Shown: in pieces, positions 1 to 42,792 of the stretch
Position numbering within the stretch: the stretch's first letter is position 1
Layout of the letters: each line of letters starts with the position of its first letter
Source of the DNA: an uncultured Granulicella sp.
GTDB taxonomy: Bacteria; Acidobacteriota; Terriglobia; Terriglobales; Acidobacteriaceae
Assembly: GCA_937873265.1 (NCBI GenBank)
Contig: CALMVL010000281.1
Span: 2,157 to 44,948, forward strand
Direction: 5' to 3'
DNA length: 42,792 nt
Made by a program: the position numbers and the translations under genes
The notes under the pieces: model-generated
Told to the model about the DNA's origin: nothing
The model's input: the letters and a program-made list of their open reading frames with translations, nothing else
Databases searched by the model: none

Positions 1-591
1 TTCCAGGCCGACACCATGATCGGCTTTGCCATGGCGCTGCCAGGCTACCGCGAGGGCCGCAGCTACCTGCACTCGCACATGCTGGCCGTCTTGCCGGAGT
101 TTCGCAACACCGGGATCGGCAGACGGTTGAAACTCGCGCAACGCGAGGACGCCCTGGCACGCGGGTTCCAGCTGATGGAGTGGACCTTCGACCCGCTGGA
201 GATCCGGAACGCCTACCTCAACCTCCATCGGCTGGGCGCGATCGCACGGCACTACGAACCGAACTTTTACGGCTACACCTCGTCCGCGCTGCAGGGCGGC
301 CTGCCCACGGATCGGCTCGTTGCCGAATGGTGGCTCAGCTCGGAGCGGGTTACGCGAGCGCTGGCCGGGCAAGTTGCTCCCGTCGAACCCGCGGAGCGCG
401 TCACGGTACACGGAGCGATCTCGCGCTGGAAGGCAGACAGCGCGCAACAGCAACGCGCGCTGGGGGAGCAGAGCCGAGTGCGCGATGCGCTTGCCGGGGC
501 GTTCGCTCGGGGGTTGACGGCGACAGGATTTTCCCGCGAATCCGATGGCGGTGGAAGCTACCTGCTGACACCGGCAAGCGAAGCGGTTTAG
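1..591 (+). CDS. GNAT-family acyltransferase, COG3375-like (5' partial)
   Basis: The reading frame is open from the first base of the window (FQADT precedes the first ATG at 16), so the true start lies upstream and the N-terminal part is missing. The visible 196 residues contain a GNAT acyl-CoA-binding segment: strand 'SHMLAVLPEFRNTGIGRRL' carries the R-x-x-G-x-G/A-like loop. After it come 'MEWTFDPLEIRNAYLN' and 'YEPNFYGYTSSALQGG', a pattern I associate with the predicted acetyltransferases of COG3375. The gene lies 86 bases upstream of a MenC/N-acylamino-acid-racemase-type enolase in the same direction. In some Gram-positive bacteria such a GNAT protein N-succinylates D-amino acids for a neighbouring racemase. 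The substrate here is inferred from that neighbourhood only; the GNAT assignment itself is fairly secure. Confidence 0.8.
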   Translation, partial: FQADTMIGFAMALPGYREGRSYLHSHMLAVLPEFRNTGIGRRLKLAQREDALARGFQLMEWTFDPLEIRNAYLNLHRLGAIARHYEPNFYGYTSSALQGGLPTDRLVAEWWLSSERVTRALAGQVAPVEPAERVTVHGAISRWKADSAQQQRALGEQSRVRDALAGAFARGLTATGFSRESDGGGSYLLTPASEAV

Positions 592-677
592 GCTGAAGAC
601 TCAGCGCAGATACGATCGAACTGTGTGCAGGCGTTCGCCTGCAGCCGCGGTGCGGTCTGTGCGCAGCGAGGTGTGGC

Positions 678-1808
678 ATGTTTCAGATTGAAGCGATTCG
701 CCTGCACGAGATTGCGATGGAGCTTGCGTTCCCCTTTGAGACCAGCTTTGGACGAACATCCACGCGCCGCATCCTTCTGGTGGAGCTGGAGTGCGACGGT
801 CTGACCGGATGGGGCGAGTGCGTCGCCGGGGAGCACCCGTACTTCTCCGAAGAGACCGTCGATACCGCGTGGCTGGTGACCGAGGGCGAGCTCGCGCAGC
901 GGCTGCTCGATGCCGAACTGGAGGGCGGTGGAGATTGTCCGCGGATCTTCGCGCAGGTACGTGGGCATCGCATGGCCAAGGCGGCGCTTGAGAACGCGGT
1001 CTGGGATCTGGTGGCGCAGCGGAGAGGTGTGCCGCTGGCAGGGCTGCTTGGAGGCGCGCGAACCAAAATCCCCTGCGGTGTCTCGATCGGCATCCAGCCC
1101 TCGCCGGAGCAGCTGATGGAAACGATCGCGAAGGAGCTGGCGGCCGGGTATCAGCGCATCAAGCTCAAATGCAAGCCGGGGTGGGACAGCCGCATCTTTG
1201 AGCAGGTTCGCACGCGGTGGCCCGACATCGTGCTGAGCTGCGACGCCAACTCCGCCTATCGCATGCGGGACAGCGACGAGATCGCCAGCTGGGACCAGTT
1301 CCGCCTGCTCATGATCGAACAGCCGCTCTGGTATGACGACTTCTACTTCCACGCCATGCTGCAGAAGCGGTTGAACACAGCAATTTGCCTCGATGAGAGC
1401 ATTCGCAATCGGCGCGATGCGCTCGCGGCCATCGACATGGAATCCTGTCGGATCATCAACATCAAGGTGGGCCGGGTCGGCGGCTTCAGCGAGGCCATCG
1501 CGGTACATAACGCCGCGGAGGAGCGCGGGGTACCCGTCTGGTGCGGCGGCATGCTCGAAACGGGCATCGGACGTTCGCACAACATCGCCCTCTCGTCTCT
1601 TCCGAACTTCTCCCTTCCGGGAGATGTATCGGCTTCCAGCCGGTATTGGCGGGAAGACATCATCGAGCCGGACGTGACGGTGAGCAGGTCCGGTGAGATA
1701 TCCGTTCCGACGGCAGCAGGACGCGGCTTCGCCGTTCGGCGTGACCGGATCGAAGCACTGACCGTGCGATCTTCGACGGTGCGAGGAAGGGCGCGCGTCT
1801 TGGTCTAG
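678..1808 (+). CDS. menC: o-Succinylbenzoate synthase / N-succinylamino acid racemase family enzyme
   Basis: This 376-residue protein belongs to the MenC/NSAR branch of the enolase superfamily. An N-terminal capping domain (about 1-125) precedes a TIM barrel. The catalytic set is visible in order: the KxK pair in 'RIKLKCKPGWD' (K162/K164), metal ligands D189 ('SCDANS'), E214 ('MIEQPL') and D239 ('CLDESI'), and the second base K263 ('NIKVGRVGG'). The start ATG has a GAGG ribosome site six bases upstream. The family catalyses dehydration of SHCHC to o-succinylbenzoate in menaquinone synthesis, and many members also racemise N-succinylamino acids. No other men gene is visible here and a GNAT acyltransferase lies directly upstream, so amino-acid racemisation is a real alternative. 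Family call firm; the choice between the two activities is open. Confidence 0.88.
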   Translation: MFQIEAIRLHEIAMELAFPFETSFGRTSTRRILLVELECDGLTGWGECVAGEHPYFSEETVDTAWLVTEGELAQRLLDAELEGGGDCPRIFAQVRGHRMAKAALENAVWDLVAQRRGVPLAGLLGGARTKIPCGVSIGIQPSPEQLMETIAKELAAGYQRIKLKCKPGWDSRIFEQVRTRWPDIVLSCDANSAYRMRDSDEIASWDQFRLLMIEQPLWYDDFYFHAMLQKRLNTAICLDESIRNRRDALAAIDMESCRIINIKVGRVGGFSEAIAVHNAAEERGVPVWCGGMLETGIGRSHNIALSSLPNFSLPGDVSASSRYWREDIIEPDVTVSRSGEISVPTAAGRGFAVRRDRIEALTVRSSTVRGRARVLV

Positions 1809-1881
1809 GAGCGGCGCTCACCCTACTCAACCCCTCTAGAGACTCTGAACAGAATCCTGACTCCCAAACGCAAGTCCTCGC

Positions 1882-2880
1882 TCATCGGACTGTCGAGGGC
1901 GCACTCAGGAGCAGGTGAATGGCATCGGCATAACTCATCTCCGGAATCGGCTGAAAGTTTGAGGCTTCAACCGAACTGCGGATATCCATTGTCTTCACCA
2001 TGAGGGCACGTACGGAGATGTTTTCCTGGAAATGGGTAAAAATCCATCGGCTGCCGACAGGATTGGCCTGCTCCAGCAGCAGGTTGCCACCGGGATAGAT
2101 GTGGGCCAGCATGCCCCAGCCGAAGTTCACCTGGCGAAAGATGGCGCCCTCCATGCGAACAGTCGTACGGCTATCCGCGTCGATCCAGATACGGCCGCGG
2201 AGTCCTGTGAGGCCTTCGGCGGTTGTGTTGGGCGGGGTCCACTGCGGGTTGGGATTGTAGTCCAACACGACCTGCCGCCGCGAACCGCTGTTCGGCAGCT
2301 GCGGCTGTCCGGGAACGTACGTGTAGATCATGGCGTCGGGCATCACGCGCACCAGATCCACCGCTGTCTTCTTGCCGGAGCGATCCTTTTCCATGTGCTT
2401 GGCGAAGGCATCGGGCGAGGAGAGAAGGTCATTCAGGCGAGCACGTTCAGCTGCGTCTTCGTCCGGGGTAAGGGCACGGCCGTCGCGCTGCACGGTGCGG
2501 GCGACCGTGCCGTCGCGACTTTCGATCTCATCGCGAATCTGGTCGCCCTTGCGGTCCGTGATGTGCATGCGGTACCGCAGAGACTGTCCCGGATGCTCGA
2601 TTGCGCGGATCTCGTTCTCGGCTGCGTCCACTGCCCACCGGCGCGGAGCGATGTCGGTCAGCGCCTGCCCAGGGGAAGCCGGAGCATCCGCCGCCGCACG
2701 TGCCGCAGAGGTGGCGCCCGGCTGTGAGGCCGCGAAGCCGCCCGGGGCAAGGCAGGCGAGCAGCAGCCACACAAGTGGTGCGCGCCGCTCGAAACCGGGC
2801 GTCAACTCTGCTTCGGGGACCGTGCTCGGTACCGCTGCTCGAATGCGGGGGTGCGTGGACGCCGCCGCAGAGCGAATCAT
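1882..2880 (-). CDS. Secreted protein of unknown function
   Basis: The 332-residue product is not assigned to a named family. The frame stays open upstream to 3618, but that extension would run antisense through the bactofilin gene, so I start at the ATG at 2880 (MIRSAAAS). A hydrophobic segment at about residues 34-50 ('APLVWLLLACLAPGGFAAS') looks like a signal peptide with a long N-region, suggesting export; a later start is possible. The body is rich in beta-strand-like segments ('SLRYRMHITDRKGDQ', 'GRIWIDADSRTTVRMEGA', 'GNLLLEQANPVGSRWIFTHF'). These resemble proteins with a LolA/outer-membrane-lipoprotein-sorting-like fold, but that is only an impression. The gene is divergent from the bactofilin gene with a 136-base shared upstream region. 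Confidence 0.75.
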   Translation of the reverse strand: MIRSAAASTHPRIRAAVPSTVPEAELTPGFERRAPLVWLLLACLAPGGFAASQPGATSAARAAADAPASPGQALTDIAPRRWAVDAAENEIRAIEHPGQSLRYRMHITDRKGDQIRDEIESRDGTVARTVQRDGRALTPDEDAAERARLNDLLSSPDAFAKHMEKDRSGKKTAVDLVRVMPDAMIYTYVPGQPQLPNSGSRRQVVLDYNPNPQWTPPNTTAEGLTGLRGRIWIDADSRTTVRMEGAIFRQVNFGWGMLAHIYPGGNLLLEQANPVGSRWIFTHFQENISVRALMVKTMDIRSSVEASNFQPIPEMSYADAIHLLLSAPSTVR

Positions 2881-2933
2881 GACAAAGAAAGCCACATGGG
2901 GAAGACGTAGCCGGACGTTCCAAGGTTTGTGGT

Positions 2934-2962
2934 TTGCCTCATGGAAATTCGTTCTATATAGT
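2934..2962 (+). promoter_or_regulatory. Candidate sigma-70-type promoter for the bactofilin gene
   Basis: TTGCCT at 2934-2939 and TATAGT at 2957-2962 are separated by 17 bases, close to the -35/-10 consensus with ideal spacing. Transcription would start near 2970 and leave a leader of about 45 bases, with AGGAG at 3003-3007, nine bases before the ATG at 3017. Seen in sequence; function inferred. Confidence 0.45.
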
Positions 2963-3016
2963 TCGGCAAGGCGACCCGATTGCCTCATTCCCAGGAGCGC
3001 GCAGGAGCGATAACAG

Positions 3017-3403
3017 ATGAAGGTAGCAGAAGGATCCACAGTGCTCGGCAAATCAGTTTCCATTAAAGGGGATGTGGTGGGTACGGAGGACCTGTTTCTG
3101 GATGGCGAGATCGACGGAACCATCCGCCTGCCTGAGGGCCGGCTCACCATCGGGCCGAACGGCCGGGCCAAGGCCGATGTGGAGGTTCGGGACCTTATCG
3201 TCTTCGGGCAGTTGACGGGCAAAATCAGCGCCAGCGGTCGCGTCGATCTGCGGCAGAGCGCGACCGTTCTGGGCGATATCCGAGCGGGTACGCTGGCCAT
3301 CGAGGAGAGCGCGTCGCTGAAGGGACGGGTGGAATTGACGGCCGCCCAGACGCTATCGACAGGCGCGTCGCAGCCGGGCACGCCGCAGCCGGCACGCGTG
3401 TAG
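3017..3403 (+). CDS. Bactofilin (polymer-forming cytoskeletal protein)
   Basis: This 128-residue protein matches the compact size of bactofilins, which polymerise without nucleotide into membrane-associated filaments used in cell shape, polarity and wall-modifying processes. The central part (about residues 10-110) is a chain of short repeats typical of the right-handed beta-helix: 'IKGDVVGTEDLFLDGEIDG', 'LTIGPNGRAKADVEVRDL', 'QLTGKISASGRVDLRQSA' and 'VLGDIRAGTLAIEESAS', with glycine at turn positions. The C-terminal tail is Pro/Thr/Ser-rich and probably disordered. A clear AGGAG ribosome site supports the start. A methyltransferase-like gene follows after 21 bases and is probably cotranscribed. 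Confidence 0.93.
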   Translation: MKVAEGSTVLGKSVSIKGDVVGTEDLFLDGEIDGTIRLPEGRLTIGPNGRAKADVEVRDLIVFGQLTGKISASGRVDLRQSATVLGDIRAGTLAIEESASLKGRVELTAAQTLSTGASQPGTPQPARV

Positions 3404-3424
3404 GCCGGAGGACAGATCGGATCT

Positions 3425-4066
3425 ATGCGCAACCTGTTTGGCGTGGGAGACCGGTCGAAAGGCGTGCGCGGCCCAGGCGGGGAGCGGACGCTCCGGCACT
3501 CGAGCGGGTGGGCCGAGATGCTGAAGTATCTCCGCTCAAGCGAATCGTTGCGTGTGCTCGACATCGGCCCAACCTCGTCGACCAACATCAACTTCATCAC
3601 CGGCCTGGGCCACAGCATCTACATGGCGAATCTGGTCGAGGAGGCGAGCCGGCCGGAGTGGATGGTGGCGCCCGCGCCGGGCGAGCCGCCGGCCTTTGAC
3701 GTGGAGCGCTTTCTCGCCGCAAACCTGAACTTCTCCGGCCGGACCTTCGACGCGGTAATCTTTTGGGACACAGCGGACTATCTGCCGGAAGCGTTGGTTG
3801 CCCCTCTTTTTGCGCGCATCCACGGTGCGATGCAGGCCGGTGGACGCCTGCTTGCCTTCGCCCACACCAAGGCCAGCGGAGCGGAGGTTGGCTTCTTTCG
3901 CTATCACTTGACCGCCGAGGATACCGTGCAGATGCAGTCCGGCGGCAGCTATCCGCTACGCCAGGTCTACAACAATCGGCAGATTGAAAAGTTTCTCGGC
4001 TCGTTCAGCAGCTTCCGGTTCTTTCTGGCAAAGGACAACCTCCGCGAAGTGCTGGCGACGCGGTAG
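3425..4066 (+). CDS. Methyltransferase-like protein (class I SAM-binding fold)
   Basis: The 213-residue product has a recognisable Rossmann-type SAM-binding start, 'LRVLDIGPTSSTNINFI' (about 42-58), in the place of motif I. 'FDAVIFWDTADYL' follows in the place of motif IV, and 'HGAMQAGGRLLAFAH' resembles the post-motif strand. The glycine-rich loop is degenerate (GPTSSTN rather than GxGxG), so cofactor binding is not assured. The C-terminal part ('YPLRQVYNNRQIEKFLGSF') is typical of such proteins in acidobacteria. A GGAGG sits 13 bases before the ATG, slightly far. It follows the bactofilin gene by 21 bases, suggesting cotranscription, but no substrate can be named. Confidence 0.75.
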   Translation: MRNLFGVGDRSKGVRGPGGERTLRHSSGWAEMLKYLRSSESLRVLDIGPTSSTNINFITGLGHSIYMANLVEEASRPEWMVAPAPGEPPAFDVERFLAANLNFSGRTFDAVIFWDTADYLPEALVAPLFARIHGAMQAGGRLLAFAHTKASGAEVGFFRYHLTAEDTVQMQSGGSYPLRQVYNNRQIEKFLGSFSSFRFFLAKDNLREVLATR

Positions 4067-4129
4067 GCGGGGCGGCGGAACAGCTCTGACGAGTCGGCAC
4101 ATCGGTCATGCCGGAGGTTGTTAAGCGAA

Positions 4130-4217
4130 TGGCGGAGAGACAGGGATTCGAACCCTGGATACCTTGCGGTATACACGCTTTCCAAGCGTGCGCCTTCAGC
4201 CACTCGGCCATCTCTCC
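4130..4217 (-). tRNA. tRNA-Ser (anticodon GGA)
   Basis: Read on the minus strand, the acceptor stem GGAGAGA (4217-4211) pairs with TCTCTCC (4140-4134), followed by discriminator G and an encoded CCA (4132-4130). The anticodon stem-loop CACGC-TTGGAAA-GCGTG gives anticodon GGA, reading UCC serine codons. A long variable arm (ATACC-GCAA-GGTAT) identifies a class II serine tRNA, and the T-loop GGTTCGAATCC is canonical. It lies 60 bases downstream of the secreted-protein gene on the same strand. Confidence 0.97.
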
Positions 4218-4277
4218 GCAAGGATGCGACTTGTTGAATTTAGCATACTGACCCCGCACTGGAAGTACGCCGGCGGC

Positions 4278-5987
4278 TTACGGCGACTGCGCCTCGACAT
4301 TTTGCCTTACATTGGCTCCGTGTGTGGGAGAAAGCGGGATCCCGTTTATGAGGTAGCGCGCGAGCGTGGCGGGATCGTGCCAGTTAACGTCCCATCCGCG
4401 GTCGATCGCAACCAGGATGTACTGTCCGGGGCTGACATCACGCAGGTCGAAGCTGCCGTCGGTGTTGGTCTCATCACGGTGCACGACGGGGATGCTCCCT
4501 GGTTGGCCGAGACTCGCCGGGACGAGCAGCACCAAAGCTCCGGAGAGCGGATGTCCTTTGAGGTGACAGATGCCGCGCACAGTGGCCGGCGCGGTCTCGA
4601 CGTGCAGCGTCACGGTCGCGGCGCTTTGCCGCAGATCCAGCACATTGCCGTGCACGTCGGCTCCGGAGGCGGTGATGCCGGTGAGGTAAGCCGAGCCGGC
4701 TCTCGACAGACTGACCCGGTAGCGCCCGGGCGGTGCTTCGAGGGTACGGCCATCGTCCGAGCGACCGGAAAAGCGGCGATGCGGGCCGCGACCTCCGGAC
4801 GGTGGTTCGGCATCCCCGGGAGAAGGTGGAACGAAGTCGAAGCGTGTTCCGCTACCGAGATCGGTCAGGGTAACGAGCGGGCGCTGGGCGTCCTCGGCCA
4901 GACCCTCCAGACGAAAGGTGATGTGCACGGCGGGAAGCGCGGCGGAAAGGTCCAGTTCGCGTTGCGAGCCGGTGGTGACGCGAAGAAAGAGCGATTCACC
5001 ATTCGAAGTGCCCGGAAGCCGTACGCGGTAGAGCCCGGGCGAAAGACCGCCGAGTTCCGCCTGACCGGCTCCATCAAAGACAAGCATGGGTGGCGCGTAG
5101 GCAACGCCGGAGGCGGAGATACGCTCGAGCTGGGGAACGCCGGTCTGCAGCCGGCGCTCGTTGTCGCCGCCGGTCTCTCGGCCCGAGCGGTTGAGGTTCA
5201 CGCGAAGATGAGTCGCCGGAACGGGCAGCAGACTGAAGTCGGCCTCGCGCGTGTCGCCGGGATGCAGCTGGATCGTCTCCGCGGCCTCGGCGTCGGTGGC
5301 GCCGGGAAACCAGGTAACCGGAAACACCACGTCAAAGAGTGGATTCGTGACCGTGCTGCCCGTGCGCTGCACGCGACCCGCAGCCGAGGCATACCACGGC
5401 TGGGCGGAGACGGAAACACGGTAGGATCCAGGTTGCAGACCGCTGAGCTCGTAGTGGCCCCGGTCGTCGGTCTGGCGGATCTGGATGGGCCCGCGTGGTT
5501 GGTCGGTCAGGTCGCTCTGGGCCGCCGGAGCAGGGAAGAGGCTCACCTGCGCTCCACGCACCGGCTCGCCGACGTCGTCCAGAACGAACCCGGCGATGCT
5601 GGAATCAGGCTGGATCCGCAGATCGATTTCCATCTGCGGCGCGGCGGGCGTCAGCACCAGGTCGCTCTGAAAGTTTTCGTGCTGGTCGTAGCCTTGGGGG
5701 AAGAACCCGCGCGCGGACGCCGTAACCTGCCAGCGGCCCGGACCGGAGACGGTGAGGTCAAAGCGACCCTGATCGTCGCTGAAGGCTTCGTTCGTGTTAT
5801 CGGACGTAGACTCGCCGTCAGAGCTTGCGCTGGTCAAATGGAGACGCGCGTGCGGGATCGGGGCGCCATCTCGCGCGCTGTGCACGGCACCCGAGATCCG
5901 GTACACGGGAGAGACCGGAGCCGCCGAGGCGAGCTGACCGAGCCACACCGGCAGCAGAATTCCTAGCAGCCATAAGCGGAGGTTCAC
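4278..5987 (-). CDS. Secreted protein with carboxypeptidase-regulatory-like repeats (second of a pair)
   Basis: I start this 569-residue protein at the GTG at 5987, which overlaps the stop of the preceding gene (GTGA) and directly begins a signal peptide, 'MNLRLWLLGILLPVWLGQLASA'. The mature part holds several beta-sandwich modules of the carboxypeptidase regulatory-like (CarboxypepD_reg/SdrD-B-like) kind. Each has an 'SGxV...GxPVxGAxVxL...TDxxGxYxLxGLxPGxYxV' pattern, for example 'DDVGEPVRGAQVSLFPA', 'RGHYELSGLQPGSYRVSVS' and 'DGSFDLRDVSPGQYILVAI'. Such modules are common in exported acidobacterial proteins. No enzyme domain or TonB-receptor barrel follows. Role unknown; it could be an extracellular or outer-membrane adhesive or scaffold protein. 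Confidence 0.85.
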   Translation of the reverse strand: MNLRLWLLGILLPVWLGQLASAAPVSPVYRISGAVHSARDGAPIPHARLHLTSASSDGESTSDNTNEAFSDDQGRFDLTVSGPGRWQVTASARGFFPQGYDQHENFQSDLVLTPAAPQMEIDLRIQPDSSIAGFVLDDVGEPVRGAQVSLFPAPAAQSDLTDQPRGPIQIRQTDDRGHYELSGLQPGSYRVSVSAQPWYASAAGRVQRTGSTVTNPLFDVVFPVTWFPGATDAEAAETIQLHPGDTREADFSLLPVPATHLRVNLNRSGRETGGDNERRLQTGVPQLERISASGVAYAPPMLVFDGAGQAELGGLSPGLYRVRLPGTSNGESLFLRVTTGSQRELDLSAALPAVHITFRLEGLAEDAQRPLVTLTDLGSGTRFDFVPPSPGDAEPPSGGRGPHRRFSGRSDDGRTLEAPPGRYRVSLSRAGSAYLTGITASGADVHGNVLDLRQSAATVTLHVETAPATVRGICHLKGHPLSGALVLLVPASLGQPGSIPVVHRDETNTDGSFDLRDVSPGQYILVAIDRGWDVNWHDPATLARYLINGIPLSPTHGANVRQNVEAQSP

Positions 5988-7582
5988 GAGGCCGGCTTTC
6001 CGTCCAGTTTGAGAGTGGTCTGAACGCCTGCCTGGATGGTGAATGGCTGCAGCCGAGCGCCAAGGCTGTTGCGCACCGAGGCGTCCAGGAGGTCGGCCGA
6101 CGTCCGATGCTGCAGCACGCACGCGGAGTAGCCCCCGGGGGGGAGGTTCTGTGCGGAGAAGCTGCCATCCGCGGCCGAATGGAGACTGATGATCGGATTG
6201 GCGCTGGGAAAGCTGGGAAGCAACTCGACCCAGAGCGAGACGGGCGCATCGCCACTGGTGACCTGGCCCTGGAGACTGCCGGTGACGTTGCTGACTGTGA
6301 GTTGCAGCGGCGCGGAACCGGTGCCCGCCGCGACCGAGATAGTCGATCCCAGGACATCGCTTCCACCGTAGATGGCCGATTGGATGTACCAGCTGCCGCG
6401 CGCGGACGAGACCAGATGGTAGCGTCCCGGCGACGGAAGGAAACTGGGCGGCCGGCCGCCACGCGATTGCAGGCGAAGGGCATTCTCCCGGCTGCTCCTG
6501 CCTTGCTGCTGTTCGGGAAGCAACTCCAAGCCGAGCTGCTGCGCAGTGGGTGCGGTGGCAGCGGCACTGGCGTGAACGTCCACAACAACCTCGACAGGAA
6601 TGGGCGCGACCGGACTCAGCTGGACCTGGACGCCGGCGAGGTCGTGATCAGGAACAGAGAGGCGGGTCTGGCCGGAGGCGACAAGCTCCGATCCATCTGA
6701 GTTCACCTCGAGCAGATAACTGCCGGCGGGCAGGCGAAGCGAAACCCGGCCCGTCTCCGGGTCAGGCTGGCCGCCCATCTGCCAGGACGCCCCGTCGGCT
6801 GTGGTGACGACTAGGCTCGAAAAGCGGTCATCGGAGAGACCCGGAACGGCGAGCGTGACGGTATGCGCCAGACCCGTGCGCGGCCGAAGCTGGAACTGCT
6901 GCTGCTCGCCGCTCGCAATGTGAAAGGTGGCGACAGCCCCTCCCTCGGGGGCGATGGCGGGCAGTATCGTCATGCCCGTTTCGGGAGAGACGGCCACAAA
7001 CTGAGTCGTCAACTGGTAGTCGCCCGCCGGCACGGGTAAGCGAAACTCACCGTGAGAGTCAGTCTGGGTCGAGCCAAATACCTGAAGGTGTCGATCCGCC
7101 CCGCTGCTGGTCACCTTCCGGGCGGTGACGGTAATCTGGGCAAGCGGCGACCCGTCCTGGGCGACGACGCTGCCGGTCAGCAGAGCTTCGGGGTAAAGAT
7201 AGAGTTCGAGCGTGTGCGCTGCGTCGGCAGCCGAGATCTGGATTCCGGGCGGGTCCGTCTGTTCGGGACTGGTGAAATACCCTGGCTTGGCCACCTCGAC
7301 AAAGCTCGATCCGGCAGGTACGTCCGCCAGGCTGAACTTGCCCTCGTGATCGGTAAAGACGGCAGTGCTGCCGATCTGCACCAGCGCCCGTGGGATTGGC
7401 AGGCCGGAGTTGGCGTTGACCACACGACCGCTGACCGTGGACGACGAGGAGCCTTGGCTCGTGTCCGGCGTCTGCGCCAGCACAGCGGAAACACCCGCAC
7501 AGGCAATCAGGCCGGCAATCAGCGGCAAGCGGGCAATGCGGGCCGAAGCAATGAGTGGCACAACACGTTTCAAGAGTCTCAT
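5984..7582 (-). CDS. Secreted protein with carboxypeptidase-regulatory-like repeats (first of a pair)
   Basis: The 532-residue protein starts with a long signal sequence (hydrophobic core 'LPLIAGLIACAGVSAVLAQ', about residues 19-37). A first carboxypeptidase-regulatory module follows at about 48-115: 'SGRVVNANSGLPIPRALVQ', then 'DHEGKFSLADVPAGSSFVEV'. A second lies near 130-205 ('GSVVAQDGSPLAQITVTAR', 'DSHGEFRLPVPAGDYQLTT'), and further ones near the C-terminus ('GSLQGQVTSGDAPVSLWVE', 'DGSFSAQNLPPGGYSACVL'). It overlaps the next gene by four bases, so the two are translationally coupled. They share architecture and look like diverged tandem relatives. I saw no catalytic motif, and no clear Shine-Dalgarno before the ATG. 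The 249 bases upstream contain no gene; an AT-rich patch at about 7725-7740 could hold the promoter. Confidence 0.85.
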   Translation of the reverse strand: MRLLKRVVPLIASARIARLPLIAGLIACAGVSAVLAQTPDTSQGSSSSTVSGRVVNANSGLPIPRALVQIGSTAVFTDHEGKFSLADVPAGSSFVEVAKPGYFTSPEQTDPPGIQISAADAAHTLELYLYPEALLTGSVVAQDGSPLAQITVTARKVTSSGADRHLQVFGSTQTDSHGEFRLPVPAGDYQLTTQFVAVSPETGMTILPAIAPEGGAVATFHIASGEQQQFQLRPRTGLAHTVTLAVPGLSDDRFSSLVVTTADGASWQMGGQPDPETGRVSLRLPAGSYLLEVNSDGSELVASGQTRLSVPDHDLAGVQVQLSPVAPIPVEVVVDVHASAAATAPTAQQLGLELLPEQQQGRSSRENALRLQSRGGRPPSFLPSPGRYHLVSSARGSWYIQSAIYGGSDVLGSTISVAAGTGSAPLQLTVSNVTGSLQGQVTSGDAPVSLWVELLPSFPSANPIISLHSAADGSFSAQNLPPGGYSACVLQHRTSADLLDASVRNSLGARLQPFTIQAGVQTTLKLDGKPAS

Positions 7583-7831
7583 GCGTACAGGAGTAGGACG
7601 TTTGCTGCTTCAGGATAGGTGCGTTCGAGCCCTGAAGCCAGCGGCGGCTGATCCGAACGCTCGCAGTCCGGTCGGAGGTCGGCAAAGAACTGTCGCGGTG
7701 GCAGCGTGCCGGTACGTCTGATAACACATATTATGTCTACTGGAAGATTGTGCGGCCAACCGCCACGATCCATCAGTTCGCGAGTCCGGAAACTCTGGAG
7801 TGTGCGGACTCTCTGGCCCAAACGCTGCTCG

Positions 7832-8317
7832 TCAAAAGAGATTCCCTGCCACCGTTTCAGCAACCTGCCTCAGAATCTCCAGCGCTTCGGTTGACTGGGC
7901 GGCAGGAACAGCGGCCGTCGTCACGACGATCGCAAAACTTTTCTCACGGACGGCGCCGCTAACCATCTGCTGCAGCTCCCGTTGCGAGTTGCTCAAGCTG
8001 CATTGACTTGCGTGCGTACCGACGCCGACGACCGCTTTGCTGCCTCGAGCGCACGACGGGTGATCGTTACCGCCAACATAGATCTTGATCTCCTTCCCTG
8101 GCGGCCGACGTAGGACGAAGTCGCAGACACCTTCGGTGCTGCTCCTCAGAGTGACTGTGGCAAGCACCTCGCCCCCTAACGCATGGGTGGCGCTGCCTTC
8201 GGTGAACCACGGGCACTCGGCTGGTGGAGACGGGGTGACCTCTGGCCCTGAGGACAGAGAAGGTTCAAAGGAGTGAAGCACGCAAACCAGAGCCGCACCG
8301 AGACGAACCAGAAACAT
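7832..8317 (-). CDS. Small secreted protein of unknown function
   Basis: The 161-residue protein begins with a short hydrophobic segment ('MFLVRLGAALVCVLHSF') that fits a signal peptide. The remaining part has four cysteines (C35, C65, C89, C106), which could make two disulfides outside the cytoplasm. The segment 'CPWFTEGSATHALGG' resembles one I recall from other acidobacterial hypothetical proteins, but no function is known to me. The start codon lies four bases after the stop of the CRTAC1-like gene, so it is the last gene of the minus-strand operon with the cytochrome and TPR genes. It may act with them outside the cell. Confidence 0.75.
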   Translation of the reverse strand: MFLVRLGAALVCVLHSFEPSLSSGPEVTPSPPAECPWFTEGSATHALGGEVLATVTLRSSTEGVCDFVLRRPPGKEIKIYVGGNDHPSCARGSKAVVGVGTHASQCSLSNSQRELQQMVSGAVREKSFAIVVTTAAVPAAQSTEALEILRQVAETVAGNLF

Positions 8318-8321
8318 CGGT

Positions 8322-10202
8322 CTAAACCTTCACCTGTGGGAGCGGGCCTGACTTGAGGATCTTGCCGCCCTCCTGCAGCACGTGAAGCTGGTTTGCCGGA
8401 AGGTTTCTGAACTGATCGACCTGACCGCTGAGCCAGCGGACTTCGACCAGATCCGCTTTGCTGGCCTGGTCCAGGCCGAAGTGCATCCGGAGATCGTTTT
8501 GCGAGAAGTAGCTCCCGCCGCTCCGCAGCTCATCGGTCTGTTGCAGCGGCTTGGGGGCGTCCGGGCGGGTTTTCGTCGTCACGATCACCCGGCTGCCGAT
8601 GCCGGTGCGATTCGATTTCGTGCCCACCAGCTTGATTTTGATCCAGTTGCGACGGAGGCTCGAGTTGCATCGCAGCAGTTGCGGAATGGCGTTGATGCAG
8701 TTGACAGCGACGTCCATATTGCCGTCGTTATCGTAATCGCCGAAGGCGCAACCGCGAGCGGACGCGTCTTCGAGGATCCCCGGTCCACCCTGGGCCGTCA
8801 CATCCTCGAAACGGCCGTTCTGCAGATTCCGATAAAGATACTTGTGCTCGGCATACTTCAGATCGGCCTTGGAGCGATCGACCTCGGGATAAACATGGCC
8901 GTTGGACATAAGGATGTCCGGCCATCCGTCATTGTCCATATCGAAAAAGCCCACGCCCCAGCCGAGCAGACGCGTATTCTCCCCCAGGCCGCCGGGATAC
9001 GTGTGGTCTTCAAAGACGGCGTTACCGAGGTTCGTGTAAAGCGAGTCGGTGTCACCGGCAAAGTTGGTTTTGACCACGCCCATGTTGCCGTCTCGATTGA
9101 AATCGCCGATGGAGACGCCCATGCCTGCCTGCGGCTTCGCCTCGGCGGAGAGCGCCGCTCCAGCCTCGATGGCGATGTCTCGAAAGGTGCCATCGTGCTG
9201 GTTCTGGTAGAGCGTGGCCGGGGCTGAATCATTGGCGACGTAGATGTCCGGCCAGCCATCGTTGTCGAGGTCAGAAGCAGCGACGCTGAGACCATACGTG
9301 CCCACCGCTGTCCACATACCGGACTTCTCACTGACGTCGGTGAAGGTTCCGTTGCCGTTGTTGTGATACATCAGATTGCGTCCGCCCGGGAGCCCGGGAG
9401 GACCACACGCAACCAGCATTCCCTTATAGGTGCACGGACCATCTTCGGGCAGTGGCGCCGTCTTCAGGTCGAAGTCGACGTAGTTGGCGACAAACAGATC
9501 CAGGTGGCCGTCCCGGTCATAGTCGACAAAGGTGCACCCGGTGTTCCAGCGGATCTTCGGGCCAGGTTGCGCAAGGCCGGCTTGTTCCGTGACATCGGTA
9601 AAGGTGCCGTTGCCATGGTTCCGATACAACGTGTTCTGACCGTAATACGTGACGAACAGATCGTCCTGTCCATCATTGTTGTAGTCGCCAACACAGCATG
9701 CCTGGCCCCAGCCCGTCTTGTGTTCGAGGCCGGAGCCCTTGGTGACATCGGTAAAGGTGCCATCGCGATTGTTCTTAAACAGGTGACATCGAGGCTCCTG
9801 TCCCGCCGGAAAGCCGTCGAGTCTCCACCCGTTGACGAGAAAGATGTCCAGCCATCCATCGCTGTCATAGTCGTAGAACGCAAGACCGCATCCAGTCGTT
9901 TCCAGCAGATACTTGTTGGTCTTCTCACCGCCGTAGATCGTCTTCACCGCGAGACCTGCCTGCTTCACCACATCGGTGTAGCTGAGGCCGAGCGGCGTCC
10001 CTTCCATGGCTGACTTCGGTCCGCCCCCCGGCGGCGGGGCCGGTCTCACATCGTAGCTCCGTTCCTGCGGACCGATCTTGGACGTCGGAGGCGAACCCTG
10101 CTGCGGACTCTGCGCCAGAGCTACGATGTCGGCAAACGGCAGAACAAGGGCTGTGCGGCTCAGAGACCGCAGAAATCGGCGGCGATCGAAACCTTCCTTC
10201 AT
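8322..10202 (-). CDS. CRTAC1/ASPIC-UnbV family exported beta-propeller protein
   Basis: I start this 626-residue protein at the ATG at 10202, which overlaps the preceding cytochrome stop (ATGA) and places a twin-arginine signal at once: 'RRRFLRSLSRTALVLPFA'. The body contains many FG-GAP/VCBS calcium-binding propeller repeats with DxDxDGxxD loops ('DYDSDGWLDIFLVNGW', 'DYNNDGQDDLFVTYYG', 'DYDRDGHLDLFVANY', 'DFNRDGNMGVVKTNF', 'DYDNDGNMDVAVNC'), each followed by a 'NxGNGTFTDVT'-type strand. The last ~95 residues ('NWIKIKLVGTKSNRTGIG' to 'VEVRWLSGQVDQF') match the ASPIC/UnbV domain. Tat export implies folding before secretion. Its biochemical role is not established. The context of a five-heme cytochrome and TPR proteins suggests an extracytoplasmic complex. 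Confidence 0.93.
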   Translation of the reverse strand: MKEGFDRRRFLRSLSRTALVLPFADIVALAQSPQQGSPPTSKIGPQERSYDVRPAPPPGGGPKSAMEGTPLGLSYTDVVKQAGLAVKTIYGGEKTNKYLLETTGCGLAFYDYDSDGWLDIFLVNGWRLDGFPAGQEPRCHLFKNNRDGTFTDVTKGSGLEHKTGWGQACCVGDYNNDGQDDLFVTYYGQNTLYRNHGNGTFTDVTEQAGLAQPGPKIRWNTGCTFVDYDRDGHLDLFVANYVDFDLKTAPLPEDGPCTYKGMLVACGPPGLPGGRNLMYHNNGNGTFTDVSEKSGMWTAVGTYGLSVAASDLDNDGWPDIYVANDSAPATLYQNQHDGTFRDIAIEAGAALSAEAKPQAGMGVSIGDFNRDGNMGVVKTNFAGDTDSLYTNLGNAVFEDHTYPGGLGENTRLLGWGVGFFDMDNDGWPDILMSNGHVYPEVDRSKADLKYAEHKYLYRNLQNGRFEDVTAQGGPGILEDASARGCAFGDYDNDGNMDVAVNCINAIPQLLRCNSSLRRNWIKIKLVGTKSNRTGIGSRVIVTTKTRPDAPKPLQQTDELRSGGSYFSQNDLRMHFGLDQASKADLVEVRWLSGQVDQFRNLPANQLHVLQEGGKILKSGPLPQVKV

Positions 10203-12499
10203 CGCGCTCCGCCCTCTCCGGGCGCAGCCTGTGCTGCTGCATCGGTGTGCACGTGCCACGGCACACTCTCATTCGAGATCTCCGGGTGCTTGCGAAGGTA
10301 CGAGAGCGAATACGTCGGCGCGGCCGGGTCGATCCACTTCATCGCGTACTGTGCCGACTCCCTGTTCGCCTCCTGCTTCATGCCGAGCCGGCGATACAAA
10401 ATCGCGAGATTGTAGTGCGCGGCGAGATCATCCGGATCGACCGCTTGAAGCCGCTTGAAGGTGGCCACGGCCTCCTGCACCCGGTGCTGCTGGTAATAGC
10501 TGATCCCGAGCTCCCGCAATGGGTCGCGCGCCTGCGGGTACTGGGCCACGACCTCATTGAGGTCGGCGATCTCAGCCTCGGAGTGCCGTGAGCGCCGCTC
10601 CACCAGCGCCAGGTAGTAAAGCGCCCGGGCATCGTGCGGCGCGAGCGCAAGCGCCTTTTCCAAAGGGGCACGAGCCTCGCCGTACTTCTCCCACTCGATG
10701 GAATCGAGCCCGAGATTGACGTAGCCGTCCTTGTAATCCGGGCGCAGCAGAACGACCTTCTCGAACGCCTCTTTCGCCTCCGCATACTGCAGCTGGTCGA
10801 GGTAACTGATCCCGAGATTGTTCCACCGCATCCACTCCGGATTGTCGTTTGCCAGTGCCGGCGCAGGCGCGTTGGGTCCAATGCTGATCGTCCGTGTACG
10901 CGACGCGATCTCGACGACCGGGTACGCTGGATGATCCGCCCCAAGCACGTGGTTCAGATAGCTCTGTCGCAGATGGCGGTACTCGACCGCGGCCTTGATC
11001 TGGATCGGCCCTTTCACCTCGCTCGGCAGCTGGAACCGGTAACGCACCAGCGTCGATCGGCCGGACTGAATCGAGTTATCGTAGGCGACGGAGTGGATCG
11101 CCCAGACCCTGTGATTGTCGACAAAGCTCCCCGTCGCATCCACCGGCCGATTGGTAAAGCTGTGTGCGCCGGGGTCCAGTGTTCCATCCGGCCGGAGAAA
11201 TCCACTTCGGTAGATGATCTTCCCTGCCGTGTCCGTAACGGTAAAAGCCACCCAGGCTTCGTATAAGTCACGCACCTCCGGAATGAGAGAGTGGCCGATA
11301 AACTTGCTCTGGATCACCACGTCAGTCTCGATCGTATCCCTTGCTGCGATCGTAAAAGGCAACGTCCCGAGCGGAGCGATGAGCGGTGCTGCTCGTTCGT
11401 GGGCTGCGTCCCCGCTCCCGGCGTTCACAACGCGCAGGCCGAAAAGATCCACGTTGAGGAAATTGCCCGACTTGAGAAAGTCAGTCGTCTTGTCCAGCTG
11501 CTCCGCGAAGCCGTAGTAAAAGGGAACAGCGGTATTGCCTGCCGGCCATCGATGGGAGGCCAACATGCCGTTCTTGGCGCCCGGATCCGGCAGCGCCGTG
11601 GCTTCCCGACGCATGTGGCAGCCCTGACAGGTTGTGTAATCGGCCGTATAGAAGACCAGTGGATTCTGTTTGGAGTACTTCGATCCCTGCCAGTCGTCAT
11701 AGGCGCTGAAGGCGCGAATCCACTTGTAGTCGTTCAGCATCACGGGCAAATTAGCCTTGTGGCACGCCGAGCAGAACTCAGGCGATCGATAAATGGGCTG
11801 CATCACCGCCTTGTCGTGCCGATCCAAGTGAGCCAGGATCTCGCTATCCGGCACCATGCCGGGGATGCGCTTACCCTGTTCGTCGACCAGCACGGCCGGA
11901 ACTGCCATCGTGTAGCTGCCGTTTCCCAGCTTGCTATCCACCTTCTGAATGGAATGGCAGACGCTGCAGGTCAGCCCATCCGAGTCGAAGCTTCGATTGC
12001 CGCTGGCGCCAGGGGTCAGCGAGCCGGAGAGCACCGCGATCGGATTATGGCAGCTGTCGCAGTGCCTCGCGAACTCAATCCCCTTCTCCTTCAGCAGCAG
12101 GTTCACGCTCGTACGGTAAAACGGCGTTCGGAAAGAATTGGAATGCAATGCCTGTCGCCATTGGTGAAAAGCCTCCTGGTGGCAATGACCGCAGTACTGG
12201 GCAGTGGGGAACGCACCCGGCTGCACGAAATCGTCCCCTTCCATCGCCGCGTTTCCAGGCAGAGAAAGCTTGCCGCTACCGTAGACCGCTTCCGCCGAGC
12301 CCGGGGAGATGTATTTGTAAGCCGTGCGAGTCTTGTCGGCGTACGCCTTTCGCTCGGCCGCCTGCTGAGCGGTCCGATCCTCGGCAGCCTGCGCGGCGTG
12401 CACGATGGACCCGCCGAGCCAGACAACGCCGCAGCCAATTGCCCCGAAAAGCAGGCTGCGGAACGCGTTTCGCACCGAAAATGCCGTCACAAACACCAC
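10199..12499 (-). CDS. Exported five-heme cytochrome c with C-terminal TPR repeats
   Basis: The 766-residue protein has an N-terminal hydrophobic anchor or signal ('FRSLLFGAIGCGVVWLGGSIVHA', shown here only as residues 13-35). Five c-type heme sites (CxxCH) follow: C103GHCH, C147DSCH, C178SVCH, C243SACH and C291QGCH, an arrangement like the cytochrome c-554 family. A beta-rich region (about 350-545) with several scattered histidines that could be distal heme ligands precedes four or more TPR units (about 555-725). The heme part should be outside the cytoplasm, where c-type maturation occurs. The gene lies between a TPR gene (79-base gap) and the CRTAC1-like gene (4-base overlap). An electron-transfer role is inferred from the hemes; donor and acceptor are unknown. 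Confidence 0.92.
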   Translation of the reverse strand: MVFVTAFSVRNAFRSLLFGAIGCGVVWLGGSIVHAAQAAEDRTAQQAAERKAYADKTRTAYKYISPGSAEAVYGSGKLSLPGNAAMEGDDFVQPGAFPTAQYCGHCHQEAFHQWRQALHSNSFRTPFYRTSVNLLLKEKGIEFARHCDSCHNPIAVLSGSLTPGASGNRSFDSDGLTCSVCHSIQKVDSKLGNGSYTMAVPAVLVDEQGKRIPGMVPDSEILAHLDRHDKAVMQPIYRSPEFCSACHKANLPVMLNDYKWIRAFSAYDDWQGSKYSKQNPLVFYTADYTTCQGCHMRREATALPDPGAKNGMLASHRWPAGNTAVPFYYGFAEQLDKTTDFLKSGNFLNVDLFGLRVVNAGSGDAAHERAAPLIAPLGTLPFTIAARDTIETDVVIQSKFIGHSLIPEVRDLYEAWVAFTVTDTAGKIIYRSGFLRPDGTLDPGAHSFTNRPVDATGSFVDNHRVWAIHSVAYDNSIQSGRSTLVRYRFQLPSEVKGPIQIKAAVEYRHLRQSYLNHVLGADHPAYPVVEIASRTRTISIGPNAPAPALANDNPEWMRWNNLGISYLDQLQYAEAKEAFEKVVLLRPDYKDGYVNLGLDSIEWEKYGEARAPLEKALALAPHDARALYYLALVERRSRHSEAEIADLNEVVAQYPQARDPLRELGISYYQQHRVQEAVATFKRLQAVDPDDLAAHYNLAILYRRLGMKQEANRESAQYAMKWIDPAAPTYSLSYLRKHPEISNESVPWHVHTDAAAQAAPGEGGAR

Positions 12500-12578
12500 A
12501 ACCGCAAATTATAGAGAGATTGCGGCAGAGTTGGATACACAGCTCTGACCAACGATGGGCGCGTGTCCATGCCTGGGT

Positions 12579-14342
12579 TCAGGGCGTCGTAGCCACCATC
12601 TTCGATCGCTCCGCGGCCGCCTCGGCCGATCTTCCCTGAGCCTCGTACACCTTGGCCAGCCCGGCATGCGCATCGCGGTACGCCGGGTCAAACGTCAAAG
12701 CGCCGTTGAATTGCACGATTGCACCCGCCAGGTCGCCGCTCTTCAGTAACGATTCGCCGCTGTGAGTCGCCACCTCGGCGCGTTGACGATTCATCGTACT
12801 TCGCATCAGGTCGGCAGCGGTTTTGCGCTCAACGGCGGCCTGATCCGGCTTACCCTGCTTCACCAGGACAGCCGCGAGCGTGAGGTGAGGTTCCGGTTGC
12901 CCGGGAAGTTGCGCGATCGCCATACGGAGCGCCGCCTCTGCATCGACCAGCTGCGACAGCTTACTGTAGACGCTACCGAGCGTTGCCCAGCCGTCACCAT
13001 TCTTGGGCTGCATCGCCAATGCAGCCTTCAACTCGCGGCTCGCCTCCTCATATCGTCCGCTCTGCATATACAGCATGCCCAGCGCGTAGACCGCTTCCGG
13101 CTGATGGGGGTCGAGCTTTTCCGCCTGCTCATACTCGGCAATCGCATCGGCGGCGTCATCCTTCAGCTTGTACGCCACACCCAGGTTATAGTGCAGCTGC
13201 GGAGAGTCTGGATCGAGCACCATCGCCGCGCGCAGCTGAACGACGGCATCGTCGAACTGATTCAACTGGATGGAGGCTGCGGCAAGGTCCTCCCGTGCGG
13301 TCACATTCTTTGGCGAAAGGCTCACGGCCTTTTGCAAAAGCGGCAACGCCGCCTCTGCATTTTTCTGCTGGCAGAGAGCCATGCCGAGATTCGTAAGGAC
13401 GTCGGCATTCTCGGGCTCCGCCGCGCTTACCGTCTCATAGAGCGGCACGGCTTCGTCCGTCCTGCCAGCGCGCTGCAGCGCCAGCGCAAGCTGATAAGTC
13501 ACCTCCATCGGATGTCGCGGCAGCTCGTTCGCCTTTTCGAGCACCGGAATCGCGTGGTCATCGTCGCCCGCGCCAGCAAGACTCCGTCCGTACTCAAGGT
13601 CGACGATCGGGTTTTCCGGTGCGAGCCGGTAAGCCGCCGCCAGCTCGTCCTTGCCTTCCGGCCGCTGCTGGGCCGCAAGGGCAAGTCCCAGATGCAGGTG
13701 CGCGGACGCCATCGCGTGATCGGAGGAAAGAGCCGCGCGAAAGTTGCGTTCCGCGTTCGGCCAGTCCTGCTGCATCGCATACAGTGATCCGAGATCGTCC
13801 AGCAAACCCGCATCGTGTGGGTCTGCCGAGACTGCGGTGCGCATCTGCGTGATCGCAGCCGGGATCTGGTGCGTCGCCGCCAGGGCTCGCGCGTACAGGG
13901 CAGAGGTACTCGCCGGCAACACCCGCTTTTCCGCTCGCTCCACCTTGTTGAGCCGCGCCAGCACCTCGACGACCTTCTCCGGCTGACCCAGCTGTTCGTA
14001 CGCGAGTGCCAGATTCGAGCCCGCGCCGACATCCGCGGGGTTCTTCCTGAGCACCTGTTGGAACTCCGGCACACTTTCCTGCGCATTGCCGAGCTTCAAC
14101 AGGACAAAGCCGAGGGCGCTATGCAGCGCGGTCGGCGAAGGATCGAGACGCACGGCTTGCCGGAAGTCGGCCAGGGCTGTTTGCAGGTCGCCTCTGGCCA
14201 CCGCAGCAGAGCCTGCCCGGTACGCCGCCTCCGCCTGCTTTGCCTGGACTGGCTCCTGTGGACTCGCAGTGCTGGCAGAAGCGATGACAAATACCACGCC
14301 GGAGACCGCTTTCTGCCCGAATTTGCGAACCGCCTTGTACAT
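12579..14342 (-). CDS. Secreted tetratricopeptide-repeat protein
   Basis: This 587-residue protein starts with a signal-like segment ('KAVSGVVFVIASASTAS', about residues 11-27). Almost all the rest is TPR helices, about fourteen units in two blocks, with the usual small/large residue pattern: 'ALADFRQAVRLDPSPTALH', 'NLALAYEQLGQPEKVVEVL', 'HLGLALAAQQRPEGKDELA' and 'HYNLGVAYKLKDDAADAIAE'. TPRs bind proteins, so it may be the scaffold of the operon. It is the first gene of a minus-strand series with the cytochrome, CRTAC1-like and small secreted protein genes. The 153 bases between it and the divergent glycosyltransferase gene must hold its promoter; I could not identify a convincing one. Confidence 0.9.
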   Translation of the reverse strand: MYKAVRKFGQKAVSGVVFVIASASTASPQEPVQAKQAEAAYRAGSAAVARGDLQTALADFRQAVRLDPSPTALHSALGFVLLKLGNAQESVPEFQQVLRKNPADVGAGSNLALAYEQLGQPEKVVEVLARLNKVERAEKRVLPASTSALYARALAATHQIPAAITQMRTAVSADPHDAGLLDDLGSLYAMQQDWPNAERNFRAALSSDHAMASAHLHLGLALAAQQRPEGKDELAAAYRLAPENPIVDLEYGRSLAGAGDDDHAIPVLEKANELPRHPMEVTYQLALALQRAGRTDEAVPLYETVSAAEPENADVLTNLGMALCQQKNAEAALPLLQKAVSLSPKNVTAREDLAAASIQLNQFDDAVVQLRAAMVLDPDSPQLHYNLGVAYKLKDDAADAIAEYEQAEKLDPHQPEAVYALGMLYMQSGRYEEASRELKAALAMQPKNGDGWATLGSVYSKLSQLVDAEAALRMAIAQLPGQPEPHLTLAAVLVKQGKPDQAAVERKTAADLMRSTMNRQRAEVATHSGESLLKSGDLAGAIVQFNGALTFDPAYRDAHAGLAKVYEAQGRSAEAAAERSKMVATTP

Positions 14343-14495
14343 CGTTTTCGTGCCCTAGAATACGTCGATCGAGTGACGCTGTACATCGATCGGATCTCAA
14401 GGCCAGCGGCAAAGGCGAGCCAACGTCAAGCGGTGCTTAAGGCGGAGCGAACCTCTGGCGTAGCAGCATCGCAATCACCCGGGTACCCTTCCACC

Positions 14496-15692
14496 ATGAA
14501 CGTCGTTCAGACCGTCTTTGGCGTCTTCCACCACTTCGAGCTGGCACGGCAGCTGGAGCAGCGCGGCTGGTTGCGCACCATCTACTCCACGTGGCCCTGG
14601 ATGCGGCTCCGGCGTGAAGGTCTGGCCCGCGACAAAGTCGCGACCTTTCCCGTGATCCACGGTCCGGAGATGCTGATGCGACGGTTTGGATTGACCCACG
14701 CATCTCTCTTGGATCACACAGGTTATGCCAACGCCTTGGCCTTCGACGCGTGGACCGATTGGCACATGCGACGTGTGCCACCCCCGGACGTCCTTATCGG
14801 CATCTCGGGATCGAGCCTTCGCACCGGGAAGAATATACAGCGGCGTGGCGGACGGTTCATCTGCGATCGCGGCTCCTCCCACCAGCGCTACCAGGAGCGC
14901 ATCGTGCGCGAAGAATATCGGCGTTGGCAGGTCGACTACCCGGCTTCGGACCCCCGAGACACGCGGCGCGAAGAGGCTATCTACGCCGTTGCGGACGCAA
15001 TCACCGTCCCGTCTCACTTTGCCGCCCGTTCCTTTGCCGCCGAAGGAGTCTCTGCGGACAAGGTGCATGTCATTCCCTATGGGGTACGGCTCGAGAACTT
15101 TCACCGGGTCGCCGACCCTGAACCCGGAAGATTCGACGTGCTCTTTGTCGGTTCGGTAAGCCTTCGGAAAGGCGTGCCGTATCTGCTGGAAGCGTTCTCT
15201 CATCTGCGATGTGCCGGCAAGCGTCTTCGGATCGCCGGAAGCATTCACCCGGACATGCGCACCCTTCTTGGAAAGCTGCCGGGAGAGCAGGTTGAGCTTC
15301 TCGGGCCGGTCGATCAGCAACGGCTGAGAGTTTTGATGAGTACCAGTCACGTTCTGGTGCTGCCGAGCATCGAGGAGGGGCTCGCCCTCGTGCAGGGCCA
15401 AGCCCTGGCATGTGGGTGCCCGGTGCTGGCGACAACCAATACCGGCGCAGAAGACCTCTTCACGGACGGCGTCGAGGGTTTCATCGTTCCGGTGCGGAGC
15501 TCTGCCCTGCTTCTGGAACGTATGCAGTTGCTCTGCGACGACCCGACCCTGCAGCAACGCATGAGTGAAGCAGCGCAACGCCGCGTCACCAACCTCGGCG
15601 GTTGGAACAGCTACGGTCAGGCGTGGGCAGTGCTGCTGACGCGCCTTGTTGGCAGCACGCAACCCGCAGGCCCGCCTCCCCCAACGAAGTGA
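14496..15692 (+). CDS. Glycosyltransferase family 4 protein
   Basis: The frame is open from 13815, but the upstream part is antisense to the TPR gene, so I use the ATG at 14496 (MNVVQTVFGVFHHFELA), giving 398 residues. Features of the GT-B fold GT4 family are present: the inter-domain segment 'ADAITVPSHFAARSF', then 'KVHVIPYGVRLENF' and 'VLFVGSVSLRKGVPYLLEAF'. The nucleotide-sugar site 'LPSIEEGLALVQGQALACG' has glutamine where the second Glu of the EX7E motif usually stands. The tail 'TQPAGPPPPTK' is proline-rich. It probably transfers a sugar to a surface polysaccharide or lipid; the substrate is not predictable. Its last 76 bases overlap the 3' end of the convergent ThiS-like gene. Confidence 0.9.
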   Translation: MNVVQTVFGVFHHFELARQLEQRGWLRTIYSTWPWMRLRREGLARDKVATFPVIHGPEMLMRRFGLTHASLLDHTGYANALAFDAWTDWHMRRVPPPDVLIGISGSSLRTGKNIQRRGGRFICDRGSSHQRYQERIVREEYRRWQVDYPASDPRDTRREEAIYAVADAITVPSHFAARSFAAEGVSADKVHVIPYGVRLENFHRVADPEPGRFDVLFVGSVSLRKGVPYLLEAFSHLRCAGKRLRIAGSIHPDMRTLLGKLPGEQVELLGPVDQQRLRVLMSTSHVLVLPSIEEGLALVQGQALACGCPVLATTNTGAEDLFTDGVEGFIVPVRSSALLLERMQLLCDDPTLQQRMSEAAQRRVTNLGGWNSYGQAWAVLLTRLVGSTQPAGPPPPTK

Positions 15693-15883
15693 ACGACCTC
15701 CAGCCGGTCCCCATCGGCGACTTGGGCCTCCGCCCACCTGGTACGGGCGACGATGGTCCCATTCTGTTCCACGGCGATCCGGTCCATCTGCAGCCCGAGT
15801 TGCTCAAGCAGGCTAGCGAGGGGCGCCCGTGGGGGAAGATCAAACCCACGGCTCTGGCCGTTGAGCGTTACCGTAAGCGCCAT
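15617..15883 (-). CDS. thiS: ThiS-like sulfur carrier protein with C-terminal extension
   Basis: The 88-residue product has the ubiquitin-like ThiS pattern: 'MALTVTLNGQSRGF' (first hairpin), 'LASLLEQLGL' (helix), 'DRIAVEQNGTIVAR' (strand) and 'VADGDRLEVVHFVGGG' (last strand and di-glycine). ThiS carries sulfur as a thiocarboxylate on its terminal glycine for thiazole synthesis, so the protein should end at GG (residues 68-71 here). Instead 17 residues follow (PAGCVLPTRRVSSTAHA). Shifting the frame by one or two bases at the glycine run does not give an early stop. Either a protease exposes the GG or this protein does another job. thiD lies on the same strand about 0.5 kb upstream, supporting a thiamine link. 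Confidence 0.8.
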   Translation of the reverse strand: MALTVTLNGQSRGFDLPPRAPLASLLEQLGLQMDRIAVEQNGTIVARTRWAEAQVADGDRLEVVHFVGGGGPAGCVLPTRRVSSTAHA

Positions 15884-15948
15884 CCGTGTAGCCTAACAGG
15901 CCGCGCTCCCGTGGTCGGCTTGTCCCGGCAGTTGCGCCGCAGTGGGGT

Positions 15949-16332
15949 TCAGGCCTTGCGGGCGGACGACTCAGCCAGGGTCCCGCCATGCTGTCCGAAA
16001 CTCCGGTGCGATTGCATCCAGCGAGCGATACGCGCCGATGCCGGAACGATCTCGGGGCATTCCGCAAACACGGCTCTGCTATTTCGGCGAAGCACTTGCA
16101 ACGCTTCTTCAAGAGCGGGATCGCCACTCCGGTGAGCGTGAAAGTTTGTATCCTCGAGATATTCGATCGCATGAGCAAGCACCTCCAGAGCGGCGCCCTG
16201 ACGGGGTGTCGGGCGGCGGCGGACTGCGCCGGAGTACTTCGCTCGATAAACCGGGGCAGACTGGAAGCCGAAATCTTCCGGCACGGAAAGCAAGGGAGTC
16301 GAGTGTGGGGCGATCGTGAATGCGCGGGCCAT
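15949..16332 (-). CDS. Uncharacterised 127-residue protein
   Basis: I do not recognise a family. The ATG at 16332 (MARAFTIAPHSTPLLSV) has AGAGG seven bases upstream, so I prefer it to the earlier in-frame start at 16395. The protein looks soluble and mixed: an extended N-terminus ('VPEDFGFQSAPVYRAKYS'), then a probably helical section ('QGAALEVLAHAIEYLEDTN', 'PALEEALQVLRRNSRAVFA') and a final helix ('SARIARWMQSHRSF'). The N-terminal start followed by a helix-rich half seems typical of small acidobacterial proteins. It lies between thiD and the ThiS-like gene on the same strand with gaps of 59 and 65 bases. It may be cotranscribed, but nothing ties it to thiamine. Confidence 0.65.
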   Translation of the reverse strand: MARAFTIAPHSTPLLSVPEDFGFQSAPVYRAKYSGAVRRRPTPRQGAALEVLAHAIEYLEDTNFHAHRSGDPALEEALQVLRRNSRAVFAECPEIVPASARIARWMQSHRSFGQHGGTLAESSARKA

Positions 16333-16340
16333 GAGAGAAC

Positions 16341-16354
16341 CTCTGTTGACAGAG
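16341..16354. promoter_or_regulatory. Perfect inverted repeat upstream of the 127-residue gene
   Basis: CTCTGT-TG-ACAGAG is a perfect 6+2+6 palindrome nine bases before the start codon of the minus-strand gene. One arm overlaps that gene's AGAGG ribosome site. The two-base centre makes an RNA hairpin unlikely, so a DNA-binding dimer site is the more natural reading. It could also be chance. Confidence 0.25.
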
Positions 16355-16391
16355 TTATCGGCTCGATTTGGAAAAACTTTAGCGGGTCGCT

Positions 16392-17204
16392 TCACTTTTT
16401 TTCTAATCCGGCCGTAACGGGCCAGAGATGGTTGAGCGGTCCGCGGCCGGACCCGATCCCCGGCGCGGTCTCCATCGCTCGCCGAACATACTGCTTCGCT
16501 GCCCGTGCCGCAGCGAGCCCGCCGTCGCCAAGGACCAACCGCGCCAGCAGAGCGCTCGAAAATGCGCAGCCGGTCCCATGGGTCGCTTGGGTCTCGATCC
16601 GCTCGCCTCGGATCCAGCGCGGCTCAGCGTCGATACCGAACAAAAGGTCGTCTGGTGGATCAAGATGGCCACCCGTCACGAGAACCTGGAGATGCGGCGC
16701 CATGGCCTGCAGCGCGCGACCAGCCTCCACGACCTCGGACCGTGTGCGACAGTGCCTGCCGGTAAGGATGGCTAGCTCCTCCAGATTCGGCGTAATCCAA
16801 TCCACCTGGGGCAGGAGGTCGTGGCGGAGCCGGCCGACGGCCTCCGGGGTGAGCAGCGGCTTGCCGGAACTCGACCGAAGAACGGGATCGAGCACCACGG
16901 GCACGCGCCTGGCTCTCCGGATCTCCTCCAGGTGCGTCGTCGTCCCGGACACGACCGCCTCTGTCGCGAGCATGCCGATCTTGATTCCGTCCGGCGGAAG
17001 ATCCTCGTGCAGACACGCAAGCGTTGCGCTGACCGTGCTCGCCTCAACCGGGACAACGGCACGGACACCTGTCGTTGACTGCACCGTAAGCGCTGTAATG
17101 CAGGAGGTCCCGAAACACCCGTGAGCCGCGAAGACCAGCAGATCGGCCGTAATGCCGGCGCCCGAGGACGGGTCGAAGCCGGCAATCGTCAACAGCGTTG
17201 GCAT
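16392..17204 (-). CDS. thiD: Hydroxymethylpyrimidine / phosphomethylpyrimidine kinase
   Basis: The 270-residue protein is a ribokinase-fold kinase that phosphorylates HMP and HMP-P to HMP-PP in thiamine synthesis. The start 'MPTLLTIAGFDPSSGAGI' is the diagnostic ThiD N-terminus and fixes the ATG at 17204, although the frame extends to 17309. Other family marks are 'GCFGTSCITALTVQST', 'IKIGMLATEAVV', 'PVVLDPVLRSSSG', 'DWITPNLEELAILTG', and the anion-hole/base region 'THGTGCAFSSALLARL'. The C-terminus 'YVRRAMETAPGIGSGRGPL' is typical. It is divergent from pyrF across 74 bases, which are too short for a TPP riboswitch and show none. Confidence 0.96.
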   Translation of the reverse strand: MPTLLTIAGFDPSSGAGITADLLVFAAHGCFGTSCITALTVQSTTGVRAVVPVEASTVSATLACLHEDLPPDGIKIGMLATEAVVSGTTTHLEEIRRARRVPVVLDPVLRSSSGKPLLTPEAVGRLRHDLLPQVDWITPNLEELAILTGRHCRTRSEVVEAGRALQAMAPHLQVLVTGGHLDPPDDLLFGIDAEPRWIRGERIETQATHGTGCAFSSALLARLVLGDGGLAAARAAKQYVRRAMETAPGIGSGRGPLNHLWPVTAGLEKK

Positions 17205-17278
17205 GGCTTCGAAAAGTATAGGGCGAAATCTGTAGCGACCATCGATGTTAGGATCGGACCTCGGAAGCGGAGGCCGAC

Positions 17279-17986
17279 TTGGACCCGGAAGAAAAGCTGA
17301 TTGTGGCACTCGACTTCCCTGCTGCCCAACCCGCCATGGCGCTGCTGACCCAATTGGAGGGGCGGTGTCGCTGGGTTAAAGTAGGACTTGAACTCTTCTA
17401 TGCTACCGGCCCGGATCTTATAGAACTTATCCGACAGCGAGGTTTCAAGGTTTTCCTCGACTTGAAACTACACGACATCCCCAACACCGTGGCTGGCGCG
17501 GTCCGATCGGTCGGCACCATCGGGGCGTCTCTCCTGACACTGCACGCCTTCGGCGGGAGGGCGATGCTGGAGGCAGCCGTCAGTCAGTCGCTTGCGCTCG
17601 AAACACCGCCGGAGCTGCTGGCCGTCACCGTGCTCACCAGCGTCGACGCAGCCGCGCTGCACGAGGTCGGCATCCCGTCTACGCCGCAGGAGCAGGTGCT
17701 CCGATTAGGGGAGATGGCCGTTCGCGCTGGGGTTCCTGGCCTTGTCTGCTCGGCGGAGGAGGTCTCCACCCTTCGCGGCCACTTGGGCAAAGACGTCCGG
17801 CTTGTCGTCCCGGGTATCCGGCCAGCCGGTTCCGCGCCGGGCGATCAACGCCGAGTCGCGACGCCCGGGCAGGCGATCGCCGCAGGAGCCAGCATGCTGG
17901 TCGTGGGCCGGCCGATCACGCAGGCACCGGATCCCCGCATTGCCATCGAGGAGCTGCTTCGCGAAATCGGCCAGAGCTCACGATAA
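17279..17986 (+). CDS. pyrF: Orotidine 5'-phosphate decarboxylase
   Basis: The 235-residue enzyme makes UMP from OMP, the last step of pyrimidine synthesis. It begins at a TTG codon, supported by GGAGG at 17269-17273 five bases upstream; no in-frame ATG lies nearby. The catalytic D-K-x-x-D array is 'FLDLKLHDIPNTV' (D61, K63, D66). Other family segments are 'LIVALDFPAAQPAM' at the start, 'WVKVGLELFYATGP', the phosphate-loop regions 'VVPGIRPAGSAPGDQRR' and 'GASMLVVGRPITQAPDP'. These mark the short bacterial group I enzyme. It stands alone on the plus strand and converges on the zinc-ribbon gene across a likely shared terminator. Confidence 0.97.
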   Translation: MDPEEKLIVALDFPAAQPAMALLTQLEGRCRWVKVGLELFYATGPDLIELIRQRGFKVFLDLKLHDIPNTVAGAVRSVGTIGASLLTLHAFGGRAMLEAAVSQSLALETPPELLAVTVLTSVDAAALHEVGIPSTPQEQVLRLGEMAVRAGVPGLVCSAEEVSTLRGHLGKDVRLVVPGIRPAGSAPGDQRRVATPGQAIAAGASMLVVGRPITQAPDPRIAIEELLREIGQSSR

Positions 17987-18006
17987 AAACGCGCTCTTAC
18001 AAGCGA

Positions 18007-18034
18007 ATGGCCAGAACGGAAATGTCCTGGCCAT
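18007..18034. terminator. Candidate bidirectional terminator between pyrF and the zinc-ribbon gene
   Basis: ATGGCCAG (18007-18014) and CTGGCCAT (18027-18034) form a perfect 8-bp stem with a 12-base loop, in the 66 bases between two convergent stop codons. T-rich runs follow about 15-20 bases later on both strands (TCTTTT on plus, GTTTTTA on minus), farther than in a classical intrinsic terminator. Confidence 0.5.
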
Positions 18035-18052
18035 GGCATTCGGGTTGGTCTT

Positions 18053-18232
18053 TTAGAGCTTTTCGAAGAAGTCACACGCCGAGCAGGAGATATACACCCC
18101 GCCGGGGATGCCCCGTTCACGGTCCTTCACGCGCTTCACGATGCGGGTTGGCTTGGAGCACTTGGGACAGTCAGTGCTCTTGTTGGTATCCATGACCTTT
18201 TTGCGGTCGCCGGTCTTGGCAATCTTCGCCAT
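18053..18232 (-). CDS. Small zinc-ribbon protein (59 residues)
   Basis: Translation of the minus strand from the ATG at 18232 gives a 59-residue basic protein ending at TAA. It has two cysteine pairs, C22-P-K-C25 and C50-S-A-C53, separated by 24 residues, a spacing that fits a single four-cysteine zinc ribbon. The lead-in 'MAKIAKTGDRKKVMDTNK' is lysine-rich, and the stretch between the pairs is also basic ('TRIVKRVKDRERG'). This suggests nucleic acid or ribosome contact, though that is inferred. GGGAG stands nine bases before the ATG. It follows the SmpA-like gene on the same strand by 131 bases. Confidence 0.85.
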   Translation of the reverse strand: MAKIAKTGDRKKVMDTNKSTDCPKCSKPTRIVKRVKDRERGIPGGVYISCSACDFFEKL

Positions 18233-18363
18233 GTTGCTTATCTCCCATGCTCATCGGCTCGCGGCGAACTGAGTCTCGGCCTCCTCAGGGCAAAACCCGG
18301 AGCAAAGCTAAGCACGTCAGATCGCAAATCTCCACCGCTCGAGCTGATAAAAGTCTACACGAC

Positions 18364-19464
18364 TCAGTTCGGCTGCGTCGGCGGGACGGGAGGCGGCGCG
18401 GGAATCGCGGATGGCTTTGCCGGTGGCAGCTGTACCTTGTTCGAGGCGCCTGCAGCATCCGGCACATCCTCTCCCGGCTTGCGCAGCGTAGGCGGCGCAG
18501 CCGTTCGGCCAGACCCTTCCTGATTGACGGGCTGCGCGTCGCCGAGCGCGATCTGGCGTGTAGGCGTCGGGTTCACGTACCCACCGAGCTCATCCTTGTC
18601 CCGGATCTCGACCGGCTTGCCGAGCGGCGCGGTCTTGATCGCGGTCACCCGGTCGCCCTGAAAGCGAACGAACTGGACAGTCTGTGGAACGTGACCGTAG
18701 ATCCATTCCTCATAGTGCGCGCCCGAACCGTTCTCACCGGCATTCTCCCGAATCTTGTTCTCCGGGGCCCCAAGCGCCGCGAGCACCATACGCCGGTTCA
18801 TGCCGACAAGCACGTTGTGCTCCGCAATCGCCTCCTTCAGCAGAGGCGGCAACGTCTCGGCGTAGGCCTGCTCACCCGACTTCGCGCCAAAGTCGATCAC
18901 GGGAGCCAGCAGCGCCTTCACCTCCGGTGCGGAGATCTCCGGAACCTGGCCCTCGAACAGGAGTGTCACGCGGGAGCCGTTCGGCCTTTCGGGATCCGTC
19001 TGCACAACGTTGTTGTTATTGAATTGAACGTGGCTGAGAAAGCGGTGCTTCGCGTACGGACCGCCGTTCAGATCAAAGACGATGCGATCGGGCTTGATCG
19101 TCATGGCGGTGATGACGACCCGGTCTCCTGGGGCCACCGACTCGCCGTGCTTGTAGATCATCTGCTTATACTCTTCCGGCCCAGGAGAAAGCGGGCCGTT
19201 GGCTCGGAGCGCGACGCCCGGACCGATCGGCAACGCGCGGTGCGCAAACCCCTGCTCGGCCTCGAGCAGGCGGATCAACTCGCGGCGGCCGCGCTCGTTC
19301 AGTTTGCCGTCGGGAAGCGACAGGTCCGTCGGCACAAAGTCGGTCGAAACATCTGCGGTTGCCGTCTTCTCGCCGACAACAAAGACCTGCGACCACACAG
19401 GTGGGGCTGCGGCAAGAAGGCAGCCGAGTAGAAGGGGGGCCGATCTGTGAGCGCACGAAGGCAT
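18364..19464 (-). CDS. Exported protein with a SmpA/BamE-like segment, function unknown
   Basis: The 366-residue product starts at the ATG at 19464, preceded by GAGG at seven bases, and begins with a signal peptide ('RSAPLLLGCLLAAAPPVWSQ', about residues 7-26). A middle region contains 'DRVVITAMTIKPDRIVFDL' and an acidic/Pro-rich linker. Around residues 225-290, 'VLVGMNRRMVLAALGAPEN' and 'EEWIYGHVPQTVQFVRFQG' resemble the 'GMxxxxVxxxLGxP...W.Y' signature of SmpA/OmlA(BamE)-type small lipoprotein domains. The last ~70 residues are Pro/Ala-rich. It is probably periplasmic or surface-attached. The frame extends upstream to 19515 but the signal peptide argues for the later start. Confidence 0.8.
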   Translation of the reverse strand: MPSCAHRSAPLLLGCLLAAAPPVWSQVFVVGEKTATADVSTDFVPTDLSLPDGKLNERGRRELIRLLEAEQGFAHRALPIGPGVALRANGPLSPGPEEYKQMIYKHGESVAPGDRVVITAMTIKPDRIVFDLNGGPYAKHRFLSHVQFNNNNVVQTDPERPNGSRVTLLFEGQVPEISAPEVKALLAPVIDFGAKSGEQAYAETLPPLLKEAIAEHNVLVGMNRRMVLAALGAPENKIRENAGENGSGAHYEEWIYGHVPQTVQFVRFQGDRVTAIKTAPLGKPVEIRDKDELGGYVNPTPTRQIALGDAQPVNQEGSGRTAAPPTLRKPGEDVPDAAGASNKVQLPPAKPSAIPAPPPVPPTQPN

Positions 19465-19557
19465 CTGGCACCTCAGATACACATCAGAGTGCTCCTTTTT
19501 GCATGGGTTTCGCAAGTGAATTTCTCGGCGTGGTTGACGGCATGGAACTGCCGATCC

Positions 19558-20661
19558 TCAGGAGGCGTCGTCGCGTGGAACGCCGATCTCGGCTCGGTCG
19601 GGAAATCCAGAACCCGCCTGGTTCGGAACCGCTGGAGCGGGAAGAATCTGCACAAGGGTCGTCCCGGCAGGCGAAACAGCCTCCGCTTCCATCGCGGCAT
19701 GCGCCGCGGGCGGCGCGATGTCCACAGGATCACCTCCCGCCAGAATCGGTCGATGCGTGTAGTCCCAGGCGTAGTTGCGTGTCAGCTGTACGATGGCGAC
19801 GAGCGCAAGCAACAGAGCCACGGCCGTGATCCAGCTTGCCGGAAGACCATAGTCGCCCACCCAGTTCCCTCTTCCCGGCGTATAGCTCTGCACGGTATAC
19901 GAAAAGCTCGAGCTGCCGTTAACGGGCAGGCCGAAGATGACCGCCGCGGCCGCCTTGAAGGCGAAATTGAAACCCGCGGAGAGCCAGAGCGCGTGCGTGC
20001 GCAGCCAGCCCGCCGAGAGCACCAGGCCGAGCAGCATGGTGACAACGACGCTCACCCGTGTGGCGTACGGATTCGCAACGGAAGCTAGGCCAAACAGTAC
20101 CGACATCGCGAGGGTCGCAGTGGCGGAGCCGGCGACCTCGCGCAGAAGGCGGAAGGGGTAGCCACGGAAGGCGGTCTCCTCCGCGAACGCCAGGAGCGCG
20201 AGGCCGAGCAGGCTGACGAGCGACAACAGCAAGTCATGCCCGGAGCCGGAAACCTGCATGCGGAGATCTCCGCGCCCGGCGAGCACAAGAACAACGGCGA
20301 GCGCACACGCCCAACCGGCGGTCGCGCCAAGTCCCCACTCACGTCGGGCGGTTGGACGTCGTGGCAGGGACAGCAGATCGCGCACGGAGGTGCTCTGCCG
20401 TCGAACGACCTGCAGCATGGCGAAGCCAATGACGAGCAGAAACGCCCAGAACAGAGCTGCAACGGTGGGCTCGGCCGCGGGAAGATTGAGACGCTCGCAT
20501 ATGCCGGTCGCCGAACTACTCGACAGCCATCGCGACAGCGAGATCCACACCAGCGCCGTCAGAAAAAGCGTGAACAGAAAGCCGCGGCCCGGCTGCCTGG
20601 GCGGCGGCGGTGCGCTGGACGGCGGCGGAACAGGCTTCGGCGGTGGCGGAACCGGAATCAC
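19558..20661 (-). CDS. CPBP-family membrane protein, apparently lacking catalytic histidines
   Basis: Starting from the GTG at 20661, 17 bases after the accA stop, the protein has 367 residues: a proline-rich cytoplasmic N-terminus (about 1-25), about eight hydrophobic segments and a polar C-terminal tail. It shows CPBP (Abi/CaaX-protease-like) motif 1, E161-E-T-A-F-R166-G. Motif 2, normally FxxxH, reads F190-G-L-A-S194. Motif 3, normally HxxxN/D, aligns as N232-F-A-F-K236. Without those histidines peptidase activity is doubtful. A binding or chaperone-like role is possible, as for other inactive members. The start is uncertain because the frame is open much further upstream inside accA and the nearest GGGAG lies about 13 bases from the GTG. 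Confidence 0.8.
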   Translation of the reverse strand: MIPVPPPPKPVPPPSSAPPPPRQPGRGFLFTLFLTALVWISLSRWLSSSSATGICERLNLPAAEPTVAALFWAFLLVIGFAMLQVVRRQSTSVRDLLSLPRRPTARREWGLGATAGWACALAVVLVLAGRGDLRMQVSGSGHDLLLSLVSLLGLALLAFAEETAFRGYPFRLLREVAGSATATLAMSVLFGLASVANPYATRVSVVVTMLLGLVLSAGWLRTHALWLSAGFNFAFKAAAAVIFGLPVNGSSSFSYTVQSYTPGRGNWVGDYGLPASWITAVALLLALVAIVQLTRNYAWDYTHRPILAGGDPVDIAPPAAHAAMEAEAVSPAGTTLVQILPAPAVPNQAGSGFPDRAEIGVPRDDAS

Positions 20662-20678
20662 AGGCAGGCGCGCTCTCC

Positions 20679-21536
20679 CTACACTGCCGTATAAAACATG
20701 GCGATGTTGCGAAACTTCTGGAAGCGCTGGTCGAGGCGCTCCGCAACCGGCATGCTTTCTAACTGTCGCAGATGCGTTCGCAGACAGTCCCCGACCATGG
20801 CAAACGCGCCCGCGCGATCCTCCTGCGTGCCCCCGGCCGGCTCGGGAATGATGTCGTCCACGCAGCCAAGCTCGCGAACGTCCTGGGCCGTGTAGCGGAG
20901 CGCCTCGGCCGCCTGCTGCCGCTTGCCGGCATCCTTCCACATAATCGACGCGCAGCCCTCGGGCGAGATCACCGAATAGGTGGCGTTTTCGAGAATCAGT
21001 ACGCGGTCGGCCACGGCCAAAGCCAGCGCTCCGCCCGAGCCGCCCTCGCCGGTGATGGTGGCGATCGTGGGCACGCGCAGCCGGGACATCTCGAGAAGAT
21101 TTCTTGCAATCGCCTCACCCTGCCCGCGCTCCTCGGCGCCGATGCCCGGGTTCGCTCCGGCAAGATCGATAAACGTAAACACCGGATGTCCAAACTTGTT
21201 CGCAAGCTCCATGCCGCGGAGCGCCTTGCGATAACCCTCCGGATCGGGGCTGCCGAACTTCCGGTGCACGCGCTCCTTCAGCGTGCGCCCCTTCAAATTA
21301 CCGACCACCAACACCGGCCTCCCGTCAAAGCGCGCCATCCCGCACGTCATCGCGGCGTCGTCACAAAAGGCGCGGTCGCCGTGGATCTCGCTGAAATCGG
21401 TAAACAGCGCTTCGATGTAGTCCATCGGGTAAGGTCGCTGCGGATGACGCGCCAGCTCCGTCTTTTTCCAAGCCTCGGACACGGTCCCAACCGCGGCCGC
21501 ACCCTGCCCTGCTGCTCTTGATATCTCTTCCGCCAT
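20679..21536 (-). CDS. accA: Acetyl-CoA carboxylase carboxyltransferase subunit alpha
   Basis: The 285-residue protein is the alpha half of the carboxyltransferase that transfers CO2 from biotin to acetyl-CoA, making malonyl-CoA for fatty acid synthesis. Diagnostic segments are 'AWKKTELARHPQRPYPMDYI', 'FSEIHGDRAFCDDAAMTCG', 'GSPDPEGYRKALRGMELA', the oxyanion-hole region 'ITGEGGSGGALALAVADRV', and 'SVISPEGCASIMWKDAGK'. It is somewhat shorter than the 319-residue E. coli protein at the N-terminus. The ATG at 21536 is preferred; a TTG three codons earlier (21545) is possible. The gene follows dnaE by 44 bases, the same gene order as in E. coli. Confidence 0.97.
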   Translation of the reverse strand: MAEEISRAAGQGAAAVGTVSEAWKKTELARHPQRPYPMDYIEALFTDFSEIHGDRAFCDDAAMTCGMARFDGRPVLVVGNLKGRTLKERVHRKFGSPDPEGYRKALRGMELANKFGHPVFTFIDLAGANPGIGAEERGQGEAIARNLLEMSRLRVPTIATITGEGGSGGALALAVADRVLILENATYSVISPEGCASIMWKDAGKRQQAAEALRYTAQDVRELGCVDDIIPEPAGGTQEDRAGAFAMVGDCLRTHLRQLESMPVAERLDQRFQKFRNIAMFYTAV

Positions 21537-21580
21537 GGAACCCAAGTCTCTTCCGTGATTGTATGCGAAGCCCGGGCCAG

Positions 21581-24500
21581 CTAATCGATCACCCGCACAG
21601 CGCCGCGCCCAACCAGGTCCTCCACCCGGTCGATAAACTGCCGGTCCGCCGCGACCAGAACGTTGTGCGGCTCAAGCACGGCACAGAACTCGCCCGGCTC
21701 TTCCAGGTCGAGCAGCACCTTTCCCGATCCCGGCGCGGCCACCAGCAGGGCCTGCAACTTGCTCAGCAGCGCAGCATCCGGATGGTGCAGCGGAACCCGG
21801 ATGCGCAGGGACTCCGGAAGCTTCAGCTTCACGTCTTCGATCGCCTGAATACTCGAAACAGCGAGCTTCGGTGCCGCATCCTCTTCTCCCCGCAGCACAC
21901 CGCGGACCAGGACAGGCACGTCGATCTTGAGCCGTTCGGCCAGCTTCTCGTAGCTCTGCGGGAAGGCGATCAGGTCAATCTTGCCAACCGTGTCTTCAAG
22001 GCAGGCCTGCGCATACATCTCGCCGGAGCGTTTCGACTTCGCGACCTTCAAACCCGTGATCACGCCGGCAATCTGCAGCTCGTTCTGCGGGGCATCGTTG
22101 CCGCCACGGCGAAACACCTGTGGCTCCGGCTTCATCTCGCACGCCGTCGCGGTGTCCACCACCTTGAAGTTGCGCAGCTTTTCGCGGTATTTGTCGAGCG
22201 GGTGGCCGGAGACAAAGAACCCCAGTACCTCTTTCTCGTTCTGCAGGCGCGTATGCTCATCCCACTCAGGCACCGGCGGCAGCGCGTCCTCTTTGGGCGA
22301 GTTCAGCGGCAGGTCGTCGTCGAAGATGCCGAACAGGCCATGCTGGCCGGCCGCCTGGTCGCGCTGCGCCTTCTGCGCGCGCTCCATTGCCTTGTCCAGA
22401 GCGCCGCTCACCTGCGCGCGCCTGCCGAAGGCGTCCATCGCCCCTGCCTTGATCAGCGACTCGAGCACACGCTTGTTCAACAGCCGTAGGTCAACCTTGT
22501 CGCAGAACTCCCACAGGCTCGCGAACCCCTGTTTCCCAGCCGCCTGCAGCGCGGCACGCGCCTGAAGGATCGACTCGATCGCGTTGTGACCGACGTTCTT
22601 GATCGCGGCCAGGCCGAAGCCGATCCCATTGGCGGCCGGCGTGAAGTTCGAGTCGGAGACCTGCACGTTCGGGGGCAACACGCTGATGTTCATCTCCCGG
22701 CACTCGGAGATGTACTTCACCACGTTCTCCGGCTTCGACGTTTCGCTCGTCAGCAGCGCCGCCATGAACTCAACCGGATAGTGCGTCTTCAGCCATGCGG
22801 TGTGGTACGCGAGCAGCGCATACGCAGCCGAGTGCGACTTGTTGAAGCCATACCCGGCAAACTGCGCCATCAGATCGAAGAGCTTGCCGGCGATGTCCTT
22901 CGGGTGCCGGTTGGCCGCTGCTCCAGACATGAAGCGTTCCCGCTGCTTCTCCATCTCCGCGGGGTCTTTCTTGCCCATCGCCCGGCGCAGCAGGTCCGCA
23001 TCGCCCAGCGAATACCCGGCGACCACGTTCGAGATCTGCATCACCTGCTCCTGGTAGACGATCACCCCCAGCGTCTCCCTGAGCAGCGGTTCGAGTTCCG
23101 GCAGCAAATATTCCACCGCACGCCGGCCCCACTTGCGTTCAATGAAGTCGTCGATCATCCCGCCCTGGATCGGGCCCGGACGGTAAAGCGCGTTCAGCGC
23201 GGTCAGGTCTTCAACACTGGCCGGCTTGTAGCGGCGAAGCACATCGCGCATGCCGCCGGACTCAAACTGGAAGACACCCGAGGTCAGCGCGCGATGAAAG
23301 ACCTGCTCGTACGTCATCGCATCATCGAGCGGCACCGTGGCCATCTCTAACTCGACATTGCGATTGGACTTGATCAGCTTCAAACAATCGTCGATAACGG
23401 TCAGCGTCGTCAGCCCAAGAAAATCCATCTTGAGCAGCCCCATCTTTTCGATCGCCTTCATGTCGTACGAGGTGACAATGTCGTCATTCTTCGCGCGCGT
23501 CACAGGAACCAGCTCGGTCAGCGGCTGCGGCGCGATCACCACTCCGGCCGCGTGCACCCCGGCCCCGCGCACCAGGCCTTCCAGGCGCATCGCCGTGTCG
23601 ACCAACTCCCGAATCTTCGGATCTCCCTCGTACGCAGAGGCCAGAGCGGACGAATCCTTGAGCGCCTGATCGATCGTGATACCGATCGTCGCCGGGATCA
23701 TCTTCGCAATGCGGTCCACCTCCCCGTACGGCATGTCGAGCGCGCGTCCCACATCCTTCACCGCCGCCTTCGCGGCCATGGTGTTGAAGGTGATGATCTG
23801 CGCGACCTGATCGCGCCCATACTTGCGCGTGACATAGTCAATCACCTCTCCCCGCCGATTCATGCAGAAGTCAATGTCGATATCCGGCATCGAGACCCGC
23901 TCTGGGTTGAGGAATCGCTCAAACAGCAGCTCGTTCTGCAGCGGATCGATATCGGTAATCTCCATCACATACGCAACCAGCGATCCAGCGGCCGATCCGC
24001 GGCCTGGGCCCACCGGGATGTTCTGCTGCTTGGCGTATCGGATAAAGTCCCAGACGATCATGAAGTACCCGGGAAACTTCATCGCCTTGATGCACTCGAG
24101 CTCGCGATTCAGCCGAGCCTCGTACTCGGCGATCGACTTGCGCAGCAGACCGCGAGACGCAAGATGGTGTATGGCTGTCTCGCGGCGGTGCTGGAATCCG
24201 GCTCGACAGACCTCCTCGAAGTAGCTGTCAATGGTGTGGCCCTGGGGAACGTCGAACTCCGGAAACGGATTCTTCACCTTGGAGAGCTGCAGGTTGCAGC
24301 GCTCCGGAAACTGCATCGTCCCGCTGACAACATGCGGTGCATGGGCAAACAGCCGTGCCATCTCTTCGGCGCTCTTGACGTAAAACTCGCTCGTGTCGAA
24401 CTTGAAGCGCTTCGGATCGTTCATGCTGCCGGCGGTTTGCACGCAGAGCAGCACCTCGTGGGCGCGGCTGTCCCCGTGCGCCACATAATGCGAGTCGTTG

Positions 24501-25114
24501 GTCGCGATCAGCGGAATGTCGAGGTCCCGTTCCATCCGCAGCATGGCGTCGCAAACGCCCTTATCGGGGCCCAGTCCGTGGTCCTGGATCTCCAGGAAGA
24601 AGTTGCCGCGTCCGAAAATATCCTGGTACTGCCCGGCCACCGCCTTGGCCTGTTCGTATTCATCCGCCATCAGGTGCTGCGCCACCTCGCCCGCGAGGCA
24701 CCCGGAAAAGCCAATCAGGCCACCTGCATGCTTCGCGAGGAACTGCTTACTTATCCGCGGCTTACGATAGAAACCGTGAAGAGCCGCTTCACTTGTAAGG
24801 CGAACCAGGTTGCGATACCCCTGCTCATTCTCTGCAAGCACGAGCAGATGGTTATATTTGTCGCCTTCGGGAGTGGCGCGGTGGTCCTCGTTCTTGCAAA
24901 CGTACAGCTCGCACCCGAGAATCGGTTTGATTCCACGCTTCGCCGCCGCGTCGAAAAAGTGGACCGCGCCAAAGATGTTGCCGTGGTCGGTCATCGCGAC
25001 TGACTTCTGGCCGAGCCCATCGACATGTTTGACCAGCTTGTCTACATCGCAAGCGCCGTCAAGGAGGGAGTAGTCGGTATGGAGGTGCAGGTGCGTAAAC
25101 TCAGCGGCAGGCAT
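21581..25114 (-). CDS. dnaE: DNA polymerase III subunit alpha
   Basis: This is the 1177-residue replicative polymerase of the DnaE1 type. An N-terminal PHP domain (about 6-250) starts 'THLHLHTDYSLLDGACDVD' and keeps several metal-binding residues ('MTDHGN', 'EIQDHG', 'NDSHYV'). The polymerase core carries the catalytic aspartates in 'MPDIDIDFCMNRRGEVID' (D411, D413), preceded by 'PVGPGRGSAAGSLVAYV'. Later segments include the 'RPGPIQGGMIDDFIERKWG' fingers element, 'YQEQVMQISNVVAGYSLGDA', 'GYGFNKSHSAAYALLAYHT', and a C-terminal OB fold ('LQIAGVITGLKVAKSKRSG'). It is followed by accA. An M20-peptidase gene ends 52 bases upstream on the same strand. Confidence 0.98.
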   Translation of the reverse strand: MPAAEFTHLHLHTDYSLLDGACDVDKLVKHVDGLGQKSVAMTDHGNIFGAVHFFDAAAKRGIKPILGCELYVCKNEDHRATPEGDKYNHLLVLAENEQGYRNLVRLTSEAALHGFYRKPRISKQFLAKHAGGLIGFSGCLAGEVAQHLMADEYEQAKAVAGQYQDIFGRGNFFLEIQDHGLGPDKGVCDAMLRMERDLDIPLIATNDSHYVAHGDSRAHEVLLCVQTAGSMNDPKRFKFDTSEFYVKSAEEMARLFAHAPHVVSGTMQFPERCNLQLSKVKNPFPEFDVPQGHTIDSYFEEVCRAGFQHRRETAIHHLASRGLLRKSIAEYEARLNRELECIKAMKFPGYFMIVWDFIRYAKQQNIPVGPGRGSAAGSLVAYVMEITDIDPLQNELLFERFLNPERVSMPDIDIDFCMNRRGEVIDYVTRKYGRDQVAQIITFNTMAAKAAVKDVGRALDMPYGEVDRIAKMIPATIGITIDQALKDSSALASAYEGDPKIRELVDTAMRLEGLVRGAGVHAAGVVIAPQPLTELVPVTRAKNDDIVTSYDMKAIEKMGLLKMDFLGLTTLTVIDDCLKLIKSNRNVELEMATVPLDDAMTYEQVFHRALTSGVFQFESGGMRDVLRRYKPASVEDLTALNALYRPGPIQGGMIDDFIERKWGRRAVEYLLPELEPLLRETLGVIVYQEQVMQISNVVAGYSLGDADLLRRAMGKKDPAEMEKQRERFMSGAAANRHPKDIAGKLFDLMAQFAGYGFNKSHSAAYALLAYHTAWLKTHYPVEFMAALLTSETSKPENVVKYISECREMNISVLPPNVQVSDSNFTPAANGIGFGLAAIKNVGHNAIESILQARAALQAAGKQGFASLWEFCDKVDLRLLNKRVLESLIKAGAMDAFGRRAQVSGALDKAMERAQKAQRDQAAGQHGLFGIFDDDLPLNSPKEDALPPVPEWDEHTRLQNEKEVLGFFVSGHPLDKYREKLRNFKVVDTATACEMKPEPQVFRRGGNDAPQNELQIAGVITGLKVAKSKRSGEMYAQACLEDTVGKIDLIAFPQSYEKLAERLKIDVPVLVRGVLRGEEDAAPKLAVSSIQAIEDVKLKLPESLRIRVPLHHPDAALLSKLQALLVAAPGSGKVLLDLEEPGEFCAVLEPHNVLVAADRQFIDRVEDLVGRGAVRVID

Positions 25115-25166
25115 CTCGTCTATGTTAACGCTCGACCGCGAGGAAAACAGGACACGTACCGGCCGC

Positions 25167-26213
25167 CTATCCCGCCCTGCCGGTGGCCAGATCGGTTGCC
25201 AGATCGCGATACAGCGTCACTGCTTCGAGCAGTTCGCGCTTGCTGATCCGCTCGTCCGGCGTGTGTGCGACGTGGATCGAGCCGGGCCCGAGGAGGAACG
25301 GCTCGCCCCAGGCAGGGAGCGAGGGAATGTCGGTTGTGAATTTTGCGATCATCGTCGGTAAGTCGCCGACCCGCCGCATGCGCACAAACGGCAGATCGAG
25401 GCTGATGGTCACCTCGGCGCGATCGCCAACCGTCTCCAGGATCGTCCTCCGGATCTCGTCCGAAGGACCTACCAGCCGAATCAGCAGGTGAGCCTCTGCG
25501 TGATCCGCAATGATGTTCGGAGCGCGGCCACCCTGAATCAGACCTACGTTCAGCGTCGACGGACCAATCTCCGGATCCACCGGCAGCGCCATCGACTGAA
25601 GATCGTGCAGGGCAGAGACGAGTTTATCGATGGCAGACTGCCCCAGTTCGGGGTAGGCAGAGTGAGCCATCCGCCCCTTCGCCCGGAGCTCCACCCTCAG
25701 GGCTCCTTTGGAGGCGAGGGCCAGGCGATTCTCCGTTGGCTCCCCATTGATCAGGAAACGTGAGCCGGGCGGGCTCAGGTTCGCTACGGCAGCCCCCGCC
25801 GAGTCGCGCTCCTCGCCCACAACGAAAAGCAGCCCCACGCCGACACCGCTCTCGCGCAGTTGCTCCGCCGCCGCGACCTGCGCGGCAAGGATGCCTTTGG
25901 CATCGCACGTACCGCGCCCGTACAGATACTCCTCATCCTCGGTGCAGCCGAAGAACGGCGGCACCGTATCCATGTGCGTGGACAACACCACCTCCGGCGT
26001 CTTCCCGGGAGTCGAGGCATAGACATTGAATCGCTCGCCGCTCCCGGCTCCCGGCGTGACGCCCCGATCGGGCTGCTCAACCGGCTGGCGCTGCACCGTA
26101 TACTGCTGCTGCTCAAGCAGCTCCGCCACATATGCCCCGACCGCACCCTCGTGGTAAGTCGTTGATTCGATGTTCACCAGATCTCGCGTGAGTTGGATGG
26201 GATCGATCGGCAT
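25167..26213 (-). CDS. M20-family metallopeptidase (ArgE/DapE-like deacylase)
   Basis: The 348-residue protein (ATG at 26213; a GTG six codons earlier is possible) has the two-zinc site of M20 hydrolases. H80 and D82 lie in 'VVLSTHMDTVPP', bridging D104 in 'YGRGTCDAKGIL', the catalytic Glu pair in 'FVVGEERDSAG', a ligand Glu in 'LINGEPTENRLA', and the last His in 'GPGSIHVAHTPDE'. The dimerisation/lid domain begins near 'SKGALRVELRAKGRMAHSA'. The family removes acyl groups or short peptides from amino-acid derivatives, such as acetylornithine, succinyl-diaminopimelate or N-succinylamino acids. The exact substrate cannot be told from sequence. It is divergent from the alpha/beta-hydrolase gene across only 43 bases. 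Confidence 0.9.
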   Translation of the reverse strand: MPIDPIQLTRDLVNIESTTYHEGAVGAYVAELLEQQQYTVQRQPVEQPDRGVTPGAGSGERFNVYASTPGKTPEVVLSTHMDTVPPFFGCTEDEEYLYGRGTCDAKGILAAQVAAAEQLRESGVGVGLLFVVGEERDSAGAAVANLSPPGSRFLINGEPTENRLALASKGALRVELRAKGRMAHSAYPELGQSAIDKLVSALHDLQSMALPVDPEIGPSTLNVGLIQGGRAPNIIADHAEAHLLIRLVGPSDEIRRTILETVGDRAEVTISLDLPFVRMRRVGDLPTMIAKFTTDIPSLPAWGEPFLLGPGSIHVAHTPDERISKRELLEAVTLYRDLATDLATGRAG

Positions 26214-26256
26214 GGGCTCAGCATACGTCACGGCTGCGCCGTTACACTGAAAAGCA

Positions 26257-26952
26257 ATGGCGAGTCACACTGCTCAGGTGCGTACCATCGGTGATCTTCG
26301 CGGGGCAGCCGGACGGCTCGAGGCGCTGCTCAACACCGGCCTGCCAACCGCCTCGATGTGCGCTCTGGTCTGCCACCCACACCCTGCCGGCGGTGGAACC
26401 ATGCACAACAAAGTGGTCTACCACGCGATGAAAGCGATCGCCGCCTTTGGCCTGCCGGTACTCCGCTTCAACTTTCGCGGCGTCGGCCTGAGCGAGGGTG
26501 AGTTCGCCGGCGGCGTGGGAGAACAGGACGATGTCCGGATCGCGCTCGACTGGCTCCACCGAAACACCGGCCTGCCCATCCTCTTCGCTGGCTTCTCGTT
26601 CGGTTGCCACGTAGGGCTACGCGCCTGTTGCGGAGATCCAAGAGTCGCCGGCCTGATCGCGCTCGGTCTGCCCATCGAGGCCGAGGGCCGCCGCTACGCC
26701 TACGAGTTTCTCCCGCAATGCACGGCTTCAAAGCTCTTCCTCACCGGCAGCGACGATCCCTACGCGCCCCGCTTCGTGCAGCAGCGCGTCATCGAGACCG
26801 CACCTGACCCCAAGCGCGCCAGCTGGATAGAGGGCGCGGACCACTTCTTTCAGGGAACACCCGCATCCCCCGAATCAAAGCTGCCCGTGATGCGTGCTGA
26901 AGTCTCTTCATGGGTCGCAGACACCTTCGCATTACGCCAGCATTCCTTCTAG
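26257..26952 (+). CDS. Alpha/beta hydrolase
   Basis: The 231-residue protein resembles the short COG2945-type alpha/beta hydrolases. The N-terminal region 'LVCHPHPAGGGTMHNKVVY' is their usual oxyanion-hole segment. The nucleophile elbow is G-F-S114-F-G, the acid is probably D166 or D167 in 'LTGSDDPYAPR', and the base is H196 in 'IEGADHFFQG'. The central 'VLRFNFRGVGLSEGEF' is a family hallmark. It is cytoplasmic, with no signal sequence, and probably an esterase-like hydrolase of unknown substrate. It is divergent from the M20 gene and 191 bases upstream of the sensor kinase, which appears to have its own promoter region. Confidence 0.9.
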   Translation: MASHTAQVRTIGDLRGAAGRLEALLNTGLPTASMCALVCHPHPAGGGTMHNKVVYHAMKAIAAFGLPVLRFNFRGVGLSEGEFAGGVGEQDDVRIALDWLHRNTGLPILFAGFSFGCHVGLRACCGDPRVAGLIALGLPIEAEGRRYAYEFLPQCTASKLFLTGSDDPYAPRFVQQRVIETAPDPKRASWIEGADHFFQGTPASPESKLPVMRAEVSSWVADTFALRQHSF

Positions 26953-27071
26953 CGCTGCCTCAAGTTCTCGCATCTCAATGAAAACGCTACCCTCCCGCGG
27001 TGCTCACACGTCTATGGAAATCGGGAGGCCGCTCCGCGAGATAACATATTGCTGCAGCACGCAACGTAAGC

Positions 27072-27089
27072 GCACAGTAGTTACTGTGC
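27072..27089. promoter_or_regulatory. Perfect palindrome upstream of the sensor-kinase gene
   Basis: GCACAGTA-GT-TACTGTGC is a perfect 8+2+8 inverted repeat in the 191-base region before the kinase gene. Its symmetry and size fit a dimeric regulator site. If the sigma-54-like motif just downstream is used, the centre lies about 55 bases before the expected transcription start. The cognate regulator is unknown; the adjacent NtrC-type regulator is an obvious candidate. Confidence 0.4.
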
Positions 27090-27109
27090 AGTCGCCCTTA
27101 CAATCGGTT

Positions 27110-27125
27110 TGGCAAGTCACGTGCT
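27110..27125 (+). promoter_or_regulatory. Sigma-54-like -24/-12 motif
   Basis: TGGCAAGTCACGTGCT keeps the invariant GG (27111-27112) and GC (27123-27124) separated by ten bases, as in TGGCAC-N5-TTGCW. One doubt is that transcription would start near 27136, only about eight bases before the ATG at 27144, leaving almost no leader and no ribosome site. Confidence 0.3.
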
Positions 27126-27143
27126 ACATCGCCGCTCGGTGTC

Positions 27144-30110
27144 ATGGAGAACAGCTTCCAAACTCGGGTCCTTGCCGTCGCTCTGGCGGTGGTGACCCTG
27201 GCTGCCTGCATCCTCGCCGCGATCAATCTTCATAACGAAACCAACTTCGAGACCCCGACCGACGGCGTCATGTGGCGCGAAACGCAGGGCGGCCTTCTCG
27301 CCGACCGGGTTCCCGTTGGATCTCCGGCCGAGCGCGCGGGCGTACGCCGGGGCGACCTCCTTACGGCTGTGAACGACCACGCGACGCCAAGGTCGGCTGC
27401 GCTGGTCCGGCAGCTCTACCGAAGTGGCATCTGGGGGCACGCCACGTACTCGATCGTGCGCCCGATCACCTCCCCAGCCAGACCGCGGATGCCCGTCCAC
27501 CTCGAGATCCAGGTCATCCTGGAGCCGACCAACCGCTCCATCAACGATGGCCTGCGATTGATCGCCATGGTCTATCTGTCCATCGGCATCTACGTCCTGT
27601 TTCGTCGCTGGACCGCGCCGAAGTCGACCCACTTCTATATCTTCTGCCTGGTCTCGTTCGTTCTCTACGCTTTCAAGTACACCGGCGAGTTCGACCTGAC
27701 AGATTGGACCGTGTACTGGTGTAACATCCTGGCCGCGTCGTTGCAGCCGGCGCTTTTCCTCCACTTCGCGGTCAGCTTCACCAGCCAAACCGAAGCGAAC
27801 CGCAACCGTCTCGGTCGCGGCGCCCTCGTCGCTCTGCTCTATCTGCCTGGAGCTGTGCTGGTCGCTTTGCAGATCGCTGCGCTCCACCTCTGGTCGGCGA
27901 CCGAGGTTCTCCGTCACCGGCTGGACCAGATCGATGTCGGATACCTCGCCCTCTACTACGTCATTGCGGCAATCGTCTTTTCCAGCCGCTACCGTCGGGC
28001 TGCCTCAGGGCTCGAGCGACAGCAGCTGAAATGGCTCACGCGCGGAACCTTCCTTGCGGTCACTCCGTTCACTCTGCTGTACGCCATCCCCTACGTCGGC
28101 GATCTACCCGCGCCCGATCTTCTGACCAGGTTGTCGGTGCTGTCGCTTGTCTTCATTCCGCTCACCTTCAGCTGGGCCATCGTGCGCTACCGGCTGATGG
28201 ACGTAGACCTCATCTTCAAGCGCGGCGTGACGTACACGCTCGCGACAGCCGCCCTGCTCGGCCTCTATTTTGGTGCGATCGCCATTGCTGCCGAAACCGT
28301 CCACACCCGGTTGCCCAGTCTGCGGGTCTGGGGTCTGCTGGCAGGTCTCATCGTCACCGGTCTCATCTTTGAACCGCTCAAGCGGCTCATCCAGGCCCGC
28401 GTCGATCGCATCTTCGATCAGAAGCGTATCGACTATCGCGAGACCCTGGTCGAGTTCGGCCGGGGTCTCAGCTCCGAGACCGATCTCGACACCCTGATCC
28501 GCTCGATCGTCGAACGCCTGACACAGACCTTGCTGGTCACCAAGGTCGCCGTTTTTCTTGCTTCGGATGATGCCCACCCGCACTTCACGTTGGCTGCCTC
28601 GAACGGCCTTGCCAACCTGCAAGCCGAACACAGCGTGCCTCTCGACCTTGGCTTTCTCGACTTTGACCGCGCCAACTCCCAGCACCACCTCTTCTTCGAT
28701 AATCCCCAGCACGTCCTCCGACTCTCATCCGCGCAGCGGATCAGCGCTGCGCGGCTCGATCTGAACTACTATCTCCCCTGCCACGTCGGGCGGCACGAGA
28801 GATCCGGAACCCACACCGTCGCGGTCATCGGCCTTGGCCGCACCGACTTCGGCGATTTCCTGTCGAGCGAGGACGTCGAACTGCTGCAGTCCCTGGCCGG
28901 ATACATCGGCATCGCAATCCAGAACGCAAAGCTCTACTGCACCCTTGAGCAGAAAATCCGGGACTTCGAACGGCTCAAGGAGTTCAACGAGAACATCGTC
29001 GAATCCATCAATATCGGCGTACTCGCGGTCGATCTCGAAGATCGCGTCGACAGCTGGAATCAACAGATGGAGACCATGTTCGGCGTCCCTCGCGAAGCCG
29101 CCCTCCGGCAGACACTGCAGTCGCTCTTCTCAGCCGAGTTCCTCACCCACTTCGATCGCGTCCGCAACGAACGCGAAACCCACACACTTTATAAGTTCCG
29201 GCTGCAGCTCCCCTCGGGCGATCTGCGTACCGCCAATATCGCCATCGCTCCCTTGCTCACGCGCGATCTTGCAACCGTCGGTCGAACCATCCTGATCGAC
29301 GACATCACCGACCGCATCCAGCTCGAGACCCAGCTCACCCAGGCAGAAAAACTCTCCTCCATCGGCCTCCTCGCCGCCGGCGTCGCCCACGAGGTCAACA
29401 CGCCGCTCGCTGTCATCTCGAGCTACACCCAGATGCTGACCAAGCAAATGAGCTCAGACCCGCGTCTCGCACCGGTCCTTGCGAAGATCACGCAGCAGAG
29501 CTTCCGCGCCTCCGAAATCGTCAATGGCCTGCTTAATTTCTCGCGCACGGGCTCGACCGAATTTACCAGCCTCAACCTCAACGATCTTGTCCGCGACACG
29601 CTCACCCTGCTCGATCACCAGATGAAAACCGCGCGCATCCAGCTCGATCTCGACCTCGATCCTGCCCTCGCGCTGGTCCACGGCAATCAGGGAAAACTGC
29701 AGCAGGTCATGCTTAATCTCCTCATGAACGCGAAGGACGCCATGGTCCGCCTTCCGGATGCACGCATGTCCGTTACCACCGGGAACATGGATCGGTCGGC
29801 TTATTTGCGCATCTCCGACTCGGGCGCAGGCATTGCCCACGAACACCTCCATCGCATCTACGATCCCTTCTTTACCACCAAGACCAGGCCCCAACCTGGC
29901 GAACACAAGGGCACGGGGCTCGGTTTGGCCGTCACCTACGGCATCGTGCAGGAGCACGGCGGAAAGATCCACGTCGAAAGCGAGCTCGGCCTGGGAACCA
30001 CGTTTCTGCTCGAATTCCCTGCCTTGCGGACTGCCGGTCCTCTCGCCCAGGGGCTGCCGCCATCGTCGCAAGAGCCCGTTACGCCGGGAGGATCGATCCT
30101 GCATGCCTGA
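27144..30110 (+). CDS. Membrane sensor histidine kinase (PDZ, multi-TM, GAF, PAS, HisKA, HATPase)
   Basis: The 988-residue kinase has an unusual layout. One N-terminal membrane segment (about 8-28) is followed by a PDZ-like domain outside the membrane (about 45-125; 'DRVPVGSPAERAGVRRGD'). Then come seven or more hydrophobic segments (about 135-410), a GAF domain (about 435-600), a PAS domain (about 612-725; 'NIVESINIGVLAVDLED'), and the kinase core. The phosphoacceptor is H749 in 'GVAHEVNTPLAVISSY'. ATP-binding boxes are N ('MLNLLMNAKDAM'), G1 ('ISDSGAGI'), F ('YDPFFTTK') and G2 ('KGTGLGLAVTYGIV'). The end overlaps the response-regulator gene by eight bases, so the two make a two-component pair. 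The signal sensed is unknown; the PDZ suggests a peptide or protein ligand. Confidence 0.93.
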   Translation: MENSFQTRVLAVALAVVTLAACILAAINLHNETNFETPTDGVMWRETQGGLLADRVPVGSPAERAGVRRGDLLTAVNDHATPRSAALVRQLYRSGIWGHATYSIVRPITSPARPRMPVHLEIQVILEPTNRSINDGLRLIAMVYLSIGIYVLFRRWTAPKSTHFYIFCLVSFVLYAFKYTGEFDLTDWTVYWCNILAASLQPALFLHFAVSFTSQTEANRNRLGRGALVALLYLPGAVLVALQIAALHLWSATEVLRHRLDQIDVGYLALYYVIAAIVFSSRYRRAASGLERQQLKWLTRGTFLAVTPFTLLYAIPYVGDLPAPDLLTRLSVLSLVFIPLTFSWAIVRYRLMDVDLIFKRGVTYTLATAALLGLYFGAIAIAAETVHTRLPSLRVWGLLAGLIVTGLIFEPLKRLIQARVDRIFDQKRIDYRETLVEFGRGLSSETDLDTLIRSIVERLTQTLLVTKVAVFLASDDAHPHFTLAASNGLANLQAEHSVPLDLGFLDFDRANSQHHLFFDNPQHVLRLSSAQRISAARLDLNYYLPCHVGRHERSGTHTVAVIGLGRTDFGDFLSSEDVELLQSLAGYIGIAIQNAKLYCTLEQKIRDFERLKEFNENIVESINIGVLAVDLEDRVDSWNQQMETMFGVPREAALRQTLQSLFSAEFLTHFDRVRNERETHTLYKFRLQLPSGDLRTANIAIAPLLTRDLATVGRTILIDDITDRIQLETQLTQAEKLSSIGLLAAGVAHEVNTPLAVISSYTQMLTKQMSSDPRLAPVLAKITQQSFRASEIVNGLLNFSRTGSTEFTSLNLNDLVRDTLTLLDHQMKTARIQLDLDLDPALALVHGNQGKLQQVMLNLLMNAKDAMVRLPDARMSVTTGNMDRSAYLRISDSGAGIAHEHLHRIYDPFFTTKTRPQPGEHKGTGLGLAVTYGIVQEHGGKIHVESELGLGTTFLLEFPALRTAGPLAQGLPPSSQEPVTPGGSILHA

Positions 30111-31554
30111 AATGACAGAAAGCATCGAGATCGTACGCGATCCGGTCTCGTCGCCCAACGGCAACGGCGACAAACGGTCGCACATCCTGCTGATTGACGA
30201 TGAGGCCGCCATTCGCGACTCCATCGACACGCTGCTCACACTCGAAGGGTTTTCCGTCACCCTCGCTCCCGAAGGGACCACGGGACTGGACCTCCTCGCG
30301 CGCAACGAGTACGACCTTCTCCTGCTCGACCTCTCGCTCCCCGGCGAGAGTGGCATCGATCTGCTGCCGCGCATCACCGAGCTCCAACCCCGGCTGCCGA
30401 TCATCATGATTACCGCCTTCGGCACCGTCGGCAACATCGTCGACGCGATCCGCGCCGGTGCCGAGAACTTCATCCAAAAGCCCTGGGACAACGAGAAACT
30501 GCTCGCCGACATCCGCGGCGCAATCGCCAGGCACAGGGCCGAAGACGAGGTCATCCAGCTCAAACGAGCTCTCAAACAGCGCTACAGCTTTGAGAACATC
30601 GTCGGCAAAAGCGACCCGATGCTGCGCCTCTTCGACACCGTCGCCCAGGTCGCCCCCAGCCGATCAACTGTTCTTCTCCAAGGCGAAAGCGGTACAGGGA
30701 AGGAGCTCATTGCGAAAGCCATCCACGCCAACTCTCCCCGCCGCGACCGCCCCTTCGTCCCCGTCAACACCGGCGCCGTCCCGTCGGAGCTGCTCGAGTC
30801 CACCCTCTTCGGCCACGTGCGCGGCGCCTTCACCTCCGCCGTCAACTCCAAAAAGGGTCTCTTCGAGGTCGCCCACGGCGGCACCCTCTTTCTGGACGAG
30901 ATCGGCACCATGGGCATGGACATGCAAGCCAAAATCCTGCGCGTGCTGCAGGATCGCCGCTTCATGCAGCTCGGCGGCACTCAGGAGATCCAGGTCGACG
31001 TCCGCATCATCGCCGCGACCAACGTCAACCTGCAGAACGCGGTCCGCGAAGGCCGCTTCCGCGAAGACCTCTTCTATCGGCTCAACGTCATCTCGCTCGA
31101 GCTCCCCCCGCTTCGCTCCCGCAAGCAGGACATTCCGCTGCTGGCCGCGCACTTCCTCAAGTTCTACAGCGAAGAGAACGGCGTCTCCGAGCGAGTCCTG
31201 GCTCCCGAAGCCCTCCGCATCATGATGGACTACGAGTGGCCCGGTAACGTCCGCGAGCTCGAAAACTGCATCGAGCGTGGCGTCGTCCTCTCCACCGCGC
31301 GCGTCATCCCGCCCGAACTGCTCCCCCAGCAGGTCACCGGCAGCACCTACTCGGCCAGCATCCTCGAGCACCGGCCCGACACCTCCCTCTTCGACCTGAT
31401 GGAAGAGATCGAGCGGCGCATCATCGCCGACCGCCTGGAGCGCTGTCACTGGAACCAGACCGAGGCCGCAGAATACTTCAAGATTCCGCTTTCCACGCTC
31501 AACCAGAAAATCAAGCGCCTCAGCGTCGAAGTCCGCAAGCGCTCTCGCGACTAG
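30103..31554 (+). CDS. NtrC-type sigma-54-dependent response regulator
   Basis: I use the ATG at 30103, with GGGAGG at 30086-30091 upstream, giving 483 residues; the upstream frame extension lies inside the kinase gene. The receiver domain (about 26-142) has acidic pocket D32/D33, phosphoacceptor D76 ('LLLLDLSLPG') and K126 ('FIQKPW'). The AAA+ domain (about 163-400) has Walker A 'GESGTGKE' (194-201), Walker B 'TLFLDEIG' and arginine-finger region 'FREDLFYRLNV'. The sigma-54 contact loop reads GAFTSA (241-246) rather than GAFTGA. A Fis-type helix-turn-helix ends the protein ('WNQTEAAEYFKIPLSTLNQ'). It should activate sigma-54 promoters after phosphorylation by the preceding kinase. Its stop overlaps the convergent dehydrogenase gene's stop by three bases. 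Confidence 0.95.
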   Translation: MPEMTESIEIVRDPVSSPNGNGDKRSHILLIDDEAAIRDSIDTLLTLEGFSVTLAPEGTTGLDLLARNEYDLLLLDLSLPGESGIDLLPRITELQPRLPIIMITAFGTVGNIVDAIRAGAENFIQKPWDNEKLLADIRGAIARHRAEDEVIQLKRALKQRYSFENIVGKSDPMLRLFDTVAQVAPSRSTVLLQGESGTGKELIAKAIHANSPRRDRPFVPVNTGAVPSELLESTLFGHVRGAFTSAVNSKKGLFEVAHGGTLFLDEIGTMGMDMQAKILRVLQDRRFMQLGGTQEIQVDVRIIAATNVNLQNAVREGRFREDLFYRLNVISLELPPLRSRKQDIPLLAAHFLKFYSEENGVSERVLAPEALRIMMDYEWPGNVRELENCIERGVVLSTARVIPPELLPQQVTGSTYSASILEHRPDTSLFDLMEEIERRIIADRLERCHWNQTEAAEYFKIPLSTLNQKIKRLSVEVRKRSRD

Positions 31555-32672
31555 CGCCCCGGCTTCAGCACAATCTTCATCGAGTTCGGCTGCGGTGTCG
31601 ACGCCAGATCGATCGCCGCCTGAGCTTCCCGCAATGGAAATCGATGCGAAATCAGCCGGGTCAGATCCAGGCTGCCATCCCGATACCCGTCAAACACCAG
31701 CTGAACCGCCTCCTCCTGGATGGCCACCGAAGCGCTGTAAGACCCCATCAGGGTCTTCTCGTCCATGCACACCGCCGCCGGATCGAAGTTCGCCGTGCCA
31801 TGCTGCGTGCTGGCAAACAGCATAACCCGCCCGCCCGGCCGAACCGCATCGAGGGCCCTCGGGATCAGCGCATCCGCCCCCACGGCAATGAGCACCACAT
31901 CCACGCCGCGCCCGTCCGTCACCGCCTTACCTGCTGCGATCAGGTCCTCGCCCGCCGGAACCGGCCGGTCAAGCCCAAATCGGCGCGCGGCCTCGTAACG
32001 CTCCGCAAAAAGATCCGACGTAAGCACCGTGGCGCCCGTGCGCCGCGCCAGAGCTCCCAGCAGAATGCCGATCGGCCCCTGCCCGAGCACCAGCACCGTC
32101 TCATCCGGCGCAAGCGCGAGCATGCGAATCGCCTTGAAGCAGGTGTTGACCGGCTCGATAAACAACGCCTGTTCGAACGGAACATCGGCGGGAATGTTCA
32201 CCATGCCGCTCTCAACAATCCAGTCCATCACGCGAATGTACTCGGCAAATCCACCACCGGCCGCCGCTCCCAGTCCCGCCGTCGTGCCCACCTCCTTGTA
32301 GCGCTCGCACTGCGCAAACGTCTGCTTGCGGCAGTAGTAGCAAGCGCCGCACGGGATGTGATGAAAGGTCATCGCGCGGTCACCCACGGCGAACTTCGTC
32401 ACGCCTGCCCCAACGGCCGCAACCGTGCCCGCCATCTCATGCCCAAACACCCGCGGCGCCGCATGCGATCCCGTATGAATCTTCTTCAGATCCGTCCCAC
32501 AGATCCCGCAGCTGTCGATGCGCAGAAGCACCTCTCCCGGACCGATCTCCGGGATCGCGATCTCCTCGGTCCGAACATCGTTCACGCCGCGATACACGGC
32601 CGCCAGCATCGTGCCCGGAGTCCCGGCCGGAGCGGTGGACAGAGTTGGCGTGGAAACAACAGCAGTGGTCAT
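31551..32672 (-). CDS. Zinc-dependent alcohol dehydrogenase (MDR family) of the hopanoid operon
   Basis: The 373-residue enzyme belongs to the medium-chain dehydrogenase/reductase family, close in motif style to threonine or sorbitol dehydrogenases. The catalytic zinc site uses C58 ('CGICGTDLK'), H78/E79 ('FGHEMAG') and E173-like ('FIEPVNTCFKA'). A full structural-zinc lobe is present (C108, C111, C114, C122 in 'IPCGACYYCRKQTFAQCE'). The NAD(P)-binding loop is 'VLVLGQGPIGILLGAL'. Its ATG overlaps the hpnG stop (ATGA), so it is translationally coupled to hopanoid genes and is the last gene of the operon. A role in reducing the ribosyl side chain of the hopanoid is inferred from position; the substrate is otherwise unknown. 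Confidence 0.9.
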   Translation of the reverse strand: MTTAVVSTPTLSTAPAGTPGTMLAAVYRGVNDVRTEEIAIPEIGPGEVLLRIDSCGICGTDLKKIHTGSHAAPRVFGHEMAGTVAAVGAGVTKFAVGDRAMTFHHIPCGACYYCRKQTFAQCERYKEVGTTAGLGAAAGGGFAEYIRVMDWIVESGMVNIPADVPFEQALFIEPVNTCFKAIRMLALAPDETVLVLGQGPIGILLGALARRTGATVLTSDLFAERYEAARRFGLDRPVPAGEDLIAAGKAVTDGRGVDVVLIAVGADALIPRALDAVRPGGRVMLFASTQHGTANFDPAAVCMDEKTLMGSYSASVAIQEEAVQLVFDGYRDGSLDLTRLISHRFPLREAQAAIDLASTPQPNSMKIVLKPGR

Positions 32673-33385
32673 GGCTCACTCTCAAGTTCAAAATCGTGTT
32701 CGATCGCCCGGGCAAGCCGGTTGGCCGCCAGTCGTGCGTTCCGGCCCAGGCCGGCAAGCGACGCCCAGTGCTGCGGCCGCATGCCGACATGACCCACAAA
32801 CCGAGCCATGCGAAACTGCCCCCGCTCTGTGACAAACGGGTTCATGTCCGGCAGACGCGCGTGGGCATCATCCGAGATGGCCTTGATCGCGCGAAATGCG
32901 TATCCGCCAGCCGCGCTCAGTCGAGCCAGCGTCGCCGCCTCCATGTCGACAGCCACGGCCCCCGCGTACGTCGCCCGCAGACGCATCTTCTCTGGGACGT
33001 CGGCAATGTGGCCCAGCGTCACCAACAACGGCCCAGCTTCCGCTCCCGCGAAGCGCTCCCCAGTCCGGGCGTCCAGCACCGTCCTCGGCCGAATCACCGC
33101 GCCCGCCTCCATCTCCGTCGCGAGCGCTCCCGCCCAACCAGCCGACACAATCAGCGTTGGCTCCATCAACTCGCGCACGCGCGCAAACGCCCGCGTCGCC
33201 GCTGCCGCTCCCATGCCGGCGCACACCGCCACGTACTTCTGCCCGCCCTTCGACATCCGCCACGCGGAAACCCCGGCCGCCGCAATCTTGGCTCCGAAAG
33301 CCGCCTCCGGAACCCGTTCCCATCCCCGGACCAGCGGCAGCAGTTCGCCCGGCATCGCCGCGACAATCCCAATCTGCTCGCTCAT
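32669..33385 (-). CDS. hpnG: Hopanoid-associated phosphorylase/nucleosidase HpnG
   Basis: The 238-residue protein has the nucleoside-phosphorylase fold of the MTA/SAH-nucleosidase group. HpnG removes adenine from adenosylhopane to give ribosylhopane. Visible family segments are 'IGIVAAMPGELLPLVRG' at the start, 'KYVAVCAGMGAAAATRAF', 'LIVSAGWAGALATEMEAG', the substrate-contact region 'YAGAVAVDMEAATLARL', and 'FRAIKAISDDAHARLPD' carrying the catalytic Asp. I take the ATG at 33385, which overlaps the hpnA stop (ATGA). The frame continues to 33439, but that extension lies within hpnA. Placement between hpnA and a dehydrogenase, downstream of hpnH and shc, supports the specific HpnG call. Confidence 0.93.
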   Translation of the reverse strand: MSEQIGIVAAMPGELLPLVRGWERVPEAAFGAKIAAAGVSAWRMSKGGQKYVAVCAGMGAAAATRAFARVRELMEPTLIVSAGWAGALATEMEAGAVIRPRTVLDARTGERFAGAEAGPLLVTLGHIADVPEKMRLRATYAGAVAVDMEAATLARLSAAGGYAFRAIKAISDDAHARLPDMNPFVTERGQFRMARFVGHVGMRPQHWASLAGLGRNARLAANRLARAIEHDFELESEP

Positions 33386-34416
33386 GCCGCCGGCCGAGTT
33401 CGCTGTGGATCCGGAGCATAGCCGTGCTCCACAAACCATTCGATCGCCGACCGCAGCGCCTTGTACACCGGCAGGATCTTGAGCCCCAGCTCCCGTTCCG
33501 CCTTCGCCGAGCTGGCAAACATCATCTTGCGCCCCATGCGTACCGCTTCAACCGTAGCCCGCGGCTCGCGTCCCCGCAGCTTGCCGGTGATCGTCTCATC
33601 GATCAATGCAAACGCCATCGCCACCGCATGCGGCACCCGCATCGTCGGAGACGGAAGCCCTGTGATCGACGACATCCGGTCCAAAATCTGTTTCAGCGTC
33701 AGGTTCTCGCCGCCCAGGATGTAGCGCTCCCCTGGCGTCCCCCGATCCAGCGCGACCACATGCATCCGCGCCACCTCATCCACATCCACCAGATTCAGCC
33801 CCGTATCGACATACGCCGGAAATCTGCGGTTAAGAAAATCCACAACGATCCGACCCGTCGGCGTCGGCTTCACATCCCCCGCTCCGATCGGCGTCGTCGG
33901 ATTCAGAATCATCACCTGCTGCCCGGTCCGCGCCGCCGCCAGCGCCTCCTGCTCGCCCAGGTACTTCGACCTTTTGTAGTGGCCGATCATCTGCTCGAGC
34001 CCGACCGGCGATGTCTCGTCCACGATGGTGCCGTCCTCTAGAAATCCCATCGTTGCCACGCTCGAGGTGTATACCACCCGCGCCACCCCAACCTCTCGCG
34101 CGCACCGCAACAAGCTCCGCGTGGCGTCGACGTTTGTCGCATACATCACCGACGGATCCCGAACCCACAGTCGGTAATCCGCCGCCACATGCACCAGCGC
34201 GTCACACCCTGCTATCGCCGCGCGCAGAGCCTCCGGCCTTGCAAGATCGCCCTCAATCAGCTCCGCCCCGCGAAGATCGGCAATCTCCGAAAGATTGCTG
34301 CTCTTCCGTGTCAGCAGCCGAAGCTCCGCACCCTCCGCCGCATACGCGTGCGCGACATGGCTGCCCACAAAGCCCGTCGCTCCCGTGAGGAACACCTTCA
34401 CGCCGGGCACCCCCAC
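33382..34416 (-). CDS. hpnA: Hopanoid-associated NAD-dependent epimerase/dehydratase HpnA
   Basis: The 344-residue protein is an extended short-chain dehydrogenase. It has an N-terminal Rossmann loop ('KVFLTGATGFVGSHVAHAY'), 'GCDALVHVAADYRLW', the Y-x-x-x-K catalytic pair in 'GHYKRSKYLGEQEAL', and 'VMILNPTTPIGAGDVKPTP'. The segments 'GLNLVDVDEVARMHVVALD' and 'GERYILGGENLTLKQILD' are typical of the hopanoid-associated sugar epimerase group, whose exact reaction is not settled. The start is uncertain: three in-frame GTG codons (34416, 34410, 34401) precede the conserved strand. The 3' end overlaps hpnG by four bases. Confidence 0.93.
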   Translation of the reverse strand: MGVPGVKVFLTGATGFVGSHVAHAYAAEGAELRLLTRKSSNLSEIADLRGAELIEGDLARPEALRAAIAGCDALVHVAADYRLWVRDPSVMYATNVDATRSLLRCAREVGVARVVYTSSVATMGFLEDGTIVDETSPVGLEQMIGHYKRSKYLGEQEALAAARTGQQVMILNPTTPIGAGDVKPTPTGRIVVDFLNRRFPAYVDTGLNLVDVDEVARMHVVALDRGTPGERYILGGENLTLKQILDRMSSITGLPSPTMRVPHAVAMAFALIDETITGKLRGREPRATVEAVRMGRKMMFASSAKAERELGLKILPVYKALRSAIEWFVEHGYAPDPQRTRPAA

Positions 34417-34438
34417 TCCCCCCAGCTCACACCGTGGC

Positions 34439-34888
34439 TCAGTCCAGCTTCTCCGGAACGATCTGAATGTCTTTTTCGCCCGCCGCCTTCTTCTCCCAGT
34501 ACTTCTTCACCCACGCATCGAAGCTCTTGCCCGCGGCAGTATCCCGGCCCGTGAACGCGAGCGCGACAATCTCCCCGTAGGGAATGCTGCGCTTCGTACG
34601 ATCGCCGTTCGCCGGGATCACCCGCACCATCGAGTCCCCAAGCGTCGACCCGCTCTTCCGGTCGAACACATACCCCTGAACGACCTCGCCCGACCGCAGC
34701 GTCAGGCTCACGTCGCCCCGGTAATCAAACGCCCGCTCGAGCGCATCGCGTACCTCGGCCTCGGTCGCCATCTGCGGGATCGACCCCTCAAGCTGCTCCC
34801 GCTCGCGCCCGGCAATCACCTCCAGCTCGTCCGCGTTCGTTCGCCTCAGCTGCTCGATCTTCAGGTGCTCCTGTTCTGCCGTCGCCAT
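34439..34888 (-). CDS. Uncharacterised protein in the hopanoid operon
   Basis: I do not recognise a named family for this 149-residue cytoplasmic protein. It has a charged helical N-terminus (about 1-55, 'LKIEQLRRTNADELEVI'). A beta-rich middle (about 58-115) follows: 'YRGDVSLTLRSGEVVQGYVFD', given here only as residues 56-76, then 'DSMVRVIPANGDRTK' and 'IPYGEIVALAFTGRD'. The strand-turn-strand pattern with a conserved-looking 'GEVVQGYV' recalls small Sm-like or SH3-like barrels. The C-terminus is again charged ('DAWVKKYWEKKAAGE'). The start at 34888 lies two bases after the hpnH stop, and hpnA begins 22 bases downstream. Cotranscription with hopanoid genes is therefore near certain, though its function is unknown. 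Confidence 0.8.
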   Translation of the reverse strand: MATAEQEHLKIEQLRRTNADELEVIAGREREQLEGSIPQMATEAEVRDALERAFDYRGDVSLTLRSGEVVQGYVFDRKSGSTLGDSMVRVIPANGDRTKRSIPYGEIVALAFTGRDTAAGKSFDAWVKKYWEKKAAGEKDIQIVPEKLD

Positions 34889-34890
34889 GG

Positions 34891-36030
34891 TCAGTCTCCC
34901 GCAACCGATTCCATCTCGGCCGAACTCGTGGCCGGCTGCGCCGCGATCTGCACCAGCGGCGTCGCATGCGCGGGCCGCCACTCATTCAGCAGCTTCTCCG
35001 CATCCGCGTCCTTGTAGAGCGAGGGAAACATGTACCGCCGCGCCGTCACCATCAATCCCTTGAGCGAGCTGAAGTTGTAATCCACCGCCGAGGCCTCATG
35101 GCCGGAGTGCACCATGCAGTTCTGGCACCGCGGATTCCCACTCTTCGCGCCGTAGTTGCTCCACTCCGTCTCCTCCATCAGCTCCTCGAAGCTATCGGCA
35201 TACCCGTCCTGGAGCAGGTAGCACGGCTTCTGCCAGCCGAAGATGCTGAAGGTCGGCATGCCCCACGGCGTGCACTCAAAGTTCCGCTTGCCCATCAGGA
35301 ACTCGGCAAACAGCGGGTGCGTGTTGAACTCCCAGCTCTTTTTGCGATTCGACAGAATCGCCCGAAACAGCTTGCGCGACCGCGCCTTACCCAGAAAATG
35401 GTTCTGATCCGGAGCCTTGTCGTACGTGTACCCAGGCGACACCATCATGCTCTCCACCCCAGCCTCCATCAGCTGGTCGAAATGCCGCCGCACCGAGTTC
35501 GGATCCGCACCGTCAAACAGCGTCGTATTCGTGGTCACGCGAAAGCCCGCCGCCACCGCCGCCCGCACACCCTCCATCGCGACGTCGTACCCGCCCTCCC
35601 GGCAGACCGAAAAGTCGTGGTGCTCGCGTTCGCCATCCACATGCACAGAAAACGAGAGATACTTCGACGGCTGAAACAGGTGCAGCTTCTCTTTCAGCAG
35701 CAGCGCATTGGTGCACATGTACACGTACTTCTTGCGCGCGACAAGGCCCGCCACAATCTCTGGCATCTTCGGGTGCAGCAGCGGCTCGCCGCCGGGGATC
35801 GACACCATCGGTGTGCCACACTCCTCCACCGCCTTGAAGCACTCCTCCGGACTCAACTCCGCCTTCAGGATATGTGCCGGATACTGGATCTTGCCGCACC
35901 CCGCGCATGCCAGGTTGCAGCGAAACAGCGGCTCCAGCATCAGCACCAGCGGATACCGCTTGCGCCTCTTCAGCTTCTGCTTCAGTACGTAGGTCGCGAC
36001 CGTCCAGGCTTGGGAAACAGGTACTGCCAT
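34891..36030 (-). CDS. hpnH: Adenosyl-hopene transferase HpnH (radical SAM)
   Basis: The 379-residue radical SAM enzyme joins the 5'-deoxyadenosyl group of SAM to hopene, giving adenosylhopane, the first step of extended (C35) hopanoid synthesis. The [4Fe-4S] cluster motif CxxxCxxC is C38-N-L-A-C42-A-G-C45, directly followed by 'GKIQYPAHIL'. The SAM-contact 'SIPGGEPLLHPKM' and the family hallmarks 'FSVHVDGEREHHDFSVCREG' and 'SPGYTYDKAPDQNHFLG' are present, and 'CTPWGMPTFSIFGWQKPCYL' near the C-terminus is typical of HpnH. It sits 31 bases after shc and two bases before the uncharacterised gene, within the same operon. Confidence 0.96.
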   Translation of the reverse strand: MAVPVSQAWTVATYVLKQKLKRRKRYPLVLMLEPLFRCNLACAGCGKIQYPAHILKAELSPEECFKAVEECGTPMVSIPGGEPLLHPKMPEIVAGLVARKKYVYMCTNALLLKEKLHLFQPSKYLSFSVHVDGEREHHDFSVCREGGYDVAMEGVRAAVAAGFRVTTNTTLFDGADPNSVRRHFDQLMEAGVESMMVSPGYTYDKAPDQNHFLGKARSRKLFRAILSNRKKSWEFNTHPLFAEFLMGKRNFECTPWGMPTFSIFGWQKPCYLLQDGYADSFEELMEETEWSNYGAKSGNPRCQNCMVHSGHEASAVDYNFSSLKGLMVTARRYMFPSLYKDADAEKLLNEWRPAHATPLVQIAAQPATSSAEMESVAGD

Positions 36031-36061
36031 CCGAATCTTCTCCTCGTCATCCTTCGCTCGG

Positions 36062-38104
36062 CTAAGCCGCTTCCGCGGCCTCGCGTTCCATGGCGTTACG
36101 GTAGGTCGTCAACGCCAACAGCGGGAAGTACTGCTTATACAGGTGATACCCCAGGTAAAAGACGCGCGGGAACCCCGTTCCGGTGTAATAACTTTCCCCG
36201 TTCCGCCCCGGCATCCGCTCATCCCAGCTGCCATCCTCGTGCTGCCGCTCCGCCAGCCAGCGAATCCCCTTCGCGACCGAATCCGACCTCGTATCGCCCG
36301 CCGCCAGCAAACCCAGCACCGCCCACGCGGTCTGCGAGGGCGTGCTCGGCCCAACGCCGCGCTGCGACGGATCGTCATAGGTCCCGCAGGTCTCGCCCCA
36401 CCCGCCGTCCGCGTTCTGCACCATCCGGATCCACTCCGCCGCCTGCTGCACCGCCGGCTCATGGTTCCAGAAGCCCATCGCCTCGAGCCCCCGCAGCACC
36501 AGAAACGTCCCGTAAAGGTAGTTCACGCCCCACCGGCCAAACCAGCTGCCGTCCGGCTCCTGCTCCTTCAGCACAAACTGCACCGCCCGTTCAATCCGCG
36601 GATCCCGCCGCGTGTACCCGTAGCTCGCCAGCATCTCCAGAATCCGTCCCGTAATGTCGGCCGTCGGCGGGTCGAGCATCGCATTGTGATCGGCGAACGG
36701 GATGTACTGAAAGATCATCTTGGTGTTGTCGCGGTCAAACGACGCCCACCCGCCCTCCTTGCACTGCATCGAAAACACCCACTGGATCGCCCGCTCCGCG
36801 GCCTCGCTCTGCTGCCGCTCCCGCGGATGGTCGACCGCCTTCAACGCCAGCAGCACCTCGCCCGTGTCATCGACGTCCGGATAGTGCTGGTTGTTGAAAA
36901 AAAACGCCCATCCACCCGGCTCCACATTGCGCACCTTCTCCGCCCAGTCCCCCTTGATCCGCACCTCCTTTGAGAGCAGCCAGTCCACCGCCTTGATCAT
37001 GCGCGGATCGGTCCGGGAAACGCCTGCCTCCCCCAGAGCCGAAAGCGCCTGCGCCGTGTCCCAAACCGGAGAAAAGCAGGGCTGCATCCGAAACGTCGGC
37101 GTCGGGTACTCCGGCGAGCCTTCCGGGCAGTCGATACCCAGCTTCTCCAGCTCATCCATCGCGCGAATCATCTGCGGGTCATCGGTCGAATACCCCAGGC
37201 AGCGAAGCGCGACAATCGCATTCAACATCGCCGGATAGATCGCGCCCAACCCGTCGGACATCTCGAACCGTTTCAGCATCCACGCCTCAGCCTTGCGGAT
37301 CGCCTTGGCCCGCAGCGGCCGTATGTGCACCCGTTCCGCCAGATGCGCCAGCCGATCCCAGAACAGAAAGAAATTACGCCAGCTGATCAGCTTCCGGGTG
37401 TCCCAGCGTAGATGGAGGTCCGCGTTCTCGCGGCCGCCCACGAACAGCTCGTCAATGCCCTCTTCCGCACCGAGCTTCTTAAACGGCTTCTTCGCATAAA
37501 TGATCGACAACGGAACCACAATCGCGCGCGACCACGAGGAGATCTCGTAGATGTTGAAATAAAACCAGTTCGGAAACAGGATCATCTCCGGCGGAACCGC
37601 CGGAACCGCGTCATAGTCGTACTGCCCGAACGCGCACAGATAGATCTTGGTGAACGTATTGCACTCCACCACGCCGCCCTGCGACAAAACACTCTCGCGC
37701 GCGCGCGCCAGCACCGGATGGTCCGCGCTCCAGCCCATCAGCTTCAGCGCGAGATACGCCTTCACTCCGTAGTTCACGTTCGACGGCCCGCCCGGGTACA
37801 GGCTCCATCCGCCGTCCGCGTTCTGATGACGCAGAATCTCGTTCACCGCCCGCTGCATCCTGCCCGGGTCGCCTGTGCCCAGCAGCGTATGCATAAACAC
37901 ATAATCCGCCTCGAGCATCACATCGGCTTCGAGCTCGCCGCACCAGAAGCCCTCGGGATCCTGCTCCCCCAGCAGCCAGTCCCGCGACCTCCGAATGCTG
38001 TCCAGCACCCGATCGAGCGCCATGTCCATCCGGCCAAACCGGGGTTGGTGGCCCGCTCCTGCCGCCCCTCGAGCTGTGTGCGAATTGTTTTCAGGCGAAG
38101 TCAT
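36062..38104 (-). CDS. shc: Squalene-hopene cyclase
   Basis: The enzyme cyclises squalene to hopene/hopanol at the membrane surface. From the ATG at 38104 (MTSPENN, GGAGG 12 bases upstream) it has 680 residues; an ATG at 38137, directly after the ispH stop, would add 11. The catalytic acid motif DxDD is 'YPDVDDTGEVLLALK' (D410, D412, D413 in this numbering). Several QW repeats are visible, for example 'QNADGGWSLYPGGPSN', 'CKEGGWASFDRDNT', 'QEPDGSWFGRWGVNYLYGTF' and 'QNADGGWGETCGTYDD'. 'GTGFPRVFYLGYHLYKQYFP' is the standard C-terminus. It lies between ispH and hpnH, consistent with one operon making isoprenoid precursors and extended hopanoids. Confidence 0.97.
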   Translation of the reverse strand: MTSPENNSHTARGAAGAGHQPRFGRMDMALDRVLDSIRRSRDWLLGEQDPEGFWCGELEADVMLEADYVFMHTLLGTGDPGRMQRAVNEILRHQNADGGWSLYPGGPSNVNYGVKAYLALKLMGWSADHPVLARARESVLSQGGVVECNTFTKIYLCAFGQYDYDAVPAVPPEMILFPNWFYFNIYEISSWSRAIVVPLSIIYAKKPFKKLGAEEGIDELFVGGRENADLHLRWDTRKLISWRNFFLFWDRLAHLAERVHIRPLRAKAIRKAEAWMLKRFEMSDGLGAIYPAMLNAIVALRCLGYSTDDPQMIRAMDELEKLGIDCPEGSPEYPTPTFRMQPCFSPVWDTAQALSALGEAGVSRTDPRMIKAVDWLLSKEVRIKGDWAEKVRNVEPGGWAFFFNNQHYPDVDDTGEVLLALKAVDHPRERQQSEAAERAIQWVFSMQCKEGGWASFDRDNTKMIFQYIPFADHNAMLDPPTADITGRILEMLASYGYTRRDPRIERAVQFVLKEQEPDGSWFGRWGVNYLYGTFLVLRGLEAMGFWNHEPAVQQAAEWIRMVQNADGGWGETCGTYDDPSQRGVGPSTPSQTAWAVLGLLAAGDTRSDSVAKGIRWLAERQHEDGSWDERMPGRNGESYYTGTGFPRVFYLGYHLYKQYFPLLALTTYRNAMEREAAEAA

Positions 38105-38137
38105 CAATGAGGTAAGCCTCCGGCGAGCTACTTCCAT

Positions 38138-39148
38138 CTACGAACGTGCCGAGCTGATTGCCTGTACGATCTCCGGCGGAAGGCCAAACCGAACGTTCTC
38201 CGGCATCACCTCCACCTCCTCCGCGCTCCCGTACCCGCGCTCGGTCAGGTACTGCACCACCTCCTGCACCAGCACCTCCGGCGCGGACGCGCCCGCCGTC
38301 ACCGCAACCCGGTTCACACCCTCCAGCCACGCCCCCTGAATGTCATCCGCCTTGTCGATCAGGTACCCCTCCGTCCCCAGATTCTTGGACACCTCCACCA
38401 GCCGATTCGAGTTGGAGCTGTTCTTCGATCCAACCACCAGCACCAGGTCCGCCCCATGCGCCACGTTCTTCACCGCCGTCTGTCGGTTCTCGGTGGCATA
38501 GCAGATGTCCTGCGCGTGCGGCCCGGCGATGTTGGGAAACTTCCGCTTCAGCGCCTCAATCATGGTCCCCGCCTCATCGAGCGACAGCGTCGTCTGTGTC
38601 AGGTACGCCACCTTGTCCGGATCCGGCACCACCAGCGCCTCCACCTCCTCCACCGTCGACACCACCTGGGTCACATCCGGCGCCTCGCCCTGCGTCCCCT
38701 CCACCTCTTCGTGATCCCGATGCCCCACCAGCACCAGCGAATAGCCCTGCTTGGCGAACTTGATCGCCTCCACATGCACCTTCGTTACCAGCGGGCACGT
38801 TGCATCGATCACCTTCAGCCCACGCTCGCGAGCTCCCTGCCGAACGGCGGGCGACACGCCGTGCGCCGAATAGATCACCCGCGCACCCTCCGGAACCTCG
38901 TCCAGCTCATTGACGAAGATCGCGCCTTTTTTTGCCAGATCGTCCACCACGTAGCTGTTGTGAACGATCTCCTTGCGCACATAGATCGGAGCCCCAAAGG
39001 TATCCAGCGCAATCTGCACAATATCGATCGCGCGAACCACACCCGCGCAGAATCCACGCGGCTTGAGCAGAAGGATTCTCTTGGTGGAAGGTCCATTCAA
39101 AACGGGGCTGTCCGACACAACCGACGGTTGGTCAAGCGTGGAGGTCAT
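38138..39148 (-). CDS. ispH: 4-Hydroxy-3-methylbut-2-enyl diphosphate reductase
   Basis: IspH makes IPP and DMAPP in the last step of the MEP pathway. The 336-residue protein carries the three [4Fe-4S] cysteines at C34 ('LKPRGFCAGVVRAID'), in 'VIDATCPLVTKVH' and in 'QDICYATENRQTAV'. Other conserved pieces are 'HNSYVVDDLAKKGAIFV', 'YSAHGVSPAVR', 'GHRDHEEVEGTQGEA' and 'GSKNSSNSNRLVEV'. The frame continues to 39385, but the ATG at 39148 (MTSTLDQPS) fits the family and has a GAGG just upstream. It is the first gene of the hopanoid operon and abuts shc, placing precursor supply under the same control as cyclisation. Confidence 0.97.
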   Translation of the reverse strand: MTSTLDQPSVVSDSPVLNGPSTKRILLLKPRGFCAGVVRAIDIVQIALDTFGAPIYVRKEIVHNSYVVDDLAKKGAIFVNELDEVPEGARVIYSAHGVSPAVRQGARERGLKVIDATCPLVTKVHVEAIKFAKQGYSLVLVGHRDHEEVEGTQGEAPDVTQVVSTVEEVEALVVPDPDKVAYLTQTTLSLDEAGTMIEALKRKFPNIAGPHAQDICYATENRQTAVKNVAHGADLVLVVGSKNSSNSNRLVEVSKNLGTEGYLIDKADDIQGAWLEGVNRVAVTAGASAPEVLVQEVVQYLTERGYGSAEEVEVMPENVRFGLPPEIVQAISSARS

Positions 39149-39267
39149 CACCCTCAAAGTATATCGCGTTCCCGGCAGGAAAGGGGGGATGGGGAACGGG
39201 GAGACCGGCGAACCAAACGCGGTTCTCTGCTGCCCCCAACCCCATGCGTTTCCAGCAGATCGCCGTT

Positions 39268-39420
39268 TTACACGGCGTGCCCGGCACATCCCGTATGCGG
39301 GCAGTCGCATGCCAGCGTCGTCACGCCCACCGCATCCTCGCACGCCTGCGAGCAGTACTTCTTCCCGCTTACCTGGCACGAACACAGCTCATGCGCGCAC
39401 TTCTTTGTTTCCTCCGCCAT
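39268..39420 (-). CDS. Metallothionein-like cysteine-rich peptide
   Basis: The 50-residue peptide from the ATG at 39420 (AGGAG eight bases upstream) contains eight cysteines (C8, C13, C15, C23, C27, C38, C40, C45) and three histidines. The order 'KCAHELCSCQ', 'KKYCSQACEDA' and 'CDCPHTGCAGH' matches the bacterial metallothionein (SmtA/BmtA-like) pattern of C-x4-C-x-C, a Y-C-x3-C zinc-finger-like centre and a C-x-C...C-x2-H ending. Such peptides bind Zn, Cd or Cu in the cytoplasm. It lies 79 bases after recN and 119 bases before ispH on the same strand. No SmtB-like repressor gene is adjacent. Confidence 0.85.
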   Translation of the reverse strand: MAEETKKCAHELCSCQVSGKKYCSQACEDAVGVTTLACDCPHTGCAGHAV

Positions 39421-39499
39421 GGCGTCTCTCCTTTGCCCATCTCCAACAACCACCCATGGGATGCCGAATCGCCTCCGCGTGCGGTGCCCTCAACATGAT

Positions 39500-41185
39500 C
39501 TACCGGCTATGTTCGAGCAGATGCTCGGCATGTCGCAAGCTGGTCTCGGTCAGCTCCGCCCCGCTCAGCATCCGCGCGATCTCCCGCGTTCGGTCGGCCG
39601 TCTCCATCTGCCGCACCTCCGTCTGCGTCCGCCCCCCACGCTCCCTTTTTTCAATCAGAAAGTGCTGATCCCCAAACGCCGCGATCTGCGGAAGGTGCGT
39701 GATGCACAGTACCTGCTGCGTCCGCGAAAGCGCCTTCAGCTTCCGCCCCACCGCCTCCGCCGCCCGTCCCCCAATCCCGATATCGATCTCATCGAAGACC
39801 AGCGTTCGCTGCACCGCCGCGGTCCGCCGCTTCTCCCGCGCCGTTGCCTGTTCCTCCACCGTCACCTTCAGCGCCAGCATCACGCGCGACATCTCGCCTC
39901 CCGACGCAACCTCCTCGAGCGGCTTCAACGGCTCGCCCGCGTTTGTCGCAATCCGGTACCCCACCGTGTCCCAGCCATGGATTGCCCAGGCCGCTTCGTC
40001 CGGCGTCACCTCCACCCGAAACTGCGCCTTCATCGCCAAATCATTCATCTGCGCCTCAGCCGCTCTCGCCAGCCGCGCAGCCGCGCTCACCCGTGCCGCG
40101 GAAACCGCCGTCGCCTCCGCCCGGTACGCCTTCGCCGCCCCCTCGAGCCTGGCCTGGAGGTCCGCGATCAGCGCATCTCGATCCTCCACCTCCGCCAGCC
40201 GCTCGGCCGCCGCTGCACCGAACCCCAGCACATCCTTCAACGTAGGCCCATACTTCCGCTTCAACCGGTCCAGCTCCGCCAGGCGATCCTCGATCTCCGA
40301 CAGCCGCTCCGGCGACGCGTCCATCCCGTCCGCAAAGTCGCGCACCGTCGCACTCACGTCCTCCACCGCCGCCTTCGCGCTCGCCAGCTGCTGCCGCGCC
40401 TCCTCGAAGCGCGGGTGGTACCGCGCCAGCTCCTCGACCTGCTTCAGCGCGGCGCCCAGCATCGCCTCCGCCGCATGCTCCGACTCATACAGCAGGTCAT
40501 GCGCCTGCATCGCCGCGCGATACAGCTTCTCCGCATTGCTCAGCACGCGCTTCTCCGCTTCGAGCTGCGCATCCTCCTCGTCGGAGGCAACCGCAGCCTC
40601 GGTAATCTCCTGCGTCTGGAACCTCCACAGATCCGCCATCCGCAGCCTGTCCGCCTCCGATCCCCTCAGCTCTTCCAGCCGGTCCGCCGTCGCCCGCCAC
40701 TCTCGATACCGCTCCGCCAACGCCCCCGTCGACACCCCGGCAAACCGGTCCAGCAGCATCCTCTGCTGGGCCTGGTCAAACGCCCCCAGCGTCTCGCCCT
40801 GCGAGTGCACCAGCGCCAGCTCCGGAGCCACCTGCCGCAACACCGAGACCGTCGCCGGCTGGTTGTTGATAAATACCCGGCCCTTTCCCGCCGACGTGAT
40901 CTCTCGCCGCAGCAGAATCTCTTCACCCTCCGCGTCGATCCCGTTCTCGTCCAGCATCGCCAGCGCCCGCTTGGTTGCCTCAAACGAACACGCCAGCACC
41001 GCCTTCTCCGCCCCATGCCGCACCACCTCGGACGAAGCCTTCCCTCCCAGCAGCAGCACCAGCGCGTCAATCAGAATCGACTTTCCCGCGCCCGTCTCGC
41101 CGGTCAGCAGATTCAGCCCCGGTCCGAAGTGAGCCGCCGCGCGATCGATCACCGCATAATTTTCCGCGCGCAGCTCCAGCAGCAT
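39500..41185 (-). CDS. recN: DNA repair protein RecN
   Basis: The 561-residue SMC-like ATPase acts in recombinational repair of double-strand breaks. Walker A is 'LLTGETGAGKSILIDAL' (about 27-43) near the N-terminus. A long coiled-coil section (about 150-370) is followed by the signature 'EVASGGEMSRVMLALKV' and Walker B 'TLVFDEIDIGIGG'. The later 'VLCITHLPQIAAFGDQHF' is the H-loop region. I place the start at the ATG at 41185 (MLLELRAENYAV), which has GAGG eight bases upstream, rather than at 41227. The gene is divergent from exbB across 117 bases and upstream of the metallothionein-like gene. Confidence 0.96.
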   Translation of the reverse strand: MLLELRAENYAVIDRAAAHFGPGLNLLTGETGAGKSILIDALVLLLGGKASSEVVRHGAEKAVLACSFEATKRALAMLDENGIDAEGEEILLRREITSAGKGRVFINNQPATVSVLRQVAPELALVHSQGETLGAFDQAQQRMLLDRFAGVSTGALAERYREWRATADRLEELRGSEADRLRMADLWRFQTQEITEAAVASDEEDAQLEAEKRVLSNAEKLYRAAMQAHDLLYESEHAAEAMLGAALKQVEELARYHPRFEEARQQLASAKAAVEDVSATVRDFADGMDASPERLSEIEDRLAELDRLKRKYGPTLKDVLGFGAAAAERLAEVEDRDALIADLQARLEGAAKAYRAEATAVSAARVSAAARLARAAEAQMNDLAMKAQFRVEVTPDEAAWAIHGWDTVGYRIATNAGEPLKPLEEVASGGEMSRVMLALKVTVEEQATAREKRRTAAVQRTLVFDEIDIGIGGRAAEAVGRKLKALSRTQQVLCITHLPQIAAFGDQHFLIEKRERGGRTQTEVRQMETADRTREIARMLSGAELTETSLRHAEHLLEHSR

Positions 41186-41302
41186 CCCCGGCACCTCTCC
41201 ACAACACGCCGAGCATAACAAACACACATCCCCCCGCAGCCGGGTTGCCGGAGGAAGACACCCGTCCTCCCGGGTACACTAGGCCTGAGAACGTACTCCC
41301 TT

Positions 41303-42100
41303 ATGCCCTTCCTTTCCCTGCTTACATTTCTGCTCCAGGACGAGTCCGCTCCGGCCCAGGCCGCAACTCCGATCGCGCAAAACTCAAGCGCCCTCGGCGA
41401 GATGATCCACAACAGCGGTCCCGTCGCCTTCGCCACCCTCGTCCTCCTGCTCGCCGCCAGCATCTTCTCCTGGACCATCATCCTCTCCAAATGGTCCTAC
41501 TTCCGCCGCGCCCGCACCCAGGGCATCCGCTTCGTTCGCGCCTTCCGTAAATCCAGCCGCCTCTCCGAAGTCGCCGCGGTCGCCGACCAGTTCAAACCCA
41601 GCCCGCTCGTCGCCGTCTTCACCGAAATCAACGACGAGTACCACCGCCAGAACGCCGGCCGCGGCCTCCCCCGCAACCCGCAAGCCCTCGAGCGAGCCGC
41701 CCAGACCGCCTCGAGCGAAGCCCTCACCGCCCTTGAGCAGCGCATGACCTGGCTCGCCACCATCGCCGCCGTCGCCCCCTTCATCGGCCTCTTCGGCACC
41801 GTCTGGGGCATCATCGACGCCTTCCACGGCCTCGGCGCCGCCGGTGCCGCCACCCTGCGTGCCGTCGCCCCCGGCATCTCCGAAGCCCTCATCACCACCG
41901 CCGCCGGCCTCGTCGTCGCCATCCCCGCGGTCATCGGCTACAACCAGCTCACCGCCCAGCTCCGCGACTTCGGCGGTCGCATGGACGACTTCGGCCGCGA
42001 GCTCCTCAACGCCATCGAAAACGCCGCCATGCTCACCCCGCCCGCTGCCGCGCCCCCGGCAACTCCTGTGCCGGAAGATCCCCGTCGAAGGAGCTATTGA
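41303..42100 (+). CDS. exbB: MotA/TolQ/ExbB-type proton channel protein
   Basis: The 265-residue inner-membrane protein has the expected three transmembrane segments: about 38-60 ('GPVAFATLVLLLAASIFSW'), about 148-170 ('TWLATIAAVAPFIGLFGTV') and about 190-212 ('GISEALITTAAGLVVAIPA'). 'APFIGLFGTVWGIIDAF' is the family signature at the pore. Between the first two is a long cytoplasmic loop. The C-terminus is Pro/Ala-rich. ExbB with ExbD forms the proton-motive-force motor that energises TonB. It is followed at once by exbD (the TTG codon of the downstream frame overlaps its stop) and a TonB-like gene, so this is an exb-ton operon rather than tol-pal. Confidence 0.93.
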   Translation: MPFLSLLTFLLQDESAPAQAATPIAQNSSALGEMIHNSGPVAFATLVLLLAASIFSWTIILSKWSYFRRARTQGIRFVRAFRKSSRLSEVAAVADQFKPSPLVAVFTEINDEYHRQNAGRGLPRNPQALERAAQTASSEALTALEQRMTWLATIAAVAPFIGLFGTVWGIIDAFHGLGAAGAATLRAVAPGISEALITTAAGLVVAIPAVIGYNQLTAQLRDFGGRMDDFGRELLNAIENAAMLTPPAAAPPATPVPEDPRRRSY

Positions 42101-42105
42101 CCCCG

Positions 42106-42525
42106 ATGGCCTTCACCGCCCGCAACGGCCGCACCCAAACCGCCCTCGCCGACATCAACATCACCCCGCTCGTCGACGTCGTCCTCGTCCTCCTGCTCAT
42201 CTTCATGCTCACCGCACCCGTTCTCCAGTCCGGCGTCGAGGTCGCCATCCCCAAAACCCGCTCCGTCAACCAGCTCACCGAGCAGCGCATGGTCGTCACC
42301 ATCGACAAAGACCAGAACGTCTTTCTCCAGGACAAGCCCGTCAACGTCAACCAACTCCCCGCCCTCCTCTCCGCCGTCGGCAAGGGCGATCCCACCAGAC
42401 GCATCATCTATCTGCGGGCCGACGAGCAGGTCCCCTTCGGCGCCTTCGCCTCCGTCATGGACGCCGTCAAGCAGGCCGGCATCACCAACATCAGCATCGT
42501 CACCCGGCCCATCGAGGCGAAGTAA
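42106..42525 (+). CDS. exbD: ExbD/TolR-type energy-transduction protein
   Basis: The 139-residue protein starts at the ATG at 42106 (MAFTARNGRT); AAGGAG lies 12 bases upstream, and a TTG nine bases earlier overlaps the exbB stop and is an alternative. One transmembrane helix, 'INITPLVDVVLVLLLIF', carries the essential aspartate D24 that takes part in proton passage with ExbB. The rest is a small periplasmic domain ending 'FASVMDAVKQAGITNISIVT', the usual ExbD/TolR pattern. It sits between exbB and a TonB-like gene. Confidence 0.93.
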   Translation: MAFTARNGRTQTALADINITPLVDVVLVLLLIFMLTAPVLQSGVEVAIPKTRSVNQLTEQRMVVTIDKDQNVFLQDKPVNVNQLPALLSAVGKGDPTRRIIYLRADEQVPFGAFASVMDAVKQAGITNISIVTRPIEAK

Positions 42526-42535
42526 CCCGCGCACC

Positions 42536-42792
42536 ATGGCAAGCCCAAACCTCCTCGGAAGCCGCTCCCCCGACACCGCCCCCGAAAACCTCCCAGGCAA
42601 TCTCCTCGGCTCCGCGCTCCTCCATCTCGCCCTCTTCGGCGTCATCCTCGCCGCTGGCCTGCTCGCCCGCCATCGCGGCGAGCAATGGGGCGAGCACGCC
42701 GCCTCCGCCGGAGCCATCCAGGCCTCCATCGTCTCCGCCCTGCCCCTTCCGCCGCGCCAGAAGACCCTCGACACCGGCGTGCTCACCTCCGA
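42536..42792 (+). CDS. TonB-like energy transducer (3' partial)
   Basis: An ATG at 42536, 10 bases after the exbD stop, opens a frame that stays open to the end of the window (85 codons). It encodes a short cytoplasmic N-terminus, one transmembrane segment ('LGSALLHLALFGVILAAGLL', about residues 24-43) and the beginning of a linker with prolines ('ALPLPPRQ'). This is the usual TonB start, and its place after exbB-exbD agrees. The C-terminal TonB domain lies beyond the window, so the call rests on topology and context. Confidence 0.75.
   Translation, partial: MASPNLLGSRSPDTAPENLPGNLLGSALLHLALFGVILAAGLLARHRGEQWGEHAASAGAIQASIVSALPLPPRQKTLDTGVLTS

Follow-up and report, generated by a model that had tools for sequence, protein, structure and literature searches.

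A TPR-bearing pentaheme cytochrome linked to CRTAC1/UnbV proteins across Acidobacteriota: a conserved gene partnership and a possible extracytoplasmic electron-transfer complex

Introduction

UnbV/ASPIC proteins have, to our knowledge, no established function in bacteria. The window considered here, a stretch of 42,792 nucleotides from an uncultured Granulicella sp., carries the gene of one such protein, a CRTAC1-type propeller, beside the genes of a five-heme protein, a TPR protein and a small secreted protein. The question raised by this locus is whether these neighbours belong together and, if so, in what kind of process. An initial annotation had proposed an extracytoplasmic redox system assembled by TPR proteins.

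The partnership of pentaheme protein, TPR repeats and CRTAC1 is real and conserved. It is also apparently undescribed, as no description was found in the open-licence literature, which is weak evidence of absence. It supplies a concrete and testable hypothesis for part of the bacterial UnbV/ASPIC proteins and suggests that soil bacteria may use an electron-transfer route so far unrecognised.

Organization of the Gene Cluster

According to the ORF list of the window, four head-to-tail genes occupy positions 7832-14342 of the minus strand, with intergenic gaps of 79, -4 (an ATGA overlap) and 4 bases. Read in the direction of transcription, they encode a 587-aa TPR protein, a 766-aa five-heme/TPR protein, a 626-aa CRTAC1 propeller and a 161-aa small protein (Table 1). 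The coordinates agree with those of the initial annotation, whose reading of the products is also borne out: all five CxxCH motifs were located, Pfam TPR families match both the 587-aa and the 766-aa protein, and the propeller matches FG-GAP_3 (8e-54) and UnbV_ASPIC (3.5e-20), both above cut-off, and carries the Tat-type motif. Signal peptides were assessed from the motif and by eye. Judging by spacing only, the four genes would share one transcript; a promoter scan returned a single promoter-like site, which lies downstream of the four genes, and shuffled sequences yield 1.5. The longest frame of the propeller gene begins with GTG at 10259, and the ATG start gives the limits listed in Table 1.

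Table 1. Features of the cluster, in positions of the window.
Feature	Position	Strand	Basis or remark
TPR-repeat protein, 587 aa, Sec-like N-terminus by eye	12579..14342	-	Pfam: many TPR families
Pentaheme cytochrome with beta domain and TPR repeats, 766 aa, hydrophobic N-terminus	10199..12499	-	
CRTAC1/FG-GAP-UnbV propeller protein, 626 aa	8322..10202	-	ATG start
Small secreted protein, 161 aa	7832..8317	-	four Cys invariant, 12 aligned rows
Heme motif 1, CGHCH, residues 103-107	12179..12193	-	
Heme motif 2, CDSCH, residues 147-151	12047..12061	-	
Heme motif 3, CSVCH, residues 178-182	11954..11968	-	
Heme motif 4, CSACH, residues 243-247	11759..11773	-	
Heme motif 5, CQGCH, residues 291-295	11615..11629	-	
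His119, W..S.H-type motif, candidate distal heme ligand	12143..12145	-	invariant, 99/99 rows
His228, candidate distal heme ligand	11816..11818	-	invariant, 99/99 rows
His316, candidate distal heme ligand	11552..11554	-	invariant, 99/99 rows
His403, beta domain, candidate distal heme ligand	11291..11293	-	invariant, 99/99 rows
Beta-rich domain, about residues 345-545	10865..11467	-	AlphaFold model
TPR domain, about residues 555-720	10340..10837	-	Pfam, AlphaFold model, structural comparison
UnbV_ASPIC domain of propeller	8382..8603	-	Pfam
Tat-type motif RRRFL (DRRRFL) of propeller	10170..10184	-	by motif

The flanks of the cluster, beyond the TPR, heme and small secreted genes, hold carboxypeptidase-regulatory-domain and glycosyltransferase genes. 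The 161-aa protein has no Pfam or NCBIfam match; its AlphaFold model (pLDDT 84) finds no structural match better than E 0.013, and a DcrB/Tsi3-like fold is a lead only. The source genome (3.6 Mb, 73% complete) encodes TatC and cytochrome c assembly-type genes as well as nine UnbV domains. It also contains a second heme gene, 54% identical to that of the window, behind which lies a small ORF with a single heme motif (L091).

The Pentaheme Protein

Pfam assigns the 766-aa protein a Cytochrome_C554 domain (E 2.6e-7) and several TPR families. The two cysteines and the histidine of all five heme motifs are kept in each of the 99 aligned rows, and motif 1 takes the form CX4CH in 20 of 98 relatives. 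Nine histidines are invariant, namely the five of the motifs together with His119, His228, His316 and His403, against ten axial positions. This count leaves room for one open or non-histidine heme, and one of the five hemes may accordingly be without a conserved distal histidine.

The heme part of the AlphaFold model, which was built on a 19-row alignment, has pLDDT values mostly of 26-47. The structural route to the heme ligands was dropped for this reason, and the ligand candidates are drawn from conservation alone. Structural comparison of the model yields TPR-type matches, mainly over residues 392-727; that no pentaheme structure appears among them is not evidence against kinship with known pentaheme proteins, the heme part being poorly modelled. 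The domain following the hemes is beta-rich in the model and may be the counterpart of the Ig-like domain of pentaheme cytochromes; its His-P-x-G motif lies in low-scoring segments. The context of His403 is GHS..PE in the window's protein and GHsfPtG in many relatives, and a like motif is found in the solved structure 5ze8 and in the multiheme selenoprotein MccSep.

Kinship with Known Cytochromes

A profile of the heme domain, built from 43 diverse members, was searched against solved structures. The best match, at E 9.1e-10, is to the pentaheme cytochrome c552 5ze8 and is strongest over about the first 100 profile positions; c554 (E 8e-4) and, weakly, MccSep (E 0.013) follow. The match itself is labelled "cytochrome c552", and the protein is presumably that of Thermochromatium tepidum. 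The fusion of a c554-like part with TPR repeats read by the initial annotation is seen in the Pfam matches, but the profile lies nearer to pentaheme c552 than to c554. In the profile alignments, the W..S.H after heme 1 is shared, as is the histidine before P-x-G in low-scoring segments of the beta domain. With c552, Geobacter ExtKL and MccSep, the window's protein has in common five c-hemes and these two motifs, and it differs from them by its C-terminal TPR domain and CRTAC1 neighbour.

One study (PMC11976967) groups ExtKL, Gsu2801 and proteins of cable bacteria in a PHC family of pentaheme cytochromes with an Ig-like domain, structurally similar to the c552 of T. tepidum and to an archaeal cytochrome nanowire. 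In the same study, the cable-bacteria members are regarded as potential catalytic cytochromes with a penta-coordinate heme, and a role in extracellular electron transport is proposed for ExtKL (PMC11976967). The ExtKL equivalog model NF040886 gives the window's protein only 17.6 bits, far under its cut-off of 250 bits. The OmcA/MtrC decaheme model TIGR03507 gives 12.8 bits against a cut-off of 209.3, the protein having five motifs and not ten. On present evidence, what the cluster encodes is a TPR-bearing, CRTAC1-linked relative of the pentaheme c552/ExtKL kind and not a new kind of system.

This kinship bears on a first alternative, in which the pentaheme protein is an ordinary cytochrome of extracellular electron transfer, with Fe(III), humics or electrodes as acceptors, and CRTAC1 no more than a surface or adhesive companion. 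The relationship to c552/ExtKL-type pentahemes speaks for such a role: 34 of the 43 family members reach E 0.01 or better with the ExtKL model, 41 of the 43 have an MtrC/MtrF-like Pfam match, and the role and nanowire likeness set out in PMC11976967 point the same way. The recurrent neighbours, however, are CRTAC1 and TPR genes and, locally, one-heme and small secreted genes, and among the annotated neighbour clusters there is no conduit gene, which counts weakly. We regard this alternative as unlikely, though worth keeping in mind.

Relatives outside Acidobacteriota were found among plasmid records (two in Shinella, two in Nitratiruptor and one in Aeromonas), of which three were viewed. The stretch around the Aeromonas relative is unannotated. 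The pentaheme gene of Shinella and Nitratiruptor lies between genes for imelysin and a small membrane protein on one side and the gene of an FTR1 iron permease on the other. Its product carries five CxxCH motifs, has four extra histidines that align by eye with those of the window's protein, and matches the heme-plus-beta profile over nearly its full length (205.9 and 197.7 bits); it differs by its length of about 500 aa, by its FTR1 gene set and by the absence of CRTAC1 from the stretches viewed. The small membrane protein is DUF4405 in Nitratiruptor (31.9 bits against a cut-off of 26.7), where it also has a sub-threshold b561 match, and scores below that cut-off in Shinella (23.7). These iron-type gene sets are the ground for a second alternative, acquisition of iron or another metal, in which the cytochrome would alter the redox state of iron and handling of the metal would fall to CRTAC1 or a TonB receptor. 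The settings viewed have nonetheless only the cytochrome in common with the window, and we consider this explanation improbable.

The Heme-CRTAC1 Pair across Acidobacteriota

A sample of 297 Acidobacteriota genomes was surveyed, the heme domain being counted at E 1e-10 and a strong heme match at E 1e-25. The heme domain is present in 109 genomes and UnbV in 140. UnbV occurs in 85 of the 88 genomes with a strong heme match as compared to 55 of the 209 others (Fisher 2e-32, a p value that is only indicative since the genomes are related); these 55 genomes contain UnbV with no strong heme match. Named carriers among the heme-gene relatives are Granulicella paludicola, Bryocella elongata and Acidipila rosea, and some members of these genera are held as strains in culture collections.

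At the level of loci, 80 stretches spread over the phylum, 22 loci from a close-relative search and the window were compared (L070 is without a heme match). In 77 of the 102 loci, a UnbV domain is found no more than 3.5 kb from the heme domain; it is on the same strand in 76 of these 77, downstream of the heme gene in 55 and upstream in 22. Counted by rows the figure is 78 of 104, since L069 and L098 each take up two. The spread stretches alone give 56 of 80. Gene density predicts about 0.018 per gene by chance, a figure that is slightly low because a single genome may contain as many as 19 UnbV domains, and the link is not due to chance. The remaining 25 loci lack UnbV within 3.5 kb; some of them end with their contig, and L081, L089, L090 and L094 are real absences within the stretch. 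Restriction of the arrangement to one lineage, which the initial annotation had regarded as fatal to its proposal, therefore does not apply to the heme-CRTAC1 pair, which spans the phylum.

The complete four-gene order is of narrower distribution. It is found in seven of the 102 loci (L050, L051, L052, L057, L068, L069 and L071), all among the 22 close-relative loci and none among the 80 spread ones, and the upstream TPR proteins of these seven are 48-57% identical to the 587-aa protein. Elsewhere in the window's family, CRTAC1 is instead encoded upstream of the heme gene. Directly after the heme gene stands a one-heme-motif gene in 13 loci (Pfam identifies the two examined as cytochrome c) and the gene of the small secreted protein in seven; both families belong mainly to the Acidobacteriaceae part of the sample. 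Besides CRTAC1 and TPR, no third phylum-wide recurrent gene was recognised in longest-ORF clusters, where some genes are missed at high GC and other clusters are unannotated.

Two CRTAC1 trees and one heme tree were made by quick methods, with several long branches and no AU test. The CRTAC1 partners fall into separate clades, that is, the window type, the upstream type, a large downstream clade and a clade linked to TPR-less heme proteins. In the heme tree, one supported group of 15 unites the window type with five upstream-type genes, and different CRTAC1 subfamilies fill the partner place in different heme clades. The heme gene has thus retained CRTAC1 as its partner, but not always from the same subfamily, a change that may have come about either through partner exchange or through differential loss from an ancestral cluster rich in CRTAC1. 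A larger cluster with TPR, three CRTAC1 genes and a heme gene is found at L085. A single origin of all heme-linked CRTAC1 rows was also considered and is not what the two CRTAC1 trees show.

The CRTAC1 clade of the window is sister to those of TonB-receptor-type modules. A third alternative takes up this relationship: CRTAC1 and TPR would form an outer-membrane (TonB receptor) nutrient system, with the heme gene a passenger between them. Indeed, in Granulicella tundricola and at L088 a TPR/CRTAC1/CRTAC1 set lies near a TonB receptor with no heme gene in between, and in Acidisarcina a CRTAC1/TPR pair follows a carboxypeptidase-regulatory-domain gene in a stretch viewed that contains no heme gene. 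Against this, the heme gene has retained some CRTAC1 partner, from separate CRTAC1 clades, in distant families of the phylum; and the heme gene of Granulicella tundricola, on the same replicon, has a CRTAC1 of its own just upstream. This explanation appears quite improbable.

The CRTAC1 Propeller

At E 0.01, human CRTAC1 (9etn; E 2.3e-14) is the only protein of solved structure that the propeller resembles in sequence. The human protein differs in being a secreted protein of animals, and we know of no redox setting for it. Aspartate-rich calcium-type loops are kept alike in heme-linked and unlinked CRTAC1 proteins. A site specific to the heme link was sought by comparison of 73 linked and 47 unlinked rows: columns differ, and no clear metal or cofactor site stood out, in line with the initial statement that none is evident in the propeller.

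The same annotation had taken the Tat motif as a sign of a folded cofactor protein. By a loose motif, Tat-like N-termini are consistent only in the window's CRTAC1 clade (13 of 14 rows, the fourteenth being incomplete) and in its sister rows (four of four); among upstream partners they occur in one of 15, and among the other downstream partners in 10 of 44. The remaining partners have N-termini that are Sec-, lipoprotein- or anchor-like by eye. Since the motif is consistent only in the window's clade and its sisters, it gives no sign of a family-wide cofactor, and the argument is a weak one that finds no support here.

TPR Domains and a Proposed Mechanism

TPR repeats are present on 88 of 98 heme proteins tested. 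For five of the ten heme proteins that lack them, the reading frame of the neighbouring CRTAC1 contains TPR, and for two more a separate TPR gene is located within 5 kb. No TPR was found for the other three (L141, L143 and L150, the first two on short contigs). A domain that shifts between two neighbours argues for a functional tie between them and is no proof of binding. From these sequence patterns, TPR is probably the glue, or coupling, between cytochrome and CRTAC1. The earlier idea that the TPRs assemble a complex is to this extent upheld: they are likely assembly elements, moving between partners, of a putative complex.

We propose that the products of the cluster form an extracytoplasmic electron-transfer complex, with a TPR-scaffolded pentaheme cytochrome acting for a substrate-side CRTAC1 subunit, a reading whose chances of being right and of being wrong we judge to be equal. 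The 766-aa cytochrome very likely passes electrons along its hemes, as its sequence indicates, and the heme without a conserved distal histidine would be a possible binding place for a small molecule. The TPR domain of the cytochrome, aided by the separate TPR protein, may dock the CRTAC1 propeller. As the substrate-side subunit, CRTAC1 would hold or convert a periplasmic or surface substrate while electrons cross the cytochrome. Electrons would probably enter or leave through small c-type cytochromes, a route suggested by the monoheme gene beside many paralogs. The initially proposed extracytoplasmic redox system with TPR assembly is thus supported by the phylum-wide heme-CRTAC1 pair and the mobile TPR domains; the cofactor argument from Tat is not supported.

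CRTAC1 in Other Genomic Settings

A broader generalisation, tentative and rather doubtful, would make CRTAC1/UnbV proteins general extracytoplasmic redox-partner or catalytic subunits repeatedly wired to varied electron-delivery proteins; the Acidobacteriota would then possess, throughout the phylum, an as yet undescribed enzyme of this class with interchangeable TPR coupling. The electron-delivery proteins would then be the pentaheme c552-type here, and HZS-like heme proteins and RnfD-like membrane proteins elsewhere.

In non-anammox bacteria, CRTAC1 genes have been reported in the company of HZS alpha-like and beta-gamma-like genes, and the clade concerned counts the acidobacterium Paludibaculum fermentans among its members (PMC12758564). 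There, as in the window, a CRTAC1 gene accompanies genes for periplasmic heme proteins, some with c554 domains, whereas the heme partners are HZS-like in those clusters. Together with the heme that may be without a distal ligand, this association is what would commend a fourth alternative, nitrogen-oxide or hydrazine-synthase-like chemistry. The architecture of the window differs, and no HZS family is among the Pfam and NCBIfam matches of the window's proteins, in libraries whose content of HZS models is unconfirmed; such chemistry seems very improbable here.

The enediyne cassette, whose CRTAC1 gene we take to be the one named UnbV, provides another setting. Six Streptomyces plasmids were viewed out of 43 Streptomyces records, two of them chosen because the listing named RnfD. 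CRTAC1 precedes a membrane protein in all six, annotated as RnfD-like in two and as "enediyne biosynthesis" in four. As in the window, CRTAC1 adjoins a protein of electron-transfer type, here in the membrane; the cassette differs by DUF1702 and a polyketide synthase, with no heme or TPR gene annotated alongside. Its features (DUF1702, RnfD-like protein, PKS) are absent among the direct neighbours of the window's CRTAC1.

Other plasmid settings show that the link between CRTAC1 and electron transfer is recurrent and not universal, since three of the four named ones viewed besides that of Granulicella (Hymenobacter, Halocatena and Acidisarcina) have no annotated redox partner alongside. The Hymenobacter gene is found with TonB/SusD genes. 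On an Alteromonas plasmid, the CRTAC1 set comprises PQQ-dehydrogenase, Rieske and hydroxy-acid-oxidase genes.

Heme proteins and their neighbouring genes

The relatives of the window heme-TPR protein differ in their first heme motif and in the genes that follow them. The first motif is CX4CH rather than CxxCH in 20 of the 98 heme proteins, and in 13 loci the heme-TPR gene is directly followed by a small gene that encodes a single heme motif; in the two cases tested (L063 and L086), its product proved to be a cytochrome c. No P0001-like protein, the relative of the small secreted protein of the window, was found in those 13 loci.

Pentaheme cytochromes also occur on plasmids of Shinella and Nitratiruptor, where they are grouped with an iron permease in sets which possibly represent a cytochrome-linked iron uptake system. 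In two enediyne cassettes (L156 and L157), the gene of the CRTAC1 propeller protein is directly followed by that of an RnfD-like membrane protein, which suggests an electron-transfer partner for this CRTAC1 as well.

Features of the window and of related loci
Feature	Location	Remark
Imelysin, small DUF4405-like membrane protein, pentaheme cytochrome, FTR1	L153:6200-11671; L154:6410-11360	Plasmids, Shinella and Nitratiruptor
CRTAC1, then RnfD-like membrane protein	L156:5572-8627; L157:5929-8918	Enediyne cassettes
CX4CH first motif	L100, L102, L104, L122, L134, L135, L137-L145, L147-L151	
One-heme gene	L061-L063, L066, L079-L082, L086, L088, L091-L093	Example L063:12178-12540
Two proteins with carboxypeptidase-regulatory-like domains	Window 4278-7582	Cluster's strand, after cluster

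Source records and remainder of the window

The contig of L067, which bears a heme gene of the acidobacterial type, is assigned to a Mucilaginibacter MAG but probably contaminates it. Another pentaheme relative (L155) belongs to an Aeromonas caviae record filed as a plasmid, NZ_AP026896.1, which looks like a chromosome because of its size of 4.9 Mb.

In the window, the ORFs of the two carboxypeptidase-regulatory-like proteins overlap by 139 bases. From about 28 kb onward (28001-42000), the GC skew is strongly negative (-0.19 to -0.31), differing from the rest of the window.
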